NCBI RefSeq assembly: GCF_000621205.1
Contig: NZ_JHYY01000026.1
Coordinates: forward strand, 1 to 64,000
DNA: 64,000 bases
Reading direction: 5' to 3'
Source of the DNA: Halotalea alkalilenta DSM 17697
GTDB taxonomy: Bacteria; Pseudomonadota; Gammaproteobacteria; Pseudomonadales; Halomonadaceae
Below the pieces are notes generated by a model. The model had not been told where the DNA came from, made no database searches, and saw only the letters and a program-made list of their open reading frames with translations. The number at the start of each line of letters is the position of its first letter. The first letter of the stretch is position 1. Made by a program: the position numbers and the translations under genes. This document shows positions 1-64,000 of this stretch, piece by piece.

Positions 1-104
1 AGGTCATCGAAAGACGAAGCAACGGATACGACGAGACGATCTCGGCCAGCATGATCCACGAATCAGTGAAGTTTGCCTGGATAGGCGGGCTTTGCGCCAG
101 AATA
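1..104 (+). other. 23S-5S rRNA spacer tail
   Basis: This stretch precedes the 5S gene and has no coding character. It is probably the end of the 23S-5S spacer of an rRNA operon whose large genes lie left of the window. The 3' end of 23S itself is not recognisable here. Confidence 0.6.
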
Positions 105-223
105 TGCTTGACGACCATAGCGAGCGGGTCCCACCTGACCCCATGCCGAACTCAGCAGTGAAACCGCTCAGCGCCGATGGTAGTGTGGGGTCTCCCCATG
201 TGAGAGTAGGTCATCGTCAAGCA
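105..223 (+). rRNA. rrf: 5S ribosomal RNA
   Basis: The 119-nt sequence matches gammaproteobacterial 5S rRNA closely. It has the conserved core CCCACCTGACCCCATGCCGA, the GCGCCGATGGTAGTGTGGGG block and a closing helix between tgcttgacga at the 5' end and tcgtcaagca at the 3' end. It is a component of the 50S subunit and the last gene of an rRNA operon, since a strong terminator follows 12 nt later. Confidence 0.97.
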
Positions 224-235
224 TTCATCCCGAGG

Positions 236-264
236 ACCCCCGCACCGACTGGTGCGGGGGTTTT
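236..264 (+). terminator. Terminator of the rRNA operon
   Basis: An 11-bp GC-rich stem (acccccgcacc / ggtgcgggggt) with loop gact is followed by a T run. It is a textbook rho-independent terminator ending the rRNA transcript. Confidence 0.93.
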
Positions 265-445
265 CACTTATGGGGCGCCCGGCGAGGGGCGGCGGAAAAG
301 GGCCGGAGCGCCCGTCGAGGATGGTTTACCCACAGCCGGTTCGCGGCAGGCGCTGTGGATAAACGCCCGGCGCGCGTCGAGCGTTTCGATCGACTCCATT
401 GCTTGCGGCTCATGGCCGATGCAACGAGTCGAGGATTACCGCGGC

Positions 446-850
446 TCAGCCGGTTTCATAGAGTTCCAGCGGTGTACCGTCAGGATCAGCGAAGAAGGTG
501 AAACGCCGACCGGTGAGCTCATCCACCCGCACTGGCTCACACGTCACGCCGCGTGTCTCGAGCATCTGGCGGGCGACATCCACATCCCGACAGCGAAAGG
601 CCAAGTGGCGCAGGCCGCAGGCCTCCGGACGATTGACCCGAGGCGGCGGCGCAGGAAAGGAGAACAGTTCGAGCTGCGCGCCACCGGGCAGAAGTAGATC
701 GAGCTTGTAGCTTTCACGCTCCACGCGCAAAGTCTCGTCGATCACCTTGGCGCCAAGAATGTCGACATAGAAGTGCTTGGCGCGCGGATAGTCCGAGGTG
801 ATCAACGCCACATGGTGGAATCCATCGAGCCCCAGCCCTGGATCGCTCAT
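446..850 (-). CDS. VOC-family (glyoxalase-like) protein
   Basis: This 134-residue protein consists of one vicinal-oxygen-chelate domain, with paired beta-alpha-beta-beta-beta modules starting at FHHVALITSD and ending at FADPDGTPLELYE. The metal-binding positions of the family (His near residue 13, Glu near 57, His near 82, Glu near 129) appear present. It resembles the YaeR subgroup of metal-dependent enzymes whose substrate is unknown. Its start codon overlaps the hisC stop (ATGA), so both are translated from one mRNA. Nothing ties it to histidine synthesis beyond that coupling. Confidence 0.85.
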   Translation of the reverse strand: MSDPGLGLDGFHHVALITSDYPRAKHFYVDILGAKVIDETLRVERESYKLDLLLPGGAQLELFSFPAPPPRVNRPEACGLRHLAFRCRDVDVARQMLETRGVTCEPVRVDELTGRRFTFFADPDGTPLELYETG

Positions 851-1902
851 GCTTGGATCTCGTCGATCGCCTCGACCAGCGTGCGCATCTCTTCATCGGT
901 GCCGATCGTGATGCGAAGGAAAGGTGCCAGCGCCGGGCTCGAGAAGTGACGCACCAGCAGCCCCCGTTCGCGCAGCGATTCGAACAGCGCCGGTCCATCG
1001 ATGCGCGTCGGCCTGGCAAAGAGGAAATTGCTGCTCGAGGGCAGCACGTCGAAACCACGCGCTTCCAGCGCCTCCCTGCTCCATTCCCGGGTTGCTATCA
1101 CTGCCGCCGTACAGCGTTCGAAGTACGCTTGGTCGGCCAGGGAAGCGATCGCGCACGCTTCGGCGAGTCGGTCGATAGGGTAGGAGTTGAACGAGTTCTT
1201 GACTCGCCCGATGCCCTCGATCAACTCCTTGGAGCCGATCGCGAAGCCGAGCCTCAGGCCTGCGAGGCTGCGGGACTTGGAGAAGGTGCCGCAAACCAGC
1301 AGGTTCGGGTAGCGCTCGACCAGAGGAACCGCGCTCTGCGCGCCGAAATCGACGTAGGCTTCATCGACCAGTACCACTGAGTCGCGCTGGCGCTCGAGCA
1401 ATCCTGCGATCGCCTCGCGCGGGTGTGCATGGCCGGTGGGTGCGTTGGGGTTGGCGAAGATCACGCCACCGTTGTCGGTGGGAAACGCCTCGAGATCGAC
1501 CTTCCACTCGTGATCGAGGGGTAGCGCCTTGCGCTCGACACCGTAGAGCTGGCAATAGACCGGATAGAAGCTGTAGCTGATTTCCGGCATGTAGAGAGGC
1601 AGCGGCTGGCGGAAGAAAGCCATGAATGCCAGCGCCAGCACTTCGTCGGAACCGTTACCGACGAACACCTGCTCCGGCGTGACCGCATAGTGCTCGGCGA
1701 TCGCCGTGCGCAATGCTTGGGATTCTGGATCCGGATACAGCCTGAGCGCGGTGGCATCGAAGTCGCGCAGCGTGTCTGCGACGCCGGGCGCTGGTGGATA
1801 GGGGTTCTCGTTGGTATTCAGCTTGATCAACCGCTGGCGCGGCTGCTCGCCCGGAACATAGGGGGTGAGTTGGTGTACCTCGGGACTCCAGAACTTACTC
1901 AT
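847..1902 (-). CDS. hisC: Histidinol-phosphate aminotransferase
   Basis: The 351-residue protein is a fold-type I PLP aminotransferase that converts imidazole-acetol phosphate and glutamate to histidinol phosphate. It has the N-terminal KLNTNENPYPP motif, an ANPNAPTG motif near residue 150, the DEAYVDF motif and the PLP lysine in CGTFSKSRSLAGLRLG. Length is normal for HisC. It lies about 5 kb from the hisBHAF block rather than next to hisD, and is followed without a gap by the VOC gene. No regulatory leader peptide is visible upstream. Confidence 0.95.
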   Translation of the reverse strand: MSKFWSPEVHQLTPYVPGEQPRQRLIKLNTNENPYPPAPGVADTLRDFDATALRLYPDPESQALRTAIAEHYAVTPEQVFVGNGSDEVLALAFMAFFRQPLPLYMPEISYSFYPVYCQLYGVERKALPLDHEWKVDLEAFPTDNGGVIFANPNAPTGHAHPREAIAGLLERQRDSVVLVDEAYVDFGAQSAVPLVERYPNLLVCGTFSKSRSLAGLRLGFAIGSKELIEGIGRVKNSFNSYPIDRLAEACAIASLADQAYFERCTAAVIATREWSREALEARGFDVLPSSSNFLFARPTRIDGPALFESLRERGLLVRHFSSPALAPFLRITIGTDEEMRTLVEAIDEIQA

Positions 1903-2123
1903 GTGGTCTCGCTTGCTTCAAGGGCGCCAGGGCGAAAGCCTCATGGTCGCGCTTGCACGCTGGCCGCGCAAGCGCGGGCATGCAGGATGATCGTAGGCTT
2001 GAATCCAGTGCTTTCGTGGTCATCTCCTCGTACGGTGTCGATATGCTAATGTGGGCGAGAAAATCACGATGACGTCCCGGCCTCGGCGTCTTCGTAGCTG
2101 ATCCAGGGATTGAGGAGAACGCA

Positions 2124-2597
2124 ATGAATATCAAGATGTTGCTGGCAGGTGCTGGAGCTTCCGTGTTGCTGGCGGGATGTGCGGGGCAGCAGAGTTCGGC
2201 ACCAGCCGGCTCGGGTGCCGCATCACAGCGTTCGTCCGCCGACGAGCAGGTCTATCGTGGCACGCTGCCTTGTCGCAGTTGCAGCGGCATCCTCACTACC
2301 GTCGAGCTCTCGGGCGACCAGAACTCGGCATCCCCTTCGGAGCGGACCTTCACGCTCGATGCGGCCTATCAGGGCCATCCGCAGAATCCGCCCGCCGAGC
2401 ACTACCAAGGCACTTGGGACATCATTTCAGGGATTCCCACCGATCCCCAAGCGTCAGTGCTCGAGCTGACACCCGATCAGCGCAGCGAAGGCCAGATGTA
2501 TTACTTCCTGCAAATCGACGACCGCACGCTCGAGCTGATCGACCCCCAGCTCCACCGTTTCGAAAATGGTGAGAGCCTGCGTCTCCAGCGTCAATGA
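2124..2597 (+). CDS. NlpE-like outer-membrane lipoprotein
   Basis: The 157-residue protein starts with a lipoprotein signal peptide whose lipobox LAGC gives a lipidated Cys19. The mature part has the NlpE N-terminal hallmark YRGTLPCRSCSG, a CxxC pair in a small beta-barrel. The family senses copper and surface stress at the outer membrane and can signal to the Cpx system. Only the N-terminal domain is present, so it is shorter than E. coli NlpE. An AGGA-type site precedes the ATG. A second paralogue lies at 31372-31884. It is divergent from hisC. Confidence 0.8.
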   Translation: MNIKMLLAGAGASVLLAGCAGQQSSAPAGSGAASQRSSADEQVYRGTLPCRSCSGILTTVELSGDQNSASPSERTFTLDAAYQGHPQNPPAEHYQGTWDIISGIPTDPQASVLELTPDQRSEGQMYYFLQIDDRTLELIDPQLHRFENGESLRLQRQ

Positions 2598-2694
2598 TCG
2601 ATGGCCGATGCGCCCGCTCAAGCTCCTCCGAGTGGGCGTGATCATCCTGGCCTCGAGCTCAGTCATCGACAATGCATAGTTTCGAGAGGTTTCG

Positions 2695-4062
2695 ATGGCC
2701 AAGGCCAAGACCGCGTTCGTCTGCACCGAGTGCGGCGCTGAATACAGCAAGTGGCAGGGACAGTGCAGCAACTGCCGGGAATGGAACACGCTCAGCGAGC
2801 TTAGGCTTGCGCCCAGCGCGCGTCCGGGCGCGCAGCCTGCGCGGCAAGGCTATGCAGGTGCTGCCTCGAACGAGGTGATCGACCTGGCCAGCGTCGACCT
2901 CGCCGAGGTGCCGCGTTTCTCCTCCACCTTCGAAGAATTCGATCGCGTGCTCGGCGGTGGCCTGGTGCCCGGCTCCGCCGTGCTGCTCGGCGGCAACCCG
3001 GGGGCCGGCAAGTCCACTTTACTGCTGCAGACCGCCTGCAAGTTGGCCCAGGCCAAACGGGTGCTGTACGTCACCGGCGAAGAGTCGCTCTCTCAAGTGG
3101 CGATGCGCGCTCATCGGCTGCAGCTACCCACACAGGGGCTCAGGATGCTCGCCGAGACCAGCGTCGAGACGGTCATTGCCACCGCCGAACGTGAACGCCC
3201 CGACATCCTGATCATCGATTCGATCCAGACCATGCACCTCGAGGAGGTCACTTCCGCTCCGGGCGGCGTGGCCCAGGTACGTGAATCCGCCGCGGCGTTG
3301 ACTCGCTTCGCCAAGCGTACCAACACCGTGCTGCTGCTGGTCGGTCACGTCACCAAGGATGGCACCCTCGCTGGCCCCAAAGTGCTCGAACATATGATCG
3401 ATGCATCGCTTCTGCTCGAAGGCGGTGCGGATTCTCGCTTTCGCACCCTGCGCGGGCAGAAGAATCGTTTCGGTGCGGTCAATGAACTGGGCGTCTTCGC
3501 CATGCTCGAACACGGGCTCAAGGAAGTGAAGAACCCGAGTGCGATCTTCCTCTCCCGCAATGAAGAGCAGTCCGCGGGTAGCCTGGTGATGGTGGTTTGG
3601 GAAGGTACGCGACCGATTCTGGTCGAAGTCCAGGCACTGCTCGATGAGTCACAGATGAGCAATCCCCGGCGGGTCGCGGTCGGGCTGGATGGCCAGCGCC
3701 TGGCCATGCTGCTCGCCGTGCTGCACAAGCACGGGGGGCTGTTCACCGGCGACCAGGATGTATTCCTCAACGTGGTCGGCGGGGTCAAGGTGCTCGAGAC
3801 CAGCGCGGACCTTGCCGTTCTGCTGGCGGTGGTCTCGAGTCTGCGCAATCAGCCGCTGCCTCGCGAGCTGGTGGTCTTCGGCGAGGTGGGGTTGTCCGGG
3901 GAAATCCGCCCGGTGCCGAGCGGCCAGAGCCGTATCGCTGAAGCCGCCAAGCATGGTTTCACCCGTGCCATCGTGCCGAGCGCCAATGCGCCCAAGCAGC
4001 CGCCGGAAGGCATGCAGGTGATCGCGGTCGACAAACTCGCCGACGCTCTCGCGGCGATCTAG
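2695..4062 (+). CDS. radA: DNA repair protein RadA
   Basis: The 455-residue protein is the RecA-like branch-migration ATPase RadA/Sms. It shows the N-terminal C4 zinc finger (Cys10, 13, 24, 27), Walker A GNPGAGKST at 100-108, Walker B ILIIDSIQT, the RadA-specific KNRFG motif and a C-terminal Lon-protease-like domain. It works in recombinational repair in the cytoplasm. Length is normal. It stands alone between the lipoprotein gene and selD, with 82 nt before selD. Confidence 0.97.
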   Translation: MAKAKTAFVCTECGAEYSKWQGQCSNCREWNTLSELRLAPSARPGAQPARQGYAGAASNEVIDLASVDLAEVPRFSSTFEEFDRVLGGGLVPGSAVLLGGNPGAGKSTLLLQTACKLAQAKRVLYVTGEESLSQVAMRAHRLQLPTQGLRMLAETSVETVIATAERERPDILIIDSIQTMHLEEVTSAPGGVAQVRESAAALTRFAKRTNTVLLLVGHVTKDGTLAGPKVLEHMIDASLLLEGGADSRFRTLRGQKNRFGAVNELGVFAMLEHGLKEVKNPSAIFLSRNEEQSAGSLVMVVWEGTRPILVEVQALLDESQMSNPRRVAVGLDGQRLAMLLAVLHKHGGLFTGDQDVFLNVVGGVKVLETSADLAVLLAVVSSLRNQPLPRELVVFGEVGLSGEIRPVPSGQSRIAEAAKHGFTRAIVPSANAPKQPPEGMQVIAVDKLADALAAI

Positions 4063-4144
4063 GCTTGCTTTAGAGCCGGGGCCTTGGCCACCTGTCGGTG
4101 GCGATGTCTCTGCTGCTTGGTCCTAGCTACCAGGGGAAGCCGCC

Positions 4145-5182
4145 ATGACCTCGATTCGACTCACCCAGTATGTTCTCGACCCGCGAGGCGGCGGCAAGAT
4201 CGCTCCCGACGTGCTCGATGCCATCATCCGCGCCGCAGGCCCCGGTACCGTCGATTCCCGCTTGATAGTGGGTAACCAGGGCCGTGAGGGCGCAGCGGTA
4301 TTCGATCTCGGCAATGGTCAAGGATTGATCAGTACCGCTGACTTCTTCGCTCCGATCGTCGATGACCCCTTCGACTTCGGCCGCATCAGTGCGACCCATG
4401 CGATTGGCAACGTATTTGCGATGGGGGGGACTCCGGTTCTCGCGCTCAGCATCCTCGGCTGGCCGCTGCAAAGCCTGCCCGAGACCGTGGCAGGCGAGGT
4501 GCTCTCCGGTGCCCAGGCGGTGTGTCGCGAGCTTGGCTTGAGCCTTGCCGGTGGACACTCCATCGTCGCTTCCGAGCCGCTATTCGGTCTCTCGGTCAAT
4601 GGCCTGGTGCCCCTCGTCCAGCTCAAGCGCAACGCTGGCGCCAGGCCCGGTGACAAGCTCTACCTGACCAAGCCGCTCGGGGTCGGCATCCTGATCGAGG
4701 CACAGGCGCAAGGGCTGCTCGCTATCGAGCACTGGGCCCTGGCTCGTGATGTGATGCTCAGGCCCAACGAGATCGGCATCGCCCTGGCGGCGATCGAGGG
4801 CGTGCACGCGATGACCGACGTGACCGGCTTCGGTTTTGCTGGTCATCTGGGCGAGATGTGCCGTGCGAGCGCAGTCGCGGCTCGGGTCGACTTCGAGCGC
4901 CTGCCGATGCTGCGCGAAGCCGAAGCGTATCGGCGCCAGGGCGCCGTTCCCGACGCCTGCGTTCGCAATCGACGAGCGATAGGCGAGCAGCTCGCTGACA
5001 TGGACGAGGCGCATTGGCAGTGGCTGTGTGACCCGCAGATATCGGGAGGTTTGCTGGTCGCGGTCGATCCCGCTTGGGAAGACGATGTCGAGCGGCTGGG
5101 GCGTGAGCATGGCCTCGAGTTGATCTCTTTCGGTGAGTGCCTGGCCCCTACAGGCGGCGCTCTGATCGATTTGCACGGGTGA
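4145..5182 (+). CDS. selD: Selenide, water dikinase-like protein lacking the catalytic Cys
   Basis: The 345-residue protein aligns along its whole length with SelD, which makes selenophosphate from selenide and ATP. Visible family features are LTQY, STADFFAPIVDDPFDFGRI, the FAMGG loop, LAGGHSI and DPQISGG. The active-site loop, normally GCGCK with Cys17 and Lys20 in E. coli, reads RGGGK here. The lysine is kept but both cysteines are glycine. No mnmH/selU or selA follows, although mnmH is a frequent partner. The protein may have lost selenide chemistry while keeping an ATP-binding fold, as in cysteine-less SPS1 proteins. The start follows an AGGGGAAG site. Confidence 0.85.
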   Translation: MTSIRLTQYVLDPRGGGKIAPDVLDAIIRAAGPGTVDSRLIVGNQGREGAAVFDLGNGQGLISTADFFAPIVDDPFDFGRISATHAIGNVFAMGGTPVLALSILGWPLQSLPETVAGEVLSGAQAVCRELGLSLAGGHSIVASEPLFGLSVNGLVPLVQLKRNAGARPGDKLYLTKPLGVGILIEAQAQGLLAIEHWALARDVMLRPNEIGIALAAIEGVHAMTDVTGFGFAGHLGEMCRASAVAARVDFERLPMLREAEAYRRQGAVPDACVRNRRAIGEQLADMDEAHWQWLCDPQISGGLLVAVDPAWEDDVERLGREHGLELISFGECLAPTGGALIDLHG

Positions 5183-5334
5183 GCCATCCGCTTTCGATCG
5201 TTTAGCGCGTGGCGAAAAGCCCGGCTCCGTTATGGGCGGCCTGAGCTGCGCGTCGATGCGAAGGGTCGGCGCGAGCGCCGCCCCTTTCGAGCTTCGTACC
5301 AAGGCCCTGGTGGTCATCGACCCAATGACATGCC

Positions 5335-6027
5335 TCAGCCGAGCCGCAGCCAGGCCATCATCACCCGATCGAGCATCGGGGCGAGGCGGTCGAAGCGGCG
5401 GGTCGCCTCGAACATCTCTCCGCGCGACTGGATGAAACCACCGGGCTCGTCGCCTCCGACGCACTCGAGCGCCACCTCGGCGATCGCCTGTGCCGAGGTG
5501 GCGGTGGCCTCGAGATGGAAGAGCAGTGCGATGACGCGTTCGTCGTCCCAGCTGAAGCCCTGGATCGGGCTAGCGGTGGTGCTGCCTACCGGATGCGCTT
5601 CCTGCGGCAGTCCGAATATTTCCCTGTGCCAGTGGAAAGCATCGAACCGCTCCGGTAATGGTAACCGGCAGGCGGGCGCGCGCACGACGCCGTGCCAGCC
5701 GAGCTCGGCGAAGGTGCCGGGGGAGACGATCGCGCCGAGCGACTGGGCGATCAGGCAGCCGCCGTAGCCGATGCCCATCAGCGGCTTTGCGCTGGCCAGG
5801 GTGCGTTCGATCAGTTTGCGTTCGCGTTTTATGTTGGGATACGGCGCCTCGTCGAGCGCGCTGTCCGGTCCATCGAGGACCACCAGTGCGTCGAAATCGG
5901 CGAGCTTGGGGGGCATTTCATCGTGGTAGAGACGGCAGATGTTGTAGCTGTGGCCCATGCCGGTGAGCCAATCACTGATGCGTGCGGGACCGTAGTCGGG
6001 GTGGTGCTGCAGGAAGTAGACATGCAT
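5335..6027 (-). CDS. Class I glutamine amidotransferase-like protein, nucleophile lost
   Basis: This 230-residue protein resembles the GMP-synthase-like amidotransferases found as free domains. Seen are the N-terminal HVYFLQHHP strand, LVVLDGP, the nucleophile-elbow region (residues 85-91) and FHWHREIFGLP with the expected His. The elbow should be GxCxGxQ but reads GIGYGGC. The Cys at position 87 is Gly, and the Gln position is Cys. Glutaminase activity is therefore unlikely. The start at MHVYF is chosen because upstream sequence is not family-like. Partner and substrate are unknown. Confidence 0.75.
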   Translation of the reverse strand: MHVYFLQHHPDYGPARISDWLTGMGHSYNICRLYHDEMPPKLADFDALVVLDGPDSALDEAPYPNIKRERKLIERTLASAKPLMGIGYGGCLIAQSLGAIVSPGTFAELGWHGVVRAPACRLPLPERFDAFHWHREIFGLPQEAHPVGSTTASPIQGFSWDDERVIALLFHLEATATSAQAIAEVALECVGGDEPGGFIQSRGEMFEATRRFDRLAPMLDRVMMAWLRLG

Positions 6028-6260
6028 GGTGCGAACTCCCGCCGTCCTGATGCGTGGGGGCGTCCTCGCGGTGCGACCCTTTGCATTTGTGGTGAAAGGT
6101 GCCGGTGTGCGACCGCGACGAAGCACTTGGCTCGGTATGAGTCTGGCCGAGACGCTACAAGTTGTAGCAAATGTTCCATTGATCCGATAGTCGTACGCAT
6201 CGAGGACCGCATTTCGCAGGCGGGCTTGAGCAGGCTCTGGGACGTACGGAGGATGCGAGA

Positions 6261-6554
6261 ATGAACCAGCTGCTGCGAGAGCAGATACTGACCATCGTAG
6301 CGCGGGTGCCGAAAGGCAGAGTGACCAGCTATGGGCGGATCGCCAAGATGACCGACGGCGCTTCCGCGAGAATGGTCGGCGCTGCCTTGCGCAGCCTCCC
6401 CGACGGGCACGGCCTGCCTTGGCAGCGAGTAGTCGACGCGTCAGGAAGAATCGCCGATCATCCTGGCGCCGACCGTCAGCGACGGCTACTGCGCGACGAG
6501 GGCGTGCTGCTCGATTCACGCGGACGTGTGTCCGTAGACTACTTTTGGCCTTGA
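6261..6554 (+). CDS. Alkyltransferase-like protein (ATL)
   Basis: The 97-residue protein is the DNA-binding domain of O6-methylguanine-DNA methyltransferase with PWQRVV in place of PCHRVV, so the alkyl-accepting Cys is Trp. ATL proteins bind O6-alkylguanine, flip and bend the DNA, and flag the lesion for nucleotide excision repair. The helix-turn-helix with the arginine finger region (GASARMVGAALRSLP) is present. Length is standard. It precedes the YjaG-like gene by 38 bp on the same strand. Confidence 0.9.
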   Translation: MNQLLREQILTIVARVPKGRVTSYGRIAKMTDGASARMVGAALRSLPDGHGLPWQRVVDASGRIADHPGADRQRRLLRDEGVLLDSRGRVSVDYFWP

Positions 6555-6592
6555 ACCCTGTTTTGACCAATGAAATGAACGGGAAGACCGTC

Positions 6593-7216
6593 ATGAATGA
6601 CGATGAAATGACTCGACTCGAGACCCGGCTGCGCAACCTGCCCGAGCGCGAGGCGATAGTGTTCATGGCCGCGCTCACCGAGCGCTTGCTGCACAACTAT
6701 CGACTCTTCCACGAGGTGAGCGGCGGCGGTGACCGGCGTCGTGTCGATAGTGCGATGGCATTGGTGTGGGAGGCGCTGCTGGTACCCGCCGCCAGGATCG
6801 ATTTCACCCTCCAGGGAGAAAAGCTTGCCGCCATCGAGGCGGGGCTCGACGACCAGCTCGCCGAGAGCGATGTCAGCTTCGGCGCGCAGATGGCGCGGGA
6901 TGCGACCCTGGCCCTTTCGACCTGCCTCGAAGCCTTGGCCGGCCAGCGTCCGGAAGGTGCGCTCGAACTCTCGCGGCTGTCGCGCCATGGGGTCGAGCGC
7001 TTCATCGAGCTCAGCGAAGGCGAGGAGATCGAGGACGAGGAGGGGCTTTCCGCACTGATCGATGCTCACCCGCTGATGGCGGACGAACGCGATTTCCAGC
7101 AAGAGGTGCTGGAACGACTGGAGGCCCCGCTCGACGCACCGGCGCTGCGCGCGCTGAAACGACTGGGGCGTAACGAAGGGGTGAGCAACATCGGCCTATC
7201 GCTCGACGATGAGTGA
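6593..7216 (+). CDS. YjaG family protein (DUF416)
   Basis: The predicted 207-residue acidic, mostly helical cytoplasmic protein resembles E. coli YjaG (DUF416), which has no assigned function. Recognisable parts are ALTERLLHNYRLF near the N-terminus and the conserved DATLALSTCLEAL helix. The ATG at 6593 is preferred because GGGAAG lies 6 nt upstream. An in-frame ATG at 6575 is also possible. It ends in a bidirectional terminator facing hisF. Confidence 0.7.
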   Translation: MNDDEMTRLETRLRNLPEREAIVFMAALTERLLHNYRLFHEVSGGGDRRRVDSAMALVWEALLVPAARIDFTLQGEKLAAIEAGLDDQLAESDVSFGAQMARDATLALSTCLEALAGQRPEGALELSRLSRHGVERFIELSEGEEIEDEEGLSALIDAHPLMADERDFQQEVLERLEAPLDAPALRALKRLGRNEGVSNIGLSLDDE

Positions 7217-7255
7217 ACCCTGGTCGGGGAGCACGACGATGCGGCGCCTCCCGCA

Positions 7256-7300
7256 TACGGCCGAGCGCGCGAGCCGAGGCTTCGCGCGCTCGAGGCCGTA
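7256..7300. terminator. Bidirectional hairpin between yjaG-like gene and hisF
   Basis: The arms tacggcc+gagcgcgcga and tcgcgcgctc+ga+ggccgta form a 17-bp stem with a 9-nt loop and a 2-nt bulge. It sits between two convergent genes and probably stops transcription from both sides. It lacks a long T run. Confidence 0.7.
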
Positions 7301-7319
7301 CTGGAGAGTGGTGGGCCGC

Positions 7320-8093
7320 CTAGCGGCGTACTTCGACGCCGTGCTTGGCGAGGTAGTCCTTCGCCTCGCCGATGCTGTATTCGCCGAAGTGGAAGATGCT
7401 CGCAGCAAGCACCGCATCAGCGCCGCCCTGCTTCACCCCTTCGACCAGGTGGTCGAGGGTGCCGACCCCGCCGGAGGCGATCACCGGCACCGCGACGGCA
7501 TCGCTGATCGCACGAGTCACGCCGAGATCGAAGCCTGCCTTGGTGCCGTCGCGATCCATGCTGGTGAGCAGCAGCTCTCCAGCGCCGAATTCGACCATCT
7601 TGCAGGCCCACTCGACTGCATCGAGACCGGTCGGCTTTCGGCCGCCGTGGGTGAATATTTCCCAGCGTGGCGCCTCGTCTTCGGCGGAGACGCGCTTGGC
7701 ATCGATCGCGACGACGATGCACTGGCTGCCGAAACGTTCCGCCGCCTCATGCACGAAGTCCGGATTGAACACTGCGGCGGTGTTGATCGATACCTTGTCC
7801 GCGCCAGCGTTGAGCAGCGCGCGAATATCGTCGCAGCTGCGAATGCCGCCGCCAACGGTGAGCGGAATGAACACTTCCCCGGCGATCCGACTCACCATCT
7901 CGAGGGTAGTGCCGCGCCGTTCGTGGCTGGCGGTGATATCGAGGAAGGTGATCTCGTCGGCGTGCTGGTCGTTGTAGCGCTTGGCAATCTCGACCGGATC
8001 GCCCGCGTCGCGGATGCCGACGAAATTGACGCCCTTGACCACGCGACCGCGGTCGACGTCCAGGCAGGGAATGATGCGCTTGGCAAGGCTCAT
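7320..8093 (-). CDS. hisF: Imidazole glycerol phosphate synthase, cyclase subunit
   Basis: The 257-residue TIM barrel forms IGP and AICAR from PRFAR and ammonia delivered by HisH. Motifs include [21 protein letters not shown] with catalytic Asp11 and [21 protein letters not shown] with the second phosphate site. Asp130 lies in VVAIDAKR. Length is typical. It is the last gene of hisBHAF, 36 nt after hisA. Confidence 0.97.
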
Positions 8094-8129
8094 CTCGAGG
8101 CTCCTGTTCCTGTGGCGGTGGGCGAAGAC

Positions 8130-8861
8130 TCAGCGGCCATCGCAGAGCGCCTGCGCCTGGGCCAGGTCGAGGCTGCCTTCGTAGATCGCGCGTCCGGTGA
8201 TCGCGCCGAGGATGCCGCGATCGGCGACCGCGGACAGCGCGCGGATGTCGTCGAGGTCGGTGACGCCGCCGGAAGCGATCACTGGAATGCCGGCCTGCTC
8301 GGCCAGTTCGACGGTGGCTGCGACATTGACGCCCTGCATCATGCCGTCGCGGGCGATGTCGGTGTAGACGATCGAGGAGACTCCGTCATGGGCGAAGCGC
8401 TTGGCCAGCTCGACCGCGCGCAGCGCAGACACTTCCGCCCAACCGTCGGTGGCGACGAAGCCATCGCGGGCATCGAGACCGACGATGATCCTGCCGGGAA
8501 ATTCACGGCATGCGCTAGCGACGAACTCGGGGCGCTTGACCGCGAGCGTACCGATGATCACATAGGAGACGCCGGCGTCGAGGTAGTGGGCGATGGTCTC
8601 GCTGGAGCGGATGCCGCCGCCGATCTGGATCGGCAAATCGGGATAGGCGCGAGCGATGGCGGTGACTGCGGCTCCGTTGATCGGCTTGCCCTCGAAGGCA
8701 CCGTTGAGATCGACCAAATGAAGGCGCCGGGCGCCAGCCTCGACCCAGCGGCTGGCCATCGCGACTGGGTCTGCGCCGTAGTCGGTGGCGTCTTCCATGC
8801 GCCCCTGCTTGAGGCGGACGCAGTGACCATCCTTGAGGTCGATGGCGGGGATCACGAGCAT
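8130..8861 (-). CDS. hisA: ProFAR isomerase
   Basis: The 243-residue TIM-barrel isomerase converts ProFAR to PRFAR in histidine synthesis. Seen are [12 protein letters not shown] with catalytic Asp8, the QIGGGIRS phosphate-binding loop, [17 protein letters not shown] with Asp about 129, and VIASGG. Length and domain pattern are normal. It lies between hisH and hisF on one transcript. Confidence 0.97.
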
Positions 8862-8956
8862 GTCGGTGTACCTTGGTCGTAAAGCGTGCGGCGCGATGGC
8901 GCCTGGCGGCTTTTCAGCGCCCGGCGGGCCGGATGCTGGATGAATGATGATGGCGC

Positions 8957-9595
8957 TCAGGGGGCCCAGGCGACGAAGTTGGCCAGCAGGCGCAGGCCCA
9001 TTGCCGCACTCTTCTCGGGGTGGAACTGAACGGCGAAAGTGGCGTCGCGCCCGGTCGCCACATGGGCGACGACGTCACCGTAGCGCACCGTGCCGAACAC
9101 TTCGGCATCGTGCGACGCCGCGACGTAGTAACTGTGCACGAAATAGAACCGGTCACCGGTGGGGATGCCCTCCCACAGCGGGTGCATATGGTGTTGCTCG
9201 ACCCGGTTCCAGCCCATGTGAGGTACCTTGAGTCGCTCGCCTTGCTCGATCATGTCGGCGGGAAAGCGCTTGACCTCCCCCTCGAGGTAACCCAAGCAGC
9301 GAACGCCGCCGTTCTCCTCGCTCTTTTCCATCAGCATCTGCTGGCCGACGCAGATGCCGAGCAGCGGCTTGTCGCCATCCGCCAGCAGCGCCTTGACCAG
9401 CCCGGTGAGCTCCGTGCGCTCTAGCTCGCCGATGCAGTCGCGGATAGCGCCCTGGCCGGGCAGCACCACGCGAGTGGCGCCCTTGATCGCGCGGGGATCA
9501 CGGGTGATCGCGACACGTTCCTCGGTGACGTGCTCGAGCGCCTTCGCTACCGAGTGCAGGTTGCCCATGCCGTAGTCGATCACTGCAATGGTCAT
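8957..9595 (-). CDS. hisH: Imidazole glycerol phosphate synthase, glutaminase subunit
   Basis: The 212-residue class I glutaminase supplies ammonia to HisF. The triad is intact: Cys82 in [10 protein letters not shown], with His and Glu in VQFHPEKS near the C-terminus. The N-terminal [10 protein letters not shown] motif is typical of HisH. It follows hisB by 63 nt and precedes hisA by 95 nt. Confidence 0.97.
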
Positions 9596-9658
9596 TGAGG
9601 CCTCGTCTATCGATGTGAGGGGCCGGTACGTCGGCGCCCGCGGAGTCTGCTGCGATAC

Positions 9659-10282
9659 TCAGAGAGTACCCTTGGTCGAGGCGATGCGCCCGCCCATGCG
9701 TGGATCGAAGGCGACCGCCTGGCGTACCGCGCGGCCGAAAGCCTTGAATATCGTCTCGACCTGGTGGTGTGCGTTCACACCCTTGAGGTTGTCGATATGC
9801 AGCGTGGCGGCGGCTTGGTTGGCGAATCCCTGGAAGAATTCGCTGACCAGCTGGGTCTCGAAGCGCCCGATGGTGGCACGGGTGAAGTCCGCCGTCATGA
9901 ACAGCCCCGGGCGACCGGAGAAATCGATCACCACGCGTGAGAGCGCCTCGTCGAGCGGTACATAGGCATGGCCGTAGCGTTGGATGCCGCGCTTGTCGCC
10001 GAGGGCCTGGCGAAACGCCTGTCCGAGAGCGATGCCCACGTCTTCGACGGTGTGATGGTCGTCGACCTCGAGATCGCCATCGCAGCGGATGGTGAGATCG
10101 AGCTGGCCGTGCCGTGCCACCTGATCCAGCATGTGCTCGAAGAAGGGCACACCGGTCTGGACGTCCAGCCGGCCCTCCCCGTCGAGATCGATGCTGACTT
10201 CGATGCGGGTTTCGGCGGTATCCCGCTTGACGGTAGCGGTGCGGCGCGCGGCTGGTGCGCCGGCGGCGGGTAGATCGGTCAT
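9659..10282 (-). CDS. hisB: Imidazoleglycerol-phosphate dehydratase
   Basis: The 207-residue manganese enzyme dehydrates IGP to imidazole-acetol phosphate. It has two homologous halves with the metal-binding motifs [37 protein letters not shown] and [14 protein letters not shown]. It is the monofunctional dehydratase, without the N-terminal phosphatase of enteric HisB. The ATG at 10282 is chosen because GGAAAG lies 6 nt upstream. A longer form to 10351 has no family support. It opens the hisBHAF operon. Confidence 0.95.
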
Positions 10283-10381
10283 GTGAGGCTTTCCGGTGAT
10301 GGGGCCCAGGTCGCTAAGGCGACTCTGTATGAGCGGCGCATCCGGCGCCAAGGGCCGGAACGAACGGAATCTATGCCCGGC

Positions 10382-10411
10382 ATTATAGAGAACCGCCAGC
10401 CACGTTCGCTA
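10382..10411 (-). promoter_or_regulatory. Candidate hisB promoter
   Basis: A perfect -10 TATAAT lies at 10382-10387 on the minus strand, about 100 nt upstream of the hisB start. The -35 region at 10405-10411 is a poor match, so activation or a weak promoter is possible. Confidence 0.45.
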
Positions 10412-10459
10412 CACTGCATGGACACCTAAGGGCGTTGAAAAAGAGGCGATCCCGAGATG

Positions 10460-10483
10460 TCGAACAGTGTTCGATAAGTTATC
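10460..10483. promoter_or_regulatory. Twin palindromes upstream of asmA
   Basis: TCGAACAGTGTTCGA (perfect arms, one-base centre) is followed directly by GATAAGTTATC (perfect, one-base centre). The pair lies about 95 nt before the asmA start, where an operator would sit. The binding protein is unknown. Confidence 0.4.
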
Positions 10484-10576
10484 ATCACTGCTACCGCTCG
10501 GTAGGCGAGCGGGGCCGGCCCTGCGCGGGGTTGCGTGTTCGAGGAGCATCGTGCTCGAGTCGTCTTGGGGGATGCA

Positions 10577-12988
10577 ATGAAAGGTCTGTTTCGAGCTCTG
10601 CTCGCCGCCGTAGGTGTCATCGCGCTCGTAGTAGTGGGCGGTGTGATCTACGCCACGACCTTCTTCGACCCCAATGACCTGAAACCGCGCCTGATCGAGG
10701 CCGCCAAGCAGCGTACCGGTCTGGACGTCGCCCTCGATGGGCCGATCTCCTGGACCTTCTATCCGCGTCTAGGCGTTACCGTCGAAGACGTGACCGTCCG
10801 GCTGCCCGATCAGCCGGCCGACAGCATCCCCTTCGCTGCCCTCGACCGTGCCGATGTGAAGGTGCGTTTCGCCCCTCTGCTTGCCGGAGACATCTCGATC
10901 GACGGCGTGGTGGTCGACGGACTGAGTCTCGAGCTGGAGCGCGACGATAGCGGACGCGGCAACTGGCAGGCGATCGCTGACCATTTCGCTGATCCGGTGG
11001 CCAGCGCCGAGCCGCCGGTCGAGGTCGCTCCCGCCCAGCGCCTGAGCGACGATGATTGGTTCTCCCAAGTCGACACCGGCGAGCGCAGCAGTGCTCCCAG
11101 AACGCCTGCCGAGCGGCCACTGGCTGTCGATATCTCCACCGTGCAGGTCACCCAGGGGCGGGTTCACTACGTCGATCACTACCTTTACCAAGGCAGCGAT
11201 CGTCCGCCCCTGGACATACGACTCGACAACCTGCGCTTCAATGGCTCGAACGTGGCTCCGGGGCATTTCTTTCCCATCGAGCTTGCTTTCGAGCTGAATA
11301 GCCAGGCGCCAGAGCTGAGCAGCCAAGTCACGCTCAACGCCAGGGTCAAGGGGGATCCAGGGCGCGGCCTCTATGCAGTGGAGAGCCTCGCCCTCGGTAC
11401 CAACTCGTCGATCCCAGCGCTCGGCCCCGAGCGCAGCCAGCGACTCGATTTGACCCTGCCGAGCCTAGAGATCGCACTGGATCGGGGACGCTACCGTGCC
11501 AGCGGTGTGAGCTTCAATGGTGAACTCCATCCCCAAGCGTTCGATGGGAACGCACTGCCGCTGCGCCTTGGCTTCGACCTCGACGCCGATATGCTGGAAC
11601 AGAGCGTTCGACTGGACGCCCTGCAGCTCGATAGCGCAAGCCAGCTGAAGCTCAGTGGTTCGCTTCTGATCGAGTCGCTGTTCGACACTCCTCGATACCA
11701 GGGACTGCTCGCTTTGGCCGACGGCAGCTTGCGTGGCTGGCTGGCCGATCGAGGGGTGGGCCTCGAGAGTATGGCTGGCGATCAAGCGCTGAACGAGGTC
11801 GGCTTCGACGCCGCATTGAGCGGTGAAGGCTCGCGGCTGACGCTGAGCGATCTCCAGGCGCGTATCGATGGCCAGACACTCGAGGGAATGCTGGCGGTGG
11901 GTTTCGATATACGCGCGCTCGACTTCGACTTGCGTTCCCCCTCGCTCGATCTGGACCCCTATCTGCCACCGCGAGAAGCGTTCGAGCAGGATGCCGCTGC
12001 AGGACGAAGTGGTGGTTGGCTGATTTCCCGCGCCTTCGCCGAAGGCGACGCCACCGCGATCACGCCGCTGCCGTCTTTCGATGCTTTGAACGAGAGCGCC
12101 ATCGATGGACGGCTCGCCATCGACCGGCTCAAGCTGCGGGGAGTGGATTTCGACCAGGCTTCGCTGCGCTTCACCAACGATCATGGCCAACTGGCGCTAC
12201 AGCACTTCAGCGCCGGGCTCTATGGCGGTCGGATCAGCGCGACCGGCAGTGCCGACCTGCGCCAGTCGCCGATCAGCCTCGATCTTTCTCCACAGGTCGA
12301 GGGTGTGGCGCTCGAGCCGATATTGAGTGCCTACTCGAATGAGAGCGACCAGCGCTTCGCTGGTAATCTGCAGGCTCAGGCGCAGCTCGCGACCCAGGCC
12401 GACAGCGTCGAAGCACTGCTCGGCAATCTCTCCGGGCAAGGTCGCATTGCCATCGTCGACGGCCGCCTGCGGGGCGTCGATGTGCCCGGGCAGATCTGCA
12501 GCGCCGCCGCGACGCTCTCCGCCAGCCAGCCGAGCCGCGAGCCGCAGAGCGACACCCCGATCGAGCGGTTGGAAGGGACCTTCACCATCGATCACGGCGT
12601 CGTCCATAGCGACGATCTCGAGGGAGCGGTACCGGGATTGGGGCTCACTGGCGCGGGGCAGAGCGATCTCGCCGCCCACCGCTTCGATGTGCTGTTCCAT
12701 GCCGGGTTCGTCGATGATCCGACCCAGCGCGCCTGCGGTGTTTCGGCCCAGCTCTCGCGGATCAGGCTGCCGCTGCGCTGCGAGGGCGAGTATGCTGGAG
12801 CGCCGGGGGAGTGGTGCCGGTTCGATCAGGTCGCGTTCGCCGAGGAGCTCGAGCGGGGCGGGCGAGAGGCGTTGAAGCAGCATCTCAATGACGTCCTCGA
12901 AGGTGACATCGGCGCTCGGATCGATGATGCCCTTGGCACCCAGGACGGACAGCGCGTGCGTGATGTATTGAGGGGGTTGTTCAATTGA
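10577..12988 (+). CDS. asmA: AsmA-family outer-membrane homeostasis protein
   Basis: The 803-residue protein has one N-terminal membrane helix (residues 3-25) followed by a long periplasmic beta-rich part with AsmA-type ends: an N-terminal [19 protein letters not shown] segment and C-terminal [16 protein letters not shown] repeats. AsmA proteins are related to VPS13-type bridge proteins and are thought to support phospholipid transport to the outer membrane. The ATG at 10577 follows GGGGGA. An earlier in-frame ATG at 10535 lacks a site. The stop overlaps the mutY start, so the two are co-translated. Confidence 0.85.
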
Positions 12989-14094
12989 TCGAAGCATCCC
13001 TCGACGCCGTTTCGAGGCGCTCGGCCCCGGCTTCTGAAAGCGAGCTCTCGCCCGAATGGTTCCAGCGCCGGGTGCTCGATTGGTTCGACCACAACGGACG
13101 CACTCACCTGCCCTGGCAGCGCGAGCAGACACCCTACCGGGTGTGGGTCTCGGAGATCATGCTCCAGCAGACCCAGGTTGCCACCGTGATCGGCTATTTC
13201 GAGCGTTTCATGGCGCGCTTTCCCGATGTCTTCGCCCTCGCCAGCGCTCCGATCGATGAAGTGCTGCACTTGTGGACCGGACTCGGCTACTACGCCCGCG
13301 CGCGTAACTTGCATCGAGCCGCGAAGATCGTCGTGGACCAGCATGGCGGCCAGTTCCCGGTCGAGAGCGTCGAAGCGCTCGCCGAGCTGCCCGGCATCGG
13401 GCGCTCGACCGCAGGCGCGGTGATCAGCCTTTCAGGTAACGGCCGGGCAGCGATCCTCGATGGCAACGTCAAGCGCGTGCTCAGCCGCTTCCATGCCGTC
13501 GAAGGCTGGCCTGGCCGGCCCGCGGTCGAGCGCAGGCTGTGGGAACTCGCTGAGCGTTACACGCCTCAGCAGCGGGTCGGTGACTACACCCAGGTGATGA
13601 TGGATATCGGTGCCACCCTGTGCACTCGGACCAAGCCTGCCTGTCTGCTCTGCCCGCTCGAGGATCACTGCGAGGCCCATCGCCGTGGCGAGGAGACCCG
13701 CTTCCCCGAGTCCAAACCTCGCAAGGCGGTACCGCGCCGGCACTCCCGCATGCTGCTGCTATGCAGCGATGACGGCCGCGTGCTGCTCGAACGTCGGCCG
13801 GCGAGCGGACTCTGGGGCGGGCTCTGGGGGCTGCCCCAGTTCGATGACGAGGAGCAGCTCGACGACTGGCTCGATACCTACGCTCCACGGGCCGAGCGCG
13901 CGCCCGAATGGGCGCCCTTCATTCACGTCTTCACCCATTTCCAGCTCGAGATCCTGCCCACCCCGGCCAAGGTCGCGACACCCCCATACGGGATCGCCGA
14001 CGACGAGCGCCGCTGGATCGACCCGCAGGATCTCTCCGGCATCGGCCTCGCCGCGCCGGTCAAGAAGCTGCTCGAACGATTGAGCCGCGATTGA
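12985..14094 (+). CDS. mutY: A/G-specific adenine glycosylase
   Basis: The 369-residue enzyme removes adenine opposite 8-oxoguanine. The HhH-GPD domain carries Glu57 in [10 protein letters not shown] and catalytic Asp in [10 protein letters not shown]. The iron-sulphur cluster cysteines are in [17 protein letters not shown], and the C-terminal part is the Nudix-like 8-oxoG recognition domain ([12 protein letters not shown]). The start is TTG, overlapping the asmA stop as TTGA, with a GAGGGGG site upstream. yggX follows, as is usual in gammaproteobacteria. Confidence 0.95.
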
Positions 14095-14177
14095 ACCTGA
14101 GACACACCGCCCCCACCTAGGACCGTACGGGCTGTGACGAGAGCACGGCCGTCTTTTCCCGACCGCAAGAGCGAGCC

Positions 14178-14450
14178 ATGGCGAACACCGTATTCTGTCG
14201 CAAGTACCAGCAAGAGCTGCCCGCGCTCACCATGCCCCCACTGCCCGGCGCCAAGGGCCAGGAGATCCAGGCCAGCGTTTCCCAGCAGGCCTGGAACGAG
14301 TGGCAGGCATTGCAAACGCGCCTGATCAACGAAAAGCATCTCAACCTGCTCGACCCCGCGACCCGCCGCTACCTGATGGAGCAGCTCGAACTGTTCCTCG
14401 ACAACCAGCCCACCGACACCGCCCAAGGCTACGTTCCCCCCAGCGAATGA
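14178..14450 (+). CDS. yggX: Probable Fe(2+)-trafficking protein
   Basis: The 90-residue cytoplasmic protein matches YggX throughout, with the conserved Cys7 in NTVFCRKY, the LPGAKGQEI segment, WNEWQALQTRLINEKHLN and MEQLELFL. The family protects iron-sulphur proteins from oxidative damage. Its place directly after mutY is the standard arrangement. Confidence 0.95.
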   Translation: MANTVFCRKYQQELPALTMPPLPGAKGQEIQASVSQQAWNEWQALQTRLINEKHLNLLDPATRRYLMEQLELFLDNQPTDTAQGYVPPSE

Positions 14451-14498
14451 GACGCACACCCCAGGCCTGACCCAGGACCAAATATTTTCGGCAAGTGC

Positions 14499-14528
14499 TT
14501 GACCATGGGGAGGATATCCGTTTAAATA
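14499..14528 (+). promoter_or_regulatory. Promoter of the tRNA-Phe/Gln/Thr cluster
   Basis: The -35 TTGACC (14499-14504) and -10 TTAAAT/TAAATA (14522-14528) are 17-18 nt apart. They are followed by the GC-rich discriminator CGCGCC typical of stable-RNA promoters under stringent control. The first tRNA begins 16 nt later. Confidence 0.75.
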
Positions 14529-14544
14529 CGCGCCGTTGGCAAGG

Positions 14545-14620
14545 GGCCAGATAGCTCAGTTGGTAGAGCAGGGGATTGAAAATCCCCGTGTCGGCGGTTC
14601 GATTCCGTCTCTGGCCACCA
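14545..14620 (+). tRNA. tRNA-Phe (GAA)
   Basis: The 76-nt cloverleaf has acceptor ggccaga, D-arm agctcagttggtagagca, anticodon GAA, T-loop ggttcgattcc and an encoded CCA end. Confidence 0.97.
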
Positions 14621-14629
14621 CTTCTTCGA

Positions 14630-14704
14630 TGGGGTATCGCCAAGTGGTAAGGCACCGGTTTTTGGTACCGGCATTCCCAGGTTCGAATCCTGGTACCCCA
14701 GCCA
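14630..14704 (+). tRNA. tRNA-Gln (TTG)
   Basis: The 75-nt cloverleaf has acceptor tggggta / taccccag, anticodon TTG in ttTTGgt, T-loop ggttcgaatcc and an encoded CCA. Confidence 0.96.
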
Positions 14705-14740
14705 CCCCGATCCGGAATTCCGACTCGAGCACCACGTAAA

Positions 14741-14816
<76 letters not shown>

Positions 14817-14857
14817 TCCGAAAGCTAGTAAATTCAAGCAGTTGCAGCAAAGAACAT

Positions 14858-14879
14858 GCCGCCTTCGGGGCGGTTTTTT
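14858..14879 (+). terminator. Terminator of the tRNA cluster
   Basis: The stem gccgcc / ggcgg(t) with a ttcgg loop is followed by six T. It is a rho-independent terminator 42 nt after tRNA-Thr. Confidence 0.9.
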
Positions 14880-14901
14880 CGTTTCTGCGTAGATTGTTGC
14901 T

Positions 14902-15480
14902 TCATTTGTGCGTTTCCGAGATCGGCACGACCGGCAAACTCAAGTCGTAAACGTCCATCATCGCTGGTGACCGATGACCGGCTGCATCCTGTTTGTCGTG
15001 CCTATTTCCTTCGGTATACGTGATCCCTCTGCGCTTTAAATCATGCAGTCCAAAGCGGTCTTCGATGTCGATCGCACCGTCCTCTATGGCGTTGTGAATG
15101 AAGCGTTGCCAGGCGCTATCGAACGAGCTTTTCTGCAGCGCATCGCCGTTTCTCGAAATGATCAATGGCCGCCGAGCTGGATTGAGAGGGACGGCCCGGC
15201 CGCGCTTTTCCCAGATGTTCGCTCTGCGCTGAACTGCTGCTTCCCACGCCGCCTGAAGCCGGGGAGTCCATGCGACGATGTTGTCACGTGATCCCTTGCG
15301 GCGATTGGTCTTGAGGCCTTCGGGAATGGCGTTGGCATCGGTCATTGTCAGCACCTCGATACCGCGCAGATGTAAGTTGACCAGCACGCGGATGAACTGG
15401 AGCTTGCCCAATGGGGCGTTGTCTTCTGTGCTGGCCTCGACCGAGCCCACGTGGCTGCGCTGGTGCAGCAGGGTGGTCAT
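14902..15480 (-). pseudogene. Truncated phage integrase (tyrosine recombinase), catalytic half
   Basis: Only about 190 residues of the C-terminal catalytic domain remain. Recognisable are the first Arg in NLHLRGIEVLTMTD, the KTNRRKGSRDNIV strand, HDLKRRG (His-x-x-Arg), AAGHRS and the nucleophile Tyr in MDVYDLS. The arm-binding and core-binding domains are missing, so it is unlikely to work alone. It lies behind tRNA-Thr in the orientation expected for a tRNA-integrated prophage. Its reading frame overlaps the hicB stop by ATGA, apparently a by-product of the truncation. Confidence 0.8.
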
Positions 15481-15881
15481 TCGTGTCCCAGCTTCTCGAG
15501 CGCGGCGCTTGCGAGAAATGCCGAACGGCTCTTGATGCCATGCACCGAGACATAGCTATCGATGCGGCGGATCACGATGCCGGGCAAGGTCACGTTGACT
15601 TTCTCGGTCTTGCCCAAGTAGGGGGTGACGTCGATATCGACGATGCCCCATCCCCATCCGGCGAATTCCGGATCCTGGCGAAGCTTTTCGATGCGGCTGG
15701 GCATCGGGATATCCTTACCAGCGGCGGCGAGCTCCCCGAGCTGAATATGGGCCACCTCGACGACCATCTCGTAGGCCTCCTCGATGGTATCTCCGGCGGT
15801 GATGGCGCTGGGAATGTCGGGAATCACCATGCCGGTGGCGTGGGTGTCGTCTCCCCAATCGATCGCTACTGGATAACGCAT
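15477..15881 (-). CDS. hicB: HicB-type antitoxin
   Basis: The 134-residue protein has the HicB partial RNase-H-like fold at the N-terminus (RYPVAIDWGDDTHATGMVIPDIPSAITAGDT) and a C-terminal ribbon-helix-helix-like DNA-binding part (VTLPGIVIRRIDSYVSVHG). HicB binds and inactivates HicA and represses the operon. It follows hicA by 26 nt. Confidence 0.9.
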   Translation of the reverse strand: MRYPVAIDWGDDTHATGMVIPDIPSAITAGDTIEEAYEMVVEVAHIQLGELAAAGKDIPMPSRIEKLRQDPEFAGWGWGIVDIDVTPYLGKTEKVNVTLPGIVIRRIDSYVSVHGIKSRSAFLASAALEKLGHE

Positions 15882-15907
15882 ATGTTTCTCCTTGGCGGTG
15901 GCTGGGG

Positions 15908-16090
15908 CTACAGGAGCCCCGCGCTTTTCCTGATGCTGCGAACCGTGCCTATTTTCAGGTCTTTCTTGGGATGAGGACCAGGGACCGATCCTGGCAGTGT
16001 CAGATGCTTGAAAACATGATGGCTGCCTCTGATCCTGTCTAACTTCCAGCCTGCGGCTTCCAGTTCATCGATCAGATCGGCGCTTTTCAC
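15908..16090 (-). CDS. hicA: HicA-type mRNA interferase toxin
   Basis: The 60-residue dsRBD-like toxin KSADLIDELEAAGWKLD... has the catalytic His in GSHHVFKH and the family end HPKKDLKIGTVRSIRKSAGL. HicA cleaves mRNA when not bound by HicB. The GTG start at 16090 is preferred because GGAG lies a few nt upstream and matches family length. A longer reading to 16180 would run through the inverted repeat. Confidence 0.9.
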   Translation of the reverse strand: MKSADLIDELEAAGWKLDRIRGSHHVFKHLTLPGSVPGPHPKKDLKIGTVRSIRKSAGLL

Positions 16091-16120
16091 CTCCCGCTCC
16101 TTTGTCAAATTCGATGGCGA

Positions 16121-16177
16121 AATCATAACCCCAGGGGCACCTTTCGCAATCGGAAAGGTGTCTCTGGGGTTATGATT
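16121..16177. promoter_or_regulatory. 57-bp near-perfect inverted repeat upstream of hicA
   Basis: Two 25-nt arms (16121-16145 and 16153-16177) pair with only two mismatches around the 7-nt loop gcaatcg. The arms begin aatcataaccccag. It lies 31 nt before the hicA start and abuts the stop region of the phage gpD remnant. It may be the HicB operator, a terminator or relic ends of a small mobile element. Confidence 0.7.
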
Positions 16178-16374
16178 CATTCGTCCTCGTCACCGTTCCT
16201 TGAAACCGCTGCACCATCCGTCTCGCATTTGAGGTCAGTGACTAGCCCGCTATTGCTGAGTGAGTGGGTCACTTCGGTGACGATCCAGGCGGTGGCGTCG
16301 ATCTCGGGCTTGTAGCCGGCCACGCGCACCGGGGTTTCGACGGTGATGTCGGGGCGGCCGACAGTGAGTGTCAA
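16177..16374 (-). pseudogene. Phage late-control protein D, C-terminal remnant
   Basis: About 65 residues match the C-terminus of P2 gpD-type baseplate proteins: [17 protein letters not shown], then GYKPEIDATAWIVTEVTHSL. The rest of the gene is gone. It is a trace of a P2-like prophage that was probably integrated at tRNA-Thr with the nearby integrase. Confidence 0.7.
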
Positions 16375-16505
16375 GGTCTGCTCAGCGGCGCCGAGCTAGG
16401 GGCGGTCGCGATCAGTCCGGTCACGCTGGTCGAGATGGTGCGGATGGTGCGCGATCCCTCGGAGACCTCGAGGACGCGGACGCGATGATGATAGCTATCG
16501 GCCAT
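16371..16505 (-). pseudogene. Phage tail sheath, N-terminal remnant
   Basis: The ATG at 16505 opens a 44-codon frame beginning [20 protein letters not shown], typical of the N-terminus of P2 FI-type contractile tail sheaths. The frame ends at 16371 where the gpD remnant begins in another frame. A deletion of several kilobases has fused the two tail genes. Confidence 0.7.
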
Positions 16506-16741
16506 GTTCGATTCTGGGTAGTGGGCGGGCGATACGGTGCGTGGCAGCGCCGCTAGACCGGGTCAGGGTGCGGGGTCGGGAAGGGTGGGACGAGCAGTTG
16601 GCGTTGTGAAACTCGCCATTACGCAGTGACCCGCGAGCCGTCGGTGATGATGACAGGCTTCATCGCTCTACTGTCATTGACACCTGTAACGTTACGGATT
16701 ACGGTGATCTTGCCCTATCACGGAGCAGGTAGATCAATGCG

Positions 16742-17020
16742 ATGATCAAGAAGATCAAGCACAAGGGGCTCAAGCGGCTTTTCGAGAAGGGCGAGACTCA
16801 GGGCGTGCAGCCCCACCATGTCGAAGACTTGGAGGATATCTTGAGTGCACTGGACGCGGCGATCGAACCAGGAGATATGAATTTGCCCGGTCTCGATTTC
16901 CCCCCGCTGATAGGCAATCGTAAGGGGTTCTACTCGGTACACGTGAATGGCAATTGGGTGGTGACCTTCACCTTCGACGGCAATGACGCCGACCAAGTGA
17001 ACTACGAGGACTATCACTGA
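16742..17020 (+). CDS. higB: HigB-type toxin (RelE/ParE superfamily)
   Basis: The 92-residue protein matches HigB: KHKGLKRLFEKGE, the central FPPLIGNRKGFYSVHVNGNWVV segment and a C-terminal VNYEDYH. HigB is a ribosome-dependent mRNA interferase. The toxin-first order and the antitoxin 87 nt downstream are typical of higBA. Confidence 0.92.
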   Translation: MIKKIKHKGLKRLFEKGETQGVQPHHVEDLEDILSALDAAIEPGDMNLPGLDFPPLIGNRKGFYSVHVNGNWVVTFTFDGNDADQVNYEDYH

Positions 17021-17107
17021 GCGAATCAAGTATCTCCGGGGGTGCGAACACGATGCTCAGCCCCGGAGGTATCGGCCACCGGGATAGTCGAAGACGAGGA
17101 AGTTGAT

Positions 17108-17395
17108 ATGGCAATGAAGAATCCCCCGCATCCTGGTCGGCTGCTGCGCCGCCGGATCGTCCCCGCGCTAGGTTTGAGTGTGACCGAGTTGGCCAACAAA
17201 CTGGACATGTCGCGCAACTCGGTTTCGCGAGTGCTGAACGAGCATGCCGCGATTTCGCCAGACTTCGCGGTACGTCTCGAGCATGGCGGGATCGGCAATG
17301 CTCGCCACTGGATGATGATGCAGACTCAGTATGATCTCGCTCAGGCGGAAGCCCGTGAACAGAACCATATCGAGCGATTTGCAGAGGCGTCCTGA
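17108..17395 (+). CDS. higA: HigA-type antitoxin
   Basis: The 95-residue XRE-type helix-turn-helix protein begins MAMKNPPHPGRLLRRRIVP and has the HTH in LSVTELANKLDMSRNSVSRV. HigA neutralises HigB and represses the operon. The ATG at 17108 follows GAGGAAG and fits family length. Confidence 0.92.
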   Translation: MAMKNPPHPGRLLRRRIVPALGLSVTELANKLDMSRNSVSRVLNEHAAISPDFAVRLEHGGIGNARHWMMMQTQYDLAQAEAREQNHIERFAEAS

Positions 17396-17429
17396 GTCGC
17401 TCCATCACTCCTCCCCGGCTCGGGTGGCA

Positions 17430-18606
17430 GCGCACCGACCATCGTGGGTCTGGCCAGTTCCGGCTGGACGCCGCGCACACTGGTCACGAACTTCGATAAT
17501 TACTGGTCCGTCGTCGGCAATATCGGGACGAAGTTAGGAGGGTGCAGAGCGCGGAAAGATCGTGACCCTGGATCTCGGTGATGCCGAGCCGACGTTCACT
17601 GACTTGATCGTCGAGAAGGAGGCGATCCTCAACGACGCATCGCTGCTCGGCGGCAGGCTCATCGTCTCCTACCTGGTCGATGCGAAGACGCAGGTGGAAA
17701 GCTACAGGCTCGATGGATTCTCCGGCATCGTCTTGGCGCTACCTGGCATCGGCAGCGCCAGGGGTCTGCGCGGCCGAGCGACGGACGATGAGGCGTTCTT
17801 CGTCTTTACCAACCACAATGCGCCGACCACGATCTATCGCCACGACGTGGCCACCAACACAAGCTCAGTATGGGCGCAGCCGAAGATCGCCGTCGATCTC
17901 GATCGGATCGTCGTCGAGCAGCGCTTCTATGCCTCGAAGGACGGCGCCAAGGTGTCGATGTTCATCGTCCGGCGCGAGGATACCACTAGACCCGCCGCAA
18001 CCCTGCTGTACGGCTACGGTGGCTTTGGAATCAGCGCTATCCCGATCTATTCGCCTGCCCAGTTGGCATGGATGGAGCCGGGTGGTGTCGTGGCCGTCGC
18101 CAACATCCGCGGCGGTGGCGAATACGGCAAGGGCTAGCGTGACGGCGGGCGTCTGCTCGACAAGCAGAACAGCTTCGACGATTTCATCGCCGCTGGCGAG
18201 TATCTGCGGGCCGAAGGGATCGCCTCATCCGATGGGCTTGCGATCCAAGGCGAGTCCAATGGCGGGCTACTGGTCGGTGCCGTGGTCAACCAGCGGCCGG
18301 ATCTCTTTGCCGCCGCGCCTCCCGGCGTCGGCGTGATGGATATGCTGCGTTTCGACCGCTTCACCGGCGGTCGGCTATGGATCAGTGAATTCGGCGATCC
18401 GGCGCAAGAGGCGGATTTTCGCAACCTGCTGGGCTATTCGCCCTATCACAACATCCGCATCGGCAAGGCTTATCCCGCCATCCTGGTGACGACGGCCGAT
18501 ACGGATGATCGCGTCGTGCCTGCCCACAGCTTCAAGTATCTCGCCGCACTCCAGGCCACCGACATGTGGGCCTTCGCCGCCCATTGGACGGGGCTGGCGT
18601 TGAGGA
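17430..18606 (+). pseudogene. Prolyl oligopeptidase family pseudogene
   Basis: Parts of an S9A peptidase can be followed in different frames: a beta-propeller fragment (NFDNYWSVVGNIG) near 17480, then a frame from 17562 ending at a TAG at 18135 where the family has Trp (GKAW). The frame continues with the catalytic Ser in GESNGG, the Asp region [13 protein letters not shown] and a C-terminal [12 protein letters not shown]. The segment with the catalytic His between ALQAT and DMWAF is deleted, and the N-terminus is missing. It cannot be active. Confidence 0.85.
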
Positions 18607-18613
18607 GGGTGGA

Positions 18614-19555
18614 TCAGTGCCTGCGCAGCAGTGTCTGCGGGGCGACGCCGAAGGCCTTGCGGAAGGCGTGGCTGAAGTGTGAGAAATCCGAGAATCCGTG
18701 GTCCAGTGCTACTTGGGAAACGCTGCGCACGTGGCCGTTCTCGATCGCCTCTCGGCTAGCCTGCAGGCGCTCCTGCCAGATTACCGAGACTGGCGTCTTC
18801 TGGTGTCGGGCGAATGCGCGGGTGACGGTGCGGGTGGAGACATGGTGCGCTTGGGCGATGCGCTCGATGGTCAGGTTCGGGTCGCTGAGGTGAAGACGAA
18901 TGTAGTTCATCACCCGGGTGTACAGATCGAGCTCGGCGTTGGTCTTCTTCAGGTCCTGAAGTTCCAGGCTGAGTACCAGCAGGTCGAGCATCGTCTGCGA
19001 GAAGCGCTTGGAAATTTCCGCATTCTGCAGTCCTGGGGGAGTCGCGGAAGCCTGGAGCAGCATCTCACGCAGCGGGACCACGCCGGGGCGGCGGTCGTCC
19101 AGCACCTGGGCGGTGAGTTTCTCGACCCCGGGCAGGCGGAAGCTCAACAGATGCCGGGGAATACGCACCAGGTGGATGTCGGAGCCGCCGAGGCTGAAGC
19201 GGAAGGTTTGCGAGGCGTCGTAGAGCATCAGGCTGCCAGCCGACAGCTTCGCCCTGCGGCCGCCCTGCTCCAGTTCGCCGTAGCCATGCCGGGTGAAGCC
19301 CAGCCAGAGGTCCTCGTCGGGGCCGCTGCGCAGATGCTGGGGCGTGCGCTCCCAATAGTGCAGTGACGCGGACAATGTGCAGATGTCGAGCGAGCCAAGG
19401 CCGCGGACAGCGAGCTGGCCTTCGAAGTCATTGTCGCCCAAGGGCTTGCTTGCGGCAGGAATGCAATGGCGACAGACCACCTCCTTCCAATACTCGAAGC
19501 GGCGGGGGGCAGTGACGGCGCTGGTCGAATACTGAGTGTTGCTCACGGCGGACAC
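18614..19555 (-). CDS. AraC-family regulator of the aldoxime/nitrile cluster
   Basis: The 313-residue protein has an N-terminal AraC-binding-like (ligand) domain up to about 200 and a C-terminal pair of helix-turn-helix motifs ([20 protein letters not shown] and [20 protein letters not shown]). It is divergent from the aldoxime dehydratase gene. Two sets of 21-bp-phased direct repeats upstream of both catabolic transcripts are its likely targets. It probably activates in response to an aldoxime, nitrile or amide. Confidence 0.85.
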
Positions 19556-20200
19556 CTCGCATCGGCGAATCTACGACGACTGTTTGAGAGTCCAGCCTTC
19601 AAGCAATTTACAGGCCATGTCGTCGAAAGCCTCGACGAAGGTAGCCAGGTTCCCACTTGACCCGGTTAAGCCATGAGAGAGCGCTCGACCCAACTCGCAC
19701 CGCCACTTCCTTCCATGAGCCGTATCAGTGCGCGAAGGCGATTTGCCCGTCGGGCCGGATCGATCGACATCCGACATGGACAGCTGTTTCGCTTGTTCGC
19801 GTGACTTTGTGGTGCGTTCGATGGCGTGGAACGCTGATCTTGCGTTGATATAGTGCATGGTTGCGCCGAGCAGCGTAGACGTGATTGCGCCACTGACAAG
19901 TTGTCCCTTTCAGCCAAGTGGCTGTCCTTCTCGACCAAGCGCCGAGGGGCGCGGCTGCCTAATTTCTCTCTCGTCGAGTTTCCCCACTCCGATCGACGAG
20001 GAATGCTCATGCTTGCCCAACAGCGCCGCTGGCTGACCGACCGGCCTCGTTTTACGCGACTGCGCGATTTGGCGCCGAAGGCGTTCGCTCTCTTCTCGTT
20101 TCCATCACCGCCTCGGTGCTCCCCCGTCGAGCCGGGACGAACCTCGCACGTATTACTCCATCCGTAAGCCTGAAACCAAGAACCACAACCAGGAGCTCCT
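19556..20200 (+). other. Regulatory gap between araC-type gene and aldoxime dehydratase
   Basis: The 645-bp gap contains no convincing gene. It holds the operator-promoter at 19903-19965, leaving a leader of about 230 nt before the dehydratase. Short frames here have no family resemblance. Confidence 0.6.
19903..19965 (+). promoter_or_regulatory. AraC-type operator and promoter 1
   Basis: The direct repeats GTCCCTTTCAGCCAAG (19903-19918) and GTCCTTCTCGACCAAG (19924-19939) are 21 bp apart in phase. CTAATTT follows at 19959-19965, exactly 19 nt after the second repeat, as candidate -10. The same layout recurs at 22224-22286. It should drive the aldoxime dehydratase and channel genes. Confidence 0.8.
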
Positions 20201-21256
20201 ATGGAATCCGCCATCGACAAGCACCTCAAATGTCCCCGCACGCTGTCGCGTCGGGTCGACGACGATTACCAGCCGCCTTTTCCGATGTGGGTGGCGCGTG
20301 CGGATGCAAGCCTGCAGCAGGTGGTGATGGCCTACCTAGGCATACAGTTTCGCGAAGAGCAGCGTGAAGCCGCCCTTGAGGCCATGCGCGGCATCGTCGC
20401 CAGCTTCGACCTCGCCGATGGCCCACGCCACCATGATTTGACCCACCATACCGATGCCGAGGGCTACGAGAACTTCATCGTCGTCGGCTACTGGCGTGAC
20501 CCGGCCGCCCACTGCCGCTGGTTGCGTTCGCCAGAGGTGGATGGCTGGTGGTCCTCCGAGGATCGCTTGGGCGAAGGGCTGGGTTACTTCCGCGAGATCA
20601 TCGCCCCTCGTGCCGAGCAGTTCGAGACCCTGTACGGCTTCCGCGACGACTTGCCCGGCGTCGGCGGCGTGATGGACGGAATCAGCGGCGATATCGAGGA
20701 GCACGGCTACTGGGGCTCGATGCGTGACCGCTTGCCGGTCTCCCAGACCGATTGGATGCGACCGTCCGGCGAGCTGCGGGTCGTTTCCGGAGACCCCGCC
20801 AAGGGCGGCCGGGTGCTGGTACAGGGACACGACAACATCGCCCTGATCCGCTCCGGGCAGGACTGGGCCGAGGCGGGAGACGAAGAGCGCGCGCTGTACT
20901 TCGATGAGATGCTGCCGCCGCTTTTGCAGGGGATGGACTTCCTGCGCGACGAGGGGCAGGCGCTGGGCTGCTACAGCAACCGCTTCGTACGCAACATCGA
21001 TCTGGACGGCAACCTGCTCGACATCGCCTATGACATCGGGCACTGGCGCTCGCTCGACAGGCTGGAGCGATGGGCGGAGTCCCACCCAACCCACCTGCGC
21101 ATCTTCACCACTTTCTTCCGAGTGGCGGCTGGCCTGCAGAAGCTGCGGCTCTACCACGAGGTGTCGGTGTCGGACGCCCGCAGCCAGATGTTCGAGTACA
21201 TCGACTGCCACCCGCGGACCGGCATGCTGCGCGACGCGCAACCCATGCAGTCCTGA
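20201..21256 (+). CDS. oxd: Aldoxime dehydratase (haem protein)
   Basis: The 351-residue enzyme matches phenylacetaldoxime/alkylaldoxime dehydratases, which turn R-CH=N-OH into the nitrile with ferrous haem. His298 in SHPTHLRI fits the proximal haem ligand, and His319 in LRLYHEVSV fits the distal catalytic His of OxdRE/OxdA. Length is standard. The start follows AGGAG. It supplies nitrile for the hydratase encoded downstream and is the first gene behind promoter 1. Confidence 0.93.
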   Translation: MESAIDKHLKCPRTLSRRVDDDYQPPFPMWVARADASLQQVVMAYLGIQFREEQREAALEAMRGIVASFDLADGPRHHDLTHHTDAEGYENFIVVGYWRDPAAHCRWLRSPEVDGWWSSEDRLGEGLGYFREIIAPRAEQFETLYGFRDDLPGVGGVMDGISGDIEEHGYWGSMRDRLPVSQTDWMRPSGELRVVSGDPAKGGRVLVQGHDNIALIRSGQDWAEAGDEERALYFDEMLPPLLQGMDFLRDEGQALGCYSNRFVRNIDLDGNLLDIAYDIGHWRSLDRLERWAESHPTHLRIFTTFFRVAAGLQKLRLYHEVSVSDARSQMFEYIDCHPRTGMLRDAQPMQS

Positions 21257-21323
21257 TCCCTCGCCATCGAAACCGCCTGCCGCTCTAGGCGGCACGGCTT
21301 CCCTTTGCCAAGGAACAACAATA

Positions 21324-22190
21324 ATGTTCAAGCCCCGTATCCTGCTGCTCGCCGCTTTGCTGCCCGCTCTGCACGCCCAAGCCGTCGAAGTCGCGCCCGG
21401 TGACTACGAGCAGCTGCCGGTAGGGTCTACCATCGGTCTGATCTATTACCAGCACTCCAGCACCGACGCCCTGTACTCCCAAGGGCGCAAGAGCAGCTCC
21501 GACTTCAACCTGACCTCCAATATCGGCATGCTTCGCCTGCTGCATGTCTACCGGTTGAGCGACAGGGCAACCATCGATCCGCAGTTCCTGGTGCCATTCG
21601 GCCATGTGTCGGGCAACGGCGATGCTTCCGCCATGGGCAGCGCCAGCGGAATTGGCGATCTTATCCTCACTGCGCCGATCAAGTACCGCCTCAACGACGC
21701 CCGGGACATCCTCAGCGCGACCGCTTATCTCTACCTGCCTACCGGTGACTACGATAGGAACGATGCGCTCAACCTTGGTGAGAACCGCTGGAAAGTCGAC
21801 TTCCAGGCCGCCTACATCAAGCACTTCACCGAGAATTGGGCCCTCGACCTGGTCGGTGACGTCATCTGGTACGGCGACAACAAAGATTTCGGTGCCTCAT
21901 CCTCCCGGATGGAGCAGGACGTCTCCTATAGCGCCCAGATTATGGGGCGCTACATGCCGGATCCCACCACCGACTTCGGCATCGGCTTCGGCCACAACTG
22001 GGGTGGGGAGACCCAGGTCGACGGCGTCGATCAGGACAACAGATTGGAGACCACCAATCTCCGCCTCACGGCCAGCAAGTTCGTCACGCCCAAGGACCAG
22101 GTCCAACTGCAGCTGGGGCGGGATCTATCGGTGGACAACGGCGCCAGGGAAGACTTCCGCATGAACCTTCGCTATGTGCGGGTCTTCTGA
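21324..22190 (+). CDS. Outer-membrane channel of the MetA-pathway (phenol) transporter type
   Basis: The 288-residue protein has a signal peptide ending near HAQA and a beta-barrel pattern of alternating strands, matching the MetA-pathway transporter family that admits hydrophobic substrates (FNLTSNIGMLRLLHVY, APIKYRL, YLYLPTGDYDR, NLRYVRVF end). It is 67 nt after the dehydratase and probably lets aldoximes or nitriles cross the outer membrane. The start is ATG after AAGGAAC. Confidence 0.8.
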   Translation: MFKPRILLLAALLPALHAQAVEVAPGDYEQLPVGSTIGLIYYQHSSTDALYSQGRKSSSDFNLTSNIGMLRLLHVYRLSDRATIDPQFLVPFGHVSGNGDASAMGSASGIGDLILTAPIKYRLNDARDILSATAYLYLPTGDYDRNDALNLGENRWKVDFQAAYIKHFTENWALDLVGDVIWYGDNKDFGASSSRMEQDVSYSAQIMGRYMPDPTTDFGIGFGHNWGGETQVDGVDQDNRLETTNLRLTASKFVTPKDQVQLQLGRDLSVDNGAREDFRMNLRYVRVF

Positions 22191-22223
22191 GCCAATCGTC
22201 GCACGGCATGCGTTCGGCGGGCT

Positions 22224-22286
22224 GTCCTTCTCGACCAAACGGCTGTCCTTCTGAGCCAAGCGCCAATGAGTCGCTCGATCTAATTT
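22224..22286 (+). promoter_or_regulatory. AraC-type operator and promoter 2
   Basis: The direct repeats GTCCTTCTCGACCAAA (22224-22239) and GTCCTTCTGAGCCAAG (22245-22260) are 21 bp apart. CTAATTT lies at 22280-22286, again exactly 19 nt after the second repeat. It should drive the amidase-nitrile hydratase genes. Confidence 0.8.
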
Positions 22287-22407
22287 GGATCCGGTAGCGC
22301 CGGATTCCATGCCCCGAGCGAAGCGTCCGCGCCTTGCATTCGTACAACACATTTTCCTTAGTGGCCGGCTGCGCTGGCCCGACCTGGAGCAGGAACAGGA
22401 AACTCCC

Positions 22408-23922
22408 ATGGCTATCGTTCGTCCCAATCTCGATCAACTCCAAGACCTTGCCAGCCGCCTGCATATGCGGCTGACACCGGAGCAGGCCAGTGAATACCTG
22501 GCCCTGATGCAGTCAAGCTTCGATGCCTACGACCTGGTCGACGAGCTGCCCGACGAAGTTCCCGAAGTTCGCTACCCTCGCTCCGCTGGCTACCGACCCA
22601 GCGGCGATGAGAATCCCTATAACGCCTGGTACTACAAGAGCGAAGTACGGGGCAGTGCCGAAGGAAAGCTGGCCGGGCGTACCGTCGCGCTCAAGGACAA
22701 TGTGGCTTTGGCCGGGGTGCCGATGATGAACGGCGCCTCCACCCTGGAAGGCTTCGTGCCGTCCTTCGACGCTACCGTGGTCACCCGCCTGCTGGATGCC
22801 GGAGCGACGATCCTCGGCAAGGCCACCTGCGAGCACTTCTGCCTTTCCGGTGGCAGCCATACCTCCGATCCTGAGCCCGTGCACAATCCGCGCCGCCACG
22901 GCTATGCCGCGGGTGGTTCCTCCTCCGGCAGCGCTGCCCTGGTGGCCGCCGGGGCGGTGGACATGGCCATCGGTGGTGACCAGGGCGGCTCCATCCGTAT
23001 TCCCTCGGCGTTCTGCGGGACCTACGGCATGAAGCCGACGCATGGCCTGGTGCCGTACACCGGCCTCATGCCGATCGAGGCGACCATCGATCACGCAGGA
23101 CCGATCACCGCCAACGTGCGCGACAATGCTTTGATGCTGGAGGTGCTGGCCGGTGCCGATGGCCTCGACCCGCGCCAGTATGCGCCGCCGGTCGATGCCT
23201 ATTCCGAGGCGCTGGGACGGGGCGTGGATGGTCTGAAAATCGGCATCCTGAGCGAAGGCTTCCATTTGTCCAACCTGGATCCCCGCGTGGCCGACAAGGT
23301 GCGTGAGGGCATCGCCCGCCTGGAACGGCTGGGTGCCGTGGTAAGCGAAGTGTCGGTGCCCGAGCACGGCTTGGCGGGATCGCTCTGGCACCCGATCGGC
23401 TGCGAGGGCCTGACGGTCCAGATGATGCATGGCAATGGCATGGGCTTTAACTGGAAGGGACTCTACGACGTCGGGCTGCTGGACAAGCACGTCGGCTGGC
23501 GCAACAGCGCCGATGCGCTCTCTGCATCGCTCAAGCTGTGCATGTTGGTTGGCCAGTATGGCCTCGAACGCTACAACGGTCGCTACTACGCCAAGGCCCA
23601 GAATCTGACGCGCAGGGCGCGTGCCGGCTACGACCAGGCGCTGGACCGCTATGACCTGCTGGTGATGCCCACCGTGCCGATCACCGCGCAGCCGCTGCCG
23701 GCGCCCGGCTGCCCGGTGACCGAAGACGTGGCCCGGGCGCTGGAGATGATCGGCAACACTACGCCCCTGGACGTCACCGGCCACCCAGCCATGTCGATCC
23801 CCTGCGGCCAGGTGGATGGTCTGCCGGTGGGGCTGATGCTGGTGGGTCGGCACTTCGCCGAAGGTACGATCTACCAAGCGGCCGCCGCATTCGAGTCGAC
23901 TGGCGATTGGCAGACGTTCTAA
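22408..23922 (+). CDS. Amidase of the nitrile hydratase pathway
   Basis: The 504-residue amidase-signature enzyme hydrolyses the amide made by nitrile hydratase. Lys96 (VALKDNV), cis-Ser171 (GGSSSGS) and nucleophile Ser195 ([11 protein letters not shown]) occupy the same numbers as in Rhodococcus nitrile-linked amidases. The N-terminal helical extension typical of that subgroup is present. The ATG at 22408 is used because earlier in-frame sequence is leader. It is followed by the hydratase genes, as in actinobacterial and pseudomonad clusters. Confidence 0.94.
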
Positions 23923-23975
23923 GGCGATCCCCCTAGCTATCTACCAGCCAATTTCAGCTCAGCGAGGCACCTGAC

Positions 23976-24596
23976 ATGAACCATGAGCACGACCATGACC
24001 ATACCGAGCCGCCGGAAGAGATCGAGCTGCGCGTAAAGGCGTTGGAATCTCTGCTGCTCGAGAAGGGGCTGGTCGATCCTGCCGCTCTCGAGGCATTGAT
24101 CGATACCTACGAACACAAGATCGGCCCGCGCAACGGTGCGCGGGTGGTCGCCAAGGCCTGGGCCGATCCGCTTTACAAGCGCCGGCTGCTGGAGAATGCC
24201 ACCGCGGCCATCGCCGAACTGGGCGTTTCCGGCGTTCAGGGGGAGGACATGCTGGTGGTGGAGAACACCGCCGATATCCACAACGTGACAGTCTGCACGC
24301 TGTGCTCCTGCTACCCCTGGCCAACCCTCGGATTGCCACCGATCTGGTACAAGTCGGCACCTTATCGCTCGCGCATCGTGATCGATCCGCGCGGCGTGCT
24401 GGCCGAATTCGGCCTGACCATCGCCGCGGACAAGGAGGTCCGCGTCTGGGACAGCAGCGCCGAGCTGCGCTATCTGGTGCTACCCGAAAGACCTGCGGGA
24501 ACCGATGGCTGGAGCGAGGAGCAGCTGGCCGAGCTGGTCACGCGGGACTCGATGATCGGCACGGGGCTGCCTAAGTCTCCGGATGATGCGCCATAG
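23976..24596 (+). CDS. nthA: Nitrile hydratase alpha subunit, cobalt type
   Basis: The 206-residue subunit carries the metal claw CTLCSC (Cys107, Cys110, Ser111, Cys112). Thr after the first Cys marks the cobalt type; iron enzymes have Ser. Two of the cysteines become oxidised to sulfinate and sulfenate in the active enzyme. A His/Asp-rich start (MNHEHDHDH) may help bind cobalt. It pairs with the beta subunit 22 nt downstream. Confidence 0.96.
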
Positions 24597-24617
24597 CCAG
24601 CTGACGAGGAGAGACAT

Positions 24618-25271
24618 ATGAACGGGATACACGATTTAGGTGGTATGCATGGGCACGGACCGGTTCTTGCGGAAGTCGATGAGCCGTACTTCCATCATGA
24701 ATGGGAGCGTAGGGCGTTCTCGCTGTTCCCCGCTCTCTTCGTCGGCGGACACTTCAATGTGGATGAGTTCCGCCATGCCATGGAGCGCATGGAGCCCGCC
24801 CATTACCTGCAGGCCAGCTACTACGAGCATTGGATTCACTCGTTCGAGACCATGCTGCTCGAAAAGGGAGTGATTTCCGCCGCCGAGCTCCAGGGCACGG
24901 CCGAACCGACTCGCAACCCGGTCGCGGCGCCCGTGTTGACCCTGGACATGGTGCCGCTGGTCGTCCAGACCGGGGCGTCCGCCCGCGTCGACCACGCAGT
25001 GGCCGCTCGCTTCGCAGTGGGTGATCAGATACGCGCGAAGAACTTCAATCCGACCACGCACACTCGGTTGCCGCGCTATGTCCGTGGCAAGGTCGGTAGG
25101 ATCGAAGCCGATCACGGGGTCTTCGCTACGCCGGATACCATGGCGCACGGGCAGGGAGAGCAGCCCCAGCACGTTTACAGCGTAAGCTTCACCGCCCTGG
25201 AGCTATGGGGCGAGGCACGTGCGGACAAGGTGTACATCGACCTGTGGGATAGCTATCTGGAGGAAGCATGA
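24618..25271 (+). CDS. nthB: Nitrile hydratase beta subunit
   Basis: The 217-residue subunit starts MNGIHDLGGMHGHGPV, the family signature, and has the helical N-domain and the SH3-like C-domain (FAVGDQIRAKNFNPTTHTRLPRYVRGKVG, then VYSVSFTALELWGE). It completes the alpha-beta hydratase and contributes the arginines that contact the oxidised cysteines. Its stop overlaps the activator start. Confidence 0.96.
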   Translation: MNGIHDLGGMHGHGPVLAEVDEPYFHHEWERRAFSLFPALFVGGHFNVDEFRHAMERMEPAHYLQASYYEHWIHSFETMLLEKGVISAAELQGTAEPTRNPVAAPVLTLDMVPLVVQTGASARVDHAVAARFAVGDQIRAKNFNPTTHTRLPRYVRGKVGRIEADHGVFATPDTMAHGQGEQPQHVYSVSFTALELWGEARADKVYIDLWDSYLEEA

Positions 25272-25702
25272 GCGGGATGACCCGAAACGATTGCGAAGCC
25301 ATTGGACTGCCTAAGGACGATGAGGGCCCGGTATTCGACAAGCCATGGCAGGCCCAGGCTTTCTCGATGATGGTTCACCTGTACCAGTCGGGCCTGTTCG
25401 CCTGGCGGGACTGGGTCCAAGTGTTCAGCGAAGAGATCAAGGCATCTCCAGCGCTGCCGGGAGAAAGCGCCAATGACACTTACTACCGCCAATGGACGGC
25501 GGCGATGGAAAAAATGGTCGCCTCCTTGGGTTTGACCGGTGCGGACGATATCTCGCATCGGGCTTCGCAGTGGCGACAGGCTTATCTGAACACGCCACAT
25601 GGACACCCGGTGGCGCTGGCCCATGCGAGCTGCCCGCCGATGCACCATGGGCATGCGCCGCATCGTTCACCGGTGGCCGTCAGTCCGGCAATCGGTGGTT
25701 GA
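25268..25702 (+). CDS. Nitrile hydratase activator (cobalt type, beta-like)
   Basis: The 144-residue protein resembles the N-domain of the beta subunit (GPVFDKPWQAQAFSMMVHLYQSGLFAWRDWVQVFSEEI), as in P14K/NhlE activators that load cobalt by subunit swapping. The histidine-rich C-terminus (PMHHGHAPHRS) is a likely metal-binding tail. It overlaps nthB by 4 nt (ATGA), so its supply is coupled to the subunit. Confidence 0.88.
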   Translation: MSGMTRNDCEAIGLPKDDEGPVFDKPWQAQAFSMMVHLYQSGLFAWRDWVQVFSEEIKASPALPGESANDTYYRQWTAAMEKMVASLGLTGADDISHRASQWRQAYLNTPHGHPVALAHASCPPMHHGHAPHRSPVAVSPAIGG

Positions 25703-25805
25703 ACCCGAAACGGCCCTCCGTTCAGCCGCTCTGCGCGTGATGCGCTGATCGCTGGTGCCCATAAGCCTCAATTCGACGCTGTCGCAGACGGCAAAGGAGA
25801 TCACC

Positions 25806-26483
25806 ATGCATATCGAGCCCGGTCTGGTGGATGCCGGCAAAATCTGGCTGAGCCATGCCACGGTGGCAGGCACTGGCGCCTATACCCTCATGCTTGCGCG
25901 GGAGGCGATGCGCGAGCGCAGTTTGCCTTCGCTCGTCGCGCGGACCTTGGCAACGACCGCCCTGGTCTTTGGCTTCTTCGAGATATTGCCGCATCATCCC
26001 GTCGGCGTCTCCGAGGTGCATTTCATCCTCGGGTCGACGCTGTTCTTGCTCTTCGGGGCGGCGCCGGCCGCAATCGGCCTGGCGCTTGGGCTGCTGATCC
26101 AGGGCGTATTCTTCGCGCCTTTCGATCTACCACAGTACGGGATGAACGTCACCACGCTGCTGGTGCCTCTATTCGCAGTGTCCGCCCTGGCGCGCCGCAT
26201 CATCCGTCCGAACACCGCCTATGTCGACCTGACGTATCGCCAGGCGCTAGCGCTTTCGACGACCTATCAGGCCGGTATCGTCTCTTGGGTCGCTTTCTGG
26301 GCGTTCTATGGCCAGGGTTTCACCGTCGAGAGCTCGATGTCGATCCTGACCTTCGGTGGCGCCTACATGTTGGTCATCGCCGTCGAGCCCCTGGTAGACC
26401 TTGCGGTCCTCGCTATCGCGAAGAGAGCGAACCGTTTGCGGGGGAATGCATTGGTCGAGCGGCGGCTGTACGACGCGGCGTGA
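25806..26483 (+). CDS. CbiM-like cobalt permease
   Basis: The 225-residue integral membrane protein starts MHIEPGLVDAGKIWLSHA. The MHIxPG start with an N-terminal metal-binding His is diagnostic of the CbiM/NikM substrate-capture subunit. About six membrane helices follow. No CbiN, CbiQ or CbiO gene is present here, so it either works alone or uses parts encoded elsewhere. Its place after the activator suggests it brings in cobalt for nitrile hydratase. An AAAGGAG site precedes the start. Confidence 0.8.
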   Translation: MHIEPGLVDAGKIWLSHATVAGTGAYTLMLAREAMRERSLPSLVARTLATTALVFGFFEILPHHPVGVSEVHFILGSTLFLLFGAAPAAIGLALGLLIQGVFFAPFDLPQYGMNVTTLLVPLFAVSALARRIIRPNTAYVDLTYRQALALSTTYQAGIVSWVAFWAFYGQGFTVESSMSILTFGGAYMLVIAVEPLVDLAVLAIAKRANRLRGNALVERRLYDAA

Positions 26484-26553
26484 GCCATCCAACGGCAGAT
26501 CGTCGCCGTAGTCATGAAGCCTGGCCTTGAACTGGTCCAGGAACTCGGGCCTA

Positions 26554-26596
26554 GGCCCCGGGGGACGTCGCGTAGCCTCGCATGTCTCCCGGGGCC
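26554..26596. terminator. Hairpin between convergent genes
   Basis: A 12-bp stem (ggccccggggga / tctcccggggcc, one mismatch) with a 19-nt loop lies between the cobalt permease and the acyltransferase gene. It probably ends transcription from both sides, though there is no T run. Confidence 0.5.
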
Positions 26597-26698
26597 ATCT
26601 CGATGCAGGGGAGGGAGTGCAGCTTCGGGCAATGTGCCAAGGGGTAGGGCATTCCGCCGTCCTTACCATCCCCGCCAGTACTGCGACGTATTTCCGCC

Positions 26699-27769
26699 TT
26701 ACGCCAGCGCCTGGGGGGATCGGCGTTTTACCCAGGGAGAGAAGAGGCGGGTCATGGGGCGTTCCAACCATAGGTAGGTCAGGCAGCCGCAGGCGGTCGC
26801 GCTCGCCCCTAGTATGCCAATGGTAAAGAACATGCTGGCCAAGCCGTTCACGGTGAGACCTAGCTTTTGCAGGATCACGGCGAAGGCACCAATCAACAGC
26901 ATGTGGCAGAGGTAGATGGAATAGGAGGCGTTGCCCAGGTGGATGAGCAGCCTAGGGTATGCAACGCGCTCGCCACGATCGAGCGAGAGGATCGAGTAGA
27001 AGACCGCGAAGGTGAGCGGGTAGAGCAGTGGTTTGATGTCGTACTGAAAGGCTATCACGTAGGCTGTCGCGGCCAGGATCGCGCATATCGATTGATTGAT
27101 CGCTGGGACGGGAAGATGGAATCCGCATCGGTTGGCGACGCCGTAGAGCATGCCGATAGTGAAGCAGAGGATGATGTCCCAGGTATAGAACTCGAGCAGC
27201 AAGCCGCCTTCCGTCGACCAGCCCAGTATGACCAGTCCGATGGTGCTGGCGACGACGAACAATATCCCTACTTTTCGGCTGAATATCAGTGATAGCGAGA
27301 ACAGTAGATAAAACATCATTTCCAGGCAAAGTGTCCAGCCCACCGAAAGTATGGGGGTGGGGAAGTCGAGCTGATCGACCTTGACCATTGGAACGAAGAA
27401 AAAGGATGCTATCGCGCTGAGCCAGGTGAACTTCATCGAGCTGTAGGCGGATGGATAGATGATGAATGAAGCAATGGCGAGAAGGGTGAAGAAATAATAC
27501 ATCGGCAAGATTCTAACGCATCGCTTGAGCAGGAAATAGGTGGTTTTTCCTGCAGAGAAGTCGTTCCAATGAACGTAGATCATCAGATAGCCGCTGATCA
27601 TGAAGAAGATTTCCACGCCCAGCCGGCCGGTCGCGCCGCCGATATCGATGAACGGGAAATCCGAGGCGACGAGTTTCAGCGCAAACTGATTGGCATGGCT
27701 ATAGACTACCAGCAGACAGGCAACGCAGCGAAGAATAGTGATCGACTCTAGGTCGGTGGTTCTGGCCAT
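26699..27769 (-). CDS. Acyltransferase 3 family membrane protein
   Basis: The 356-residue protein has about ten membrane helices and the family N-terminus ILRCVACLLVVYSHANQF with the catalytic-type His. The family moves acetyl or other acyl groups onto sugars of lipopolysaccharide, exopolysaccharide or oligosaccharides. No glycan-synthesis gene is adjacent, so the acceptor is unknown. The ATG at 27769 is preferred because the protein starts at MARTTDLESI as in relatives. Confidence 0.85.
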   Translation of the reverse strand: MARTTDLESITILRCVACLLVVYSHANQFALKLVASDFPFIDIGGATGRLGVEIFFMISGYLMIYVHWNDFSAGKTTYFLLKRCVRILPMYYFFTLLAIASFIIYPSAYSSMKFTWLSAIASFFFVPMVKVDQLDFPTPILSVGWTLCLEMMFYLLFSLSLIFSRKVGILFVVASTIGLVILGWSTEGGLLLEFYTWDIILCFTIGMLYGVANRCGFHLPVPAINQSICAILAATAYVIAFQYDIKPLLYPLTFAVFYSILSLDRGERVAYPRLLIHLGNASYSIYLCHMLLIGAFAVILQKLGLTVNGLASMFFTIGILGASATACGCLTYLWLERPMTRLFSPWVKRRSPQALA

Positions 27770-28432
27770 GCGCCTGGTTCCTCGTATGTCGGTGCGCTGA
27801 AAGCGACGATCTCGACGTCCATTGCGCATTCTCTGCGACGTTCTGAGCACATACGAGATGAAGGTTGAACAAAGAAACGGTTTGATGATGAAAAGAAACG
27901 ATCAAAGTGCGTGAAGATTATCGGGGAGCGTTCGATGGGTTTCCTCGCCACGATGGTGGGATGTCGCTTCATTCGCTGGTCTTTATCTGTATCGCCGGCA
28001 ATCCGATGAGAGAATCAATCTGCAGGTATTGCTCATTTCCAGCGCCAGTGCGCTCTATATAATGAACGCAGTGATAATCACCTCCTGGAATATTGGTCGG
28101 TTCAGGATATTCTTCATGAACTCGATCATGATGAGCATCAGAGCAACCTATGCAGTCTGACCACGCTGTGTCGATAATCTTCGATCGCTCGATGTACTAC
28201 TGGTCTAAGCGGTGTGGTTCGTGGAGAGCCATGCTTGTCGGCATGGTCCTGTCCCAGCCGTATGAGAGGTGAGGGCGCGCGGCCAGGCGTTACCCGCTGC
28301 ATTTGGAGAGATGCATACAAGGGGTTCGTTGTATGGGAGGCATGAGCGATAATCGATGGGCTCGCCCTATTGGTTCGCACCTTCGCAGCGACCCTGAGCA
28401 TGCAACCGGGATCATGAAAAAGGGATCATCTT
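27770..28432. other. Long gap upstream of glucose dehydrogenase
   Basis: No gene is convincing in these 663 bp. The base composition is more AT-rich than the neighbours near 27840-28140. A short hairpin (gccatgc ttgtc ggcatggt) lies near 28227-28250. It must hold the promoters of the divergent acyltransferase and dehydrogenase genes. Confidence 0.5.
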
Positions 28433-30829
28433 ATGAAGAATGAAGCCGGCGCCAGGGGCGTCTGCGGTTGGCTACTGCTATTGCTCGGGCTGGCAGTCGC
28501 CGTTCTTGGATTGGCGATGGGCATCGGGGGGGGCTACCTGGTCTTCCTTGGCGGCAGCTGGTACTTCCTGCTGATGGGTGCTGCGATGTTGGTCTCCGGG
28601 GTGCTGGTGGCCGCTCGCAAGCCGCTGGGGGCCTGGCTCTACGCGGTGGCTTTCGTCGCGACGGCATTCTGGGCGGTGGCGGATGCTGGCTTCGAGTTCT
28701 GGCCGCTGGTCTCGCGGTTGATGACGTTCGCGGTGATCGCAGTGGTGATCGCCCTGGCCTACCCGGCGCTGGTGCGCTCCTCGGGCGGGAGCGGCGGACG
28801 CGGTGGCTATGCGCTGGCCGGTGTGATGGCGCTCGCAGTGGTCGCGGCGATGGGCTACATGTTCGTTCCGAGTCCGGTAGTGCGCGCCACCTCGATGCCT
28901 GACGTAGTGCCGGTCGCCGAGGGGCAGGCACAGACTGACTGGAAAGCATGGGGTAATACCGTCGCGGGTGATCGCTTCGCCGCACTCGATCAGATCACCA
29001 AGGACAATATCGCTCAGTTGGAGGTCGCCTGGACTTTCCGCACCGGCGATATACCGGAAAGTACTGGCTCTGGTGCCGAGGACCAGAATACTCCGCTGCA
29101 GGTCGGTGACACCCTCTATCACTGCACCGCCTATGGCAAGGTGTTCGCCCTGGACGTCGATAGTGGTACCGAGCGCTGGCGTTTCGATCCGCAGGCCGAG
29201 TCGCCGAACTGGCAGCGTTGCCGCGGACTGGGCTACTACGAGGACGCGCCGGTCGAAGCCGCTTCGAGTTCGAGCGACGCCGCCGCCCAGGCGACAGCGG
29301 CCTGCCGCCGGCGCCTGTTCCTGCCAACCATCGACGCTCGCCTGATCGCCATCGACGCGGAGACCGGCGAGCCTTGCGCGGATTTTGGCGACGATGGCAC
29401 GGTCGATCTCCAGGCGGATATGGGGCAGGTCAACGATGGTTGGTACCAGCAGACCTCGACCCCGCTGGTTGCCGGCAACCTGGTGGTGGTCGGCGGACGT
29501 GTCGCCGACAACTTCTCCGTCGACGAGCCGCCGGGGGTGGTCCGCGCCTTCGACGTACATAGCGGTGAGTTGGTCTGGGCCTGGGATCCGGGCAACCCTG
29601 AGACCACCCAGCGTCCGCCGCAAGGCGAGACCTACACCCGTGGTACACCCAACGTATGGTCGGCGATGTCCTACGACCCCGAGCTTGGCCTGATCTACCT
29701 GCCTACCGGCAATGCGACGCCTGACTTCTATGCCGGGCAGCGTACCGAGCTGGATGATCAGTACAGTTCGTCGGTGGTCGCGGTCGAGGCCGCAACCGGC
29801 CGGGTGCGCTGGCACTATCAGATGACCCATCACGACCTGTGGGACTTCGACATTCCGGCGCAGCCGTTGCTCTACGATGTTCCCGATGGTCAAGGCGGCA
29901 CCTTGCCGGCGCTGATCCAGATCACCAAGCAGGGCGAGATCTTCATGCTCGATCGCGAGACTGGGGAGCCCATCGCCGAAGTCGAGGAGCGTCCGGTACC
30001 GCAAGGCAACATGCCTGGAGAGCGCTATTCCCCGACCCAGCCGTTCTCGGTCGGGTTGCCCTCGATCGGCAATGAGACCCTGACCGAATCGGACATGTGG
30101 GGTGCCACTCCATTCGATCAGCTGCTATGCAGGATCGAGTTCAAGCAGATGCGCTATGACGGGCCCTATACCCCGCCGGGCATGGATCGCGCGCTGCAGT
30201 TCCCCGGCTCGCTGGGTGGCATGAACTGGGGCAGCGTGTCGGTGGATCCGACCACCCACTACATGTTCGTCAACGACATGCGTCTGGGGCTGGCCCATTA
30301 CATGATCCCGCGTGATCAGATCGCCGCCGGTGCCAGTGGCATCGAGATGGGGGTGGTGCCGCAGGAGGGCACGCCATTCGGCGCGATGCGGCAACGCTTC
30401 CTGTCGCCGCTGGGGATCCCCTGCCAGAAGCCGCCGTTTGGCACCATGTCGGCCATCGATCTGCAGACCCGGGAGCTGGTCTGGCAGGTACCGGTCGGTA
30501 CCGTGCAGGATACGGGCCCGCTCGGAGTCAAGATGCACATGCCGATCCCGATCGGCATGCCGACCCTCGGAGCTTCGCTGGCCACCCAGTCTGGTCTGGT
30601 GTTCTTCGCCGGCACCCAGGACTACTACCTGCGTGCCTTCGACAGCGCCACCGGCGAGGAGATCTGGAAGGCGCGGCTGCCGGTGGGCAGTCAATCCGGC
30701 CCGATGACCTACGTGTCTCCGAACACCGGCAAGCAGTACGTGGTAGTCAGCGCGGGTGGGGCACGCCAGTCACCCGACCGCGGTGACTACGTGATCGGCT
30801 ATGCGCTGCCCGGTGACGCTACGCAGTGA
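28433..30829 (+). CDS. gcd: Membrane-bound PQQ-dependent glucose dehydrogenase
   Basis: The 798-residue enzyme has five N-terminal membrane helices (to about residue 150) and an eight-bladed PQQ propeller facing the periplasm. It begins with DWKAWGNTVAGDRFAALDQI and has QNTPLQVGDTLYHCTAYGKVFALD and MTHHDLWDFDIPAQP. It oxidises aldoses such as glucose to gluconolactone and passes electrons to ubiquinone. Length is normal for Gcd. PQQ synthesis genes are not in this window. It is transcribed alone. Confidence 0.95.
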   Translation: MKNEAGARGVCGWLLLLLGLAVAVLGLAMGIGGGYLVFLGGSWYFLLMGAAMLVSGVLVAARKPLGAWLYAVAFVATAFWAVADAGFEFWPLVSRLMTFAVIAVVIALAYPALVRSSGGSGGRGGYALAGVMALAVVAAMGYMFVPSPVVRATSMPDVVPVAEGQAQTDWKAWGNTVAGDRFAALDQITKDNIAQLEVAWTFRTGDIPESTGSGAEDQNTPLQVGDTLYHCTAYGKVFALDVDSGTERWRFDPQAESPNWQRCRGLGYYEDAPVEAASSSSDAAAQATAACRRRLFLPTIDARLIAIDAETGEPCADFGDDGTVDLQADMGQVNDGWYQQTSTPLVAGNLVVVGGRVADNFSVDEPPGVVRAFDVHSGELVWAWDPGNPETTQRPPQGETYTRGTPNVWSAMSYDPELGLIYLPTGNATPDFYAGQRTELDDQYSSSVVAVEAATGRVRWHYQMTHHDLWDFDIPAQPLLYDVPDGQGGTLPALIQITKQGEIFMLDRETGEPIAEVEERPVPQGNMPGERYSPTQPFSVGLPSIGNETLTESDMWGATPFDQLLCRIEFKQMRYDGPYTPPGMDRALQFPGSLGGMNWGSVSVDPTTHYMFVNDMRLGLAHYMIPRDQIAAGASGIEMGVVPQEGTPFGAMRQRFLSPLGIPCQKPPFGTMSAIDLQTRELVWQVPVGTVQDTGPLGVKMHMPIPIGMPTLGASLATQSGLVFFAGTQDYYLRAFDSATGEEIWKARLPVGSQSGPMTYVSPNTGKQYVVVSAGGARQSPDRGDYVIGYALPGDATQ

Positions 30830-30890
30830 ACGCTGCCTATGCGCTGATGCAGCGGCCGTAGAGAGAAAGAGCATAGCAAGAGGGAAACGA

Positions 30891-30913
30891 AGCCCGGCGC
30901 GCGGCGCCGGGCT
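30891..30913. terminator. Hairpin after gcd
   Basis: A perfect 10-bp stem (agcccggcgc / gcgccgggct) with a 3-nt loop lies between gcd and the convergent DUF2218 gene. There is no T run, so termination may be bidirectional but weak. Confidence 0.55.
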
Positions 30914-30963
30914 CCGCTCATCGGCGCCCTGCCGACACCCTTCGCGATCGGGCGGACGCTGGT

Positions 30964-31257
30964 TCATCCACGCCGCCACTCGAGAGTGAGCGTCTCGTCG
31001 CGAGGTGCGAACCGCTCCAGGTGCTCCTTGATCACTGCTTCCAAGTGACCAAGCGCAGCCTCGTCATCGCCGTCCAGCTGGACAACGAGATTACTTCCCT
31101 GTGTCGTCAGCAGGCAGCGTCCGCGGGAGAACTGGATCCGCAGCCCGTCGGCGTGCTCGCTGAGCGTAAGATTTTCCTTATGAGCCCAGTGTCGCTTGAG
31201 CTTGTTGATCACCAGTTCGGGATTGGTCGTCGACGCTAAAGCGTGTGAGACTGGCAT
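30964..31257 (-). CDS. DUF2218 family protein
   Basis: The 97-residue protein fits DUF2218: a conserved N-terminal block with KLKRHWAHK, a central beta strand, and a C-terminal HLEAVIKEHLERFAPRDETLTLEW. No enzymatic function is known; some members are near iron or siderophore genes. Nothing here links it to metal handling. Confidence 0.75.
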   Translation of the reverse strand: MPVSHALASTTNPELVINKLKRHWAHKENLTLSEHADGLRIQFSRGRCLLTTQGSNLVVQLDGDDEAALGHLEAVIKEHLERFAPRDETLTLEWRRG

Positions 31258-31371
31258 GCTATGCTCCGGCAGATAGTGGTGTCCTGAGAGATGTCATTTT
31301 AGCGGGCTAATTAATGGTTGGGCCGTCTTCGGAGACGGGTTGCGCAAGATCAGATCAAGAAGGGGATGAAA

Positions 31372-31884
31372 ATGTCGAGGAGTCGGCTGACAAGGGCCAG
31401 GACATTGGTGGCCGCAGCCTTGGTGTCGGGAATGCTGGCGGGGTGCGGCGGAGCGGATGACGAGCCGGAGCAGACCGGTCCGACGCCCTCGACCGATTCG
31501 TCACGCGTGAGCCAGGCGGGTGCTTCCCAGGAGGATGCCCAGGTACAGTCGCAGGTCTTCCGCGGTACCTTGCCGTGTGCTTCGTGCGAGGGAATCGAGA
31601 CCGAGCTGACCCTGCGCTTCACCGGGGACGAGCAGCCCAGCGGCTTCTCGCTCAAGGAGACCTACAAGGGAACTGACGAGGGCACTCAGGTCGAGCTGTC
31701 GGAAGGTCAGTGGACGCAGGTCACCGGCACCTCGGCGGATCAGAACGCAGTGGTCTACCAGCTCGATCCCCAAGGCGAACACCAGCGTTTCTTCCAACGC
31801 ATCGATGAAAATACCCTGCGCATGCTCGATCTCAGCATGGAGCCGATCGACTCGGCGCTTGATTACGAACTGACCCGCGAGTAA
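31372..31884 (+). CDS. NlpE-like lipoprotein, second paralogue
   Basis: The 170-residue lipoprotein has signal peptide and lipobox MLAGC, then an acidic Ser/Thr/Pro linker and the domain start VFRGTLPCASCEGIET with the CxxC pair. It is the paralogue of 2124-2597. The ATG at 31372 fits AGGGG with a 6-nt gap; the in-frame ATG at 31366 has no room for a site. It may report copper or envelope stress. Confidence 0.8.
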   Translation: MSRSRLTRARTLVAAALVSGMLAGCGGADDEPEQTGPTPSTDSSRVSQAGASQEDAQVQSQVFRGTLPCASCEGIETELTLRFTGDEQPSGFSLKETYKGTDEGTQVELSEGQWTQVTGTSADQNAVVYQLDPQGEHQRFFQRIDENTLRMLDLSMEPIDSALDYELTRE

Positions 31885-31904
31885 GCACCCCACGCGCGCC
31901 GCCG

Positions 31905-32960
31905 CTAGGCGCCGAGCCTGGGGTAGTCGGTATAGCCGTGGGCGCCTTCGGAGTAGAACGTTTCCGGCTCTGGTACATTGAGTGCGGCGCGGCGCTCGAA
32001 GCGCTCGACCAGATCAGGGTTGGCGATGTAGAGCTGGCCGAACGCCACTGCGTCCGCATCGCCGCGCTCGATGGCAGCTTCGGCCTGATCGAGATCGAAC
32101 TTCTCGTTGGCGATGAAGGGGCCGCCGAAACGGCGCTTGATCATCGGCCCGAGGCTGTCCTCTCCAAGGTACTCACGAGCGCAGATGAAGGCTATTTCTC
32201 GGACGCCGAGCTGGTCGGCGACATAGCCGAACAGCGCCTCCGGGTTCTCGTCTCCCATCGAGTGGGTATCGCCTCGTGGGGCGAGATGGACACCCACCCG
32301 CTCAGCCCCCCAGACCTCGATACAGGCATCGGTCACTTCCAGCAGCAGCCGCGCGCGATGTTCGATCGGGCCGCCATAGGCATCATCGCGATGATTGCTG
32401 GCGGTTTGCAGGAACTGATCGAGCAGGTAGCCATTCGCGCCGTGGATCTCGACCCCGTCGAAACCGGCCTGCAGGGCGTTTTCCGCGCCACGGCGATAGT
32501 CCGCTATCACACCAGGAATTTCATCGATCTCGAGCGCCCGGGGAATGGGATGGAGGGTCTTCGGCCGCATTCGCCTGACGGGGCCCTCTGCGGCGATCGC
32601 GCTGGGGGCTACCGGATCGCGGCCATCGAGATAGTGCGGGTGAGAGATTCGCCCCACATGCCAGAGCTGCAGGAAAATCCGCCCGCCCGCTTGGTGCACG
32701 GCGTAGGTGACTCCGCGCCAACCTTCGATCTGGGCTTGAGACCAGATGCCCGGCGTATCCGGATAGCCAACGCCCATCGGCGTCACCGAAGTGGCTTCGC
32801 TGATGATCAGTCCCGCTGAGGCGCGCTGGCGGTAGTATTCGGCCATGAGTGCATTGGGTACGCGGCCCGCGCTGGCCCGGGAACGCGTCAGCGGGGCCAT
32901 GATGATTCGGTTGGGTAGCGTCAGATCGCCCATTCGAAAAGAATCGAACAAGTTGGGCAT
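31905..32960 (-). CDS. Old yellow enzyme family NADH:flavin oxidoreductase
   Basis: The 351-residue FMN TIM-barrel enzyme resembles NemA/N-ethylmaleimide reductase and reduces activated alkenes, maleimides or nitro compounds. The family N-terminus FDSFRMGDLTLPNRIIMAPLTRSRA, the GFDGVEIHGANGYLLDQFL catalytic stretch and the phosphate loop with AFGQLYIANPDL are intact. A regulator such as NemR is not adjacent. Confidence 0.93.
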   Translation of the reverse strand: MPNLFDSFRMGDLTLPNRIIMAPLTRSRASAGRVPNALMAEYYRQRASAGLIISEATSVTPMGVGYPDTPGIWSQAQIEGWRGVTYAVHQAGGRIFLQLWHVGRISHPHYLDGRDPVAPSAIAAEGPVRRMRPKTLHPIPRALEIDEIPGVIADYRRGAENALQAGFDGVEIHGANGYLLDQFLQTASNHRDDAYGGPIEHRARLLLEVTDACIEVWGAERVGVHLAPRGDTHSMGDENPEALFGYVADQLGVREIAFICAREYLGEDSLGPMIKRRFGGPFIANEKFDLDQAEAAIERGDADAVAFGQLYIANPDLVERFERRAALNVPEPETFYSEGAHGYTDYPRLGA

Positions 32961-33117
32961 AATCGAGCTCCATGATGGAAGGTGAGCGACGTTCTGGACG
33001 TCAAGAGGACGTCAGCAGCTTAGACCTTGGTCCAGGTCATGGCTAGCAGGCGAAAGACCATCGCATCGATCAAGCGCGTCAAGAGCTATCCGTGCCCTCT
33101 GGTGGCCCAAGGGGGGC

Positions 33118-33474
33118 TTACTGAATTTTCTCCTTGGCGCTCTGGTAAACGTCGCTGACGTTATCCTTGATGCTGTCCCAAGTGCTGGTGGACTCCTGAT
33201 CATCACCTTCCTGGACGCGCTCTTGCGCACTGTCCGGATCCAGCGAGTGCTGTGGCGCGGTCGGCGTGGAATCGCCATCCTGCGTGGTGGCGCCCTGCTC
33301 CTCGCCCGGTGCCGTCGGGGTGGTACCCTGGTCTTGATCCCGTTCAGGGCTCGGCGTCGAAGCTGCCGTGCCTGAGGACTCATTGTTGTTGCTCGAGTCC
33401 TCCTGCGCCGAGGCCACCCCCGTGGCGAGAAAGCCGAGGGAAAGGGCTAGAGCGAGAATGCCTTTGCGTTGCAT
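33118..33474 (-). CDS. Secreted low-complexity protein
   Basis: The 118-residue product has a clear signal peptide ending VASAQE and then a Ser/Thr/Pro/Glu/Gln/Asp-rich disordered mature part. The C-terminus (STWDSIKDNVSDVYQSAKEKIQ) looks like one amphipathic helix. No known family was recognised. The ATG at 33474 puts the signal peptide at the N-terminus. Confidence 0.65.
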   Translation of the reverse strand: MQRKGILALALSLGFLATGVASAQEDSSNNNESSGTAASTPSPERDQDQGTTPTAPGEEQGATTQDGDSTPTAPQHSLDPDSAQERVQEGDDQESTSTWDSIKDNVSDVYQSAKEKIQ

Positions 33475-33789
33475 GGCTGACTCCTTGACTCGGTTGCATA
33501 GCGAAAGAACGGCTACCGCCGCTTCCTGCGGTCCTTTCAGTAGTAGCAGCTCCAGCGCGCTACGCACGTTTCCATCAGGGAGCCGTTGCTGGCCGTAGGA
33601 TCAGGTCCGAGGAGAAGGGGCCCGATATCTTGCCGGGAAATGGTTGGCAAAAGAGCGTACCTGGCATTCGGTTTCATCCGGTCGAGCAGCGCCTCGTCGA
33701 GTGATCTCCTCGGGCGTCCTATGCAAAGAGATTTTTCCATGGTGGTGTGATAAAAACTATGGCCTCATCGGCCGTTCAGCTTGAACATC
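33475..33789. other. Gap before the LysE-type gene
   Basis: These 315 bp hold no gene I can support. A 67-codon minus-strand frame (33537-33740) shows no family resemblance and may be a relic. Confidence 0.4.
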
Positions 33790-34389
33790 ATGTCGTATTC
33801 ACATGAGTGGTTCCTGTCCCTGCTCGCGATAATCGCGATCCTGATCACCCCGGGACCTACGAATACTTTGCTCGCTGCCTCAGGCCTGAACCGCGGCGTG
33901 CGAAGCTCGTTGGCGCTGATTCCGGTCGAGCTATGTGGCTATGGTGTATCGATCGCTACCTGGGGTTATCTGCTGATCTCGCTCTCGGCCAATTTTCCTT
34001 TGCTGCCTCATGTGATTAAGCTTCTATGCGCCATCTTCATCATCTGGCTCGCGTTCAAGATGTGGCGAACCACCTTGGCGATCGGTGAAGTCAGAGCCTC
34101 TCCCGTGGGTAAGAGGGCGCTGTTCATGGCGACACTCCTCAATCCCAAGGGGCTTTTGTTCGCAAGCGCTGTGTTTCCTTCCTCGGCATTCGTGGATTTG
34201 CCCGGTTTCGCGGCACAGTTCTTGGTCTTCGCTCTGCTGCTGATACCTATTGCCTGTGGTTGGATAGCCTTTGGTGCACTGCTTGGCAGTGGCCGGGTGC
34301 CATGGCTTCGGCCGGACTATCTCCAGAGAGGGGCTGCCCTCGTATTGGCGATATTCGCCCTGTCGATCGGTATGAGCGCGTTGTCCTAG
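33790..34389 (+). CDS. LysE/RhtB family exporter
   Basis: The 199-residue protein has six predicted membrane helices and the LysE-superfamily start ITPGPTNTLLAASGLNRG. The family exports amino acids and related metabolites. The ATG at 33790 is used, but a TTG nine bases earlier is possible since no clear ribosome site is seen. Substrate is not predictable. Confidence 0.85.
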   Translation: MSYSHEWFLSLLAIIAILITPGPTNTLLAASGLNRGVRSSLALIPVELCGYGVSIATWGYLLISLSANFPLLPHVIKLLCAIFIIWLAFKMWRTTLAIGEVRASPVGKRALFMATLLNPKGLLFASAVFPSSAFVDLPGFAAQFLVFALLLIPIACGWIAFGALLGSGRVPWLRPDYLQRGAALVLAIFALSIGMSALS

Positions 34390-34606
34390 TGGCTGTTGGT
34401 GGCCGATTTTACGAGCGTCTTCGCTTTACGCTGGGATGGATGGCGATTGTTGATATCGCCATCGCATGTGAATTGATCGTGCTGAATTATTGCCATTATC
34501 ACGCGGAAAATGAAGAACTGAGCGTGCGCGGGAGAGCCGATGGCCGCGCGGAGAACCTGACGGTATGGGGCTCCATGTACCGCTCTTCATTCGGGTCGGA
34601 GGCTAC

Positions 34607-35320
34607 ATGATCATCCAAGCCTGCCTCAACGGCGCACGTCCCCACGACTTTCATCCTCGACTTCCTTTGACGCCTCAGGCTATGGCCATGGATGGGGCCG
34701 CCTGTATCTATTCCGGTGCGAGCGAACTCCACCTTCATCCCCGCGGCTCGAACGGCCAGGAGAGCTTGCAGGCCGTGGACGCAACCATCCGTGCCGTTCG
34801 CCTCGCCTGCCCTGGCACCCTCATCGGAGTGTCGACCGGGGCTTGGATCGAAAACGACGAGCAGCGCACCCGCAGTGCAATCGCCAGTTGGACCGAACTG
34901 CCGGACTACGCCTCGGTGAACTTGTCGGAACCGGATGCGCCAGCGGTCATCGACCTTCTTCATCGACGCGGGATCGGAGTCGAGGCGGGTCTCGCCAGCG
35001 TGGCCGACGCGAAGCGCTTCGTCGCGCTTCCCGCTCGAGGCCGGGTTTTTCGCGTACTGATCGAAATCGAAGAGCAGGATCTCGAAGTCGCGTACCAGAT
35101 AGCGGAAGGCATTGCAGCTGTGCTTCAGCGTGCGAATGTACGGCGTCCAATCCTGCTTCACGGCTTCGACGAGACGCTCTGGCCCTTCGTTGAGCTCGCA
35201 CGGGAGCGACGATGGTCGACCCGCGTCGGCCTGGAAGACGGTCAATACCTCAGGGATGGCACCCTCGCGCCCGATAACGCGGCCCTGGTCGCCGCCGCAG
35301 CGGCCATCCTCCGCGACTAG
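34607..35320 (+). CDS. DUF849/BKACE family protein (beta-keto acid cleavage type)
   Basis: The 237-residue protein starts MIIQACLNGARP and has the zinc-binding HLHPRGSNGQES motif and a C-terminal RVGLEDGQYLRDG, both marks of the 3-keto-5-aminohexanoate cleavage family. Members condense a beta-keto acid with acetyl-CoA. At 237 residues it is shorter than the usual 270-310. A GGAGG site 5 nt upstream fixes the start. Substrate unknown. Confidence 0.85.
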   Translation: MIIQACLNGARPHDFHPRLPLTPQAMAMDGAACIYSGASELHLHPRGSNGQESLQAVDATIRAVRLACPGTLIGVSTGAWIENDEQRTRSAIASWTELPDYASVNLSEPDAPAVIDLLHRRGIGVEAGLASVADAKRFVALPARGRVFRVLIEIEEQDLEVAYQIAEGIAAVLQRANVRRPILLHGFDETLWPFVELARERRWSTRVGLEDGQYLRDGTLAPDNAALVAAAAAILRD

Positions 35321-35406
35321 CCGGTTGGTCGGAGTATAGGAATGCGCTGGCCGCCATGAGCCTCGTCGGGGCGCCTCGTCGATGGCGGTTCGGGCATGCT
35401 CCAGAC

Positions 35407-35440
35407 AAAGAAAAAGGCCACCGCTTGCGCGATGGCCCTT
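35407..35440 (-). terminator. Minus-strand terminator
   Basis: Read on the minus strand, GGCCATCGCGCAAGCGGTGG folds with its CC flank into a GC-rich hairpin followed by TTTTTCTTT. It would end a transcript coming from the right, perhaps the original tmRNA or a lost gene. Confidence 0.7.
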
Positions 35441-35614
35441 TCCTGGATTGGTGGTGTGATGGCACCCTGCGACAAACCTATGTAACTCAGCACTTTATAG
35501 TCCCTTCCCACGCCTGCGGAAAGGTGCGGACTCCAGTCCTAACTGCCATCAATCCCATCAGTTCTCCGTAACTGAGGTCTTCCGCCAAAGTTTTCACACA
35601 GCACGCCAATTTAT

Positions 35615-35634
35615 GGGAATTGAACCCGCGTCCG
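35615..35634 (-). other. tmRNA T-arm-like attachment-site relic
   Basis: On the minus strand the 20 bases CGGACGCGGGTTCAATTCCC match the conserved T-arm region near the 3' end of tmRNA (ssrA). The bases beyond it do not restore a T-stem, acceptor stem or CCA, so it is not a functional tmRNA. Phages and islands often integrate in ssrA at this sequence, and accessory genes begin directly to its right. It may mark one end of the element. Confidence 0.5.
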
Positions 35635-35781
35635 TTTTCTGTAGCAAGGAGCGGAGTGTATGAGGCGTGGATTCGATCTTTAGCCATTTCCGTTCGCGCT
35701 GAACTGCTGGCCTATGCTGTCGTTGTATGGGAGAATTGGCAACCATTGGCAATTCTCATTCATCATCTGCAAAGGCAAACG

Positions 35782-35994
35782 ATGGCAGACCCGGAAGGCG
35801 AAATTCTGACTCTGGACGAGGTGGCCGTCTACTTGAAGGCTGGCAAGCGCACCGTCTACCGCCTTGCGGCGGAAGGCAAGCTCCCGGCTTTCAAGTTGGG
35901 CGGCACTTGGCGTTTCCGTCGCAGCGATCTGGATCGGTGGATCGCCAGTCGCATCAGCAAAGGGATGGTGGATGGCGACGAGGGAGCGGAATGA
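35782..35994 (+). CDS. Excisionase-type helix-turn-helix protein
   Basis: The 70-residue MerR/excisionase-like winged-HTH protein has the motif TLDEVAVYLKAGKRTVYRLA followed by the wing KLGGTWRFRRSDLDRW. Such proteins act as phage excisionases or as small regulators of defence operons. The stop overlaps the helicase start (ATGA), so it is the first gene of a five-gene operon. This coupling favours an operon role over excision. Confidence 0.85.
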   Translation: MADPEGEILTLDEVAVYLKAGKRTVYRLAAEGKLPAFKLGGTWRFRRSDLDRWIASRISKGMVDGDEGAE

Positions 35995-38900
35995 CTGTCA
36001 GTACCGCGATCCTTCAGTCCAGAGCTAACCCTCAGCAGCTCGAAGCCATTCTGACCACCGACGGCCCGGTGCTCATCATCGCAGGCCCGGGTTCCGGTAA
36101 GACCTTCACTCTGGTCGAGCGTATCGTTTACCTCATCACCCACAAGAGCGTCGCGCCCGAGTCACTGCTGGTCGTCACCTTCACCGACAAGGCCGCGCGC
36201 GAGCTGACTACGCGCATCTCCAACCGGTTGAGCGAGCTGGGTATCAAGTTCAACTTGAATGAGGTGTACCTCGGTACCTTTCACTCCATTTGCCTGCGGC
36301 TGCTGGAGGAGTACCGCGAGTTCACCCGGCTTAAGCGTAGCTTTACGCTTTTCGATCAGTTCGACCAACAGTATTTTCTCTATCAACACATCAAAGACTT
36401 CCGCGCGCTGCCGGATGCAGAGCTTGTCATGGGTGGAGACCAGACGGGCCGCTGGGCACAGTCGGAAAACCTGCTTAAGTGGGTCAACAAGGTCAGTGAA
36501 GAGGCGCTCGATGCTACGACGTTGGCGTTGGCCCCCGAGCCAGAAATTCGTGCCTTGGCCGCGTGCTTCGCCAAGTATCAGGAACTAATGCACGAGAATA
36601 ACTACCTCGATTTCTCCGGTATTCAGTACGAGGCGCTGCAACTGCTGAACAACCACCCGGAGGTGCTGGCGCAACTGCGCGATAAACTCACCCACCTGAT
36701 GGTGGACGAGTACCAAGACACAAACACCATTCAGGAGCGCATCCTTCTGCTGCTGGCGGGCGAGCGCAGCAACCTTTGCGTGGTGGGCGACGACGATCAG
36801 GGTTTGTACCGTTTTCGCGGCGCCACCATCCGCAACATCCTGGAGTTCCCCGCGCTGTTCGACGAGGGGCAGTGCAAGCAGGTCAAGCTGACCGTCAACT
36901 ATCGCTCGCACCCGGACATCATCCGCTTCTACAACGAGTGGATGAAGGAACAGCAGTGGGACGACGGCACGCGCCTTTTCCGCTTCGCCAAGCAGATCGT
37001 GCCGCGCGAGGACGACTTTCCGGACGTGCCCACGGCGGTGCGGCTGGCCGCCAGTGACGACAACGGCGACACCGCCAACTGGCATGCCGAGGTGCTGGCC
37101 TTCCTCAACGATCTGAAGGCGTCGGGCCAGCTTGCGGACTGGAACCAGGTCGCCTTCCTGTTCCGCTCGGTCAAGAACGACAAAGTGGTAGCGCTTGCGC
37201 GCTTCCTCGAAGCTGAAGGCGTGCCCGTATTCTCGCCGCGCTCGAATATGTTTTTCGAGCGCGAGGAGATTCGTCTGATGATCGGTGCTCTGATCTTCCT
37301 ATTCCCGCAGTTCCCAAAGGTGCGGGCGTGGGCGGAGGGTGTTTCGTTGCCCGTCTGGGACTACTACGACCACTCCTGTTTCAAGCCTTTCATTGATGAG
37401 CTGCGCAAGCCGGAAAACAAGCCTTTGCTGGATTGGGCGCGCCCGCTGGCCAAGCGCCATGCCGTGCTCACTCAGAACACCGACTACGCCTTCTCGGGCC
37501 TGTTCTATCAACTGCTGCAATTCCCGCTGTTCTCGCGCTTCCTCACTGAAGAGGCCGTGCAAGGCGTGGACAAGGGGCGCGCGGCGCGCAATCTTGGCAC
37601 CTTCTCCAAGTTGCTCGCTAAGTTCGAGTATCTGCACTTTGTCAGCGTGTTGAATCCGGAGTGGCTGGAGAAAAACATCCGCGACCTGTTCAACCACTTC
37701 CTGCGTTTCCTGCAAGACGGCGGTATCGGTGAGTATGAGGATGAAGCCGAGTACGCGCCCAAGGGTTGTGTGTCGTTCCTCACTATCCACCAGTCCAAGG
37801 GGCTGGAGTTTCCAATAGTGGTTTGCGGCTCGCTAGAAGCTGTGCCCCGCAAGCAGTACAGCGAAATGGACGTGCTTCTGGAGGACGGTGGCTACCTCTC
37901 CAAGGAACGCTTCGAGCCGCTCGACCACATCAAGAACTTTGATTTCTGGCGACTGTTCTACACGGCCTTCTCACGCGCGCAGAATCTGCTGGTGCTAGCG
38001 GCGCAGGAGAAACAAGGCCGGGGCAAGTCGCCATCCAAGTACTTCGAGCGCCTGTTCTATGAGCTACCCAGCTGGCGTGACGTTGACCTATCTGCGCTGA
38101 CCTTCGAAGCGGTCAAACAGATCAACCTAAAGCGCGAATACTCGTTCACCTCGCACATCACTGTCTTCGAAAACTGCGCCGAGCAATACCGCTTCTTCAA
38201 AGAGCTGGAGTTCGCACCCGTTCGCGAGAGCCCGATGCTCTTCGGTACTTTGGTTCACCAGACCATCGAGGACATCCACAAGACCGTGCTGCGCGGTGAA
38301 GAACACACTTTGAGCCTTGATGCCATCGAAGGCTGGTTCTCTGCGAACTACGCAATGCTGTCAAAAAAGGAGCGTGTTTACTTAGCTCGACCGTCACAGC
38401 GGGCAGCGCTGGGGCACGTGCTGCGCTACTACGAGCGCGAGAAAGGCAACTGGGATCGCATCAAAGAGGCCGAGGTCGAGATTTCTCTCATCAAGGATCA
38501 GTACATCTTGAAGGGCAGCGTCGACCTGGTCCGAGGCGAGAACGACACGGTCGAGATTATCGACTTCAAGTCCGAGAAGAAACCCGACATGGAAAAAGAT
38601 CGGGATCGCTTGCGCCAGTACCAGCACCAGTTGGAAGTGTACGCCCATCTGGTCGAGGAGCGCACCGGCCAGCAGGTCAGCCGCATGCACCTGTACTACA
38701 CCGGCGAAGAAAGCGGGAATCCTTATGTGTCGTTTAGCAAAGACGACCGTGCTATTGGTAAGACCATCGCGCAGTTCGATGACATCGTCGCGCGCATCGA
38801 GCGGCAGGACTACGCCATCACCGCACGCCCGGCCAAGCTGTGTCAGGACTGCGATATGCGCGCTTATTGCGACAACAAGAATTGGAAGTTCAGAGAGTAG
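35991..38900 (+). CDS. UvrD-like helicase fused to a Cas4/AddB-type nuclease
   Basis: The 969-residue protein has superfamily-1 helicase motifs: Walker A AGPGSGKTFT (31-40), VTFTDKAARE, DEYQD, GDDDQGLYRFRGA and the VSFLTIHQSKGLEFP motif. The C-terminal domain is PD-(D/E)XK: EVEISLIK, GSVDLV, IIDFKSEKK, then iron-sulphur cysteines CQDCDMRAYC. Such fusions unwind and degrade DNA ends. It lies between the HTH and Mod genes, with 3 nt before Mod. Not the housekeeping UvrD. Confidence 0.9.
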   Translation: MTVSTAILQSRANPQQLEAILTTDGPVLIIAGPGSGKTFTLVERIVYLITHKSVAPESLLVVTFTDKAARELTTRISNRLSELGIKFNLNEVYLGTFHSICLRLLEEYREFTRLKRSFTLFDQFDQQYFLYQHIKDFRALPDAELVMGGDQTGRWAQSENLLKWVNKVSEEALDATTLALAPEPEIRALAACFAKYQELMHENNYLDFSGIQYEALQLLNNHPEVLAQLRDKLTHLMVDEYQDTNTIQERILLLLAGERSNLCVVGDDDQGLYRFRGATIRNILEFPALFDEGQCKQVKLTVNYRSHPDIIRFYNEWMKEQQWDDGTRLFRFAKQIVPREDDFPDVPTAVRLAASDDNGDTANWHAEVLAFLNDLKASGQLADWNQVAFLFRSVKNDKVVALARFLEAEGVPVFSPRSNMFFEREEIRLMIGALIFLFPQFPKVRAWAEGVSLPVWDYYDHSCFKPFIDELRKPENKPLLDWARPLAKRHAVLTQNTDYAFSGLFYQLLQFPLFSRFLTEEAVQGVDKGRAARNLGTFSKLLAKFEYLHFVSVLNPEWLEKNIRDLFNHFLRFLQDGGIGEYEDEAEYAPKGCVSFLTIHQSKGLEFPIVVCGSLEAVPRKQYSEMDVLLEDGGYLSKERFEPLDHIKNFDFWRLFYTAFSRAQNLLVLAAQEKQGRGKSPSKYFERLFYELPSWRDVDLSALTFEAVKQINLKREYSFTSHITVFENCAEQYRFFKELEFAPVRESPMLFGTLVHQTIEDIHKTVLRGEEHTLSLDAIEGWFSANYAMLSKKERVYLARPSQRAALGHVLRYYEREKGNWDRIKEAEVEISLIKDQYILKGSVDLVRGENDTVEIIDFKSEKKPDMEKDRDRLRQYQHQLEVYAHLVEERTGQQVSRMHLYYTGEESGNPYVSFSKDDRAIGKTIAQFDDIVARIERQDYAITARPAKLCQDCDMRAYCDNKNWKFRE

Positions 38901-38903
38901 ATT

Positions 38904-40706
38904 ATGAGTGATGATTTAAGTAACCAGTTGAATCTTGAGGTTGCGGAAGTCAGCCCGAAATATCTTGATTCGGTCGAGAAATACGAGTTCGAGCCGATCA
39001 AGGGCTACCCTATGCTGAATTGGCGCGGCAAGCGACCGTTCACCTCGACTCAGTATTACCCGGCGCAACTGAAGGAAGTCCACGGCGAAGAGGTGGATGG
39101 CTGGCGCAACAAGATCTTCTGGGGCGACAACCTGCAGGTGATGAGTCATCTGCTGAAGGAGTTTCGCGGTAAGGTTGATCTGATCTACATCGATCCGCCT
39201 TTTGATTCGAAGGCTGATTACAAGAAGAAGATAAAGCTACAAGGCGCGCAGGCCGAATCGGCGTCAAACGTATTTGAAGAGAAGCAATATACAGATATCT
39301 GGACGAATGACGAGTATCTGCAGTTCATGTATGAGCGGCTTGTATTGGCGAAAGAATTACTTTCGCCAAGCGGGAACTTTATGCTTCATTGCGACGAAAA
39401 AAAGTCGCACCATTTGCGATGTGTGCTGGATGAAATATTTGGGCCATCCCAGATGCGCAATGAGATTATTTGGTCCTATGAAAGTGGAGGTAGGGCAAAG
39501 AACTTTCTTTCAAAAAAGCATGATGTGATTTTTTGGTATTCAAAAACAGACGCGTATTTTTTTGATCTAGATGCCATTAGTGAGCGTCGTGGAGCTATGA
39601 AGAAAAACAACATGCGGCGAGGTGTCGAGGAGGATGGCCGCATTTATTACGCAATCACAGTCAATGGCAAGGAATATCGCTATTACGAGGATGATCTGGT
39701 TCCCCCTACTGATGTCTGGGATGTGAGTCATTTACAGCAGCAAGATCCAGAAAGAACTGGATATCCAACTCAGAAGCCAGAAAGATTGATCGAAAGGATG
39801 GTACTTGGCATGTCTCCTTATGGAGGGCTGGTGTTTGACTGTTTTATGGGATCCGGCACCACGCAGGTAGTTTCCATGAGGCACGGTCGTCGTTTCATCG
39901 GCGCGGACATCAACCTTGGTGCGATCCAGACGACCACCAAGCGGCTGATCAAAGTTGCCGAGGAATGTTGCCAAAAGCCGCTCGAACCCGATATCAAGTA
40001 CTACACTGGCTTCGAGGTCTACAACGTCAACCACTACGACATCTTCCGCAACCCAGTGCAGGCTAAGGAACTTTTGCTTGAGGCGTTGGAGGTGCAAAAG
40101 CTGGAATTCAGCACCGTGTTTGACGGCGAAAAGGACGGGCGCATGGTCAAGATCATGCCCGTTAACCGTATTGCCACCCGCGCTGACTTGAACGAGCTGA
40201 TAGCGGGCTTTGATTATAAGGCGTGGGAGCGTAAGCAGAACGAAAGTCCGAACCGCCCGGTCGAGAAGATCATGCTTGTCTGCATGGGTCACGAGCCGGA
40301 CTTGGCCGCGCAACTGGAGCTGGCGGCCAAGCCCTTCAAGATCGACGTGAAAGTGGTGGACATTCTGCGCGACAAGGCAGACCTGGAGTTCAGGCGAGAC
40401 TCGCAGGCTAGGGTGGCCCTCAAGAATGGCGAGCTGGTCATCGAAAGGTTCTATCCAATGAACCTGCTGCAAAAGCTCTCGCTGCAGAAGGAGTCGGTCG
40501 AAGACTGGAAGGAGTTGGTCGAGTCGGTGCTGATCGACTGGAACTACGACGGCGCTGTGCTGCAACCAGCGGTGGTGGACATTCCCGGCAAGAAAGATCT
40601 GGTCAAGGGTGCATACGCCGTGCCCCAGGATGCAGGCACCATCCGCGTGAAGATCACCGATCTGCTTTCGGAATCGTGGGAAGGGAGTGTGAGCAATGGC
40701 GACTAA
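38904..40706 (+). CDS. mod: Type III-like DNA adenine methyltransferase (Mod)
   Basis: The 600-residue beta-class N6-adenine methyltransferase has the catalytic DPPF motif at residues 97-100 and the AdoMet-binding DCFMGSGTTQV further on. The C-terminal part beyond the methylase fold probably holds the target recognition and Res contact regions. The middle (39280-39800) is visibly more AT-rich than the flanks, a sign of an exchanged recognition segment. The stop overlaps the res start by 11 bp. Confidence 0.9.
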   Translation: MSDDLSNQLNLEVAEVSPKYLDSVEKYEFEPIKGYPMLNWRGKRPFTSTQYYPAQLKEVHGEEVDGWRNKIFWGDNLQVMSHLLKEFRGKVDLIYIDPPFDSKADYKKKIKLQGAQAESASNVFEEKQYTDIWTNDEYLQFMYERLVLAKELLSPSGNFMLHCDEKKSHHLRCVLDEIFGPSQMRNEIIWSYESGGRAKNFLSKKHDVIFWYSKTDAYFFDLDAISERRGAMKKNNMRRGVEEDGRIYYAITVNGKEYRYYEDDLVPPTDVWDVSHLQQQDPERTGYPTQKPERLIERMVLGMSPYGGLVFDCFMGSGTTQVVSMRHGRRFIGADINLGAIQTTTKRLIKVAEECCQKPLEPDIKYYTGFEVYNVNHYDIFRNPVQAKELLLEALEVQKLEFSTVFDGEKDGRMVKIMPVNRIATRADLNELIAGFDYKAWERKQNESPNRPVEKIMLVCMGHEPDLAAQLELAAKPFKIDVKVVDILRDKADLEFRRDSQARVALKNGELVIERFYPMNLLQKLSLQKESVEDWKELVESVLIDWNYDGAVLQPAVVDIPGKKDLVKGAYAVPQDAGTIRVKITDLLSESWEGSVSNGD

Positions 40707-43404
40707 GCGCACCATCGCCAAGAAGACCGCCCGCACTGCAAGCGCATCGCTGGATTTCGCCTTCTTCCGCTTTCTGTGGCAGTTCTACAAGGACAACCGT
40801 GGGGCGATCCGGCAGAACTACAAGGAGCTAACCCGCAAGTTCCTCGACTTCAACAACCCGGACAAGAACCCCAAGGCCTTCTTGCGACAGCCGCAGTTCG
40901 AAGCGCTGGAAGTCTATGTCTTCCTCAAGGAATTCCTCGGCAACGCCAAGGTCGAGGAAATCTTCAAAGCGTGGTACGAACGCAGCGGCAAGTTTGAGGG
41001 CCGCAGGTTCGGCTCTTTTCTCGGCACGGCGGGGCAGGAAATGTTCCAGTTTGGTGAGTCCGACGAGCTGGAGCTGAACTCTTACAAGGTGCTGTTCGAG
41101 AAGATGCGCAAGAACTCGCGCACCTACCCGAACTACATCTTCGCCCTGACCATGGGCACCGGCAAAACCATCCTGATGGCCACCTGCATTTTCTATGAGT
41201 TCCTGCTGGCCAATAAATTTCCGAAGAGCGCGCACTACTGCCATAACGCGCTGGTGTTCGCGCCGGATAAGACGGTGTTGCAGTCGCTGAAAGAGATCGA
41301 GTCCTTCGACTTGGCCCGTGTGGTGCCGCCAGAGTACGTCAACTTTCTCACCGCGCACCTGCGTTTCCATTACCTCGAGGAGGCGGGCACCTCGCTGGAT
41401 ACACTGGATCGCTCGCGCTTCAATATTATCGTTTCCAACACGCAGAAGATCATCCTCAAGCGCCAGCGCAAGGAGAAGGCGCCCGCTGCAAAGCTATTCG
41501 ACGCGACAGGCGAAACGCTCACCGCCACAGGTGTCTATGCCGACGCCGCCGACCTTTACAACTTCGATCAGCCGGAAGAAGAAGGTGAACTCACCACTAA
41601 TCAGCGCTTCGAGAAGCTGCGTCGATTGGAGCAGTTGGGCATCTACGTGGACGAGGCCCACCACGCCTTCGGCAGGACACTGGCCAAGAATATGGGGATA
41701 GGCGCAAAACCGACGGATACCAGTCTGCGCACCACCATCGACATTCTTGCCGCTAGCCTGAGCACGGCGGGCACGCGGGTGGTGGCCTGCTACAACTACA
41801 CCGGCACGCCCTACGTGGGGCGCGAGGTGTTGCCCGAGGTGGTTTACGCTTACGGCTTGAAAGAGGCCATCGACAAGGGCTTCCTCAAAAAAGTGACGTT
41901 GCACGGCTACGCCAATACCCGCACCGACGAGTTTGTCGATATCGCCATCGAGAACTTCCTGAAGGCGTCTGGCGAGTTACGCCCGGAAGGTCTGCTGCCC
42001 AAGCTGGCGTTCTTCGCTGCCACCGTTGAAGAACTGACAAAAGAGCTGAAGCCCGCCGTCGAGCGTGCGTTGCTCAAACACGGCCTCCCGACCTCGCGTA
42101 TCCTGGTCAACGTGGGCGACAGCAAGATCACCACCAACGACGACATCCGCGAGTTCAACCGGCTCGATACCGAAGGCTCGGAAAAGCAATTCATTCTGCT
42201 GGTCAACAAGGGCCGCGAGGGATGGAACTGTCGGTCGCTGTTCGGGGTAGGCCTGTTCCGTGCACCAAAGTCCAAGATTTTTGTATTGCAAGCTACGATG
42301 CGTTGCCTGCGCGCCATCGGCGAAGCCCAGCACACAGGCCAGGTCTTCCTTTCGAATGACAACCTGAAAACGCTCAACGACGAGCTGCAGCAGAACTTCC
42401 GGGTCAGCGCCGATGAGCTGCAAAAAACCGGCAAAGACAAAGAGCGCGTGCAGATTCGCGTGGTCGAGCCGCCGGTCAAGATCAAGCTGGTGCGTGTGCG
42501 CAAGCTCTTCCAAGTGCGAGAGAAGCAACCTGCCCCTGGGCATGAACTGGTGCCCGAGCGATCCAGCCGGGAGAAGTGGAACGAGCTGGTAGAAAAGTAC
42601 CGCCTGATCGAAACGCAGCAGGATGGCCTGACCGCTGCCGACGCGGCAGGCGCTTCCGGCAGCCGCACCTTCGACCTGACCGCCCGCCGCGACAAGCGTA
42701 CCTTCTCACCAATGACGCTGGTGGCCGAAGTGTCCCGCTATCTCAACCGAAGCCCGCTGGAGATCGAGGATCTGCTCGATGCAACGAAGGAAGGCACCGA
42801 CGAACTGGTGGCCATCACCAACGAGTTTAACGAGCTGCTGTATGACGAGATCATCCCGCGCCTGTTCCGCTTGCTGTTTGAGCTTGACGAGTATGAGAAG
42901 AAGGACGAGTACGAGGTCGATCTGATCAAGATGCCCCCGAACGGCTACTACGAGGTGTCGGCAGCCAAAGACAAGATCGTGCGGAAGGACGATACCCAGA
43001 TCAAGGACGATGAACGTGCCAAGAGCTTCCACCTCGACACCTACTGTTTCGATTCCGGCTCGGAAAACTGGCTGTTCTGGGATCTGCTGCGCGAGCAGCG
43101 GGTGAAGAAGATCTACTTCACCGGGATGTTGACCCACGGGCAGTCCGACTTCTTCATCCAGTACATCGACCCGGACTCGCGCACCGTGCGCAGCTACTAC
43201 CCCGACTTCATCTTCCAGCGCGAAGAGCCGGATGGCAGCTTGAAGTACGTAATCGTCGAGGTGAAGGCTGACAATCAGATCGAGGACGCTGTGGTGCAAG
43301 CCAAAAAGGACTTCGCTCAGCAGATTGCGGTGGCTAGCGGGATGGAGTACCGAATTCTCAAGTCATCGGATGCTGATAACCGTCGTTATCGGATGTTGCT
43401 ATAG
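40696..43404 (+). CDS. res: Type III-like restriction subunit (Res), helicase-nuclease
   Basis: The 902-residue superfamily-2 translocase has Walker A MGTGKT (153-158), a DEAHHAFG box and the motif VI-like region around AREGWNCRSLFGVGLF. A C-terminal PD-(D/E)XK nuclease is seen in YYPDFIFQ and VIVEVKADNQ. With Mod it would cut DNA lacking the Mod methylation after ATP-dependent communication. It is 9 nt ahead of the GHKL gene. Confidence 0.9.
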   Translation: MATKRTIAKKTARTASASLDFAFFRFLWQFYKDNRGAIRQNYKELTRKFLDFNNPDKNPKAFLRQPQFEALEVYVFLKEFLGNAKVEEIFKAWYERSGKFEGRRFGSFLGTAGQEMFQFGESDELELNSYKVLFEKMRKNSRTYPNYIFALTMGTGKTILMATCIFYEFLLANKFPKSAHYCHNALVFAPDKTVLQSLKEIESFDLARVVPPEYVNFLTAHLRFHYLEEAGTSLDTLDRSRFNIIVSNTQKIILKRQRKEKAPAAKLFDATGETLTATGVYADAADLYNFDQPEEEGELTTNQRFEKLRRLEQLGIYVDEAHHAFGRTLAKNMGIGAKPTDTSLRTTIDILAASLSTAGTRVVACYNYTGTPYVGREVLPEVVYAYGLKEAIDKGFLKKVTLHGYANTRTDEFVDIAIENFLKASGELRPEGLLPKLAFFAATVEELTKELKPAVERALLKHGLPTSRILVNVGDSKITTNDDIREFNRLDTEGSEKQFILLVNKGREGWNCRSLFGVGLFRAPKSKIFVLQATMRCLRAIGEAQHTGQVFLSNDNLKTLNDELQQNFRVSADELQKTGKDKERVQIRVVEPPVKIKLVRVRKLFQVREKQPAPGHELVPERSSREKWNELVEKYRLIETQQDGLTAADAAGASGSRTFDLTARRDKRTFSPMTLVAEVSRYLNRSPLEIEDLLDATKEGTDELVAITNEFNELLYDEIIPRLFRLLFELDEYEKKDEYEVDLIKMPPNGYYEVSAAKDKIVRKDDTQIKDDERAKSFHLDTYCFDSGSENWLFWDLLREQRVKKIYFTGMLTHGQSDFFIQYIDPDSRTVRSYYPDFIFQREEPDGSLKYVIVEVKADNQIEDAVVQAKKDFAQQIAVASGMEYRILKSSDADNRRYRMLL

Positions 43405-43413
43405 GAGCCCCCC

Positions 43414-45180
43414 ATGAGTGCTGCCAAGCTTCGATTTCACGTCGACTCTCGTCTCGCCACACTGTTGAGTCAGGAATATAAGTCGACCGAGCGTGCGCTG
43501 AAGGAGTTGGTGGACAACGCTTGGGACGCCGATGCGGATCGGGTCAGCATTCAATTGCCGAAACCATTGAGTGGGGATCCAATAATTATTCGAGACGATG
43601 GCACCGGAATGACGGTGGAAGAGCTACGGCGACACTACCTTACCATTGCCAGGGATCGGCGTTCTGCACGAGGCGAGCGTACTGTCGGGAAGAATCGTCA
43701 AGTTAAGGGGCGCAAAGGAATCGGCAAATTCGCTGGGTTCATGGCAGCGTCGGTGATGACCTTGGAAACTCGCACACGGGGAAAGCTTCACCGTATCGCC
43801 TTGCACATGGACGCCATTGGGAAAGTGGATGACATCGAACTGCTCGATATAGCCCTTCACAGTGAAGACTGCGAACCGGATGCCAACGGCACAGTCATCA
43901 CGTTGAGTGAGTTGCATCAAGGGTTGGCTTATCCCGATGCGAATCGCCTGCGACAGGTGTTACTGCAAGACTACGGGAGGCATGACGACTTTGTCGTTCT
44001 CGTGAATGGAAAGCAACTTGATGTCGATGACATACAAGGAAGTTACTCGGAGCACCAGACAACACTGGCTGACGTAGGGGATGTGAAGCTACGCCTCTCG
44101 ATTTTCGATGGTAAAGCGGGCTTGCGTCAGCCGGGAGTCACGCTTCGCGTCGGCGGCAAAGCGGTCGGGTCACCCAGCTTTTTCGGATTGGAGGAACACG
44201 AATACTTCCCACCGAAGCTATTAAAGAAAATGTACGGGGAAGTCGATGCGGATGGGCTGCTCGATCATGTCACTGCGGGATGGGATTCGCTAGTTGAAAA
44301 CAGTGAAAAACTTAAGGCGGTAGAGGAATTTGTCCAACCGATCCTCATTGCAGCGGCAAAAGAAAAATACGGCATGGAAATCCAGCTTGCACACGCGCGA
44401 ATGCAGAAGGCCATCCAGCAACGTTTGGCGGACTTGCCGGAACATAAGCGGAGTTTCGCCAACAAATCTATCAGAAAAATCCTTGAACGCTATTACGACG
44501 AGCCGCCAAGCAAGATAGAACCCATTGTGGGTGTGTTGCTGGATGCGTTAGAGCGATCCGACTACCGCATCTTGTTGGAACACATCGCAGATGCGTCGCA
44601 GGGTGAAGTGGCGACCATTGCAGATCGATTGAATGACTTCGGGTTGGCTGAGATGGCATTTCTTGTCGCGCAAGCGGCAGCTCGACAGGCTTTTCTTGAC
44701 CAACTAGAAGAATTGGCATGCGATCCTGCTACAACCGAAGCGGCAATGCACAAATCGCTTGAGTTGAGTCTGTGGGTATTCGGGCCGGAATACTCATTCT
44801 TCAGCTCGAACGTCACGTTGAAGAGGCAGATTGAGGATGTCCTCAATACAACATATAAGGGGAAAAATGCCGACAGGCGCCCGGACTTACTGCTGAATCA
44901 GAATCTAAGTGGTGACTATCTTTTGATTGAATTCAAGCGCCCCAGTCACAGCTTAAACTATGACGACTACAGGCAGGCTATTGAGTACCGACACGATTTT
45001 GCCAAGCACATCACCTCGCCGATTCGGGTGGTTCTGATTGGGGGGCGCTTATCTTCTGACTTCCCGAGAGATAATCGTGAGCCGAATGTCGATGTTCTAA
45101 TCTTCAGCCAAGTGATTGCTTCTGCGCGAAGACAGGTTGAATGGTTGTTACGCAGTGACTGCAGCCAGATCACAGCGTAG
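43414..45180 (+). CDS. GHKL ATPase with C-terminal nuclease-like domain
   Basis: The 588-residue protein opens with a MORC/Hsp90-like GHKL ATPase: ELVDNAWDADA (31-41), RDDGTGM (60-66) and GRKGIGKFAG (99-108). The last 120 residues contain RRPDLLLNQN and YLLIEFKRP, a D...ExK pattern like DUF4263/Shedu nucleases. The middle is helical and not recognised. It is the last gene of the HTH-helicase-Mod-Res operon. GHKL-nuclease pairs are known from other phage-defence systems, and that role is inferred here. Confidence 0.8.
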   Translation: MSAAKLRFHVDSRLATLLSQEYKSTERALKELVDNAWDADADRVSIQLPKPLSGDPIIIRDDGTGMTVEELRRHYLTIARDRRSARGERTVGKNRQVKGRKGIGKFAGFMAASVMTLETRTRGKLHRIALHMDAIGKVDDIELLDIALHSEDCEPDANGTVITLSELHQGLAYPDANRLRQVLLQDYGRHDDFVVLVNGKQLDVDDIQGSYSEHQTTLADVGDVKLRLSIFDGKAGLRQPGVTLRVGGKAVGSPSFFGLEEHEYFPPKLLKKMYGEVDADGLLDHVTAGWDSLVENSEKLKAVEEFVQPILIAAAKEKYGMEIQLAHARMQKAIQQRLADLPEHKRSFANKSIRKILERYYDEPPSKIEPIVGVLLDALERSDYRILLEHIADASQGEVATIADRLNDFGLAEMAFLVAQAAARQAFLDQLEELACDPATTEAAMHKSLELSLWVFGPEYSFFSSNVTLKRQIEDVLNTTYKGKNADRRPDLLLNQNLSGDYLLIEFKRPSHSLNYDDYRQAIEYRHDFAKHITSPIRVVLIGGRLSSDFPRDNREPNVDVLIFSQVIASARRQVEWLLRSDCSQITA

Positions 45181-45378
45181 CTATTTGTATTTTTCCGCCC
45201 CACGCTTGCCACATCCTCAGGTGAGCCTGGGCAGTTCATCGGCGGCGGCCGCGTCGTGATGGGTGTGGAATCGAATTGGGCGAGAGCCGTGGTGGGCTAT
45301 CTCGAGGCGCGCCCGGATGGAAAATTCACCACATGGCAGACAAGGTGCTAAGGCCATCTTTCGGTAAGGGAAACGACT
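45181..45378 (+). other. Gap after the five-gene operon
   Basis: A relic-like frame of about 39 codons (QFIGGGRVVMGVESNW...) ends at a TAA near 45351 and has no start. It may be the tail of a lost gene. Otherwise empty. Confidence 0.35.
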
Positions 45379-46305
45379 ATGCTTGCTGGGGTTCTGATCG
45401 TTATATGTTCTGCGCTGATATGGTTGGTATCAGAAGGAATTATTGCCTGGGTATCTGGTGCCGCATTCTTGTTCTTCGGCGCAGTTGTTGTCAACGGGTT
45501 TCTGAGCGGTAAGAAGGGAGAGGAACCGGCCGGAAGCGACTGGCTTCCCACACCCCCGCCTGTTCGTTCTGGCCCAGTTTCGCCGCGACAAACTATGCCC
45601 GTCAGTTCTGATTCAGCCGTCGCTCTTGAGGGTGATGGCAGCTATTCGTTCGACATTGTAGGTGAGTCATATTATCAGGAAGAGTTGAAGCGGATAGCCG
45701 GACCAAAGCAAGAGAAAGGTAAAGCACTTGAGTGTGAGGCGCTCATCATTCACGAGCCAGATAACCCACACGACAGAAATGCTTGTGCCGTAATAATCGA
45801 TGGCCGAAAGGTCGGACACCTCTCAAAGCAAGATGCCAAGGATCAGGTATCGTTCCGTCAGTCCCCTGGATTTTCGTTGTCAGCCAAGGCGTTGATAACG
45901 GGGGGCTGGTCTGACCGTAGAGGCGAAGGCAGCTACGGCGTAAGGCTCGACTATGTGCCGAGGGAGCTCCCGGCCAGGCCACTGGAGAACGAGCTGTATC
46001 GTTTCATGGGGCAGAAGGTACCGCGTAATCTCAGCCGTGGTGATGCCTGGGACTTTGAGCGTAGCCTTGCCGAGGCCGGTGATGAGAGGGTTGGCCTCTG
46101 GCGAACATTCAGAGATGCTGCAGAGTACTTGCAATCTCCCGAAGGGCGTGAAGATTACGACATCAAAAAGCCTTCACTCAAGCAGCTTCGAGAGACATAC
46201 GCCAGTCTGCTCGAGGAGCGCAAGGGTGAGGGGGACACCAGTCCGATGGATGATGCGGATATCCACGAGAAGCTGGTTGATCTTTTTCCTGATCTGGAAA
46301 AATAA
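45379..46305 (+). CDS. HIRAN-domain membrane protein
   Basis: The 308-residue protein has two N-terminal membrane helices (about 1-18 and 20-43), a Pro/Ser linker, then a HIRAN-like domain (FDIVGESYYQEELKRIAG ... PHDRNACAVIIDGRKVGHL). The C-terminal third is charged and helical. HIRAN binds DNA 3' ends or stalled forks and in bacteria occurs beside helicases and nucleases. A membrane-anchored form is unusual. It may belong to the defence cargo, though the gap of 198 bp suggests its own promoter. Confidence 0.7.
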   Translation: MLAGVLIVICSALIWLVSEGIIAWVSGAAFLFFGAVVVNGFLSGKKGEEPAGSDWLPTPPPVRSGPVSPRQTMPVSSDSAVALEGDGSYSFDIVGESYYQEELKRIAGPKQEKGKALECEALIIHEPDNPHDRNACAVIIDGRKVGHLSKQDAKDQVSFRQSPGFSLSAKALITGGWSDRRGEGSYGVRLDYVPRELPARPLENELYRFMGQKVPRNLSRGDAWDFERSLAEAGDERVGLWRTFRDAAEYLQSPEGREDYDIKKPSLKQLRETYASLLEERKGEGDTSPMDDADIHEKLVDLFPDLEK

Positions 46306-46338
46306 GCAGTCTATGACTTGGGGCTGGGTTGAGGGCGC

Positions 46339-46629
46339 TTATGCCAGGTGCCCGACGACGTCGAGATGCTCGTCACCGCGTTGAAACGCGCCGAACCAAC
46401 CGTTTGGTGAGTCGGTGCGTGTGCGACTCACCAGCAGCGTGAAACCTTCGCAGCCGTGCTGCTTGGCATTGGCGAAGTCTGAGGTGTCGAACTTGGCTTC
46501 GCGTACCATGGTCGTGGCCACTGACCTCATGGCAGATTCGAACATGTCGAGTAGATGCGCTTGCCGGTTGGCGTCGATGTTGCATGAAGTCACGTCGTCG
46601 ATGGCGGCGTGTTTGAAACGGTTACTCAT
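46339..46629 (-). CDS. Hypothetical phage protein
   Basis: The 96-residue basic/acidic mixed protein (MSNRFKHAAIDDVTSCNIDANRQ...) is not recognised. It is the last gene of the minus-strand late region, downstream of the spanin genes, and converges with the HIRAN gene. Confidence 0.6.
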   Translation of the reverse strand: MSNRFKHAAIDDVTSCNIDANRQAHLLDMFESAMRSVATTMVREAKFDTSDFANAKQHGCEGFTLLVSRTRTDSPNGWFGAFQRGDEHLDVVGHLA

Positions 46630-46699
46630 GATTGCTGCACTGTGGTGGGTATGGAGGACATGAACGCGCTGTTCAGCGATAAAGCCAAGCGTGTTCGAC

Positions 46700-47197
46700 T
46701 TACTGGCTTGCCGTGCCCATTTCTCTGACCCACGTCTGCAATGCTTTCAGTTGCTCGGCATTCTCGTGGCAGGCTTGGTAGTTGGCGGTGACAGTTCCGG
46801 CGACGGCAGAGAGCGCAATTTCTGCGGCGGCCTCATCAGCATCTCGGGCGGGCTCGGGTAGTTCGCCTGCGGCGGCAGCGTCGTGCAGGCGCACAAAGCC
46901 ACGGTTGATAGTGCAAGCAGCATCGGCTTGTACGGGCACATAGACGGGAACCTCCTTGATAATGGTTTCACCCTTCTGCTGTATGACGCGAACGCGGTCG
47001 ACGTACTGTGTAACGACCTTGGCGGACGCTTGTGCCTGCTGCTCACGCACGACAGCGGCTTGCAGGATCTGTTGCTGGGCGGCGGCATCCCACTGCGCTT
47101 GAACGTGGCCCGCACCCTTTATCCAGCCGAAGCCGACCAAGGCAACGGCCAGTGCGGGCAAGCCCAGCAGGCGATACAACCAAGGGATCAACGTCAT
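46700..47197 (-). CDS. Rz-like inner-membrane spanin
   Basis: The 165-residue protein has one N-terminal membrane helix (PALAVALVGFGWIKG) and a coiled-coil-like periplasmic part (AAQQQILQAAVVREQQAQAS...), as in i-spanins. It links to the o-spanin and fuses inner and outer membranes at lysis. It overlaps the endolysin stop by ATGA. The Rz1 gene is nested inside it in another frame. Confidence 0.85.
   Translation of the reverse strand: MTLIPWLYRLLGLPALAVALVGFGWIKGAGHVQAQWDAAAQQQILQAAVVREQQAQASAKVVTQYVDRVRVIQQKGETIIKEVPVYVPVQADAACTINRGFVRLHDAAAAGELPEPARDADEAAAEIALSAVAGTVTANYQACHENAEQLKALQTWVREMGTASQ
46747..46941 (-). CDS. Rz1-like outer-membrane spanin lipoprotein
   Basis: This 64-residue frame is fully embedded in the Rz gene in another frame. 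The start MCPYKPMLLALSTVALCAC gives a lipobox at LCAC; the mature part is Pro-rich. A strong AAGGAGG site 9 nt upstream of the ATG at 46941 supports translation. This nested layout is the classical Rz/Rz1 pair. Confidence 0.85.
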   Translation of the reverse strand: MCPYKPMLLALSTVALCACTTLPPQANYPSPPEMLMRPPQKLRSLPSPELSPPTTKPATRMPSN

Positions 47198-47697
47198 GGG
47201 GTCGCCTCTCCGAGGCACCGCCGGTACTCGGCTTTCCGCCGTGTGGCCAGCCCGCCGCACAGCCGAGCGTTTGCAGGCAATGCGCAGTCCTTACCCTGGA
47301 AGAAGCGCCATCGCAGCAGCTCGGCGCAGGCTCCCGCGTAGTCCTCGGCGTTGAGTTTTCTGACCAGCGTGGACTGGCAGAACGCGCGGCTGCCGACGTT
47401 GTAAGAAAAGCTCACCAACGCGTCGTACTCGTGCTGGGCCAGGGGCACGGTCACGCATTGTTTGAGCGCACCCTCAAACTGCTGCACATCGGTGAGCGCC
47501 CGAGCCAGCGCCTTCGGCGGCGTCGTGGTGTCGCCCAGCTTCACTCCGGTGGTGGTGCCAAAACCAATGGTCGGCACATCGCCCTTGACCGGGATGACCG
47601 CGCGGTCGGTGTAGCCCTCGTGCAGCACGATGCCGACCAGAGCTGCGGCAGACAAAGTCAGGGCGGCCACCGTCCGTCGTTGTGGTCGTAGGATCAT
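47194..47697 (-). CDS. Phage endolysin (lysozyme, GH24, SAR type)
   Basis: The 167-residue glycosidase has an N-terminal signal-anchor-release-like helix (VAALTLSAAALVGIVL) followed by the catalytic Glu27 in HEGYTD and the loop GDVPTIGFGTT. It cleaves peptidoglycan at lysis. Neighbours are holin upstream and spanins downstream. Confidence 0.9.
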   Translation of the reverse strand: MILRPQRRTVAALTLSAAALVGIVLHEGYTDRAVIPVKGDVPTIGFGTTTGVKLGDTTTPPKALARALTDVQQFEGALKQCVTVPLAQHEYDALVSFSYNVGSRAFCQSTLVRKLNAEDYAGACAELLRWRFFQGKDCALPANARLCGGLATRRKAEYRRCLGEATP

Positions 47698-47921
47698 CGG
47701 TGCATCTCCGGCTGCGCTACCAAGCGGGCGATAGCCGCACCGATGCTGGCACCAAAGGCTAGCAAAACAAACACCCCACGCGGCAGCAGATCACCGAGTA
47801 ATGGAACTACTACTTCTGCCGCTGTGAAGAGGGTTGCGATGAGAGAGAAACGAATGCTCCAGGCAAAACGGGCGACTCTTTGCCAGTCATCGAGCAGGCA
47901 GATTTTCGGTTTGGCGTTCAT
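47694..47921 (-). CDS. Putative holin
   Basis: The 75-residue protein MNAKPKICLLDDWQRVARFAW... has two predicted membrane helices (FSLIATLFTAAEVVVPLL and GVFVLLAFGASIGAAIARL). Size, position directly before the endolysin and the ATGA overlaps on both sides fit a holin. Homology to a named holin class is not certain. Confidence 0.75.
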   Translation of the reverse strand: MNAKPKICLLDDWQRVARFAWSIRFSLIATLFTAAEVVVPLLGDLLPRGVFVLLAFGASIGAAIARLVAQPEMHR

Positions 47922-48190
47922 TGCGTGCTTCCCATCAGTTTTAGCTTGATGGCAGCTCCAATCAGTAGCGCGACCAGAACTCCGGTGGTGAGTACTCTGA
48001 CGGCGGTGCGCCATGCCGTGCGCCGGGCGTCACGCCACGCGTCCAACAGGTCGCGTAGCTCACGGATGTCGCGTGCGGCGTGGCCATTTTCCAGCCCAAG
48101 ATTTGACAGGGCGTGTCGGGCACCGCGTTCGGCAGCTTGCTGGAGGAGCCTTTCCAGCTCCTCGGTGGATAGAGGGGTTGTGTTTTTCAT
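47918..48190 (-). CDS. Small phage membrane protein (DUF6127-like)
   Basis: The 90-residue protein has a charged helical N-terminus (LERLLQQAAERGARHALSNL) with the RDIRELRDLLDAWRDARRTAW segment typical, from memory, of DUF6127, and one C-terminal membrane helix. It may assist lysis or be an antiholin. Its stop overlaps the holin start. Confidence 0.65.
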   Translation of the reverse strand: MKNTTPLSTEELERLLQQAAERGARHALSNLGLENGHAARDIRELRDLLDAWRDARRTAWRTAVRVLTTGVLVALLIGAAIKLKLMGSTQ

Positions 48191-48210
48191 GCGTGTTGGC
48201 CCTCATGTCA

Positions 48211-48546
48211 TTACCCATCATCGACCCCCGATTGGCACATGAGCTGCAGCTCGCGGCGGCGCTTTTGGGGCTCGATGATGGATGTGATGTTGTAAATTGA
48301 ACCATCGAATGCAATGCGCATTGCGGTATCGATTCCTGGTCGATACCGCATGCGAATGCGGGTGGTGGTTTCTGATTGGATGGACGCGGCGGCGAAGAAC
48401 TCACGACCCTGCAAAGGCTCGACGGCTGCCCATACGATGGCCTCCGTCTCCCAGCTATAGGTCATCTCTCCGGTAACGGGGTCTTGTGACCATGTCGATC
48501 GTTGGATCTCAATGCGATGCCGGTAACGGCCAATGGCTGTGCTCAT
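48211..48546 (-). CDS. Phage head closure / head-tail adaptor protein
   Basis: The 111-residue protein (RYRHRIEIQRSTWSQDPVTG ... REFFAAASIQSETTTRIRMRYRPGI) fits the SPP1 gp16/HK97 gp7-type head closure family. It plugs the portal exit and joins the tail. The ATG at 48546 overlaps the gp8-type gene. No tail gene follows it. Confidence 0.85.
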   Translation of the reverse strand: MSTAIGRYRHRIEIQRSTWSQDPVTGEMTYSWETEAIVWAAVEPLQGREFFAAASIQSETTTRIRMRYRPGIDTAMRIAFDGSIYNITSIIEPQKRRRELQLMCQSGVDDG

Positions 48547-49034
48547 AAGCGAGGGACTCGCCACGGATCGAGCAGACCATCGGCAACGCTGTGAGGTAAT
48601 GCGGTGATACCGGTCGCGATGCTCAGCGATTCCCGGTGCTCGTACAGAGTGCCAATACGTAGCAGCATCCATTGTCGGATGGACTTGGGAACAGTCTCGA
48701 TATCACCAAATCCGCACACCAGTGTGATCGTAGCGGCCTCGATAGAGATCAGCGTGGGCGGCCAATGCCCGTCCAGAGTGTAGGGCGAGGTGCTGGTTAT
48801 GCTCTGGATCGGCAACAAGCCTTCGAGCCCCATACGCTCTCCGGCGACCAGCTCTATCTCCCAGGTCTGGGTGATCAGGCGTTGTCCGGTGAGAAACTCG
48901 GCCTGTTCGCGGGCGGCGACGATGAGCGCCTCAATCAATGCATTGTCATCATCGAGATCGACCCGCAGATGCAGTCTGGCCTCGGACAGCGTCAGTGGCT
49001 CGTTTGCCGGTGGCACGGTCAGCGAGGCTTTCAT
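48543..49034 (-). CDS. Head-tail connector (phiE125 gp8 type)
   Basis: The 163-residue protein begins KASLTVPPANEPLTLSEARLHLRVD and has LIVAAREQAEFLTGQRL, the signature of the phiE125 gp8/gp6-like connector family that sits under the portal. It overlaps the capsid gene by one base (TAATG). Confidence 0.88.
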   Translation of the reverse strand: MKASLTVPPANEPLTLSEARLHLRVDLDDDNALIEALIVAAREQAEFLTGQRLITQTWEIELVAGERMGLEGLLPIQSITSTSPYTLDGHWPPTLISIEAATITLVCGFGDIETVPKSIRQWMLLRIGTLYEHRESLSIATGITALPHSVADGLLDPWRVPRL

Positions 49035-50266
49035 TACTCTGCCTGCTGCAAGGCTTTGACGGCTCCGCCGACGTCAATCAGGTTGCCGTCGTGGCGTGAG
49101 AACGCCAGAAACCCGACTTGCCCCTTTTCCGTGTACTTGGAGTCGGTGAGCCGGAACAGCGACACCGCCAACACATCGCGGATCAGGTACTTGGAGAAGT
49201 CTCCAAACAACACCGCTTTGGCTTCGGCTGCCAGTACCGGCATCTGCTGGTTGATGGAGTAGGCGTAGCCCAGCACCGTGTCCGGCTCGCGCACCGCCAC
49301 GCCCGGTAGCCACAGTGGCCGGTTCTGGTCGTCCTTGAGCTTCTTGATGGCTTTGAGCGTGCTGTCGTGGAACATGAAACGGCACCGCCCTGCTTGTCGG
49401 TAGGCCGGATCGACACTGTGCTCAAGATCGATCAGCTCATCGAAGGTGATGGCTGCTGCAGCGTCCGCGTTCGCCCCTACAGTGGCCGCTGTCACGATGC
49501 CGGTGGGCTGGCCGACGCCGGTGCCCACTGTGAAGTGTTTGTTGGTGATTCGCGCAATGCGCTGCGCCAGTCGCTGGTTGATGTGCGCCTCAAGGTCGAT
49601 AACTGCGTCCTGTAGCAACTCGAAGGGCACCGCCACCGACTTTGAACTGTATTTGTAGGCACCCAGCGATTTCACGCCGAAGGTGAAGTCCTGCGCCGAT
49701 ACCGACTGATTTTCCCCGACGATCTCGCCTTCCTCGGATGTGGCGTTGGTGGTGGGGTAGTTGATCGGGTTGCCGCTGGCGGTGGGCAGAATGGTGGCCA
49801 CCTCGCGCATACCGCCAAAGGCGGACATGGCTTCGATCAACTGACGGGCGACGTCGGTGGGTACCAAATAGCCGCCCTCGGCGGGCACGGTAGTGCCCAT
49901 GCTCGCTTGAATACTGGCGGCCTTGCGGGCCACGGCTTGCTGCTGTTCGTAGCTCAACGCGTTGATGCCACCGCGTAGCCAGGCCACGAAGATGCTTTTT
50001 TCCTGCTGCAATTGATGTTCGGCCTCATCGGTGGAGAGGCCCAGCTCATTGCTGCGCTGGTTGATTGACGCACGGTTCTGCGCTTCGAGGTCGTAGGCCT
50101 TTTGTTGGCGCTCGATCTGGGCATCCAGCCGGTCGATATCCGCGACCAGCGTGTCGTACTGCTGCTGTTGGGTGTCCTGCCATTGGTCACCGGTGTGCTG
50201 GTCGACCAGGTTGCGCAGGGTTTTGGCGAAGGTGGCACGCTGTTCGCGCAGGGCTTGGATATTCAT
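49034..50266 (-). CDS. HK97-type major capsid protein
   Basis: The 410-residue protein has an N-terminal coiled-coil delta domain (residues 1-100) that the protease removes, and the HK97 fold from about 110 (GGYLVPTDVARQLIEAMSAFGGMREVATILPTASG). The E-loop and P-domain regions (FGVKSLGAYKYSSKSVAVPFELLQD) are typical. Length is normal. A terminator-like hairpin lies just before its ribosome site. Confidence 0.95.
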   Translation of the reverse strand: MNIQALREQRATFAKTLRNLVDQHTGDQWQDTQQQQYDTLVADIDRLDAQIERQQKAYDLEAQNRASINQRSNELGLSTDEAEHQLQQEKSIFVAWLRGGINALSYEQQQAVARKAASIQASMGTTVPAEGGYLVPTDVARQLIEAMSAFGGMREVATILPTASGNPINYPTTNATSEEGEIVGENQSVSAQDFTFGVKSLGAYKYSSKSVAVPFELLQDAVIDLEAHINQRLAQRIARITNKHFTVGTGVGQPTGIVTAATVGANADAAAAITFDELIDLEHSVDPAYRQAGRCRFMFHDSTLKAIKKLKDDQNRPLWLPGVAVREPDTVLGYAYSINQQMPVLAAEAKAVLFGDFSKYLIRDVLAVSLFRLTDSKYTEKGQVGFLAFSRHDGNLIDVGGAVKALQQAE

Positions 50267-50283
50267 GGGGCGATCTCCAGATA

Positions 50284-50313
50284 CAAAAAAGCCGCCGGAG
50301 AAACTCGGGCGGC
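50284..50313 (-). terminator. Terminator-like hairpin ahead of the capsid gene
   Basis: On the minus strand GCCGCC / GGCGGC closes an 11-nt loop and is followed by TTTTTTG. It is 18 nt upstream of the capsid start, inside the morphogenesis operon. Confidence 0.75.
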
Positions 50314-50362
50314 AAGGGTGGTGAGGGTTAAACGTGGGTGCGATAACAGGGGCAGCGTAATC

Positions 50363-51091
50363 TCAGGCAGTGCGCTCAATAACGGTCACGCGTCGCCATC
50401 GCTCGTGCTCATCTACTATCGGTGATGCGTGCGTCTGGATGTCGACAGGAGCCTCGGTATAGGCGGCCAGATTCCAGTATTGCTTCGGCCCAGGGCTGGG
50501 CTGAGCGAGCCGATCCACCCAACCCTCGTCCAGTGCTTCCTGCGCGGTGAACCAGCTTTCGGCATCCATCCACTGTGCAATGCGTTGTGCGCTCTGGCCG
50601 GTGCGTCGCTGGTAATCGGCGACGATGCTGGCATCGATCTTCTCCAGCGTCAGGGCCATCTCCAGTAGGTCATGGCGGTTGCCGATAACCACACCCCAAG
50701 CGTTGTGGATCATCAGGAATGCGCCCTCGCTGATCTCAACTTCATCAGCGGCCAGGGCTACATACGAAGCTGCCGAGGCGGCGATCCCGTCGATATGGGC
50801 AATGATGCGTGCCGGATGCTCACGAAGTGCGGTGACAATTGCCCGAGCATCGAACACATCGCCGCCTGGAGAGTTGATGCGCAAATGAATGACCGGCGTC
50901 TCAATCGCGGCCAGGTCCTGCACAAACTGAGCGGCAGAGACCCCTCCCCAGGCATCGGCTCCGATTACATCGTAGAGCCAGAGGGTGGTCTCATTCGCAG
51001 TGGTCTGGCAGCGGTAGTGACGGGGCGTCTGCGCATTGTCATTCAGCAGTTGTTGAAGGCGGTTCATGGGTTTCACGTGTGGCTGAGGCAT
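50363..51091 (-). CDS. ClpP-like prohead protease
   Basis: The 242-residue S14-type peptidase has the catalytic Ser in GIAASAASYVA and His in FLMIHNAWG. LRINSPGGDVFDARAI is the ClpP-fold start. It processes scaffold and capsid. The ATG at 51091 follows AAGGA; a later ATG at 51067 and an earlier at 51127 are possible. It overlaps the portal gene by 53 bp. Confidence 0.9.
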   Translation of the reverse strand: MPQPHVKPMNRLQQLLNDNAQTPRHYRCQTTANETTLWLYDVIGADAWGGVSAAQFVQDLAAIETPVIHLRINSPGGDVFDARAIVTALREHPARIIAHIDGIAASAASYVALAADEVEISEGAFLMIHNAWGVVIGNRHDLLEMALTLEKIDASIVADYQRRTGQSAQRIAQWMDAESWFTAQEALDEGWVDRLAQPSPGPKQYWNLAAYTEAPVDIQTHASPIVDEHERWRRVTVIERTA

Positions 51092-52295
51092 TGCTGAAGT
51101 CCTTGGGTTGAGCCAGTTGGTCGCCACCGGCCAGCGGTGGTAGATTTTCCAGACGCCGTACCTCGTTGGGCGTCATCCACGCTGGATTCTGTGTACCGCC
51201 CAGAGCGCGGGTGTAGTAGTCGGCACGTGCTTTGGAGTCGCCGCGCAAGAGTCCTTCAACGTTGAACTCGACGAACAGGCGCTCAGTACGGAAGCACTTG
51301 CGATTGATTTCCTGCTCGATGCGGTTCAGGTGCGGCGCCAGCGTGTATTGCACAAAGCCGATGCCTTGCTGTTCGATACCTGAGCCCCAGGAGGTGGATT
51401 TGTCGGTTTCCCCGATCATGTGCGGAGGCACACCGAAGGCTCGGGCAATGTCGGCCACCTGAAAGCGGCGAGCCTCGATCAACTGCGAGTCCTGCGCCGA
51501 CAGCGTGACTTCTTTCAGGTCGGTACCTTCGGTCAATACGATGGGCAGGCTGCTGTTGTGCGCGCCGCCATACTTGTTGGCCCAGATGCGGCGCAGGTTG
51601 TCGATCTGCTCCTGAGTCATCTTGCCGGGCACTTTGAGCGCCACATCCGGGTGGGCACCGCTGGCGAAGAAGCGAGAGCTGAAACTTTCAGCCGCCAGGG
51701 CCAAACCGATGGCCTCGCGTGCAGCGTGGCGGATGACGCTCATGCCGCGCGTGCCATCGAAGCCGAAGCCCGGAATGTGCAGGATGTCGTCCTGGTCGCG
51801 CCCGAGCCAGATGCCGTCGCGGCAAAATTCGTAACGCAGGCGGTTGTTGATCTGGCGCACAGCCACGGCGCGACTGTCTAGAGGAATCAGCTGGCGAATG
51901 CTGCCGCCACGTCCCCGTTCAATTTCCGCCAGCGCGTCTCCTGTGAGCAGCATCTGCGCGACTAGGTATTCCCAGAACACCGCCGCTGAAACGCTCGGAC
52001 AAGGCTGTTCATTGAGCAACCACCACAGGTCGTTGCGCACACGTTGACGCCCCTCGTCCTGGCGCTGATACACCGACAGCGGCAGGCTGGCGATGGCCCC
52101 GGCGATCAGCCGCACGCAAGCGTAGACGGCGGTGACACGCATCGCTGATGCTTCATTGACGGAGACGCCGGAGGCTGACGGTATACTCGCGAGCAACTCA
52201 TAGAGCTCGGCGCTATCGAGCGTCAGTGCGTTATCGACGGCCGGTTGGGGGGGTGTTCGTCGGAATAGGCGATCCCAAGTGCTTCGCAGACTCAT
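51039..52295 (-). CDS. HK97-family portal protein
   Basis: The 418-residue protein has the family pattern: VYACVRLIAGAIASLPL, a middle SFSSRFFASGAHPDVALKVPG and FGVPPHMIG. It forms the dodecameric DNA entry ring. Its start overlaps the large terminase stop (ATGA), showing translational coupling. Confidence 0.95.
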   Translation of the reverse strand: MSLRSTWDRLFRRTPPQPAVDNALTLDSAELYELLASIPSASGVSVNEASAMRVTAVYACVRLIAGAIASLPLSVYQRQDEGRQRVRNDLWWLLNEQPCPSVSAAVFWEYLVAQMLLTGDALAEIERGRGGSIRQLIPLDSRAVAVRQINNRLRYEFCRDGIWLGRDQDDILHIPGFGFDGTRGMSVIRHAAREAIGLALAAESFSSRFFASGAHPDVALKVPGKMTQEQIDNLRRIWANKYGGAHNSSLPIVLTEGTDLKEVTLSAQDSQLIEARRFQVADIARAFGVPPHMIGETDKSTSWGSGIEQQGIGFVQYTLAPHLNRIEQEINRKCFRTERLFVEFNVEGLLRGDSKARADYYTRALGGTQNPAWMTPNEVRRLENLPPLAGGDQLAQPKDFSNASATRETHEPPSTTAE

Positions 52296-53992
52296 AGTGC
52301 AACGAACCCCTGTTCGATAAAACCGCTGTCACCGCTGTCCAGAAGCAGGCGGTTGAGTGCCATCAGCACCGCAATGACGCCATCGATCTTGTTTTCCGGA
52401 CGCTCTTTGCGTGGATAGATGTTGTCCTTGGCGTCGCGGTGGCAGACGACGTTACTGACCATCCAGGTCAGAACCGGATCGTTGTCGAAAGTGAACTTGG
52501 CCTGCAGAACAAGTGCTTCGAGCTGCTTCATCGGCTCCGAAAAATTCAGTACAGTCGGGCGCACCTCGATCATCGGCAGACCCTCGGCCAACATCCGGGT
52601 GGAGAACTGTGTGGCCTGGAAAGGATCGAAGGCCACCGCCTTGACTTCGAAACGGGTAGCCCAGTCCAGCAACTCGGCTTCGATCATGGAAAAATCTGTG
52701 ACGTTGCCGGGTGTTGCCAGCAGGCGACCGCTGTTCATCCAGCCTTGGTACTGGCTGTTGGCCGCTGAGAACACGGTGTCTTCCGGCAGGAAGTGGCGTA
52801 CAAAGGCGATCGCTTTCCCTTCACGCTCGAACACGATGGCCATCGACGCGATATCCACCTTGCTGGCTAGATCGATACCGATCCAGCACGGCTCTCCTGC
52901 GAAATCCTCCAGGCATAAGCTGCTGTCCGCGCAGCGTTCCCACGCCCGAATATCCATCCAGGCGGTGTCGGTGCTGACCCAATCGTTGCAGTGTTTGGTA
53001 CGAAAGTTATTGGTGGCCGAAGGCAGTTGCAGTGCCTTGGCCTGCAGCGGCCCGATGACTTCAGGCCGTACCGAAATGTTCCAGTTGGGATTGGCTTTAA
53101 TCAGGGCTTCTTCAGTGCCCCAATCGTCGCCCTCGTCCAGACCGTAGATAATGCCGAACTGGCTGTCGTCTGCGACCAGACCGTCGAGCAGCCGGGTGAC
53201 GAAAGTACGCACCTCGTAGCAGATGCCTGCGCGATCCGATCCCGCCGTGGTGATGACCCACAGCAGGGAGTTGTCGCGCTTGCCGGTGCCGGTCTCGACC
53301 ACGTCATACACCGTGCGGGTCTTGTGGGCGTGCAGCTCATCAATGCAGCCAAAGTGGATGTTCAAGCCATCTAGGGTGGAGCCTTCGGCAGACAGCGCCT
53401 CGAACTTGGAGGCGGTGTTGATGACATGGATGTTGTGCGCGCCCACGGTGACGCCATAGCGCGCCCGAAACCCGGGCGACTTGCGTGCCATCTGCTGGGC
53501 ATCGCCAAAGACGATGCGCGCCTGATCGCGGGTGGTGGCCAGCGAATAGCACTCGGCACCACCCTCGCCGTCGGCGGTAAGCATGTACAGTCCGACCGCC
53601 GAGGACAGCGTGGATTTGGCGTTGCCGCGTGGCACTTCGATATAGGCGCGCCGAAAACGTCTGCGTCCGTCCTTGCGGACCCAACCGAATACCGTGGTAA
53701 GGATGAACACTTGCCAAGGCTCCAGCTCAATGGCCTGACCAGCCAGCGGCCCCTTGATGTGGGGCAGCAGCTCGATGAACGCGCACAGATTGTCTCCGGG
53801 GCGGAATTTGCGCCCCTGCGTGTCCTGGAGAATGGGGTTGAAGCGAAACGGGCTGCCCCGGCCCTTGAAACGGGCCAGGTCATCCAGTTGCCGTTGGCAG
53901 GCTTTACGAACCCACTGGTTGGCAGGTACGTCCCCGGCAACGACCGATTGCGCATACTGTCGGGCGATGGTGGCGTAGTTGCGTCGAGCCAT
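52292..53992 (-). CDS. Terminase large subunit
   Basis: The 566-residue packaging motor has an ATPase Walker A-like region (YIEVPRGNAKSTLSSA), the acidic IDELHAH, and a nuclease domain with catalytic Asp in CWIGIDLASKVDIA and later KAVAFDPF. It belongs to the HK97/phiE125-type TerL. The ATG at 53992 is 2 nt after the small subunit stop; upstream in-frame sequence belongs to TerS. Confidence 0.95.
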   Translation of the reverse strand: MARRNYATIARQYAQSVVAGDVPANQWVRKACQRQLDDLARFKGRGSPFRFNPILQDTQGRKFRPGDNLCAFIELLPHIKGPLAGQAIELEPWQVFILTTVFGWVRKDGRRRFRRAYIEVPRGNAKSTLSSAVGLYMLTADGEGGAECYSLATTRDQARIVFGDAQQMARKSPGFRARYGVTVGAHNIHVINTASKFEALSAEGSTLDGLNIHFGCIDELHAHKTRTVYDVVETGTGKRDNSLLWVITTAGSDRAGICYEVRTFVTRLLDGLVADDSQFGIIYGLDEGDDWGTEEALIKANPNWNISVRPEVIGPLQAKALQLPSATNNFRTKHCNDWVSTDTAWMDIRAWERCADSSLCLEDFAGEPCWIGIDLASKVDIASMAIVFEREGKAIAFVRHFLPEDTVFSAANSQYQGWMNSGRLLATPGNVTDFSMIEAELLDWATRFEVKAVAFDPFQATQFSTRMLAEGLPMIEVRPTVLNFSEPMKQLEALVLQAKFTFDNDPVLTWMVSNVVCHRDAKDNIYPRKERPENKIDGVIAVLMALNRLLLDSGDSGFIEQGFVAL

Positions 53993-53994
53993 GG

Positions 53995-54453
53995 TCAGCC
54001 GCCCGCGATGTCGTGCCAGGGGTCGTCGATTGTGGTGTTGCGCTTGACCACGACCCGCGAGCGTGAGGCAGGCGTAAAACCCATCTCGGCGGCAGCCTTG
54101 AGCATGATCTGAGCTTGCCGGTTCACGATTGCCAGAAAGGGCGACTGCATCGGCACGCCGGTATTGGGAGCCTTGATCAACATCCCGGTGCGCGCGAGCT
54201 TTTCGCTGGCTTCTTGATACAGATCGAAGGCGATGACCCAGACACTGAAAACGGATGCATCGACGTCCTTGAGAAGGCCCGGAGGAGATAGTTCGACCAC
54301 CTCCGACCAAGTTGCCTTCTGGCGTTCGGTCATCCAGACAGGGGGCGCAGCAAGGTCGGCCCCTGGTTGCGGCTCGTGGGCGTTGAGTGCCCGTTTGCCG
54401 GGGTTTCCAGAGATCAGTTTCAAAGCTGTGGGTTTTGGTTTTCGGCCTCGCAT
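53995..54453 (-). CDS. Terminase small subunit (P27 family)
   Basis: The 152-residue protein begins RGRKPKPTALKLISGNPGKR, the P27 signature, and has the helical DVDASVFSVWVIAFDLYQEA. It recognises the packaging site and hands DNA to TerL. HNH lies upstream on the same strand, the common HNH-TerS-TerL order. Confidence 0.92.
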   Translation of the reverse strand: MRGRKPKPTALKLISGNPGKRALNAHEPQPGADLAAPPVWMTERQKATWSEVVELSPPGLLKDVDASVFSVWVIAFDLYQEASEKLARTGMLIKAPNTGVPMQSPFLAIVNRQAQIMLKAAAEMGFTPASRSRVVVKRNTTIDDPWHDIAGG

Positions 54454-54569
54454 GGCATGAGGACCCCCCCTATGTCAATTTCGCGGAAACAAAAAAATGA
54501 GGTGGCGCGCGGACACGGGCGCGGCGGCCCCAGACTTCGCCTCCCCCCGACCCCGAGGGGTTTCAAAGG

Positions 54570-54947
54570 TCAGCGGCGCGGGTTGCCGAAGCCGCCGTCC
54601 TCGCGGGCGGTCTTGGCCGCGTGGCAGGAGGCGCACAGCGGCTGCAGGTTGCTGCGCTCGTTGTTCATGGCGTTGCCGTCGGCGTGGTCAACGACTGTGG
54701 CCAACCCCACCCGACCCTCGCGCTCGCAATGCACACACAGAGGTTGCTCGCGCAAGACCTCGGCACGCAGCGCCCGCCAGCGCGGATCACCGGTGTGCCA
54801 GGCCCGTCGACTCTGACGTGCCTTGGCGCGGGCGGTGTTGTCCCACTGGCGCAGATCGTTCCGGTGACGCGGGCAGTAGCCACGGCCGTCCTCTACCAGC
54901 GCGGCGCAACCGGGATGGCGACAGGGCAAGGGAGCAGACCGGGGCAT
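54570..54947 (-). CDS. HNH endonuclease linked to packaging
   Basis: The 125-residue protein has two zinc-knuckle pairs (CRHPGC...CPRHR and CVHCE...CASCH) and the HNH core VDHADGNAMNNERSNLQPLC. In HK97-like phages this nuclease assists terminase cutting at cos. The 116-bp gap between it and TerS is a candidate cos region. Confidence 0.9.
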   Translation of the reverse strand: MPRSAPLPCRHPGCAALVEDGRGYCPRHRNDLRQWDNTARAKARQSRRAWHTGDPRWRALRAEVLREQPLCVHCEREGRVGLATVVDHADGNAMNNERSNLQPLCASCHAAKTAREDGGFGNPRR

Positions 54948-54977
54948 GGAATCTTTGTTGCGTGAAGGTCGGCAGAA

Positions 54978-55315
54978 CGCTTGGCTTGGAGCGGGAACAG
55001 CGCGTTCATCACGTCACGACAACCACATTCCGAAAGGAACTCGCCATGAACCAGATCGACACCATCCTCACCCTGATCGCCCAGAAGCATCTCGGCATCG
55101 AAACCCTGCAGACACGCAGTTCAGACCGCCTCGACTTCCACGACACGGCGGTGTGGTGCATCCGGGACGCGCTGGAAGCAGCCTTCAAAGCGGGCGTCGA
55201 AATCGGCGCATCGAGCCCGAAGACCGCGGAAGCGGAAATCGCCAGGGACTGTTCGGAAAGCCGCCAAACCAAGCAGAAAGCGCTTGGCTTCACTCCTGAA
55301 CAGCGCGTTCATCAC
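54978..55315 (+). repeat. Imperfect direct repeat flanking the DUF6900 gene
   Basis: Copy 1 (54978-55012) and copy 2 (55281-55315) share CGCTTGGCTT, a 7-nt variable spacer and GAACAGCGCGTTCATCAC. They are exactly 303 bp apart, so the encoded peptide (LGxxxEQRVHH) stays in frame. Copy 2 is the end of the DUF6900 gene; copy 1 may be the tail of a lost tandem copy. Confidence 0.75.
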
Positions 55316-55351
55316 ATCGTCATCCACCACCCCCGAAGGAGCAGACCATGA
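55046..55351 (+). CDS. DUF6900-type phage protein
   Basis: The 101-residue protein (IDTILTLIAQKHLGIETLQTRSSDRLDFHDTAVWCIRDALEAA) matches a small family common in phages and islands, named DUF6900 from memory. Function unknown. AAAGGA precedes the ATG. The stop overlaps the next start by 4 nt. The C-terminal tail carries the direct repeat. Confidence 0.75.
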   Translation: MNQIDTILTLIAQKHLGIETLQTRSSDRLDFHDTAVWCIRDALEAAFKAGVEIGASSPKTAEAEIARDCSESRQTKQKALGFTPEQRVHHIVIHHPRRSRP

Positions 55352-55917
55352 CCAGCACCCAACTCACCCCGGCCCAGCACGCCATCCTCGCCAAGGCCAT
55401 CAACACCAGCGGCGGCAAGATCGAATGGTTCCCCGACAACATCAAAGGCGGCGCACGTAAGAAGGTGCTCGACGGGATGTTCAACCGCGCCTTGATCACC
55501 ACCGACGGCACCGACTGGTTCGTCGCCGCCGAGGGCTACGACGCACTGGGAATGTCGCGCCCCGGCGTGAACAAGACAGGCATCGGTCAATTCGAAGCCA
55601 ATCTCGACCAGATCATCGCCAATGCTGAAGGCGGGCCAGCCGCCGCGAGCGATCCCGAACTGGAAGCCGCCGTAACCGCCGCCGAAGCAACGTGGGCCAA
55701 GCCGCGCACCCGCGACAACAGCAAGCAAGCCGAAGTGATCCGGATGCTGCAACGCCCCGAAGGCGCAACCATCGGCCAGATCTGCACAGCCACCGGTTGG
55801 CAGGCACACACAGTGCGCGGCACCTTTGCCGGGGCGTTCAAGAAGAAGCTGGGCCTGACCATCGTGTCGGAAAAGCCGCAGGGCGGCGAGCGGGTGTACC
55901 GGATCGCCCTCACTTGA
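55348..55917 (+). CDS. DUF3489 family protein
   Basis: The 189-residue protein has an N-terminal winged-helix-like part (LTPAQHAILAKAINTSGGKIEWFPDNIKGG) and a C-terminal DUF3489 domain (SKQAEVIRMLQRPEGATIGQICTATGWQAHTVRGTFAG) that looks like a second DNA-binding fold. It may be a phage regulator. It is co-translated with the DUF6900 gene on the plus strand, opposite to the structural genes. Confidence 0.85.
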   Translation: MTSTQLTPAQHAILAKAINTSGGKIEWFPDNIKGGARKKVLDGMFNRALITTDGTDWFVAAEGYDALGMSRPGVNKTGIGQFEANLDQIIANAEGGPAAASDPELEAAVTAAEATWAKPRTRDNSKQAEVIRMLQRPEGATIGQICTATGWQAHTVRGTFAGAFKKKLGLTIVSEKPQGGERVYRIALT

Positions 55918-55975
55918 AAAGCGACTAACCGCCGCCATATCGCCGTCAAGGCGATATCCCGACAAAGGACACTCA

Positions 55976-56377
55976 ATGAAAACCGAAGAATTCAACAAAT
56001 GCCGACAGTTCCTTGAAGATCAACTATCCAATAACTTGGACAACAAGGAGCTACTTGCGGCTTACGTGAGACTGATTGAGCTCAAAAGCCAGTATGACAC
56101 GGCCACCGACAAGGCACTTATTGAGAAAGAAATTCGGGAAGCCGAATTGAATACCCAGTTCCGGACTACTGCCTACACAAGCGATACGGATCTGAATAAA
56201 GCAATGCACCGTAACAATACAGACTACAACATGGCCTGGAATGCCCAGCAGGCAGAGAATTCCCGTCACTACCAATCGACTCAGGCAGCTGTCTTTAATC
56301 AAGCCATGGGTAACGGTTATCAGCCATGGGGGCAACCAGGACAAGGGCAACTACCCCAGCAGCCGGGGTCTTACTAA
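55976..56377 (+). CDS. Hypothetical protein with coiled coil
   Basis: The 133-residue protein is helical and charged at the N-terminus (possible coiled coil 30-75) with a Gln/Gly/Pro-rich end (PWGQPGQGQLPQQPGSY). Not recognised. Base composition is more AT-rich than neighbours. The stop faces the converging methyltransferase gene with a 4-nt overlap. Confidence 0.6.
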   Translation: MKTEEFNKCRQFLEDQLSNNLDNKELLAAYVRLIELKSQYDTATDKALIEKEIREAELNTQFRTTAYTSDTDLNKAMHRNNTDYNMAWNAQQAENSRHYQSTQAAVFNQAMGNGYQPWGQPGQGQLPQQPGSY

Positions 56378-57636
56378 TCACGATTAGACCCCAGGAAACC
56401 TGAAACGACATCGAACAGCAGACCATCCGCCTCGCGGGTGGCCTGCTTGCCGGTGAAGTCCTCCCACCGGCGCACGATCACGTCCACGTACTTCGGGTCG
56501 AGTTCGATCAGTCGCGCAGAGCGGCCTGACTTCTCGGCAGCAATCAGCGTGGTTCCAGAGCCACCGAACGGGTCGAGAACCACGTTGCCGGGTCGGCTCG
56601 AATTGCGGATAGCACGCTCGACCAACTCCACCGGCTTCATCGTCGGGTGCAGGTCGTTCTTCTGCGGCTTCTTGATGTTCCAGACGTCCCCCTGGTCGCG
56701 GTCACCACACCAGTGGCGTGTCGCCCCCTCGGGCCATCCGTAGAGGATCGGCTCGTACTGGCGCTGGTAGTCGGCGCGCCCCAGGGTGAAGGTGTTCTTG
56801 GCCCAGATGATGAAGGTCGACCATTTGCCACCGGCGGCGCGGAAGGCGGCCTGCAGCACATCCAGTTCGCTGGAGGACATCGCCACATAGATACCGCCCC
56901 GGCAATGCCTGACGGTGGGCGTCAGCGCTGCCAGCAGGAAGTCGTAGAAGCCGTCACCCAGGTTGTCGTTCAGGATCGCGCGATCCTTGCCGCGCATCTT
57001 GTCCTTGGCGCTGTTGGCGTAGTTCACGTTATACGGCGGGTCGGTGAAGACCATGTCCGCCAGGTCGCCCTGCATCAACCGCTCGTAGCTCTCGGCCACG
57101 GTCGAGTCGCCGCACAGCAGTCGGTGCTGGCCCATGATCCAGACATCGCCCGGACGCGAGATGGGTGTCTCGCTGACCTCGGGCACCGCATCCTCATCCG
57201 TCTGACCCTCGTTGTCCGGCTCGTCGCCTGCGATCAGTTCGGCCAGTGCATCGGCGTCGAAGCCGGTGATGTCCAGATCGAAACCATCGAGCTGCAAGGC
57301 TTCCAGTTCGATCCGCAGCATCGCGTCGTCCCAGCCCGCGTTCTCGGCGATGCGGTTGTCCGCAATGACCAAGGCCCGGCGCTGCGTCTGGCTCAGATGT
57401 TCGAGCACCACGACAGGCACCCGCTCCAGCCCGAGCTTCTGGGCGGCGGCGAGACGACCGTGGCCAGCGACGATGATGCCGTCGCTGCCTGCCAGGATCG
57501 GATTGGTGAATCCGAACTCCGCGATGCTGGCGGCGATCTGCGCCACCTGCTCCTCGGAATGGGTGCGCGCGTTGCGGGCGTAGGGCAGCAACTTGGCGGT
57601 CGGCCACTGTTCGATCTTGTCGGCCAGCCAGTTCAT
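56374..57636 (-). CDS. ParB-like nuclease domain fused to DNA adenine methyltransferase
   Basis: The 420-residue protein has an N-terminal ParB/Srx-like domain (LLPYARNARTHSEEQ ... GIIVAGHGRLAAAQKLG) and a C-terminal methyltransferase with DPPYNVNY and DPFGGSGTTLIAA. Such fusions are frequent in temperate phages and likely shield phage DNA from restriction or regulate genes. Its start overlaps the end of the second fused methylase, so the two are in tandem. Confidence 0.9.
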   Translation of the reverse strand: MNWLADKIEQWPTAKLLPYARNARTHSEEQVAQIAASIAEFGFTNPILAGSDGIIVAGHGRLAAAQKLGLERVPVVVLEHLSQTQRRALVIADNRIAENAGWDDAMLRIELEALQLDGFDLDITGFDADALAELIAGDEPDNEGQTDEDAVPEVSETPISRPGDVWIMGQHRLLCGDSTVAESYERLMQGDLADMVFTDPPYNVNYANSAKDKMRGKDRAILNDNLGDGFYDFLLAALTPTVRHCRGGIYVAMSSSELDVLQAAFRAAGGKWSTFIIWAKNTFTLGRADYQRQYEPILYGWPEGATRHWCGDRDQGDVWNIKKPQKNDLHPTMKPVELVERAIRNSSRPGNVVLDPFGGSGTTLIAAEKSGRSARLIELDPKYVDVIVRRWEDFTGKQATREADGLLFDVVSGFLGSNRD

Positions 57637-59048
57637 GCCACCACCTCGGCATCAGGGGTGGTGGCGCGCTCAGCGGCGACCTGCTCGAAGGACTGACCGG
57701 TGTCGATCAAGGTGACCGGTATGCCGGGGTGGTTCTGCTGGAACCGCTTGATGGCCACGTCTACGTACTGCGGGGCGATTTCCACGCTGCGGCAGATCCG
57801 ACCGGTGCGCTCGGCTGCCAGCATCGTTGTGCCGCTGCCGCCGAAGGGTTCGAACACGATGTCGCCCGCGTCGGTGTAGGCCTCGATGCCGAACTCCGGC
57901 AGCGCCACCGGAAACACGGCCGGGTGGTCAATGTCCTGCCCGATCTTGCCCTTGTGGCGCATCACGCGGATCACCGAGTCGGGGATGCGGGTGTCCTGCG
58001 TCGGCAGGCCCTTGTGTGTCCAGCCACCCACTTCGCCGTCCTTGCCGCGCATCGCGGTGGACGAACCATCGGCGCGCAGGTGGGACTCCTGGCCCGCGTG
58101 CTTGCACGGCACGATCTTGTGGGGCTTGCGGCTCTCCCGGTTGAAGTGGAATACGAACTCAAAGCTCGGCGCGAAACGGCCCGCCCAGTCGCCGGGCATC
58201 CCCGGCCCCTGATCCCAGACGTACCACGCAAAGCGCCGCCAGCCCTGCTGGCGCATCCAAGATAGCCAACCGTCCCAATACGGGATCACCTCGTTGTCGC
58301 GGTGGATCAGGCCCAGGTTGACCAGCACCTGACCGTCGCCTGCCATCGGCAGGTGTGCGAACACGCCACGGAGCAGGCCATCCCAATCGGAGATGCCACC
58401 CGAGGTGTAGTCGCGCTGGTTGCCGTAGGGCGGCGAGGTGAAGCACAGGCGAGAGAGGTCACCCTGCATCAGCGCAGCGACCACGTTCCGGTCGGTGGCG
58501 TCGCCACAGATCAGGCGGTGCGGGCCAATTGCCCAGACATCGCCCGGCCGGGACACCGCCACGACGGGTGCTTCTGGCACGTCGTCAGCCGCGTCAGGCT
58601 CGTCGGCGTCGGACTCTGATTCATCATCTGCGACCGCCACCGCACTGGTGAGCATTGCCTCGATCTCGGCTTCCTCGAAGCCGGTCAGAGCGAGGTCGTA
58701 TCCCGCATCGGACAACTCGGCCAGCTCCAAGGCCAGCATCTCTTCGTCCCAGCCTACATCCAGTGCCAGCCGGTTATCGGCAATCACCAGTGCCCGCTTT
58801 TGCGCGACGGTCAGGTGGGCCAGTTCGATCACCGGCACCTGATCCAGCCCCAGCTTGCGCGCAGCGGCCAAACGCCCGTGCCCGGCGATGATGCCGTTGT
58901 CGCCGTCGACCAGGATCGGATTCGTCCAGCCGTACTCGACGATGCTGGCCGCGATCTTGGCGATCTGGCTTTCGGCGTGCGTGCGCGGATTGCGGGCGTA
59001 GGGAATCAGCGCCTCGACCTTGCGGTACTCGACGTTGAGCGTGTTCAA
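57633..59048 (-). CDS. ParB-like domain fused to SPPY-type DNA methyltransferase
   Basis: The 471-residue protein has a ParB-like domain (IPYARNPRTHAESQ ... GIIAGHGRLAAARKLG), an acidic linker, and a methyltransferase with TSPPYGNQRDY and EPFGGSGTTMLAAE. SPPY is typical of N4-cytosine enzymes, unlike the neighbouring DPPY protein. The TTG start at 59048 (8 nt after GGGA) begins near the domain. Upstream in-frame sequence contains a terminator and cannot be coding. Confidence 0.85.
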   Translation of the reverse strand: MNTLNVEYRKVEALIPYARNPRTHAESQIAKIAASIVEYGWTNPILVDGDNGIIAGHGRLAAARKLGLDQVPVIELAHLTVAQKRALVIADNRLALDVGWDEEMLALELAELSDAGYDLALTGFEEAEIEAMLTSAVAVADDESESDADEPDAADDVPEAPVVAVSRPGDVWAIGPHRLICGDATDRNVVAALMQGDLSRLCFTSPPYGNQRDYTSGGISDWDGLLRGVFAHLPMAGDGQVLVNLGLIHRDNEVIPYWDGWLSWMRQQGWRRFAWYVWDQGPGMPGDWAGRFAPSFEFVFHFNRESRKPHKIVPCKHAGQESHLRADGSSTAMRGKDGEVGGWTHKGLPTQDTRIPDSVIRVMRHKGKIGQDIDHPAVFPVALPEFGIEAYTDAGDIVFEPFGGSGTTMLAAERTGRICRSVEIAPQYVDVAIKRFQQNHPGIPVTLIDTGQSFEQVAAERATTPDAEVVA

Positions 59049-59060
59049 AGTGGAAGTCCC

Positions 59061-59100
59061 AGAAAAAGAAAACCCGCCGACGGCGCATCGCAGGCGGGTT
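59061..59100 (-). terminator. Terminator between DUF6362 gene and methylase
   Basis: Read on the minus strand, AACCCGCC / GGCGGGTT closes a 14-nt loop and is followed by TTCTTTTTC. It ends the transcript from the early genes just before the methylase start, so the methylases may need their own promoter or antitermination. A second weak hairpin lies at 59131-59160. Confidence 0.8.
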
Positions 59101-59296
59101 CGTAGTGTGAATGCGTGGGTTGGAAACGATGAAGGCCACAGATTGCTCTGCGGCCTTCGTGTGCCCAGTACGCGCAAGACTAGCCGTAATACTAGCGAAA
59201 AATCCTCGCTATGTTGCGCACTGAAAAATGATCAAAACCGGCATCGATACGCAACGGTCGGCATGATGCCGTGATAGCTTGCAACTACACGCAAAA

Positions 59297-59701
59297 TCAA
59301 TGTTCGCTGATTGCCGACTGAGGTGCAGTCGTGGTTTGCAGTTGCTCGACAACAGCTGACAATGCCTTCTGCCAGCGACGCCAGGCGGTGGTGCGGTTGC
59401 AGCCAAAGCGGTGGCAGATTACTTTCCACGGATAGCGTTGTGCCCGCATCCACACAAGGTGGCGCTGCTCTTCCTCCAGCCATTGCACCCAGCGTATGGT
59501 CTCCAGCATTCGGTCTATAGCAGCTGGGGCGGGAGGGAAGCGATAAATCGGCGGCTCAGCACCGAGGTTTTCCCAGGGCATGCGTTTGATTGCGGGCCAG
59601 CAGTTGAAGTACCCCTGAACCCGAACCGGAGGAAGGCGGTGGGCAGTTTGTGCGGCTTCGCTGAACCGGTCTGCCACTTTCTCGATAGTCCACTCAGCCA
59701 T
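59297..59701 (-). CDS. DUF6362-type phage protein
   Basis: The 134-residue basic protein starts MAEWTIEKVADRFSEAAQTA and ends in a helix-turn-helix-like part (YPWKVICHRFGCNRTTAWRRW). It resembles a small phage family seen near replication and late-control genes (DUF6362, from memory). It could regulate transcription. The ATG at 59701 overlaps the RuvC-like gene by 8 bp. Confidence 0.75.
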   Translation of the reverse strand: MAEWTIEKVADRFSEAAQTAHRLPPVRVQGYFNCWPAIKRMPWENLGAEPPIYRFPPAPAAIDRMLETIRWVQWLEEEQRHLVWMRAQRYPWKVICHRFGCNRTTAWRRWQKALSAVVEQLQTTTAPQSAISEH

Positions 59702-60164
59702 GCTGACACTCCTGCGTTTCGATGACCCAGTACAACAGCGCAAGGGCATCGGCTTCGTTATCATCGCGGGGGGCGTGGCCGCGCAGCTGCATAGCAGCAA
59801 TCATCTGATCCTTGTTCGCGTTGCCCTTGCCGGTGGCGTGCTTCTTGATCGTGCCCACCGGAACGCCCTGGTACGGGATCTGGTGGTGTTCGCACCACGC
59901 GGTGAGCTGGCCCATGAAGCCGCCGTAGGCGTGGGCGGCGTCGATACCGGCGTGGCGGCGGACTTCTTCGAAGACCACCTGGTCGATGCCATCGGTGCAC
60001 TGCTTGAGGTCGGTGAGCCAGCGCTTGAAGCGCAGGTAGCGCATGCCGCCACCCTCAAATCGCTGCGGCTTGAAGGATTCCGTTCCGCTGGTCACGGCGC
60101 CGTCGCGATCGCGTACTGCCCAGCCAGTCTCGGTGCCAAGGTCCAGTGCCAGGATCGAGGGCAC
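59694..60164 (-). CDS. RuvC-like Holliday-junction nuclease
   Basis: The 156-residue RNase-H-fold protein begins at GTG with LALDLGTETGWAV (first Asp), then VVFEEVRRHAG (Glu) and DDNEADALALLYWV (last acidic pair). Phage RuvC-like enzymes resolve branched DNA before packaging. The longer in-frame reading upstream runs through the TTGGCA repeats and is not coding-like. Confidence 0.85.
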   Translation of the reverse strand: MPSILALDLGTETGWAVRDRDGAVTSGTESFKPQRFEGGGMRYLRFKRWLTDLKQCTDGIDQVVFEEVRRHAGIDAAHAYGGFMGQLTAWCEHHQIPYQGVPVGTIKKHATGKGNANKDQMIAAMQLRGHAPRDDNEADALALLYWVIETQECQHG

Positions 60165-60209
60165 GGATGGCCGCCGATGATCTGAGCCCGGGTGGCCGAC
60201 AAGTCCCCG

Positions 60210-60247
60210 ACGTAGGGTAGAGGGACCTTTTGGTCCCTCTCCTACGT
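60210..60247. repeat. Long hairpin beside the iteron cluster
   Basis: The arm ACGTAGGGTAGAGGGACC pairs with GGTCCCTCTCCTACGT around the loop tttt, with a 2-nt bulge. There is no T run, so it looks more like an origin or regulatory structure than a terminator. Confidence 0.7.
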
Positions 60248-60316
60248 AGTAGGAGGGGGAGTTTTCGCCAACTGGAGAAAGGGAAAAGGTCCAGCAACGG
60301 CGCGGGTTTACGCCAG

Positions 60317-60460
60317 TTGGCAAGTTGGCAGCGATGCCAACTGCCAACTGCGGGTCATTCCCTGCAATGCCTGGATCTGACTGGACTTCCAGTTGGCAGG
60401 GGTTTGCCAACAGCGGGTAGTTGGCAAGGAAAGGAGTGCAGTTGGCAACGGCACTGCCAA
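60317..60460. repeat. TTGGCA/TGCCAA iteron-like array
   Basis: Nine exact copies occur within 144 bp: TTGGCA at 60317, 60325, 60393, 60421 and 60442, and inverted TGCCAA at 60335, 60342, 60405 and 60455. Most extend to AGTTGGCA. A partial copy is near 60266. Located beside the primase gene, it may be the element's replication origin. Confidence 0.75.
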
Positions 60461-60478
60461 CTGCCGATTGGGCAATAA

Positions 60479-62668
60479 TCATGGGGCCTCCGGATCGTTC
60501 AGTTCATCGTGGTAGACCCACACGTCTGGGTTCTCGACGGGCATCGAGGCGCCAGAATGCGGGCACTTGTAGTGGGTGGGGAGCACGGTGTGCTCGCGCA
60601 TGAGCAACTCGCCTGTGCAGGGATCGGGATCGCCACTGGGGGTGCACAGCACCATGCCTTCGACGCAGAGATAGCCGAACTTGGTGCGGCCGCTGGAGGG
60701 CAGACCGTAGTCAGCCGCGTTGCGGAAATACTTGATGTAGCCCTGTGTGGAGAGTGCCGAGATCCGTTCGCGGATAGTGCGCCCGCCGCCGAGTCCGGCT
60801 TTACCCTCGAATGACTCAGCGAACTGATTAGCCGTGTAGCAACGTCCGCTTCCCGCTTCCTCGAACAAGATCTGCAGGATTGCATCGCGCTTGCGTCGGC
60901 GCTCGGCATCCAGGCGTTCGCCGTAGTCTTTCATCACCAGTCGTTCGTTGGCCTCAACTTCGCGCCATTCGCCATTGATCTTGTCGACATGTCGCTGCGG
61001 GATACCGGCACCGTTGCGTAGTTCATAAATTAGCTGGCGGATCGTGCGAGTTTCATCGGGCCGGAACAGCAGCATCCCCGTCGAGTAGTAGCCGCGCAGA
61101 CTGCCCGCGCCTGCCAATGCTTGGAACGGGTCTTCCTCGAACTGCTTCTTGCCGAGCTTTTTGGTGTGATGGGCCAGGATGATTCCGGCATCCGGATTCA
61201 CCGCCTGACGGATTCGCTCGACCCGCTGCGACAGGAAGAACAACATGGCGCCGTTGTCGTTCTCACCACCGGCATCGCCGCCGTCGAACACGTTGCGGAT
61301 GGGATCGATGGCGATGATGTCAGGGGGTGCGCCACCGAACGCATTAGTGATCGCTGGGATCACCTGTGCCAGCCCCGCGTCGTCCAACACCAGACGCAGT
61401 TGTGGTGTGGCCACGAAGTTTTCGCGGGCATCCAACAGCCGGTGGGACGGCAGACGGACATCTTTCACGCGCTCGCGCAGGTAGTGGTACTGCACTTCTG
61501 CCTGCAGGTAGAACACCCGCAGAGGGCGAGGTGGCTGCATACCGAGGAAGGTTGCGCCAGCGGCCATGTGGGCCAGCCATGACAACAGGAAGTCACTCTT
61601 GCCGACCTTGGGCGCACCGCCGAACACCAACATGCCTGCGGGCGTCAGCACGCGCGGCGAGATCAGATCGGGTGGCAGCGGCGAGTCGTCGTAGAGCAGT
61701 TCGCCGAGCGTGAAGGTGGGAAGGGAGGGAGCCGCCGCCCTGACCACGCGGCGTTCGCCTTGGGCGATGAATGCCGCGCAGTCGAGCCCTTCGTCGACAG
61801 CGTCTGCGGCGTCCCACTTGGACGGCTTGTCGGTGGGCGGCACCAGGATGGCCACTGATGTGCTGCCCGCTGCCACGCAAGCACGCGCTGCGCTCTCGGC
61901 GTAGTCCCAGCCGGGTGCATCCCGGTCCGGCCAGATGACCACGGATTTCCCCGCCAACGGATGCCAGTCGGTTTTGTCGACAGGTGCCTTGGCGCCGTTC
62001 ATCGCGGTGGTGGCCGCAATGCCGCAAGCGATTAATGCAGCCGCACACTTCTCGCCTTCGACCAGGACGACCTCTCGTGTCCTCGAGATGACCGGGAGGT
62101 TGTAGAGCGGCCTGGGGTCGGGCGCGCGCCACATGCGGGCACGAACATCCCAGGGGCGGTACTCCTTGCCCGTCGGTGGGTCGTAGCGGTAGACGCAGGC
62201 GATCAGTTCGCCCTCGGGTGAGAGATAGTCCCACTTGGCGGTGTAAGCGCCGAGGTCGTCCATCGGCACGCTGCGAACATCGCGGCGCATCGGCGTGATG
62301 TTCGGTGTAGCAAGACCGAGCCACTGTCGGATCTCGCCAGCGATGCGCGGGAAGTCGCTGCGTGCGGAGCAACCCTGCGACCGCGCCCACAGATCGATGA
62401 CATCGCCGCCCTCGTCGGTGGAGAAGTCCTTCCACAGGCCGCGCCGTGGTCCGTCCAGCTCAACCACCAGACTCTTGCCAGGGTTGCCATCGACATCGCC
62501 GACGTAGAACTTGCCGCCTCGGATGCGCCCCTGCGGAAATAGGTAGTGGAGAACGGCTTCGAGCCGGTCCAGTAGCCCGGCACGCAGCGCATCGGTATCC
62601 GATGCCAGTTCGTCGCGCTGCTCGGGGGCGTCATTGAAGTCGAGCCAGATGATGTTCTCGGCCATCAT
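60479..62668 (-). CDS. Toprim-RepA-type primase/helicase
   Basis: The 729-residue protein has an N-terminal region similar to phage primases, a Toprim domain (EVVLVEGEKCAAALIACG ... KSVVIWPDRDAPG) and a C-terminal RecA-like ATPase with GAPKVGKSD (Walker A) and IIAIDPIRNVFDGG. It should prime and unwind element DNA. The ATG at 62668 overlaps the nuclease stop. The iteron array lies directly after its stop. Confidence 0.88.
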   Translation of the reverse strand: MMAENIIWLDFNDAPEQRDELASDTDALRAGLLDRLEAVLHYLFPQGRIRGGKFYVGDVDGNPGKSLVVELDGPRRGLWKDFSTDEGGDVIDLWARSQGCSARSDFPRIAGEIRQWLGLATPNITPMRRDVRSVPMDDLGAYTAKWDYLSPEGELIACVYRYDPPTGKEYRPWDVRARMWRAPDPRPLYNLPVISRTREVVLVEGEKCAAALIACGIAATTAMNGAKAPVDKTDWHPLAGKSVVIWPDRDAPGWDYAESAARACVAAGSTSVAILVPPTDKPSKWDAADAVDEGLDCAAFIAQGERRVVRAAAPSLPTFTLGELLYDDSPLPPDLISPRVLTPAGMLVFGGAPKVGKSDFLLSWLAHMAAGATFLGMQPPRPLRVFYLQAEVQYHYLRERVKDVRLPSHRLLDARENFVATPQLRLVLDDAGLAQVIPAITNAFGGAPPDIIAIDPIRNVFDGGDAGGENDNGAMLFFLSQRVERIRQAVNPDAGIILAHHTKKLGKKQFEEDPFQALAGAGSLRGYYSTGMLLFRPDETRTIRQLIYELRNGAGIPQRHVDKINGEWREVEANERLVMKDYGERLDAERRRKRDAILQILFEEAGSGRCYTANQFAESFEGKAGLGGGRTIRERISALSTQGYIKYFRNAADYGLPSSGRTKFGYLCVEGMVLCTPSGDPDPCTGELLMREHTVLPTHYKCPHSGASMPVENPDVWVYHDELNDPEAP

Positions 62669-63420
62669 GTCGAACCCCAACAGCGATCCTGCCAGGGGCA
62701 GAACTTGCACTCGACATGCGTTGGCGTGGTTGCATGGCGCGGCAGCAGTTCCTGGCTATCCGTTGCCGTGATGACCCGAACCGCGCGATCGGACATACGC
62801 TGCGCCAGGCCGCCGTCGAACGGCACCAGCTCGAACCAGATCTCCTCGGAGTCTTTATTGATGGCGGTGAACAACGCCGGGTTCGCAGAGATGCCCGTAA
62901 TGCTGGTCTCCATGTAGGCCTGATAGATGGCCATTTGTGCGGCATAGACCGGTTTGGATTTGCTGACGCCGTGCTTGACCGTGTCCCGCCAGGACTGGTC
63001 GTTCATGGTCTTGCACTCCCACAGGGCCGGATAGCTCATTCCTAGCTCTGCGGGACCGCCGCTCAGCACGCCATCGACGTGCCCTTGGATGCGACCGCCC
63101 GCGACGGAAAAGCCGAACTGACCGCCGCTGGCCTTTTGCGTGTACAAATCGAATCTGGCCATGCGTAGCCAGCGGATGGCCAACTCTTCGAGTACGTGGC
63201 CTACCTCGAAGACGCGCAGAACGCGACCCGGTATGTCCCGGCCAGGATCGACCGGTGTCTGCAGATACTCGTATTGCAGCGCACGTTCGCAGGCAACGCC
63301 CAACCGCGACGCGCCGAGGTAGTTGCGCCGGGGTTGGGTGTCACGCTCGGCCCTCAGCGCGGTATCGATGAGCGCGCCGATCTGCTCGTGGATCTTGGGG
63401 CGGTGATTGAAGTCCAGCAT
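62665..63420 (-). CDS. PD-(D/E)XK (Cas4-like) nuclease
   Basis: The 251-residue protein has the pattern LGVACERAL, GHVDGVL (Asp), WECKTM (ExK) and the C-terminal Cys pair in CKFCPWQDRCW, matching phage Cas4/RecB-like exonucleases with an iron-sulphur cluster. It likely works with the primase in recombination-dependent replication. The stop overlaps the primase start. Confidence 0.88.
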   Translation of the reverse strand: MLDFNHRPKIHEQIGALIDTALRAERDTQPRRNYLGASRLGVACERALQYEYLQTPVDPGRDIPGRVLRVFEVGHVLEELAIRWLRMARFDLYTQKASGGQFGFSVAGGRIQGHVDGVLSGGPAELGMSYPALWECKTMNDQSWRDTVKHGVSKSKPVYAAQMAIYQAYMETSITGISANPALFTAINKDSEEIWFELVPFDGGLAQRMSDRAVRVITATDSQELLPRHATTPTHVECKFCPWQDRCWGST

Positions 63421-63842
63421 CAGAACGGCACCCCTGTCGAAGTAGACTTGCCTTGGCGGGCTAGTCGCTCCTCAAGAAAAGCGCGGTCCTTCTCCGCCTT
63501 CCGCTCGTGCTCGACGAGCATGTGTTCCTGGAAGGCGGTCACCACCACGTCGATCAGCATCAGCACTTCGTCTTTGCTGTAGTCTGCCAGCGGGCGCTGC
63601 ATACCGATGGAGCCCACATACTCACCCAGCGGGGCCAGGCAGGACGCCATGGCAGTCAGCTCCATGTCACTCGGGTCGATCATGTGACCTCCGGTCTTTT
63701 CCATCAGCCGTGAAAAGGCGTTCTGGCAGCGCATGGAGCAGAACACCCATCGGTTCGAATAGCGCCGTGGGTCGCTGCACGGCAGACGTGGATTGAAGTA
63801 GCCGAAACCCTTGGCCTGTCGGGAGCAGACTGCACATTTCAC
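63420..63842 (-). CDS. DUF6511-type zinc-binding phage protein
   Basis: The 140-residue protein has N-terminal cysteine pairs (CAVCSRQ ... FCSMRCQ) of a zinc ribbon, then a helical part (VLMLIDVVVTAFQEHML) and a charged C-terminus. It resembles a small phage family recalled as DUF6511. The start is GTG at 63842, overlapping the previous stop as GTGA. Function unknown. Confidence 0.75.
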   Translation of the reverse strand: MKCAVCSRQAKGFGYFNPRLPCSDPRRYSNRWVFCSMRCQNAFSRLMEKTGGHMIDPSDMELTAMASCLAPLGEYVGSIGMQRPLADYSKDEVLMLIDVVVTAFQEHMLVEHERKAEKDRAFLEERLARQGKSTSTGVPF

Positions 63843-64000
63843 GCGGCCTCCCGATGGGCATCGTTGGCGGCTATCACGAGGCGCTGAATCGACGGTTTGT
63901 TGAACTGGAAGGACAGCAGCGCCGAGGCTTGATAGCGGGTCATGCCAAAGTCAGCGCGCATCGCCTGTGGCAGATACTGCAGTTGCTTCGCAGTCGGCGG
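63839..64000 (-). CDS. Phage gene, C-terminal end only
   Basis: The last 53 codons of a gene entering from beyond the window (PPTAKQLQYLPQAMRADFGM ... AANDAHREAA) end in TGA at 63839. It overlaps the DUF6511 start, so it belongs to the same operon. Not recognised. Confidence 0.65.
   Translation of the reverse strand, partial: PPTAKQLQYLPQAMRADFGMTRYQASALLSFQFNKPSIQRLVIAANDAHREAA

What the first reader, a model, noticed from the sequence alone, without database searches (positions are those of the whole stretch)
35782..45180. Five-gene operon combining a type III-like Mod/Res pair with a helicase-nuclease and a GHKL ATPase
HTH, UvrD-nuclease, Mod, Res and GHKL-nuclease genes are joined by overlaps or gaps of 9 nt or less, so they act as one unit. 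Ordinary type III systems have only Mod and Res. From memory, a helicase-methylase-ATPase system named Hma has been described; this may be a relative with Res embedded or a distinct system. Three different nuclease domains in one operon is striking.
Basis: partly seen in the sequence, partly recalled or inferred. Interest (0 to 1): 0.78.

Follow-up and report, generated by a model that had tools for sequence, protein, structure and literature searches.

The report
Prophage-borne restriction operon with add-on nuclease
A virus dormant in this bacterium's chromosome carries a tightly packed five-gene operon that is likely a restriction system against other viruses: three of its genes recur together in distant bacteria, while the fifth, a predicted ATP-driven DNA-cutting protein, looks like an optional add-on.

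Summary
The five genes are real, same-strand and tightly packed (35782-45180); the helicase starts at 35991, not at the raw ORF start. They are probably not one obligate system. Helicase-Mod-Res is a conserved trio: 47 non-redundant loci of 74 examined carry it whole, from Proteobacteria to Bacillus and Enterococcus plasmids, and it was described in 2017 as UvrD-Cas4 beside type III Mod/Res. The GHKL gene follows Res in none of 56 other Res-anchored loci; relatives lie alone or in other operons, and a GHKL-Shedu protein of this type (VcSduA) defends by itself. Yet the whole five-gene order, with similar overlaps and the same ribosome-binding site, recurs in another family's genome, and the Res-GHKL junction in an IMG/VR contig, each linked to related prophage genes. 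Here the operon sits inside the left end of a 39.3-kb insertion at ssrA that a same-genus genome lacks. Mod's centre differs between otherwise similar operons, as expected of an exchanged recognition domain. Most likely: prophage-carried type III-like restriction with an end-degrading helicase-nuclease and an accessory nuclease. How often a gene follows Res is no higher than background. Not Hma. No function was tested.

The parts
35782..35994 (+). HTH_17 (excisionase-type) small DNA-binding protein, first gene
   Evidence: Pfam PF12728 E 1.4e-19; PHROG excisionase/regulator; homologue found upstream of the helicase in 20 of 62 genome loci
35991..38900 (+). UvrD-type SF1 helicase fused to Cas4/RecB-like nuclease with a four-cysteine motif
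   Evidence: Pfam UvrD-helicase E 5.5e-75, PDDEXK_1 E 1.9e-22; Walker A lysine, DExQD, GxxD...DxK and four cysteines identical in 48 of 48 aligned proteins
38904..40706 (+). Mod: beta-class DNA methyltransferase (DPP motif before FxGxG) with variable central region
   Evidence: PF01555 E 3.2e-49; best PADLOC hit MTase_III E 1.3e-57; EcoP15I Mod match E 1.2e-18 over residues 16-216
39343..39826 (+). Segment of Mod that does not align at DNA level with the G940 operon: likely target-recognition domain
   Evidence: blastn break 39342/39827; 30-aa blocks starting at residues 181, 211, 241 are 29, 10, 14% identical across 28 close loci
40696..43404 (+). Res: SF2 helicase with C-terminal TnsA-like PD-(D/E)XK nuclease
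   Evidence: ResIII E 1.6e-5, Tn7_TnsA-like_N E 8.8e-9; GxGKT, DEAHH, PD...ExK conserved 48 of 48; TnsA fold match prob 1.00, E 0.04
43414..45180 (+). GHKL (MORC-like) ATPase with C-terminal Shedu-like nuclease (paraMORC3 / VcSduA type)
35455..64000 (.). Part in this window of a prophage inserted at ssrA (continues to about contig position 74747)
   Evidence: same-genus genome G433 lacks contig 35455-74747; serine integrase at contig 72678-74033; tmRNA at 74749-75131; TerL, portal, capsid genes
35615..35634 (.). 20-bp near-repeat of the ssrA 3' part (19 of 20 identical to contig 74762-74781)
   Evidence: tmRNA position

Best explanation
The operon is likely a type III-like restriction-modification system, carried as cargo by a prophage, in which a third conserved subunit would degrade cut DNA and a fifth, optional gene would add a second nuclease. 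Shown: the gene order and junctions, the domains and conserved catalytic residues, the recurrence of helicase-Mod-Res together, the divergence of the middle of Mod between otherwise similar operons, the rarity of GHKL beside this trio, and the empty insertion site in a same-genus genome. Inferred: (1) Mod methylates a short site chosen by its variable region and so marks host and prophage DNA; (2) Res, guided by Mod, translocates on unmodified incoming DNA and cuts it with its TnsA-like nuclease; (3) the UvrD-Cas4-like protein loads on the ends and degrades them, making the cut irreversible; (4) the GHKL-nuclease, a paraMORC3/VcSduA-type protein, works as a largely autonomous second layer that clamps DNA with its ATPase and cuts with its own nuclease; (5) the small HTH protein sets expression. 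The benefit would be protection of the lysogen, and so of the prophage, from other phages.
For: Trio: of 74 pooled loci (62 genome loci, 5 annotated records IMG/VR loci; 3 duplicates) 47 non-redundant ones carry full-length helicase, Mod and Res in that order. Helicase-anchored check: 4 of 369 genomes, window included, all 4 with Mod and Res downstream within 2.5 kb (in one the Res is cut by the contig end, and one is the same contig as L037). Catalytic residues conserved 48 of 48. Mod blocks from residues 181, 211, 241 only 29, 10, 14% identical, while helicase and Res are mostly 80-99%. GHKL directly after Res in 0 of 56 other Res-anchored loci; one of them, L052, has a 23% relative 3.3 kb downstream. 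GHKL relatives in other settings. Single-gene defence by a GHKL-Shedu protein, abolished by E27A or K557A (PMC12137116, passages). Five-gene operon in G940, Res-GHKL in L075, each with related prophage genes. dN/dS 0.04-0.09 for helicase, Res and GHKL. Empty site.
Against: No activity was measured. Res has no sequence match in the PDB, EcoP15I Res included, and only E 0.0012 to a PADLOC type III model; its fold matches generic SF2 enzymes, EcoP15I Res among ties, on a low-confidence model (pLDDT 69, pTM 0.42). The shared ribosome-binding site and the preserved five-gene order argue that GHKL is more than a chance neighbour. A tight gene after Res is no commoner (21 of 58) than after other large ORFs in the same loci (59 of 162), so occupancy itself is no sign of a special slot; confidence was lowered from 0.62 for this. 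dS of GHKL (1.2) exceeds that of Res and helicase (0.7-0.8) between window and G940 or L075, which may mean a separate history or saturation. The 2017 authors found the UvrD-Cas4 gene also in Dcm contexts or alone, so it may be ancillary. In the trio pool, L043 and L060 have Res but no helicase match despite room upstream.
Confidence: 0.58

Rival explanations
1. The five genes form one obligate system in which the GHKL ATPase is a working subunit that would loop or clamp DNA between recognition site and cut site, as Iyer and colleagues proposed for MORC/paraMORC proteins in restriction operons.
For: Five-gene order in window and G940, and the same Res-GHKL spacing (8-9 nt) with an AGGAG-type signal in window, G940 and L075; strong purifying selection on GHKL, dN/dS 0.04-0.07; paraMORCs described in restriction operons (PMC2292703, sections 4-5 read).
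Against: 0 of 56 other Res-anchored loci have it; the three cases carry related prophage genes, so they are not independent origins; a GHKL relative works alone (PMC12137116) and others sit by unrelated genes.
Confidence: 0.22
2. Two unrelated defences merely share a transcript: a complete trio and a free-standing GHKL-Shedu gene brought together by prophage cargo shuffling, with no functional link. This shares the trio part of the best explanation and differs only on GHKL.
For: VcSduA is a single-gene defence (PMC12137116, passages); GHKL relatives in L072, L078, L122 and L124 have no trio beside them; tight genes after Res are varied and no commoner than background.
Against: The junction is preserved through about 10% protein divergence and is built for coupled translation; a 70% relative follows, 127 nt downstream, another methyltransferase-helicase operon, hinting at a preference for restriction operons.
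Confidence: 0.3
3. It is an Hma system or close relative.
For: Both combine a helicase, a methyltransferase and an ATPase.
Against: HmaC is a DUF499 ATPase (PMC12839542, passage); no HmaB model match anywhere in this genome; no Hma model in the full Res and GHKL hit lists.
Confidence: 0.01

Closest known systems
UvrD-Cas4 fusion + type III Mod/Res neighbourhood (Hudaiberdiev et al. 2017, PMC5704561)
   Same: Same three core genes, HTH genes also noted nearby
   Different: The section read (8) does not mention a GHKL gene beside Mod/Res, prophage carriage or recognition-domain exchange, and reports no experiment on the trio
GHKL-Shedu VcSduA / paraMORC3 (PMC12137116; PMC2292703)
   Same: N-terminal GHKL ATPase, MORC-like fold, C-terminal PD-(D/E)XK nuclease
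   Different: VcSduA acts as a single gene; here it is the last gene of a restriction operon
Classical type III restriction-modification (EcoP15I)
   Same: Beta-class Mod with variable recognition region, Res with SF2 helicase and nuclease, Mod before Res
   Different: Extra conserved helicase-nuclease; Res very diverged, with a TnsA-like nuclease; extra GHKL gene
Hma (PADLOC 2021, PMC8565338)
   Same: Helicase, methyltransferase, ATPase
   Different: Other methyltransferase family and other ATPase (DUF499, not GHKL)

Membership tests
UvrD-Cas4 / Mod / Res trio (2017) | UvrD-like helicase fused to Cas4-like pfam12705 nuclease | tested here: met
   UvrD-helicase and PDDEXK_1 (PF12705) above cut-off, Cas_Cas4 also above cut-off
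UvrD-Cas4 / Mod / Res trio (2017) | Mod and Res genes adjacent | tested here: met
Type III restriction-modification | Beta-class amino-methyltransferase Mod with variable recognition region | tested here: met
   (the target base itself is untested)
Type III restriction-modification | Res homologous to EcoP15I Res (SF2 + C-terminal nuclease) | tested here: inconclusive
   Domains and motifs present; no PDB sequence match; PADLOC REase_III E 0.0012; fold match tied with other SF2 enzymes
Type III restriction-modification | One-strand methylation and cutting about 25-27 bp from the site (recalled) | not testable with these tools
   needs methylome and cleavage assay
GHKL-Shedu / paraMORC3 | N-terminal GHKL ATPase with conserved nucleotide-binding motifs | tested here: met
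GHKL-Shedu / paraMORC3 | C-terminal DUF4263/SduA nuclease with PD-(D/E)XK residues | tested here: inconclusive
   PF14082 22.2 bits against cut-off 27, though some 69-75% relatives carry PF14082; D491, E506, K508 invariant in 19 sequences
Hma | HmaB methyltransferase and HmaC DUF499 ATPase | tested here: not met
   No HmaB (PDLC00661) match in the genome; the ATPase is GHKL; no Hma model in the full lists for Res and GHKL

The most novel reading that the evidence does not exclude
The end of the UvrD-Cas4/Mod/Res operon is a docking place for interchangeable second-layer effectors: the constant trio marks and cuts, and the gene after Res (GHKL nuclease here; Mokosh-like helicases, a GIY-YIG nuclease, a beta protein and others elsewhere) acts when the first layer is blocked, so that prophages diversify both the target (Mod centre) and the backup weapon while keeping the engine.
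Probability: 0.22. Interest if true: 0.72.

Novelty: new variant of a known kind. Interest (0 to 1): 0.5.

Why it matters
It links two lines of work that I did not see joined in the listings and passages of my searches: UvrD-Cas4-associated type III restriction and GHKL-Shedu nucleases. Two related prophage operons with the same engine but different Mod centres, and trios with and without GHKL, make a natural series for asking what UvrD-Cas4 adds to restriction and whether operons recruit backup effectors. I saw no experiment on the trio in those searches, so a working example would be the first test that I know of.

Tried and rejected
Hma: rejected on the ATPase family and on the absence of Hma model matches. 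The methyltransferase argument is weaker: the 2021 paper calls HmaB an m5C enzyme (PMC8565338, passage) while PADLOC labels its HmaB models DNA-adenine methylase. 'GHKL genes usually sit with Mod/Res': rejected. 'GHKL next to Res is chance': weakened by G940 and L075. 'The place after Res is used more often than elsewhere': tested and not borne out, 21 of 58 against 59 of 162 other large ORFs; only the make-up of those genes is left as a hint, and the odds of the docking idea were lowered from 0.3 for this. Structure of Res: low confidence; Foldseek gave HsdR of EcoR124I first (E 1.2e-4) and VIA-align generic SF2 enzymes, EcoP15I Res at rank 27, so it does not decide type III membership. The GHKL fold search was filled by the ATPase part (residues 2-326); no Shedu nuclease row appeared among those shown, which says nothing. 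Promoter and terminator scans were at or below chance. No Rfam hit around the operon. A tyrosine integrase was sought and not found on this contig; the integrase is a serine recombinase. HIRAN gene 45379-46305 was considered as a sixth member and dropped: the alignment skips it in L075 and G940, and it lies 198 nt downstream.

Rows left out before counts: one search covered 50 of the 62 genome loci. One search dropped 3 duplicates (L080, L081, L086), loci with under 1 kb after Res and Res genes that were short or broken. In some searches, 25 of 74 pooled loci lack a full-length frame for at least one of the three genes in my extraction (L005, L007, L019, L022, L024, L029, L033, L036, L039, L042, L043, L046, L049-L051, L053-L057, L060, L061, L063, L064, L081), many of them at contig ends, and 2 more were dropped as duplicates (L080, L086). 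The count of 10 GHKL loci leaves out partial hits (L079, L093), paralogues of 20-27% (L094-L096) and three loci with no or only about 0.5 kb of upstream sequence (L076, L077, L123). Genes after Res in L018, L037 and L039 were not scanned against families.

Full report
What is there. HTH 35782-35994 overlaps the helicase start at 35991 by ATGA; Mod follows the helicase after 3 nt; Res overlaps Mod by 11 nt; the GHKL gene starts 9 nt after Res, and the Res stop codon is part of its ribosome-binding site TAGGAG. Domains: HTH_17; UvrD helicase fused to a Cas4/RecB-like nuclease; N6_N4 methyltransferase; SF2 ResIII helicase with C-terminal TnsA-like nuclease; GHKL ATPase with Shedu-like C-terminus. 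So three PD-(D/E)XK-type nucleases lie in one operon.

The conserved core is a trio. A scan of genome contigs with a Res alignment, limited to two peptide patterns, gave 62 loci. Annotated records from Nitrosomonas, Vibrio, Phaeobacter, E. coli and Enterococcus each show helicase, methyltransferase and Res in order, and IMG/VR gave 7 loci. Of these 74 loci, 47 non-redundant ones carry all three genes at full length in the order helicase-Mod-Res, with 341-350 nt between helicase and Mod in three and 2 kb in one. They reach Bacillus, Ktedonobacterales, Halobacteriovorax and Enterococcus. Starting from the helicase instead, 4 of 369 same-class genomes (the window's included) have a close copy, and all 4 have Mod and Res downstream, two directly and two after 2-2.5 kb; one of the four is the contig already seen as L037. 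Key residues (Walker A lysines, DExQD or DEAHH, DPP, nuclease D...ExK or DxK) are identical in 48 of 48 aligned sets, as are four cysteines of the helicase nuclease, which resemble the iron-sulphur staple of AddB/Cas4 (recalled). Exceptions: L043 and L060 have room upstream yet no helicase match.

Mod looks like a specificity subunit. Among 28 loci whose Res is over 80% identical, the 30-residue blocks of Mod starting at 181, 211 and 241 are 29, 10 and 14% identical; the edges (151, 271, 301) are 60, 49 and 61%, the first block 39%, the rest 70-97%. Helicase and Res blocks are mostly 80-99%, with dips to 55-78% in a few. Between window and G940, DNA aligns on both sides but not across 39343-39826, and protein identity falls to 5-35% at residues 181-280. 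This is what exchange of a target-recognition domain would leave.

The GHKL gene is an uncommon companion. It follows Res in the window and in L075, both reached through the GHKL gene, and in none of the other 56 non-redundant Res-anchored loci; L052 has a 23% relative 3.3 kb downstream. In 50 of the 62 trio genomes searched, 5 have any GHKL relative at E 1e-10: one at 70% on another contig, one 73% fragment, three at 23-27%. In wider samples close relatives are rare: 1 of 369 in the class, 3 of 293 in the order and 3 of 398 in the phylum, each count including the window. The 70% relative follows, 127 nt downstream, an operon with a DUF1156 methyltransferase and a PLD-type SF2 helicase. Relatives of 43% on Agrobacterium and Sinorhizobium plasmids lie back to back with a DEAD/DEAH helicase gene, the Agrobacterium one matching PDC-S28. 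Of 10 GHKL loci with enough upstream sequence, 3 have the trio (window, L075, G940).

What else follows Res. A same-strand ORF of at least 150 aa starts within 120 nt of the Res stop in 21 of 58 loci. This is no more than after other large ORFs in the same loci (59 of 162), so the place is not special by occupancy. The contents are varied: SF1 helicases resembling DpdJ or Mokosh MkoA, PDC-M19B, a GIY-YIG/DUF4357 protein (PDC-S14), DUF2971, a RusA-like protein, a beta protein (PD-Lambda-2_C) and a nucleoside phosphorylase-like protein. Of 9 representatives scanned, 8 hit a PADLOC model at 1e-5, though helicase hits may be generic and no control was run for this.

The five-gene operon is stable with its prophage. 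G940 has HTH (80%), helicase (90%), Mod (73%), Res (88%) and GHKL (90%), with junctions of -4, -4, -11 and +8 nt and the same TAGGAG signal. The IMG/VR contig L075 has the end of Res (91%) and GHKL (90%) 8 nt apart, then the same prophage structural genes at about 80-84% DNA identity. G940 shares the lysozyme, both ParB-methyltransferase genes and a primase-like gene with this prophage, but its head genes differ: capsid, portal and TerL find no match in 54 kb around the operon. So it is a related, mosaic prophage. GHKL is under strong purifying selection (dN/dS 0.04-0.07). Its dS against the window exceeds that of Res and helicase, which I cannot explain.

The element. A same-genus genome lacks contig 35455-74747 and has its tmRNA gene directly joined to the sequence left of the operon; it also lacks Res. 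In the window's contig the tmRNA gene lies at 74749-75131, a serine integrase at 72678-74033, and a 20-bp near-repeat of the ssrA end at 35615-35634, some 160 bp inside the boundary given by the empty site. TerL, portal, capsid and lysozyme genes lie in between. So the operon sits just inside the left end of a 39.3-kb prophage.

Prior work. Hudaiberdiev et al. 2017 (PMC5704561: section 8 read in full, other passages) already reported UvrD-Cas4 fusions beside type III Mod and Res, with HTH genes nearby. Iyer et al. 2008 (PMC2292703: sections 4 and 5 read, other passages) defined paraMORC3 as GHKL plus a restriction-fold nuclease, in restriction operons or alone. The Vibrio cholerae paper (PMC12137116: passages) showed that a GHKL-Shedu protein defends alone. 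In searches I saw no paper joining UvrD-Cas4/Mod/Res with GHKL; most hits were seen as listings only (one search lists 15 of 71), and the library lacks most subscription journals.

Verdict. This is a new variant of a known kind: a prophage-borne UvrD-Cas4/type III-like operon extended by a paraMORC3 nuclease. What remains open is whether that nuclease works with the trio or beside it.

Noticed in passing
window 45379-46305: HIRAN-domain protein with an N-terminal membrane-like stretch, between the operon and the prophage structural genes; the alignment skips it in L075 and G940, so it is likely a later insertion
   Followed up: partly
window 56374-57636 and 57633-59177 (-): Two overlapping ParB-N + DNA methyltransferase genes in tandem within the prophage, 97% and 88% identical in G940; possibly self-protection of the phage
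   Followed up: partly
contig 72678-74033 (L111 8678-10033): Large serine integrase beside ssrA; the 39.3-kb element is absent from same-genus genome G433
   Followed up: yes
L092 8985-19781 (-): Pseudomonas operon: AAA/SMC-like ATPase, Schlafen AlbA_2, DUF1156 methyltransferase, PLD-type SF2 helicase, then a 70% GHKL relative
   Followed up: partly
L095 8400-18393 (-): Trio followed by a 1028-aa SMC-like ATPase and a distant (23-25%) GHKL protein: possibly a second, separate GHKL recruitment
   Followed up: partly
L037 6055-8019: OLD-like ATPase-TOPRIM gene inserted between helicase and Mod
   Followed up: no
L070 5352-12592: The same trio on an Enterococcus faecium plasmid, with an IS1216 transposase gene just upstream (Res about 42% identical)
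   Followed up: no
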